From Flavobacteriales bacterium (GTDB lineage Bacteria; Bacteroidota; Bacteroidia; Flavobacteriales; BACL11): a stretch of DNA of 16,025 bases. The stretch covers positions 2,910-18,934 of the forward strand of contig PBQB01000028.1 in assembly GCA_002724895.1 (NCBI GenBank), given 5' to 3'. Positions within the stretch are counted from its first letter, which is position 1; every line of letters begins with the position of its first letter. The notes beneath the pieces are model-generated. The model was not told the origin of the DNA, did no database searches, and saw only the letters and a list, made by a program, of their open reading frames with translations. Shown here one piece after another: positions 1 through 16,025 of this stretch. The position numbers and the translations under genes were made by a program.

Positions 1-464
1 GTTTCATGTTTTAAAAGCCATAATCTCTCTAATCCATATGCAACAAAAATAATAATAGAGTTAGCAAATAAAAGTTCAGCATGTGTAATTTTTTTATTTG
101 AAAGTGCATTAACAACAGAAATCCCAATAACTAAAAATAAATAAGTCATTTCTTTAATAGGAATTGGGTCAGTTCTATATCTAATTATACCAAAAATTGC
201 AAATAAACCTAGTGCAAACCCTAACTGTAATTTGACATTATCTAAAAGGATACATAATAAAAAGACTGTTAAACTAATTAAAAAATATGTAAACAAATAA
301 TCCTTGTTTTTTGTTATAGGATAATATATATATCTAACTATTATAGTTATAACAATAAGGTTAAAAACTGATTTAAATATAAGTTTCCAAAAGTCTTTTG
401 CGTCAAACAAGGGTGCTCCTAAAAATTCTAAAGTACTATCAAGCAAAATCAATAATAATTCCAT
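1..464 (-). CDS. DUF4956 family membrane protein (partial, C-terminus beyond window edge)
   Basis: I translated this reading frame by hand because it runs off the left edge without a stop; 154 N-terminal residues are present. Hydrophobic segments lie at about residues 32-49, 57-75, 80-95, 107-120 and 131-146. The stretch GFALGLFAIFGIIRYRT at about 82-98, followed by DPIPIKEMTYLF, is what I recognise as the core signature of DUF4956 membrane proteins, which are usually about 200-230 residues long. The ATG overlaps the stop codon of the upstream VTC gene by one base (TAATG), so translation is probably coupled. From memory of the family, DUF4956 genes commonly sit beside VTC-domain polyphosphate polymerases and CotH-like kinases, exactly as here. 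The biochemical role is unknown. A channel, transporter or membrane anchor working with the VTC enzyme is an inference from position only. Confidence 0.9.
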   Translation of the reverse strand, partial: MELLLILLDSTLEFLGAPLFDAKDFWKLIFKSVFNLIVITIIVRYIYYPITKNKDYLFTYFLISLTVFLLCILLDNVKLQLGFALGLFAIFGIIRYRTDPIPIKEMTYLFLVIGISVVNALSNKKITHAELLFANSIIIFVAYGLERLWLLKHE

Positions 465-1216
465 TATGCATATTTTAATCTATTAATAAATAATTCCTTT
501 TTTTTAAATCTATTTTTTTTAATATCAGGATTTAACTGAAGTGTTGAGATACAGTATTTACTCAATCTAAATGGTAAAATACCCATTTCTTTAGCTTTGG
601 TAATAAAAATAGAAGATCTACTCATTCTTTCTTGTTTAACTTCTGCAATAGCTAAATAATTTAAGTTTCCTGTTTTTATTTGATTAGAAAAATTGAGATC
701 TATGTCAATTGTTAGTCTTTCTTTATCTTTCTTGCTAACCAAAGTAATCCTTCTAAAGGAAATCCATTGTTGAGCACTAACATCAATATTTTTACCAATA
801 ATTTTTTTAATAAAAGTAGATTGTTCTTTTGAAATTTTATTTGGAATTCCATCCAACACCTTAATTCTTTTTTTAATTGTCCTGCCTTTATTATTTTTAA
901 GTTTTATCTCTAAAAATGTTAAATCGCTTCCAACATACTGTCTAAATCTAATTTTATTTCTATTAACTCTCCTATTGTGATGATCGATATAAAACTTTCT
1001 ATCTTCAGTGTCATAATAAAGAGATTTATAATCTTGTATCAATTGGCCTTTAATGTCAAGTATATTATAAAATGGTTTTATATTTTTTAATAATTCATTT
1101 AATTTCAAACAAGAAAACGTAAATTTTGTATCAGTTCTATTCATTAACTTAACACCATCCATTTGAGATAATGAAATAGTATCAAATCCAGAAATTATTT
1201 GAGTTAAATTTTCCAT
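464..1216 (-). CDS. VTC-domain polyphosphate polymerase-like protein
   Basis: The 250-residue protein looks like a stand-alone VTC domain (triphosphate tunnel metalloenzyme fold). In yeast Vtc4 this domain makes polyphosphate from ATP in a tunnel lined by basic and acidic residues. Visible tunnel-strand motifs are RTDTKF (27-32), YYDT (67-70), KIRFRQY (88-94), EIKLK (103-107), SFRRITL (153-159), TIDIDL (169-174), AEVK (191-194) and a SKYC motif (219-222). Their order and spacing fit an intact domain of normal length, and the basic and acidic strand positions look preserved. There is no signal peptide or membrane segment, so it should act in the cytosol or at the inner membrane face. It follows the lipoprotein gene by 3 bases and overlaps the DUF4956 gene by 1 base. 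Polymerase activity is inferred from the family; another nucleotide- or triphosphate-processing activity is possible. Confidence 0.88.
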   Translation of the reverse strand: MENLTQIISGFDTISLSQMDGVKLMNRTDTKFTFSCLKLNELLKNIKPFYNILDIKGQLIQDYKSLYYDTEDRKFYIDHHNRRVNRNKIRFRQYVGSDLTFLEIKLKNNKGRTIKKRIKVLDGIPNKISKEQSTFIKKIIGKNIDVSAQQWISFRRITLVSKKDKERLTIDIDLNFSNQIKTGNLNYLAIAEVKQERMSRSSIFITKAKEMGILPFRLSKYCISTLQLNPDIKKNRFKKKELFINRLKYA

Positions 1217-1219
1217 TAA

Positions 1220-1627
1220 TTATTTTTGTATTATAAAATCAGGAACGCTAAATCTACTATTATCTTTGTTTATTTCTACATGCTTAAAAATAGGATAATC
1301 ATAAGTAATATCATTTACAACAATACTATCAACATGTGTAAATACTGTATACTTACCCTTTCTTAAAAATTCAAAATGATACCTACCGTCCCAATCTGTT
1401 TCAAAATTATCATCATAAATTTGTGACTCATCATCAGAGTATATTATATAAATATCTTTCCCAGATTTTGGATAATAGTGTGTATCATTCATTTGGGTTT
1501 GAGTATTATATGTAGTAGTAAAATATATTACTCTTCCCTCAATAACTGATGTTCCTCCCTCACCAGCTTGTTTTTCACAAGAAATGAATAGTAGTATAAC
1601 TAGAAAATAAGATATGTATCTTTTCAT
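1220..1627 (-). CDS. Small lipoprotein with a predicted beta-sandwich domain
   Basis: This 135-residue protein begins with a lipoprotein signal: a charged start, a hydrophobic run and the lipobox FISC, with Cys17 the probable lipidated residue. The mature part reads SVIEGRVIYF (27-36), then a gap, GKDIYIIYSDD (56-66), and TDWDGRYHFEFLRKGKYTVF (78-97). The last stretch resembles carboxypeptidase-regulatory-like or prealbumin-like domains, where a D-G-x-Y/F turn precedes a strand and a G-x-Y-T-V strand follows. A surface or periplasmic attachment role is likely. It lies 3 bases after the CotH gene and 3 bases before the VTC gene, so it is probably a structural partner in the same operon. No enzyme motif is visible and I do not recognise a named family, so function is unassigned. 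Confidence 0.8.
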   Translation of the reverse strand: MKRYISYFLVILLFISCEKQAGEGGTSVIEGRVIYFTTTYNTQTQMNDTHYYPKSGKDIYIIYSDDESQIYDDNFETDWDGRYHFEFLRKGKYTVFTHVDSIVVNDITYDYPIFKHVEINKDNSRFSVPDFIIQK

Positions 1628-1630
1628 AAG

Positions 1631-3835
1631 TTATTGCTTTAAAAATTTAACAGTTTTATTTCCAGATCTAACAAAATAAATACCTTTTTCAAATTTACCA
1701 ACATCTAAAGCTTTTAACATTTTAGATGAATAAAATACAATTTGACCTAAATTGTTAAAAATAGTAACTGACTCTTCTAAACCACTAAAGTACAATATAT
1801 CTGTAGTGGGGTTAGGATATATATTAAAACTACCTTTAGTTTTGATATTATTATTTGATAAAATAGAGGAGTTAGCCATATCATATGTAGGTTCTTGATA
1901 AACAAATGGTCCAGAACCATTTGGAACTCTAGAGTATGATAAATCAACTGGCATATTCACAAAATGTACTGCATCTAAAACTGTTCCACTTGGATCTATT
2001 AAATAAACCTCTTCTTGATCTGCAGAAAGTCTGTATGTTGTATGCAAACCACTTTGAGTAGTTCCAGCAGTATCACACCAAATAATTAAATAATCATTTG
2101 ATGCAATAGTAATGTTTGGAAACATCCATTTATTTAAAATATTTTCATTATCAGACAAATAAAAGCCCGTTAAGTTAATATCATTAGCGCCTCCATTATA
2201 TAATTCTACCCAATCATCATATTCTCCATCTTGGTCTGCAACCTTAGAAAAATTTGCAGCCATTACTTCATTAATAACCAATCCACTTATGACAGGAATT
2301 TGATGAAAATCATGTTCTGCTCTTTGTGGAGAAAAGATTCCAGCATCACTATTTTCAGCATAAATATAATACTGTATATCTCTAGCATCTACATTAATTG
2401 TCGCGCCATAAATTCCATCTCCCGCAATTCCATCACCATTATTTCCATCATCAAACATTTGTACTTTTTCAAACTTATCAGCAAACTTAAACCTATATCC
2501 AAGATAAGCATAATCCGCATTACTAATATTTGATGTGATACTAACTGAACTATGTGGTAAAACAGATATTGGATTTGAAGATAAATTATCTATTATTGGA
2601 GGGTTTGCAGAAAACTCAGGTAAAGATTGAAGGTGATTAATTCGTGAATCCATTAATTCAGTTATACCTATATTGCTACCAATAGAAGAATTTACATTTG
2701 CACTAAATGCAGAATATGGAAAAAATAAATTTGGATCTGTAGAAACATAGCTATCAATTAATTGTTGTAAATCAGAAATTATAGAAATATATTCACCATT
2801 TACAAAATAATCATTTATAATTGTTTTCATATGAGCAACATACATTCTTTTATACTGGTCAACAGAAAACATCTTCATATTCATGATATTTAGATTATTA
2901 GAAGCTCCATGAAAAATATCTAGTTGCTGTAAATCTTGATTATTAACAGGTGTTGGTAATCCATTAGTAAAAGTTCCAAAAGATTGATTCATATCCCACA
3001 TAATCGGAGAAAATCTTCCATTATTATCTTGAAATAAATAAAAATTATGTGGTATGGAATTAATTGGTCCATCTAGACAAACAAGTAGATTTTCAAATGC
3101 CATCATCCATAAAGTTCTATCAATATCTAAAACATTTTCAATATGAGTAAAATGATTATTAACTGTATCAAGAAAATGTGACAATTTAGTCCAATCATTA
3201 GACGATTGCATTTCATATGCTCTTTGGTAGCATAAAGTATCTAAATAATGATCCCAAACTCTTAATGGACCTGAGCAATTTGGTATGTTTATTCCAGTAT
3301 TTTCTGCTTTAAAAAATGGACCCTTTCTTTCATAAAAATTTTCATTTGTAAAATCATCATCTACAGATTGAACACAGACATATAAACCAACTAAAACTCC
3401 ATTTACGGAAACATTAGCGTAGGTAGCTTTTGGAGCAGGCATGAATTCTTGAGCAATTTTATAGCTTAACATTTCTCTAACAAATGTTGGGTCTTTAAAT
3501 CCATTAGATAACTTAAGCACATTATATCCATCTATTGATTGCCCATTATTAATGTAATCTAATCGAATATTCATTGGATTTTTTCCATTATTAATATTGT
3601 AGGAGCTATTCCCTTTGTATTTTATACCAACATTTTGGTCAACTTCACCATCAATGATAATTGAATCAGCTACTAATCTTTGCCCATTTCCGTTAGAATA
3701 ATATAAATCTAATGTATCATCCCAATGTACTTCACTAAAAAATATTTCTATATTTCTAACTCCTAAATCAAAAACATTTTGAGTAAAGATCAAATTTGGA
3801 AAAAAAAGGAGATAAATTATAATTGATTTTTTCAT
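1631..3835 (-). CDS. CotH kinase-family protein with lamin-tail domain and T9SS sorting domain (copy 2)
   Basis: The 734-residue exported protein has a signal peptide (about 1-18). A CotH domain covers about 28-400: IKYKGNSS (71-78), LKLSNGFKDPTFVREMLSY (107-125), PAPKATYANVSVNG (133-146), GLY (150-152), D255 with N264, and WDMNQSFG (280-287). A beta-rich linker with the acidic glycine loop DDGNNGDGIAGDGIYG (462-477) follows. Next come a lamin-tail domain (about 518-626, starting LVINEVMAANFS) and a T9SS type A sorting domain (about 668-734, NIYPNPTTDILYF). CotH of Bacillus is a secreted-protein kinase of atypical fold. Here the product should reach the cell surface through T9SS. D255 and D281 are probably the metal or catalytic aspartates. 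The Glu usually following GLY is Gln156 in this copy, so activity is uncertain. Its substrate is unknown. The 47-base gap upstream is the largest in the gene run. Confidence 0.88.
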   Translation of the reverse strand: MKKSIIIYLLFFPNLIFTQNVFDLGVRNIEIFFSEVHWDDTLDLYYSNGNGQRLVADSIIIDGEVDQNVGIKYKGNSSYNINNGKNPMNIRLDYINNGQSIDGYNVLKLSNGFKDPTFVREMLSYKIAQEFMPAPKATYANVSVNGVLVGLYVCVQSVDDDFTNENFYERKGPFFKAENTGINIPNCSGPLRVWDHYLDTLCYQRAYEMQSSNDWTKLSHFLDTVNNHFTHIENVLDIDRTLWMMAFENLLVCLDGPINSIPHNFYLFQDNNGRFSPIMWDMNQSFGTFTNGLPTPVNNQDLQQLDIFHGASNNLNIMNMKMFSVDQYKRMYVAHMKTIINDYFVNGEYISIISDLQQLIDSYVSTDPNLFFPYSAFSANVNSSIGSNIGITELMDSRINHLQSLPEFSANPPIIDNLSSNPISVLPHSSVSITSNISNADYAYLGYRFKFADKFEKVQMFDDGNNGDGIAGDGIYGATINVDARDIQYYIYAENSDAGIFSPQRAEHDFHQIPVISGLVINEVMAANFSKVADQDGEYDDWVELYNGGANDINLTGFYLSDNENILNKWMFPNITIASNDYLIIWCDTAGTTQSGLHTTYRLSADQEEVYLIDPSGTVLDAVHFVNMPVDLSYSRVPNGSGPFVYQEPTYDMANSSILSNNNIKTKGSFNIYPNPTTDILYFSGLEESVTIFNNLGQIVFYSSKMLKALDVGKFEKGIYFVRSGNKTVKFLKQ

Positions 3836-3882
3836 AAATTAACTTTGTGGTAAATTTAAGATAACTTTTTATTAATAATTAA

Positions 3883-5151
3883 TTATTCTATGATAATCTT
3901 TCTATTCTCTATGTTTTTCTTGCCTTCTATTGACAGATAATATATTCCTGAGGAAAAGCTAGATAAGTCTAATTTGTAATTTCTAGAAGAATTAACTAGT
4001 TTTTTAAAAGAAGTAATAGCACCTAAGTTATTGTAAAGTGTTAATTTTTCAATTTTTTCAGATGAAGATATATTCAATAAAGATTTAATTGGTATAGGAT
4101 ATAATTTCACTTTATTTACATGATTTATGTCATTAATTTTCGTTGCCGTTAATGATATTTTAGATATACCAGTACTTGTAGCTACCCAAATATAAGGAGA
4201 TGAATCGTAGCTTAAATCTAAACCTCTAACATTTAGTCCTGCAAGGCCATCAGACACATCAAAATCTATCCACTGCTGATTCATATTATAACCATAACCT
4301 GCTACACCACCAACACCTAAATAACCAACATAAATTGAAGCCCAAACTCCGTATATAGACTCATCTAAATCAGAAAAGCTAGAAAGATTTACTACTGGAT
4401 TTAATGTGTCTGGAGGTGGCAAAACATACATTCTAGTATAATTAGTTACAACCAAGTTTGTTGAATCTAAAATAGACAAACCTCCACCAGTTCCAATCCA
4501 TTTATTATCATACTCATCAATAATTAAATCAGTAACATTTTGAGATAAAATTCCATTTGAAGTGTCGTATGTGATGAAGTTTGATGGACCATCAAAATGT
4601 GTGATTCCACCAAGAGGAGAAGAAATCCAAACATCGCCATTAGAATCAAATGCAGTGGCATTAACTCCACTCCAATGCAAATTAGGAGCTCCAACAGAAA
4701 TCCAACTAGAACTAGAAAAATATGAAAGTCCACTTATAGTTCCTATAAAAACATCTCCATCTGGGTGCTCATCTATACTTCTTACTTGATTATTAATTAA
4801 ACCATTGTTATTATCATAAGTTATCCAATTTGTTCCATCAAATTTACCTGCACCATAATCTGTTCCAATCCATACATCTCCGTTTTTCATTGTAGCTATC
4901 ACTTTAATATTATCAGATGGCATATTAGGATAATTTGCCTGGGTATATGTTGTCCAACTTAAATTTGCTTCATCAAACTTTTGCAAACCTATTGATGTAC
5001 CTATCCAAATTATAGAAGGATTTATCTTATCAACCGCAATACACTCAACAAAATCTGAGATTAAACCATTGGCTTCAGTGTAATTAGTAATTGTTTGAGA
5101 AACAATATTGAGACTATAAAAAAAGAAAATAAACACATGAATATATTTCAT
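3883..5151 (-). CDS. Two-component-regulator-type beta-propeller protein, T9SS exported
   Basis: The 422-residue protein has a signal peptide (about 1-18) and a chain of Reg_prop-type propeller repeats. Blade signatures are IWIGTSIGLQKF (48-59), VWIGTDYGAGKF (93-104), VFIGTISGLSYF (134-145), VWISSPLGGITHF (174-186), KWIGTGGGLSIL (217-228) and IWVATSTGISKI (321-332). Several are preceded by the NGL turn typical of this repeat. In hybrid two-component regulators these repeats form the periplasmic sensor. Here there is no membrane helix, kinase or DNA-binding domain, so it is a free propeller. The C-terminal 75 residues look like a T9SS type A sorting domain, but the usual YPNP motif reads YPIP (351-354). 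The gene sits between two CotH genes, 3 bases after the upstream one. A ligand-binding or protein-docking role at the cell surface is an inference. Confidence 0.85.
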   Translation of the reverse strand: MKYIHVFIFFFYSLNIVSQTITNYTEANGLISDFVECIAVDKINPSIIWIGTSIGLQKFDEANLSWTTYTQANYPNMPSDNIKVIATMKNGDVWIGTDYGAGKFDGTNWITYDNNNGLINNQVRSIDEHPDGDVFIGTISGLSYFSSSSWISVGAPNLHWSGVNATAFDSNGDVWISSPLGGITHFDGPSNFITYDTSNGILSQNVTDLIIDEYDNKWIGTGGGLSILDSTNLVVTNYTRMYVLPPPDTLNPVVNLSSFSDLDESIYGVWASIYVGYLGVGGVAGYGYNMNQQWIDFDVSDGLAGLNVRGLDLSYDSSPYIWVATSTGISKISLTATKINDINHVNKVKLYPIPIKSLLNISSSEKIEKLTLYNNLGAITSFKKLVNSSRNYKLDLSSFSSGIYYLSIEGKKNIENRKIIIE

Positions 5152-5154
5152 AAA

Positions 5155-7410
5155 CTATATTTTTAATATCTTAACTACTTGCTTATTTTTATTATTCAAA
5201 TGTATAAAATAAACTCCTTTACTCCAAGAAGATGTTTCATGGTAATTGAAGTTATTTAAATTTACCTCTCTTCCAAATATATCTCTTATACTATATTTTT
5301 CTTTAGTATTCACAAATAATTTATCTGTAAATGGATTCGGATATGCAATAAAATTAGAAAATTTTGTGTTTTCATGAACGTTAGATGCAAAATCATTACT
5401 AAAACTAAATGTTGGAGTTAAAACTGTAAAACCTCCAAACCCATTTGGACTTCTGGAATATGACATGTCATTTGGTTGAGAAATAAATGTTATAGAATCT
5501 ATAACTGTACTATCCATATTAGCTAATATTAAAGTTTCACCATTATTAGAAAGACGAAAATTTGCATGCTTACCTCCTTGATGCTCATCTTCATCAGCCC
5601 AAATTATATAATATGAATCTGGATTTATAACATGATTAGGTAATTTCCACTTAGATAAATTTAACAAGGTATCTGACAAATATAATCCATTAGTTGAAAT
5701 TGGATAAGTAGATTTATTATATAACTCTATCCAATCATCATACTTTCCACTTTTATCAGCCACAACACTTAGATTATTTGACATTAACTCATTAATTACT
5801 AAATCTCCTTTTTGAATTGGAATTGTCAAATTATAAAACTCAAAAGATGCTCTTTTAGGAGAAAATATTCCAGCAGAATCATTATCAGCATAAACATAAT
5901 AATCAATTGAATTACTACAATTTGAAATTTTACATCCATAAACACCATCTCCTGCAATACCATCATTATGATTCCCATCATCATACATTGTTAAAGATGT
6001 AAACCTTTCATTTTCACCAAATCTAAATTGAACTTGTGCAAAGTTTGCATTGCTAATTTCTGCTTTAATCCATAAATCTCCACCAACAACAAAATTCTGA
6101 TAATTTGTTGTAATATTAGAAATATATGGTTCTCCACTGTATCCTGAATAAGAAGAAAGATAGCTAGAACGTGTATCCATTAATTGACTAATTCCAGGAC
6201 AAATTGATGTTGATAAAATAACTTGATTATTTAAATTACTTGTAAAGTCAGAATAAGAATAAAATTTGTTTGTGTCATTTTGCACACTTTGATCAATTAA
6301 ATTTTGTAAAAATTGAGCTCTATTTATATAATCTTGATTTATAAAGTTTTCTTCAATTATTGTTCTTATATGGGCTATATACATTTTTCTATGTCTATCA
6401 TTTTCAAACAACTTCTTCAAAAGAGGTCTTGGCGATGTTGAAATGTAATTATGATGAATTAATGGATCCATATTTTGGGCTTGATTAATATCAAAACCAT
6501 TAAAATATAGCTGTGATGCATCTGTTAACCTAAAACTTCCAAACGACATGTTTAAATCCCAAATAATTGGATTCCATTGTTTTGCATTATCATAATACAA
6601 ATAATAGTTCTGCGCATAACCAATATATGAATCAAAATTTACCATAGCATAATTTAATGCATGCATCCATAGAGTTCTATTTACATTTAAAATATTATCT
6701 ATACTATCAATATAGTTATTTAAAGTATCTATTAAATTATATAAAGTTGACCATCCAAAATTGGACTTTTGATCATAATAGGGGAAATAATCTAAACTAT
6801 CTGTACCATGACTTTGACTTAAATTAGAATTTTCACCACCAACTTGAATATCTATATTTTTAGGATTACATTTGAAAAATGGATTATATTTTGATTTATA
6901 ATTTTTAACTAAAAAATCTTTGTTTATGGCTTCTACATTTGTATACAATCCCCATAATGTATCATTAATAAAAACATTAGCATAATTTGCTTTTGGAGAA
7001 GGCATATATTTTCTACATACTTCATAACTCAATACTTCTCGAACAAATGATGGGTCTTGAAATACATTTGCAAGTTTTAACTTATCAAATCCCTGATGAT
7101 TTTGTCCATCAATAACATAATCTAATTTAATATTAAAAGGATTTTTTACTCTATCTACACTAACAGAACTAAATCCTTTATATCTAACACCAACACTATC
7201 ATAAAAATTACCATCGATGGTAACTGATGCCAGTATCCTATCATTATCCCCTTTAATATAGAGACTATCTAAAAGATAATCCCAATTAGAATCATAAAAT
7301 GAAATTCTAATCTCTCTTAAAGAATCAGTATCATAAAAATCATTTTGAGAAAAAATAGAATTAGTAAAAATTAAAAGAAATAAAATAATGTTTAATTTCT
7401 TAAAAAACAT
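5155..7410 (-). CDS. CotH kinase-family protein with lamin-tail domain and T9SS sorting domain (copy 1)
   Basis: The 751-residue exported protein has the same domain order as the other CotH protein in this run. It has a signal peptide (about 1-22), then a CotH domain of about 32-420: VGVRYKGFSS (73-82), LKLANVFQDPSFVREVLSYE (111-130), PSPKANYANVFIND (137-150), GLYTNVE (154-160), D260 with N268, and WDLNMSFG (284-291). A linker with DDGNHNDGIAGDGVYG (477-492), a lamin-tail domain (about 537-645) and a T9SS type A sorting domain (about 683-751, IAYPNPFTDKLFV) follow. This copy keeps Glu160 after GLY, so it is the better candidate for an active kinase. Its ATG overlaps the stop of the arylsulfotransferase-like gene by one base (TAATG). 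Kinase activity and substrate are inferred from the CotH family, not shown. Confidence 0.88.
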   Translation of the reverse strand: MFFKKLNIILFLLIFTNSIFSQNDFYDTDSLREIRISFYDSNWDYLLDSLYIKGDNDRILASVTIDGNFYDSVGVRYKGFSSVSVDRVKNPFNIKLDYVIDGQNHQGFDKLKLANVFQDPSFVREVLSYEVCRKYMPSPKANYANVFINDTLWGLYTNVEAINKDFLVKNYKSKYNPFFKCNPKNIDIQVGGENSNLSQSHGTDSLDYFPYYDQKSNFGWSTLYNLIDTLNNYIDSIDNILNVNRTLWMHALNYAMVNFDSYIGYAQNYYLYYDNAKQWNPIIWDLNMSFGSFRLTDASQLYFNGFDINQAQNMDPLIHHNYISTSPRPLLKKLFENDRHRKMYIAHIRTIIEENFINQDYINRAQFLQNLIDQSVQNDTNKFYSYSDFTSNLNNQVILSTSICPGISQLMDTRSSYLSSYSGYSGEPYISNITTNYQNFVVGGDLWIKAEISNANFAQVQFRFGENERFTSLTMYDDGNHNDGIAGDGVYGCKISNCSNSIDYYVYADNDSAGIFSPKRASFEFYNLTIPIQKGDLVINELMSNNLSVVADKSGKYDDWIELYNKSTYPISTNGLYLSDTLLNLSKWKLPNHVINPDSYYIIWADEDEHQGGKHANFRLSNNGETLILANMDSTVIDSITFISQPNDMSYSRSPNGFGGFTVLTPTFSFSNDFASNVHENTKFSNFIAYPNPFTDKLFVNTKEKYSIRDIFGREVNLNNFNYHETSSWSKGVYFIHLNNKNKQVVKILKI

Positions 7411-8999
7411 TACTTTAAATATGAAAAATGTTTTGTGTATAAATTAGATGAAGTTAGTATATTAATTGTGTAAATCCCTCTTTTAAGTCCATCTAAAGTA
7501 AAACTAAAATTATTATTTAAAAAATGTTCTTGAGAAAAAACTATTTTTCCAAACATATCATAAATAAATAACCCTTCAATTTGTTGATTTAATAATGCTA
7601 AATCTATATTAATATCATAACTTGATGGATTTGGATAAATAATAAATTTTTTTTCTTCATCAATAAAATTATCATTTGATGGAAAAGAGCATGTAGTAGT
7701 ATCTGACAACCAATTTTTTAGTGCTATTATACCCGGGTAATCACATTCATATCTAAATCCTTTTTGTGAATCAGATGGGTATGGCCCCCATACTATTTGT
7801 TCAGTAATTCCATCAACTTCATACATTACTCCTGCTCCACTTCCAGAAGCATTCACAAAAATATTTCCATTAGACATTCTATTTGAAGCTGACTGTCCTC
7901 CAGATGAGTATTGACATTCATATCTTGTTGTATAAGAACTGGGACCAAATGGTTGCCCTGCATTTCTAGTATATGTTTTGGTTAATGGATCCCATGGTGT
8001 TTCTATTCCATCAATTGTTGAATTAGCTTGAGAATTTGGACCTCCACCAGTACATCCATTACCACAATTATTAAATATTTGTAAAAATCCTCCGTTTGGT
8101 CTTCCATCATTCTCTATCCATCTAGAATCATGAACTGCACTAGTGATGATTTGTGCTCCAGGCATTCCATAATTAGAAGGGTTCCCCCATCTATACAATA
8201 TATCACCTCCCATTCCTGAATTTCCACCAGTACTTCCAGCTGCTTCCTGAGTTGTAGTACTATGATCAATGATATAAATCTCAGAAGAAAATCGAGATGA
8301 AAAAACAATTTGATCTAGCTCTTCATTATAATCAACCCCATTAACATGAAACCAATCTCCCCCTCCTCCACCAGGGCCACCTCCAGAATTTTGAATCATA
8401 TTAATATCTATCAAATGAGGATGTTCAGAAATATTTGTAACATAATTTGGTTTGTTTGGATCAACATCCTGACATAAATGATCCCAAATATGCCATTCCC
8501 AAACAATATTCGCACTACCATTTCCATCAGGTTCTAGTTCTATAAAATGAGTTGGCCATTTACCAGCATTTCCTATATTTCCTGTGTATCCCGCTGCAGA
8601 AACTTCTGCGGCTGATTTAACCTCCCAAGCTGTAAGCAAAACATTATCTCCAATCAATGTCATATCATGATGACTTAAATGATTCGCATCTGAGTAAATA
8701 AAATCCCAAACTATCGACCCATCTGGGGCTAACTCTTGAACTCTACCTCCATCAGCAGCACCATTTAGTATATTACCAGAGTATTTAGTACCTCTTACCA
8801 AATTACCATTTTTTTTAAGTAAAACAGTATAATTACAATCAGTTGTTGTATTCCATTCATGAACAATATTTAAATTTTTATCAATTAGTTTTGTTGTGGA
8901 AGATCCTGAAGAATTAAATAATGCAAACCCATCAAATGATTGAGCCGATAAATAAAAATGAGATATATAAAAAAGAAAGAAAAAAAATTGTTTATTCAT
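7410..8999 (-). CDS. Arylsulfotransferase (ASST)-like beta-propeller protein, T9SS exported
   Basis: The 529-residue protein has a signal peptide (1-20) and a propeller resembling arylsulfotransferases. Family-type motifs are HEWN (47-50), ELAPDGSIVWDF (89-100), HLSHHDMTLI (107-116), ELEPDGNG (154-161), DWFHVNGVDYN (215-225), ILYRWGNP (267-274), AVHDSRWIENDGRPNG (288-303) and YEVDGITEQIVW (393-404). ASST enzymes move sulfate between phenolic compounds using a catalytic histidine; several conserved-looking histidines are present (H110, H111, H218, H290), but I cannot assign the catalytic one. A glycine-rich loop (205-214) precedes the DWFH motif. The C-terminus is a T9SS type A sorting domain (IIYPNPSSYDINI, 453-465). 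It starts 32 bases after mazG and its stop overlaps the next CotH gene. It could instead be a non-catalytic propeller involved in binding. Confidence 0.83.
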   Translation of the reverse strand: MNKQFFFFLFYISHFYLSAQSFDGFALFNSSGSSTTKLIDKNLNIVHEWNTTTDCNYTVLLKKNGNLVRGTKYSGNILNGAADGGRVQELAPDGSIVWDFIYSDANHLSHHDMTLIGDNVLLTAWEVKSAAEVSAAGYTGNIGNAGKWPTHFIELEPDGNGSANIVWEWHIWDHLCQDVDPNKPNYVTNISEHPHLIDINMIQNSGGGPGGGGGDWFHVNGVDYNEELDQIVFSSRFSSEIYIIDHSTTTQEAAGSTGGNSGMGGDILYRWGNPSNYGMPGAQIITSAVHDSRWIENDGRPNGGFLQIFNNCGNGCTGGGPNSQANSTIDGIETPWDPLTKTYTRNAGQPFGPSSYTTRYECQYSSGGQSASNRMSNGNIFVNASGSGAGVMYEVDGITEQIVWGPYPSDSQKGFRYECDYPGIIALKNWLSDTTTCSFPSNDNFIDEEKKFIIYPNPSSYDINIDLALLNQQIEGLFIYDMFGKIVFSQEHFLNNNFSFTLDGLKRGIYTINILTSSNLYTKHFSYLK

Positions 9000-9031
9000 A
9001 TTATAATTTTTTATGAGTAAAAATAACTAAT

Positions 9032-9808
9032 TTATTTTTGATTGTATATTTTTTTTGCTTTTTCCCAAAACTCATCCATTTCTTTTAATTTCATTTCCGA
9101 TAAATCAAGATTTTTTGATTTAATTAATCGTTCCATTATCTGAAATCTATTTATAAATCTTTTATTTGTCTTTTCTAAAGCGTTTTCTGGGTTAATTCCA
9201 ATAAACCTAGAATAATTAATTAAAGCAAATAATACATCTCCAAATTCAGATTCTATTTTATCCAAATCTCCATTTTTTACCTCTTCTTTTAATTCAATAA
9301 TTTCTTCTTTAACTTTATCCAATACTTGATCGGTATTATCCCAATCAAAACCAATACCTCTTACTTTCTCCTGTATTCTATAAGATTTTACAATAGCAGG
9401 AAGAGAATTAGGAACTCCTTCTAAAACTGAATTTTTACCTTCTTTCATTTTTAATTTTTCCCAATTTCTTTTTACTTCAAATTCATCATTCACTTTTTTA
9501 TCTCCATAAATGTGTGGGTGTCGATAAATTAATTTTTCACAAATACCGTTAATGACATCTGTAATGTTAAATTTATTTTTTTCAGAAGCAATTTTAGCAT
9601 AAAATACTATATGTAATAAAATATCTCCAAGTTCTTTCTTTATTTCATCCATATTTCCGTCCAAAATAGCATCAGATAATTCATATAATTCTTCTATTGT
9701 TAAATATCTTAAACTTTCCATAGTTTGCTTTTTATCCCATGGACATTTTTCTCTAAGTTCGTCCATTATATTTATCAATCTATCAAAAGCAATTAGTCTA
9801 TCTTTCAT
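9032..9808 (-). CDS. mazG: Nucleoside triphosphate pyrophosphohydrolase MazG
   Basis: MazG hydrolyses nucleoside triphosphates to monophosphates and pyrophosphate, a house-cleaning role in the cytosol. The protein has the two tandem MazG domains of the long form. In the longer numbering (start at 9832) the N-terminal domain holds CPWDKKQT (30-37), EELYE (47-51) and ELGD (67-70). The link holds RHPHIYGD (104-111) and GIGFDWDN (159-166). The second domain holds EEIIE (176-180) and EFGD (196-199). All acidic metal-binding motifs look intact. I start at 9808 (MKDRLIAFDRL, 258 residues) rather than 9832. The shorter form matches the usual family N-terminus, and the upstream ATG lies inside a promoter-like TATGTTTG element. 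It may be the first gene of the CotH/VTC run, 32 bases downstream. Confidence 0.93.
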   Translation of the reverse strand: MKDRLIAFDRLINIMDELREKCPWDKKQTMESLRYLTIEELYELSDAILDGNMDEIKKELGDILLHIVFYAKIASEKNKFNITDVINGICEKLIYRHPHIYGDKKVNDEFEVKRNWEKLKMKEGKNSVLEGVPNSLPAIVKSYRIQEKVRGIGFDWDNTDQVLDKVKEEIIELKEEVKNGDLDKIESEFGDVLFALINYSRFIGINPENALEKTNKRFINRFQIMERLIKSKNLDLSEMKLKEMDEFWEKAKKIYNQK

Positions 9809-9825
9809 GTTAATATTTTTATTTA

Positions 9826-9833
9826 CAAACATA
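9826..9833 (-). promoter_or_regulatory. Candidate promoter -7 element (TATGTTTG) for mazG
   Basis: The minus strand reads TATGTTTG here, a match to the Bacteroidota -7 consensus TAnnTTTG. The usual -33 TTTG is not clear; 18 bases further upstream the strand reads GTTAAA (9852-9857), a weak partner. Transcription would begin near 9820, giving a leader of roughly 10-15 bases before the ATG at 9808. This would exclude the ATG at 9832 as a start. If no stronger promoter lies before 8999, the same element may also drive the downstream seven-gene run. Confidence 0.45.
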
Positions 9834-9893
9834 CATACAAAATTCTGCTGATTTAACTTTTTTTTGTAAGTTAGAGACCTAAATCATAAAAAT
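9834..9893 (+). promoter_or_regulatory. Divergent intergenic region upstream of the Omp28-like gene
   Basis: This short spacer must hold the promoter of the rightward Omp28-like gene, which is divergent from mazG. A long T run ending in TTTG (9857-9866) and near-matches such as TAACTTTT (9854-9861) are present, but I see no clean TTTG / TAnnTTTG pair at the right spacing. The leader just before the ATG at 9894 is A-rich, as is common in this phylum, where Shine-Dalgarno sites are often absent. Confidence 0.3.
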
Positions 9894-11921
9894 ATGAGAA
9901 AAATATTATCAATTTGCTTGTCTATAATAACATTAAGCCTATTTTCACAAAATTTTGTTAGTACTACTGCTGAAAATAAAAATGTAATTCTTGAAGAGTT
10001 TACTGGAATTAGTTGTGGATTTTGTCCTGATGGTCATGCTATTGCTCAAACATTAAATAATGCAAATCCAAACGATGTTTTTTTAATTAATATACATACT
10101 GGAAGCTATGCAAATCCTCAAGGTCCAGGAACAGACTTTAATACTTCGTTTGGAGCTGCTATAAGTAATTTAAGTGGAACTTGTGGTTATCCAGCTGGAA
10201 CAGTAAACAGAATAGATTTTAGTTCTCAGGGACTGAATCAAACAAGTTCAAGTGGATGTGTAGCAACTACCGCTATGAGTAGAGGAAATTGGACAACAGC
10301 TACTAATCAAACCTTATCTGAAAGTTCATATATAAATGTTGCTGCTCAAGCAACAATAGATGTAACAACAAGAGTACTTACAGTAATTGTTGAAACATAT
10401 TATACTGGAACTGTGCCTCAAGGTGTGACAAATAATATAAATGTTGCTTTATTACAAAATAATATCCCAGGCCCTCAAAGTGGCGCAGCCAATTATAATC
10501 CTAGTGGAATTATTCCAGGCCCTTGGAATCCAACATATAATCATCAACATATGTTAAGACATCTTTTGACAGGTCAATGGGGAGAAGCTATTCCAGTATC
10601 TTCAGGATTTTGGACAGACACTTACACCTACACAATTCCAAGCAATCTTAATGGTGTCAGCTTTGATTTATTTAATTTAGAAGTGCTAGTATTTGCAGCC
10701 GAAGGTCAAGAAAATATTATTACTGGAAATAAAGCTAGTTTATCATACAATGTTCCACCAGGAACAAATTTAATAGATATGTCAGCTAGTACGAGCATGG
10801 TTATGCCTTCTTCATACTGTGATAACAATATTACTCCTAAAATCACAGTTTCTAATAATAGCAATATACCAATTGATACATTTGAAGTGAGCTATGTTCT
10901 TAATTCTAATAACCCTGTAACACAAAGTGTATACAATTCAATTCCTGCTGGAGGGAATAGTACTATTTCTTTTCCCGCTATTACGGTTCCATCGGGAACA
11001 AATAATATAAGTTACAGTGTTAATACAATGAATGGATCTTCATATGTTGATAGTATATCAAATAATAATTTAGTTAGTAGTGGAGAATTTAATTTATTAT
11101 CCAATACACCTTTTTCTACAACATTTACAGAAAGTTTTGACAATTATACTCCTGGACAAGCAATTTTAAATAATGGCTTGATTGAAAATCCAAACAATAC
11201 AAATACATATGTTGTAGATAATAGTGTAAATTCAAATGTTAATTGGGCATTAGGAGGTTATGGAAATAGTCCAAAATCATATCGATTTAGATTTTATCAA
11301 GGCTGGAACACAAATGATCAAGTCACCATGTTATGGGAAAAAGTTGATTTTAGTAATAGCTCAAATAATGAAATGTCTTTTTCATATGCTCATGCAGTGC
11401 AAAATAGTTGGGATAACTCTAAATTACAAGTATTAGTTTCTTTAGATTGTGGCAATTCATGGAATGAAGCAAGCGTACTAGTTGGGGGTAATCTAAGTAC
11501 AGTAAGTGGCGCCGTTAGTGGAGGGCATTTTTATCCATCATCTACAGATTGGCAAACTCATACAGTTGACTTAAGTGACTATGATGGAGAATCAGATGTT
11601 AATATTGCCTTAAGAGCTACTTATAATGGTGGTAATAATTTATATATTGATGATGTAAATGTAAGTGCTCAACAAATATCTAACACCTCAAATTTGGAGA
11701 ACAAATTTTCCATTCATCCTAACCCAACCAGAAACCAAATCATCATTGAAGATGGTAAATTTATCTCTGTCAAAGTATATAATATTTATGGAAAATTAGT
11801 TTTAAATCAAAAATCTAATAATAGAAAAATAAATATTAATCACTTTAAAAGTGGTGTATATCATTTAAATATTAATACCGGTAAAGAAATTATTATTAAA
11901 AAAATAATAAAGATTGAATAA
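9894..11921 (+). CDS. T9SS-exported protein with Omp28-like thioredoxin-fold domain
   Basis: The 675-residue protein starts with a signal peptide (1-19, ending SLFSQ). Residues 28-110 match the Omp28-like, thioredoxin-related region: NVILEEFTGISCGFCPDGH (30-48), where CGFC (41-44) is a CxxC pair, then VFLINIHTGSY (62-72) and CGYPAGTVNR (97-106) with the cis-proline-type YPAG turn. A beta-rich middle follows. Residues about 412-592 look like a choice-of-anchor/MAM-type jelly roll (ESFDNYTPGQ; WNTNDQVTMLWEKVDFS; NNLYIDDVNV at 581-590). The end is a T9SS type A sorting domain (FSIHPNPTRNQIIIE, 605-619). The product should be on the cell surface or secreted. The CxxC suggests thiol-disulfide or metal chemistry, but redox activity is unproven; Omp28 homologues are also described as structural outer-membrane proteins. 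It is monocistronic, bounded by its own terminator. Confidence 0.85.
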   Translation: MRKILSICLSIITLSLFSQNFVSTTAENKNVILEEFTGISCGFCPDGHAIAQTLNNANPNDVFLINIHTGSYANPQGPGTDFNTSFGAAISNLSGTCGYPAGTVNRIDFSSQGLNQTSSSGCVATTAMSRGNWTTATNQTLSESSYINVAAQATIDVTTRVLTVIVETYYTGTVPQGVTNNINVALLQNNIPGPQSGAANYNPSGIIPGPWNPTYNHQHMLRHLLTGQWGEAIPVSSGFWTDTYTYTIPSNLNGVSFDLFNLEVLVFAAEGQENIITGNKASLSYNVPPGTNLIDMSASTSMVMPSSYCDNNITPKITVSNNSNIPIDTFEVSYVLNSNNPVTQSVYNSIPAGGNSTISFPAITVPSGTNNISYSVNTMNGSSYVDSISNNNLVSSGEFNLLSNTPFSTTFTESFDNYTPGQAILNNGLIENPNNTNTYVVDNSVNSNVNWALGGYGNSPKSYRFRFYQGWNTNDQVTMLWEKVDFSNSSNNEMSFSYAHAVQNSWDNSKLQVLVSLDCGNSWNEASVLVGGNLSTVSGAVSGGHFYPSSTDWQTHTVDLSDYDGESDVNIALRATYNGGNNLYIDDVNVSAQQISNTSNLENKFSIHPNPTRNQIIIEDGKFISVKVYNIYGKLVLNQKSNNRKININHFKSGVYHLNINTGKEIIIKKIIKIE

Positions 11922-11931
11922 ATATATTAAG

Positions 11932-11980
11932 TAAAAAGAACTATTCGTACAGTACTGACAAATAGTTCTTTTTATTTATT
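11932..11980 (+). terminator. Strong intrinsic terminator, possibly bidirectional
   Basis: AAAAAGAACTATT (11933-11945) is repeated in inverted form as AATAGTTCTTTTT (11961-11973), a perfect 13-bp stem extended by one more T-A pair (11932/11974), with a 15-base loop. The rightward strand continues TTTTTATTTATTTTT, a good U-rich tail for ending the Omp28-like transcript. The leftward strand also gives five T residues followed by AT-rich sequence, so it could stop apbE transcripts that have read through the convergent small gene. No clear promoter fits between the hairpin and the ATG at 11989. Confidence 0.85.
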
Positions 11981-11988
11981 TTTACAAA

Positions 11989-12183
11989 ATGAATTTTTTA
12001 TCTCTTTTTATTATAAGCATTATTTGCATGTCATTAGTATTTATTGGAATTGGAATAAAAATTATATTTAAAAAAAATGGCAAATTTGCTGGTACTTGCG
12101 CTAGTGCAAATCCTTTGATTAATAATGAAGGTGAAACCTGTGGTTATTGTGGTAAAAAACCATCTGACTGCGATCAAAATTAA
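11989..12183 (+). CDS. nqrM: NqrM-like maturation factor of the Na+-translocating NADH:quinone reductase
   Basis: The 64-residue protein has one N-terminal membrane helix (about 4-27), a basic stretch KKNGK, then a short cysteine-rich tail: GTCAS with Cys37, CGYC with Cys51 and Cys54, and Cys61 near the end. This layout (single helix, K-rich edge, G-S/T-C motif, then further clustered cysteines) is that of NqrM (DUF539). In Vibrio, NqrM is required to deliver or insert the iron centre held between NqrD and NqrE, and its first tail cysteine is essential. Position supports the call: the gene is convergent with apbE at the end of the nqr operon, with stop codons overlapping by 4 bases. No close promoter is seen, so expression may come from readthrough of the terminator before it. 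Identity rests on motif layout and context; an unrelated metal-binding peptide remains possible. Confidence 0.75.
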   Translation: MNFLSLFIISIICMSLVFIGIGIKIIFKKNGKFAGTCASANPLINNEGETCGYCGKKPSDCDQN

Positions 12184-13178
12184 TTTCTAATCCTATTCTT
12201 TAAATTTGGACTCACATAAGTTTTCCAATTATTATTTTTATCTGTGTAAACGAGATAAACTTCAATCTCTGGTTTATTAATAATAAACTCTTTTATCTTC
12301 TTAACCCCCATCACCATAAAAGCAGTAGCATAAGCATCAGCTAAAGCACAACTACTATGAATAACAGAAACACTTAACAAACGATTTGAACAAGGAAAAC
12401 CAGTAAAAGGACTAATGGTATGACTATATTTAGTTTGATTAATAGTAAAAAATTTTCTATAACTACCTGAAGTTGCTATTGCCTTATCATCTAAATTTAA
12501 AATAAACTGAAATCTATCAGCATAATTAATTGTATCTGTTGGCTTATCTACTCCAATTGACCAAATTTCTCCGTCTGCATTTCTTCCTTTAGCTAATAAT
12601 TCACCTCCTACTTCTATTAAAAAATCTGTACATCCTTTTTTTTGTAAAAATCCCCCAATAATATCAACAGTATATCCTTGTGCTATAGCATTAAAATCTA
12701 ATTGCATTTTATCTATTAATTTTAAACTATCTCCTTTAAAATTAACTTTACTAAATCCTATATTATCCAATAGTTTATCAATTTTCAAGGAATCAATCAC
12801 TAAAGAATCATCAAATGAAAAATTATAAAATCCCCATTCTTTAACAAGTGGATAAATAGTACAATCAAAACTTCCATTAGTCTCATTATATACATCTTTT
12901 GACATATAAAAAACTTTTTTGAATAGACTATCCATTTCAATCATTTTACCATTATTTAATGAAGAAATTAATGAATAATCTTTATAAATTGAAAGGGAAC
13001 TGTCTATCTTTAAAAAAATACTATCAATTTCAAAACTATAATCCCGGGCATTTTTTGATAAATATTGTATATGAAAAAAAGTACCTTGAGCTTTACCTGA
13101 ATTTATAATCAATACTAAATTGTCTGAATTATTGCAAGAAGTAAATATTATTAAAAAAAATAAAATAATGTATCTCAT
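12180..13178 (-). CDS. apbE: FAD:protein FMN transferase (ApbE), lipoprotein
   Basis: ApbE uses FAD and Mg2+ to attach FMN through a phosphoester bond to threonine in NqrB and NqrC; the enzyme acts on the outer side of the inner membrane. The 332-residue protein has a lipoprotein signal with lipobox FTSC (Cys15). Family motifs are GKAQGTFFHIQY (28-39), DFNAIAQGYTVD (161-172), EVGGEL (189-194), ATSGSYRKFF (235-244), HTISPFTG (253-260) and LADAYATAF (279-287), the last holding the Asp/Thr expected to bind Mg2+. Length is normal and no key motif is missing. It follows nqrF by 25 bases as the last gene of the nqr operon, so the modifying enzyme is co-expressed with its targets. No terminator lies between its stop and the convergent nqrM gene. 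Confidence 0.95.
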   Translation of the reverse strand: MRYIILFFLIIFTSCNNSDNLVLIINSGKAQGTFFHIQYLSKNARDYSFEIDSIFLKIDSSLSIYKDYSLISSLNNGKMIEMDSLFKKVFYMSKDVYNETNGSFDCTIYPLVKEWGFYNFSFDDSLVIDSLKIDKLLDNIGFSKVNFKGDSLKLIDKMQLDFNAIAQGYTVDIIGGFLQKKGCTDFLIEVGGELLAKGRNADGEIWSIGVDKPTDTINYADRFQFILNLDDKAIATSGSYRKFFTINQTKYSHTISPFTGFPCSNRLLSVSVIHSSCALADAYATAFMVMGVKKIKEFIINKPEIEVYLVYTDKNNNWKTYVSPNLKNRIRN

Positions 13179-13203
13179 AATTATATATCAATTACGATAT
13201 ATA

Positions 13204-14517
13204 TTATCCTCCGAAATCATCAAAACGAACATTCTCATCAGGAATACCCCAATCATCAGCCATTTTTAAAACTGCCTGATTCATTAATGGAGGACCACAA
13301 AAATATAATTCTAGATCTTCTGGACTTTCATGATTAGATAAAAACTTATCTATCACAATATTATGTACAAATCCTACAAAACCATCGCCATTTTTATCGT
13401 TTAAATCTTTCTTCTCTATCCAATTATCTTCTGGTTTAGCATCAGATAAAACAAGATGAAATTTAAAATTTGGGAAATCCTTTTCTAAATCCCTAAAATA
13501 ATGAATATAAAAAAGCTCTGCTCTTGATCTTCCACCATAAAAGAAGGTTACCTTTCTTCCTGTTTTAATTGTTTTAAAAAGCTCATATAAATGCGAACGC
13601 ATTGGAGCCATTCCTGCTCCTCCACCTATATACAACATTTCAGCTTCGCTATCATTAATAAAAAATTCTCCATAAGGACCAGAAATTGTTACTTTATCAC
13701 CTTCTTTTAATCCAAAAATATAAGATGATGCAATTCCAGGGTTGATATCTGCCCATTTATTTTTTTCTCTATCCCAAGGAGGAGCAGCAACTCTTACGTT
13801 TAACATAACTTTTCTTCCTTCTGCAGGAAATGATGCCATAGAATAAGCTCTGACAATCTCATCATCATTTTTCATTACAAGATGTCTCATTGCAAAAGAA
13901 CCTTTTGACCAATCCTCTTCAAATTTGTCTGGTTCACCTGGATGATCTTGAGGATGAGCTTTAATATCCATATCTGAGTATTTAACTTCACCAGCAGGAA
14001 CTTTAATCTGTATATAGCCTCCAGCTTTATAATCCATGTCTTCTGGAATTTCGACTATAAACTCTTTTATATATGTAGCTACATTGTAATTAGAAACTAC
14101 TGTAGCTTCCCATTCCTTTACTCCAAATACCTCTTCTGGAATTTCTATCTCCATATCTTCCTTAACCTTTACTTGACATCCTAATCTAAAATTATCAGCT
14201 ATTTGCTTTCTTGAAAAATGTGGCTTTTCTGTAGGCAGTATACTTCCTCCTCCTTTATGAACTTGACAAGTACACTGAATACAAGTTCCACCACCACCAC
14301 AAGCAGATGGTAAAAAAATACCCGCATCACTTAAAGTTGTCAAAACAGTATTTCCACCTTCAACTTCTAGTTCTTTTTCTCCATTAATAATTAGTTTAAG
14401 CTTTCCAGCAGGAGTCAATTTACTTTTAGTAAATAAAAGTATACTTACTAAAGTAATAATCACTGTTAAAAAAACTACTACACTACTAATTATTGTTGTT
14501 GTACTGATTAAATCCAT
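13204..14517 (-). CDS. nqrF: Na+-translocating NADH:quinone reductase subunit F (NADH-oxidising subunit)
   Basis: NqrF takes electrons from NADH into the complex through FAD and a 2Fe-2S cluster. The 437-residue protein has one N-terminal helix (about 8-30). A ferredoxin-type domain (about 38-125) follows with cluster ligands Cys73, Cys79, Cys82 and Cys114 (ACGGGGTCIQC; RLGCQV). The FAD-binding domain has RAYSMASFP (RxYS motif), and the NADH-binding domain has YIGGGAGMAPMRSHL, FFYGGRSRAELFY and YFCGPPLM. The C-terminus NVRFDDFGG matches the family end, where an aromatic residue shields the flavin. It is about 30 residues longer than the Vibrio protein, mainly from a charged insertion before the RxYS motif (roughly residues 180-215). 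Spacing to nqrE is 8 bases, consistent with one operon. Confidence 0.97.
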   Translation of the reverse strand: MDLISTTTIISSVVVFLTVIITLVSILLFTKSKLTPAGKLKLIINGEKELEVEGGNTVLTTLSDAGIFLPSACGGGGTCIQCTCQVHKGGGSILPTEKPHFSRKQIADNFRLGCQVKVKEDMEIEIPEEVFGVKEWEATVVSNYNVATYIKEFIVEIPEDMDYKAGGYIQIKVPAGEVKYSDMDIKAHPQDHPGEPDKFEEDWSKGSFAMRHLVMKNDDEIVRAYSMASFPAEGRKVMLNVRVAAPPWDREKNKWADINPGIASSYIFGLKEGDKVTISGPYGEFFINDSEAEMLYIGGGAGMAPMRSHLYELFKTIKTGRKVTFFYGGRSRAELFYIHYFRDLEKDFPNFKFHLVLSDAKPEDNWIEKKDLNDKNGDGFVGFVHNIVIDKFLSNHESPEDLELYFCGPPLMNQAVLKMADDWGIPDENVRFDDFGG

Positions 14518-14525
14518 TTAAAAAA

Positions 14526-15146
14526 TTATAACTTAATTCCCATAAAACTCATAAACGCAATACCCATCAATCCTGTAATAATATAGGTGATCCCCAACCC
14601 TCTTAATGGAGCAGGAACATTAGAGTATCTTATTTTTTCTCTAATAGCTGCAAGACCAACAATTGCTAAAAAAAATCCTGTTCCTGATCCTAGACCAAAA
14701 ACTGTTGCTTCAGTTATATTGTTATATGCTCTTTCTTGCATAAATAATGAGGATCCCAATATTGCACAATTTACAGCAATCAAAGGAAGAAATAGTCCTA
14801 ATGAACCATATAATGCAGGAGAAAACTTTTCAATAAGCATTTCTACCAGTTGAACCATTGATGCAATGACAGCAATAAACATTATAAAAGATAAAAAACT
14901 TAAATCAACTTCTTTAAAGTCATCTCCTAACCATGAAGCTAATGCTCCTTCTTGTAAAACATAATTCTCTAGTAAGTAATTGATTGGAACAGTAATTCCT
15001 AAAACAAAAACAACAGCTCCACCCATTCCAACAGATGTTTCTACAGTTTTTGAAATAGCAAGATAAGAACACATACCTAAAAAGTATGCAAAAACCATAT
15101 TTTCAATAAATACTGCTCTTATAAATATATTTACTAATTCTTCCAT
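14526..15146 (-). CDS. nqrE: Na+-translocating NADH:quinone reductase subunit E
   Basis: NqrE is an integral membrane subunit that pairs with NqrD as inverted-topology homologues and lies on the electron and sodium path. The 206-residue protein is almost entirely hydrophobic, with about six membrane helices. Cys26 (FLGMCSYLA) and Cys127 (AVNCAILGSS) are the two intramembrane cysteines that, with their NqrD counterparts, hold the iron centre installed with help from NqrM. The N-terminal MEELVNIFIRAVFIENMVFA and the C-terminal GLGITYIITGLMGIAFMSF are typical of the family. It starts 3 bases after nqrD ends and precedes nqrF by 8 bases. Confidence 0.97.
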   Translation of the reverse strand: MEELVNIFIRAVFIENMVFAYFLGMCSYLAISKTVETSVGMGGAVVFVLGITVPINYLLENYVLQEGALASWLGDDFKEVDLSFLSFIMFIAVIASMVQLVEMLIEKFSPALYGSLGLFLPLIAVNCAILGSSLFMQERAYNNITEATVFGLGSGTGFFLAIVGLAAIREKIRYSNVPAPLRGLGITYIITGLMGIAFMSFMGIKL

Positions 15147-15149
15147 TGT

Positions 15150-15785
15150 TTAATTAGTTTCTATTAATTTTTTATTTCGCATTCTTTGTAACCAAATTAA
15201 AATCCCTACAGTAATTAAAGCCATAGGAGGTAAAATCATCATTCCATTATTTTCATAAAAACCACCATTTTGAATATACCATTCTAAAGGAATAACCTGC
15301 TTTCCAAATAAAGTTCCAGAACCTAATAATTCTCTAAAAAATGCAACTATAATTAAAATCATACCATATCCAAAAGAATTACCTAAACCATCAAGAAATG
15401 CCTTACCAGGAGTATTTCCTAAAGCAAATGCCTCTAATCTACCCATAATGATACAATTTGTAATAATCAAACCAACAAATACAGAAAGTTCTTTACTAAC
15501 ATCGTAAACGAACGCTTTTAGAACTTGATCAACTAAGATAACTAGTGTAGCAATGACTACTAGCTGAACAATAATCCTAATTCTAGATGGAATTAAATTT
15601 CTTAATAATGAAACTACCACATTAGCAACAGAAAGAACAACTAAGACAGACAGAGACATAACTACTGCAGGCTCGAGTTGAACGGTAATTGCAAGTGCAG
15701 AGCAAATACCTAATACTTGTACTGTAATAGGATTATTATCATCTAAAGGATCAACTAATAATTTTTGATTTTTTTTGGATATCAT
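15150..15785 (-). CDS. nqrD: Na+-translocating NADH:quinone reductase subunit D
   Basis: NqrD is the membrane partner of NqrE in the Na+-pumping complex. The 211-residue protein has about six hydrophobic helices. Cys28 (VLGICSALAIT) and Cys111 (IITNCIIMGRLEAFA) are the paired membrane cysteines expected to bind the shared iron centre. The cytosolic N-terminus ends with the DPLDDNNPITVQVLG segment common to the family. GRLEAFAL, GNTPGKAFLDGLGNSFGYG and FFRELLGSG are further family stretches. Length matches other NqrD proteins. The gene lies 9 bases after nqrC and 3 bases before nqrE. Confidence 0.97.
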   Translation of the reverse strand: MISKKNQKLLVDPLDDNNPITVQVLGICSALAITVQLEPAVVMSLSVLVVLSVANVVVSLLRNLIPSRIRIIVQLVVIATLVILVDQVLKAFVYDVSKELSVFVGLIITNCIIMGRLEAFALGNTPGKAFLDGLGNSFGYGMILIIVAFFRELLGSGTLFGKQVIPLEWYIQNGGFYENNGMMILPPMALITVGILIWLQRMRNKKLIETN

Positions 15786-15794
15786 TTTTGTAGT

Positions 15795-16025
15795 CTATAT
15801 TATTATTGAATCTACTAAATTAGAAGTAGAATCTAAATCTAACATTATTGAATTAACTTCACTATTGATTTTCATCATTTGTAAATAAGGGAGGTACATA
15901 TTTAATCGCTCTTCTAACATGTAAGTAACTCCATCGGAAGTTATAGTTCCACCAGAAATACCATCTACAGCATACAAATCGGAAGGATCTGCACCTCCTT
16001 TAACTACAACTATTGAAGCTAAAAT
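15795..16025 (-). CDS. nqrC: Na+-translocating NADH:quinone reductase subunit C (partial, N-terminus beyond window edge)
   Basis: Only the last 76 residues are in the window; the frame is open to the right edge. NqrC carries a covalently bound FMN on a periplasmic domain. The attachment motif is visible as VDGISGGTITSDGV: the Thr of SGGT is the expected FMN-bearing residue, installed by the ApbE encoded downstream. The Vibrio motif is SGAT, so one position differs (Ala to Gly). The tail after this motif (about 45 residues, ending DSIII) contains LEERLNMYLPYL, typical of Bacteroidota NqrC as I recall it, then an acidic, low-conservation end. A TTG codon at 15977 should not be taken as the start. 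Confidence 0.93.
   Translation of the reverse strand: MLASIVVVKGGADPSDLYAVDGISGGTITSDGVTYMLEERLNMYLPYLQMMKINSEVNSIMLDLDSTSNLVDSIII

Follow-up and report, generated by a model that had tools for sequence, protein, structure and literature searches.

We describe a putative eight-gene operon from a marine Flavobacteriales bacterium that is best read as a system for polyphosphate synthesis and export serving CotH proteins at the cell surface, a reading to which we assign a probability of roughly 45%. The operon begins in a 16,025 nt stretch of DNA, referred to as the window (GCA_002724895.1, contig PBQB01000028.1, positions 2,910 to 18,934), and continues past its edge. The observations behind this reading are the gene order, the co-occurrence of the genes across genomes, the conserved tunnel residues and predicted fold of the VTC-domain protein, and a subtype of the putative outer-membrane barrel.

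Gene Order and Limits of the Operon

The window carries seven genes of the operon, all on the minus strand and read from position 8999 to 1. The first encodes an ASST-like beta-propeller with a T9SS tail (529 aa, 7410..8999; PF05935 and PF18962) and is followed by CotH-A (751 aa, 5155..7410), which combines a CotH kinase domain, a Lamin Tail Domain and a T9SS tail (PF08757, PF00932, PF18962). Next come a Reg_prop beta-propeller with a T9SS tail (422 aa, 3883..5151; PF07494 and PF18962) and CotH-B (734 aa, 1631..3835; PF08757), which has the same three parts as CotH-A. The remaining genes encode a small lipoprotein of uncertain, possibly Ig-like, fold (135 aa, 1220..1627), a VTC-domain polyphosphate-polymerase homologue (250 aa, 464..1216; PF09359) and a DUF4956 membrane protein, of which 154 of the 214 aa lie inside the window (1..464; PF16316). 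The junctions are, in this order, a 1-base overlap, gaps of 3, 47, 3 and 3 bases, and a second 1-base overlap. Pfam matches above cut-off were obtained for six of the seven products. The ORF positions and Pfam matches thus bear out the tight same-strand run of seven genes proposed in a first-pass annotation. Its count of four T9SS sorting domains and one lipoprotein was also correct: four products match PF18962 with 38 to 42 bits, and the N-terminus of the 135-aa protein (...LLFISC) reads by eye as a lipoprotein signal.

The window edge cuts the operon and leaves DUF4956 incomplete. The complete gene (L006:2729-3373) encodes 214 aa with one ambiguous residue and scores 184.9 bits with PF16316. 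Beyond the edge its end is overlapped by a DUF2490 gene that lies wholly outside the window (ORF L006:2098-2790, minus strand, with a likely ATG start inside the ORF; PF10677, 69.2 bits vs. a cut-off of 29.8). The operon is therefore a set of eight genes, not seven. Downstream of DUF2490 follow cdd, assigned by Pfam, and recG, named by eye; mazG ends 32 bases upstream of the gene run on the same strand. Of the 12 same-family loci for which more than 13 kb of upstream sequence was available, 9, the present one counted, keep the order of the eight genes; in one of these nine (L058) an additional gene is inserted. This conservation is more than chance.

The VTC-Domain Protein

The VTC-domain protein matches PF09359 with 77 bits (cut-off 23) and probably has polymerase activity. 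An alignment of 57 sequences has 21 invariant columns, which include R27, K31, R90, R92, E103, K105, K115, R117, R156, E192 and K194. Judged from this alignment, the protein keeps the basic and acidic tunnel residues of the yeast polyphosphate polymerase Vtc4, although the match of the further invariant residues to the Vtc4 tunnel is a presumed one, drawn by eye. In the alignment to Vtc4, R90 and R92 fall on its "RLR", here taken as Arg264/Arg266, which are reported to be essential for polyphosphate synthesis (PMC8749416).

The predicted structure (pLDDT 95.4) has the tunnel fold of the TTM superfamily. The first 11 Foldseek matches to this model, with E-values from 6e-12 to 3e-10, all come from the VTC complex or Vtc4; 8i6v and 3g3r head the list, and identity in the fold match is ∼15%. 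The solved sequence relatives up to an E-value of 10 are six VTC-family chains only. A PDB search with the single VTC sequence gave no match, and a homologue search with it returned close relatives only and was set aside. Pfam detected no SPX domain or membrane anchor, the VTC domain being the sole match in the 250 aa, and neither a signal peptide nor a membrane segment was seen by eye. As it has no SPX domain or membrane anchor, we file it as a VTC-domain protein and not as a VTC complex. It resembles the eukaryotic VTC complex (Vtc4/Vtc3/Vtc1), with synthesis coupled to translocation as the proposed mechanism, in having a TTM polymerase domain with a basic tunnel and a membrane partner; unlike in that complex, the partner here is DUF4956.

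The TTM superfamily also includes triphosphatases, which rank by fold just below the VTC chains. This would suit an unlikely alternative in which the operon regulates a surface matrix. The VTC domain would then be a phosphate or nucleotide sensor or a triphosphatase, DUF4956, with its ACT-like domain, a regulatory membrane protein, and CotH a modifier or organiser of a matrix of exopolysaccharide or protein, with no polymer exported. That the closest solved relatives by sequence and fold are VTC chains argues against it, although Vtc2, whose domain is reported to be inactive (PMC8749416), is among them.

The Membrane Partner DUF4956

The part of DUF4956 inside the window (154 aa) scores 123 bits against a cut-off of 30.6. 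The predicted model (pLDDT 88.0) consists of five long helices and a C-terminal beta-alpha-beta-beta domain. Foldseek found no PDB fold match for it at an E-value of 1e-3, so calling DUF4956 a channel is unsupported by homology. The VIA-align rows for the model mostly span only the small C-terminal domain and barely cover the membrane part. The streptococcal DUF4956 has been proposed to belong to the MgtC family (PMC12345266); an hhalign comparison with MgtC/SapB proteins, made against a shallow alignment of 12 YhiD/MgtC sequences, gave it no support (probability 0.1%), and kinship may exist below the reach of so shallow a profile. VTC and DUF4956 are fused in a single 542-aa ORF in Bacteroides cellulosilyticus (L153). 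We tentatively suggest that DUF4956 may translocate the polymer.

DUF2490 and Other Putative Outer-Membrane Partners

In 44 of the 45 strong DUF4956 loci a DUF2490 gene lies directly downstream, and VTC lies directly before DUF4956 in 42 of them. The family (PF10677) is the one described as putative porins, TCDB 1.B.81 (PMC4827864). The operon members form a barrel subtype, most of them having one more arginine and a Gln in place of a Glu, features mostly lacking in other DUF2490s: R at position 96 is present in 64 of 76 operon proteins vs. 2 of 37 others, and position 135 is Q in 67 of the 76 and E in 33 of the 37. The 76 linked proteins are those called in one sequence stretch with DUF4956, not all strictly adjacent to it; three contigs occur twice, and a far-off copy on the other strand (L108) was left out. 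The unlinked proteins are a non-random set of 40, hand-picked among the matches listed (half high-scoring, half same-genome or small-genome copies), of which 37 entered the comparison, since two (L262 and L269) are truncated where their contigs end and L264 had no match. One protein counted as unlinked, L256 of genome G073, shows the signature of the operon proteins; a CotH gene is ∼0.6 kb away, and L256 may therefore be a member of the system.

Net charge was also considered as proof of anion passage and rejected. The barrels carry +6.8 per 100 aa in the 76 linked proteins vs. +2.7 in 39 others, but the linked barrel has the higher charge in only four of the six genomes with both kinds, and the sign is reversed in the nine gammaproteobacterial Porin_O_P proteins, which are all net negative. 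As the charge evidence is mixed, we kept only the site-specific difference at positions 96 and 135. Whether the polymer would leave through DUF2490 is, in our judgement, an even bet.

Different proteins occupy the barrel's place elsewhere. Porin_O_P is found in nine gammaproteobacterial loci, L207 has HlyD- and OEP-like genes whose matches are only just over cut-off, and L208 has a PHO4 phosphate transporter gene; phytase-like neighbors were also found. The PHO4 and phytase-like genes, the naming of Porin_O_P for phosphate selectivity, and the extra arginine and missing acidic residue of most operon DUF2490s would fit a system running inward. The barrel or porin and DUF4956 would import phosphate or polyphosphate, VTC would store it and the surface proteins would aid scavenging. 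We regard such capture and storage as improbable: the HlyD- and OEP-like neighbors, marginal as their matches are, are export types, CotH is ill-suited to scavenging, and yeast VTC moves polyphosphate away from the polymerase side.

CotH Proteins and Lineage-Specific Genes

Both CotH proteins score far above the PF08757 cut-off of 23.8 bits (CotH-A 134.7, CotH-B 128.8) and both contain a Lamin Tail Domain. CotH-A is 61–64% identical to its orthologue in five of the six same-family loci compared, the sixth (L067) having only CotH-B; CotH-A and CotH-B are 42% identical to each other. Two Asp residues (Asp260 and Asp285 in CotH-A, Asp255 and Asp281 in CotH-B) are conserved in 68 and 71 of 77 CotH domains, and we take them to be the catalytic or metal residues (D228 and a second Asp in B. 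subtilis). CotH-B matches the solved spore coat protein H 5jd9 (E 7e-8); a PDB search with the single CotH-A sequence found no match. The operon proteins are thus like the Bacillus CotH spore-coat kinase in their CotH domain and largely conserved Asp pair, but differ from it in their T9SS tail and Lamin Tail Domain, which suggest that they probably act at the cell surface.

The ASST-like match to PF05935 (38.1 bits, cut-off 24.2) covers profile positions 94-206 only, that is 113 of 374. Six histidines (110, 111, 174, 218, 246 and 290) are invariant in 10 sequences and are candidate catalytic residues; a PDB search with this protein matched only its tail. The Reg_prop protein scores 34.3 bits with PF07494 (cut-off 20.4) with no single repeat passing alone, and its score with NCBIfam PorZ (43.3) is far below the cut-off of 260. 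Both genes were considered as core parts and rejected: of the 165 stretches mapped, just 14 have a relative of the ASST-like gene, some of these being one contig counted twice, and 13 have a relative of the Reg_prop gene. The two genes and the T9SS tails are lineage-specific and lie outside the core. The outcome that would have refuted a link of the T9SS genes to VTC and DUF4956, namely that they are seldom neighbors, did not occur in the operon's own family. The lipoprotein's match to SdrD_B is sub-threshold (16.9 vs. 29.7). The gene immediately preceding VTC is a relative of the lipoprotein gene in 19 of the 21 strong loci from the same family and in all seven loci of group f9.

Distribution Across Genomes

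Among 148 genomes from the same order, 44 have VTC, and every one of these also contains DUF4956 and CotH; CotH is present in 34 of the 104 genomes without VTC. PPK1, the usual polyphosphate synthase, was detected in 2 of the 44 VTC-positive vs. 64 of the 104 VTC-negative genomes. As 41 of the 42 VTC-positive genomes without PPK1 fall in four families with no PPK1 match at all, this anticorrelation reflects few independent events.

The core recurs in Gammaproteobacteria, with the phosphate-selective-porin family or HlyD/OEP-like genes in the barrel slot, in Chloroflexota and in Deinococcus. In Chloroflexota, CotH is near in 9 of 17 stretches with a called DUF4956, and a profile search of 18 stretches found no DUF2490 or Porin_O_P. 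The Deinococcus trio of CotH, VTC and DUF4956 has no annotated barrel; Deinococcus is not a simple single-membrane bacterium. Among 63 Bacteroidota-titled loci of the genome scan, DUF2490 is near in 30 and CotH in 12, and many VTC-DUF4956 pairs have no barrel or no CotH beside them. Two genomes with VTC, DUF4956 and DUF2490 gave no CotH match: B. cellulosilyticus (G155), in which VTC and DUF4956 are fused, and Bacteroides ihuae, a control genome. The B. subtilis control has CotH but no VTC or DUF4956. The Bacteroides carriers without CotH lower our confidence that CotH depends on a polymer supplied by VTC and DUF4956, which we consider doubtful.

Relative to VTC, CotH is found upstream in groups f1 and f9, in Deinococcus and in the gammaproteobacterial loci of the Porin_O_P type. 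It is found downstream in f7, in L204 and L205, and in most of the Chloroflexota stretches that have CotH. The association has thus arisen or been kept more than once. It is very improbable that the genes are neighbors through clade inheritance with no functional link, even though the order is inherited within one family and few lineages have the ASST-like and Reg_prop genes. A locus titled Euryarchaeota (L129) was rejected as an archaeal carrier; by eye, its flanking gene sizes and order are as in Bacteroidota loci.

A Proposed Export Pathway

We propose that the VTC-domain protein would polymerise phosphate from ATP on the cytoplasmic side, docked at the inner membrane by the C-terminal domain of DUF4956, and that DUF4956 would pass the chain across, a role also proposed for the membrane part in the yeast VTC complex. 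The polymer would then cross the outer membrane through DUF2490, with the lipoprotein as an accessory, and the T9SS-exported CotH proteins, which bear Lamin Tail domains, would bind or use it. It could serve as surface-matrix material or as a phosphate source. Single-membrane bacteria would lack the outer-membrane part. The first-pass model, in which polyphosphate would be synthesised by VTC and moved by DUF4956, agrees with the conserved residues, the fold, the VTC-DUF4956 fusion and the outer-membrane partner, and is proposed in all its steps.

ATP is not expected at the cell surface. A bolder version, which we consider a long shot, is that exported polyphosphate is the phosphate donor of the surface CotH kinases, a trans-envelope power supply working without ATP, with one core (VTC, DUF4956 and CotH) across phyla and an exchangeable outer-membrane exit. 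Bacterial polyphosphate is usually thought to be made by PPK enzymes. If export is correct, a VTC-type route would give polyphosphate another job, at the cell surface, and would offer a plausible phosphate source for secreted CotH-type kinases. DUF4956 and the DUF2490 subtype would be placed in one testable pathway.

Relation to Pel Accessory Genes and Other Loci

The first-pass annotation called the association of CotH, VTC and DUF4956 recurring but undescribed. It does recur across phyla, but it has been described: CotH, a polyphosphate polymerase, DUF4956 and DUF4832 were reported beside Pel operons (PMC7112168), and genes of this set have been deleted in Streptococcus intermedius (PMC12345266). 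There, Pel production rose in the DUF4956 mutant and fell in the CotH mutant, whereas no significant effect is reported for loss of the VTC gene, SIR_1593 (PMC12345266). CotH therefore need not depend on VTC in S. intermedius. These phenotypes favor a role in matrix regulation, as do the Cthe_2159 carbohydrate-binding proteins encoded near VTC-DUF4956 in Chloroflexota and Bacteroides. Such a role leaves unexplained why there is a dedicated outer-membrane partner marked by a residue signature, and why PelG matches are absent from the VTC-positive genomes of the order.

As in the Gram-positive Pel accessory genes, where the three families are contiguous, the operon encodes a secreted CotH, a polyphosphate-polymerase domain and a membrane protein with an ACT-like end; unlike them, it adds DUF2490, the lipoprotein, whose gene separates CotH-B and VTC, a second CotH and the T9SS propellers. 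A Pfam scan of nine proteins of the window found no DUF4832, and the operon appears not to be contiguous with pelDEADAFG. PelG, the sole pel gene searched, gave no match in this genome (G000, 79% complete) or in any of the 44 VTC-positive genomes; three partial matches among the 148 genomes, one of them at 29.5 vs. 29 bits, are all in VTC-negative genomes. The trio thus occurs in genomes without a PelG match, although a 2025 paper reports, within the scope of its search, no case beyond Pel loci.

Our literature search, which covered few subscription papers and no bioRxiv preprints, found no paper joining DUF2490 to VTC, CotH or polyphosphate in the text accessible. In Clostridium perfringens, NELoc-2 has VTC genes beside "tubulin/FtsZ" membrane proteins, and CotH (PMC2879425). 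Compared by description only, its membrane partners are not annotated as DUF4956 and a glycosyltransferase is nearby (PMC2879425). The Bacteroides thetaiotaomicron pair BT3498-99 (DUF4956 and DUF2490) appears as one line of an iron table (PMC10434189).

Gene order in the window's genome and in the order

The locus is a minus-strand run of seven genes, from 8999 to 1, and a profile scan placed the domains of all but the lipoprotein over cut-off. The gene junctions span at most 47 bases, with 3 bases at three of them and a 1-base overlap at two. Beyond the window (G000:C28:2910-18934; genome of 1.58 Mb in 108 contigs, 79% complete) the contig carries the complete DUF4956 gene (214 aa), an overlapping DUF2490 gene, and then cdd and recG. 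The assembly has a single DUF4956, VTC and DUF2490, all at this locus, and four CotH genes, two of them here. Another of its CotH genes (stretch L008, 2774-6154) has, by eye, a start like a Lamin Tail Domain (LTD) and a CHU_C-like tail.

DUF4956 was found in 53 of the 148 genomes of the order. We mapped 54 loci, which are all matches over cut-off, our own included (one sub-cut-off match was excluded), and called their genes using profiles for which the window supplied the seeds. Loci with DUF4956 above 200 bits by our own profile were defined as strong (45/54). VTC lies directly upstream of DUF4956 in 42 of the 45 strong loci, and two of the other three have less than 140 bases of contig there; DUF2490 lies directly downstream in 44 of the 45. 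One of the 42 VTC genes, in L075 (genome G070), is broken by several stops into ORFs of 92 and 125 aa next to an apparently intact DUF4956 and DUF2490; the gene may be decaying, or the sequence may be poor. CotH is on the same stretch in 24 strong loci, and seven others are loci of the window's own family with less than 2 kb upstream. Twelve loci of this family extend more than 13 kb upstream, and nine of them have the full eight-gene order; in the remaining three, CotH is absent there from two (genus g6), and the third (g9) carries only CotH-B. In same-family loci, CotH-A and CotH-B are 61–64% and 57–70% identical to their own kind and ∼40% identical across kinds; by these comparisons they are separate orthologues. 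The propellers and T9SS tails are specific to this lineage.

Of the nine weaker loci, one has VTC and one has DUF2490. Thus, a second type of DUF4956 exists outside the system. In L085, L087 and L088 a short, 185-aa DUF4956 sits beside a MORN-repeat protein (by Pfam for L085, by similarity for the others), with neither VTC nor DUF2490 adjoining and no CotH match in their genomes. This short type probably has another function. A second, divergent DUF4956 in L086 (G112) has a gene with a CotH domain (30.5 bits) directly after it, with no VTC on the short contig.

Co-occurrence across genomes

VTC is present in 44 of the 148 genomes, and all 44 have both DUF4956 and CotH; among the 104 VTC-negative genomes, DUF4956 occurs in 9 and CotH in 34. 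The Fisher values are tiny, but they assume an independence that the relatedness of the genomes breaks. PPK1, the usual polyphosphate synthase, was matched in 2/44 VTC-positive versus 64/104 VTC-negative genomes, a contrast that is suggestive only, because 41 of the 42 VTC-positive genomes without PPK1 fall in four families without any PPK1 match. VTC and PPK1 occur together in the controls Bacteroides ihuae and Methanosarcina acetivorans. PelG was not matched in any VTC-positive genome of the order; the 148 genomes gave three partial matches, one barely over cut-off.

Outside the order, CotH was found in eight of nine carrier genomes. A search of the ninth, Bacteroides cellulosilyticus (G155), gave no match, and B. 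ihuae is a further carrier of VTC-DUF4956-DUF2490 without CotH, so this set can exist without CotH.

Loci in other Bacteroidota and other phyla

We scanned genomes with a cross-phylum DUF4956 alignment headed by a Deinococcus sequence and took the best 80 of at least 577 relatives; since only best matches were taken, the counts do not represent a random sample, and a few of the contigs duplicate earlier loci. Within these best 80, DUF4956 was called in 63 of 67 Bacteroidota-labelled loci, with VTC adjacent in 61, DUF2490 near in 30 and CotH near in 12. The eight gammaproteobacterial loci, one of them at a contig edge, have VTC adjacent in seven, CotH in six and Porin_O_P, the phosphate-selective-porin family, in seven; five other or unnamed loci have VTC in four, CotH in two and DUF2490 in one. 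Pfam confirmed Porin_O_P in L092, L099, L103, L115, L116, L119, L144, L159 and L201. One Euryarchaeota-labelled locus (L129) was rejected as an archaeal carrier: its flanking genes resemble Bacteroidota loci, and the contig is probably mis-binned or mislabelled. Many Crocinitomicaceae-type loci (L127, L137, L141 and others) have VTC-DUF4956 followed by lpxK and PNP_UDP_1, with no adjoining barrel or CotH gene.

A search across the gammaproteobacterial class found DUF4956, mostly divergent, in 11/274 genomes. Nine of the twelve matches were examined as stretches: three have VTC strictly adjacent, five have CotH nearby and one has Porin_O_P. L207 has the order CotH, LTD protein, DUF4956, HlyD-like, OEP-like, VTC (the HlyD and OEP matches barely over cut-off), and in L208 DUF4956 is accompanied by two similarly sized genes and PHO4. 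In Chloroflexota, the phylum of the Anaerolineae genome G149, DUF4956 occurs in 23/301 genomes; 18 stretches from 16 genomes gave DUF4956 in 17, VTC adjacent in 14 and CotH near in nine (eight genomes), and our own profiles detected neither DUF2490 nor Porin_O_P in them. CotH, VTC and DUF4956 are consecutive in Deinococcus taeanensis, where the annotation shows no pel or barrel gene within 8 kb. Aminobacter has DUF4956, VTC and a phytase-like gene together, and phytase-like proteins are also close to VTC/DUF4956 in L094 and L205. Cthe_2159 carbohydrate-binding proteins occur near VTC-DUF4956 in Chloroflexota and Bacteroides (L136, L213, L219 and L222; L153 and L166), assigned by Pfam except in L166, which is similar to L153.

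Predicted properties of the components

Searched against PDB up to E 10, a VTC profile of 57 sequences (A3) matched six sequences, all VTC-family chains. The predicted structure (pLDDT 95.4) best matches VTC-complex/Vtc4 structures, with triphosphatases next. The alignment has 21 invariant columns, including tunnel residues, and in yeast Vtc4 both Arg264 and Arg266 have been described as essential (PMC8749416). Together, these observations make polymerase activity of the protein likely.

DUF4956 is the best conserved of six non-CotH proteins compared over six same-family loci (74–81%). Its model predicts five helices and a beta-alpha-beta-beta domain, and L153 holds a natural VTC-DUF4956 fusion.

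DUF2490 has been named a family of putative porins without established functions (PMC4827864). We compared 76 operon-linked with 37 other DUF2490 proteins, numbered on the 230-aa ORF. Arginines 64, 112, 131, 133, 148 and 186 are common to most of both groups. Position 96 is R in 64/76 linked versus 2/37 others, and position 135 is Q in 67/76 linked and E in 33/37 others; a contrast in net charge is less clear than this site-specific difference. The linked and unlinked copies differ likewise in five of six genomes in which both kinds were compared (G109, G067, G062, G085 and G145): linked copies have R at 96 and Q at 135 (T in G067), and every unlinked copy lacks R at 96 and has E at 135. The sixth genome, G073, has R and Q in both of its copies; the second copy (L256), with this operon-type signature, is ∼0.6 kb from a CotH gene. 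As positions 131, 133 and 135 alternate, the sequence suggests that they share one face, probably that of the lumen.

Two Asp residues (68/77 and 71/77) and a Gly-x-Tyr are retained in most of the CotH domains. ATP is not expected outside the cell. The kinase fold of CotH is described as atypical, and CotH is reported to phosphorylate CotB with ATP as donor (PMC7821199).

Relation to Pel loci

The CotH/VTC/DUF4956 trio has been described at Pel loci (PMC7112168, PMC12345266) and reported in streptococci, clostridia and bifidobacteria (PMC7112168). The authors of PMC12345266 state that their own analyses find no such arrangement outside Pel; unlike that search, ours finds the trio outside Pel in this order. 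We conclude that this operon is real and conserved, and that the known trio takes a new form in it, with no PelG match and with a putative outer-membrane partner. The best single reading, with a probability of roughly 0.45, is that it synthesises polyphosphate and exports it. According to PMC12345266, a DUF4956 mutant had more Pel and less aggregation, and a CotH mutant less of both in artificial sputum medium; in buffer, aggregation decreased significantly for the DUF4956 mutant only, and no significant change is described for the VTC mutant. These mutant data are the strongest result against a dependence of CotH on VTC.

Flanking genes

An Omp28-domain protein with a T9SS tail (9894-11921, plus strand) points away from the operon, and an Omp28-type gene adjoins or interrupts the operon in the relatives L040, L042, L058 and L068. 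The minus-strand region 12180-16025 encodes NqrF (543 bits) and then an ApbE-like flavin transferase (169.8 bits; NCBIfam cut-off 498). Two membrane proteins preceding NqrF resemble Nqr subunits by eye, and this is an ordinary operon.
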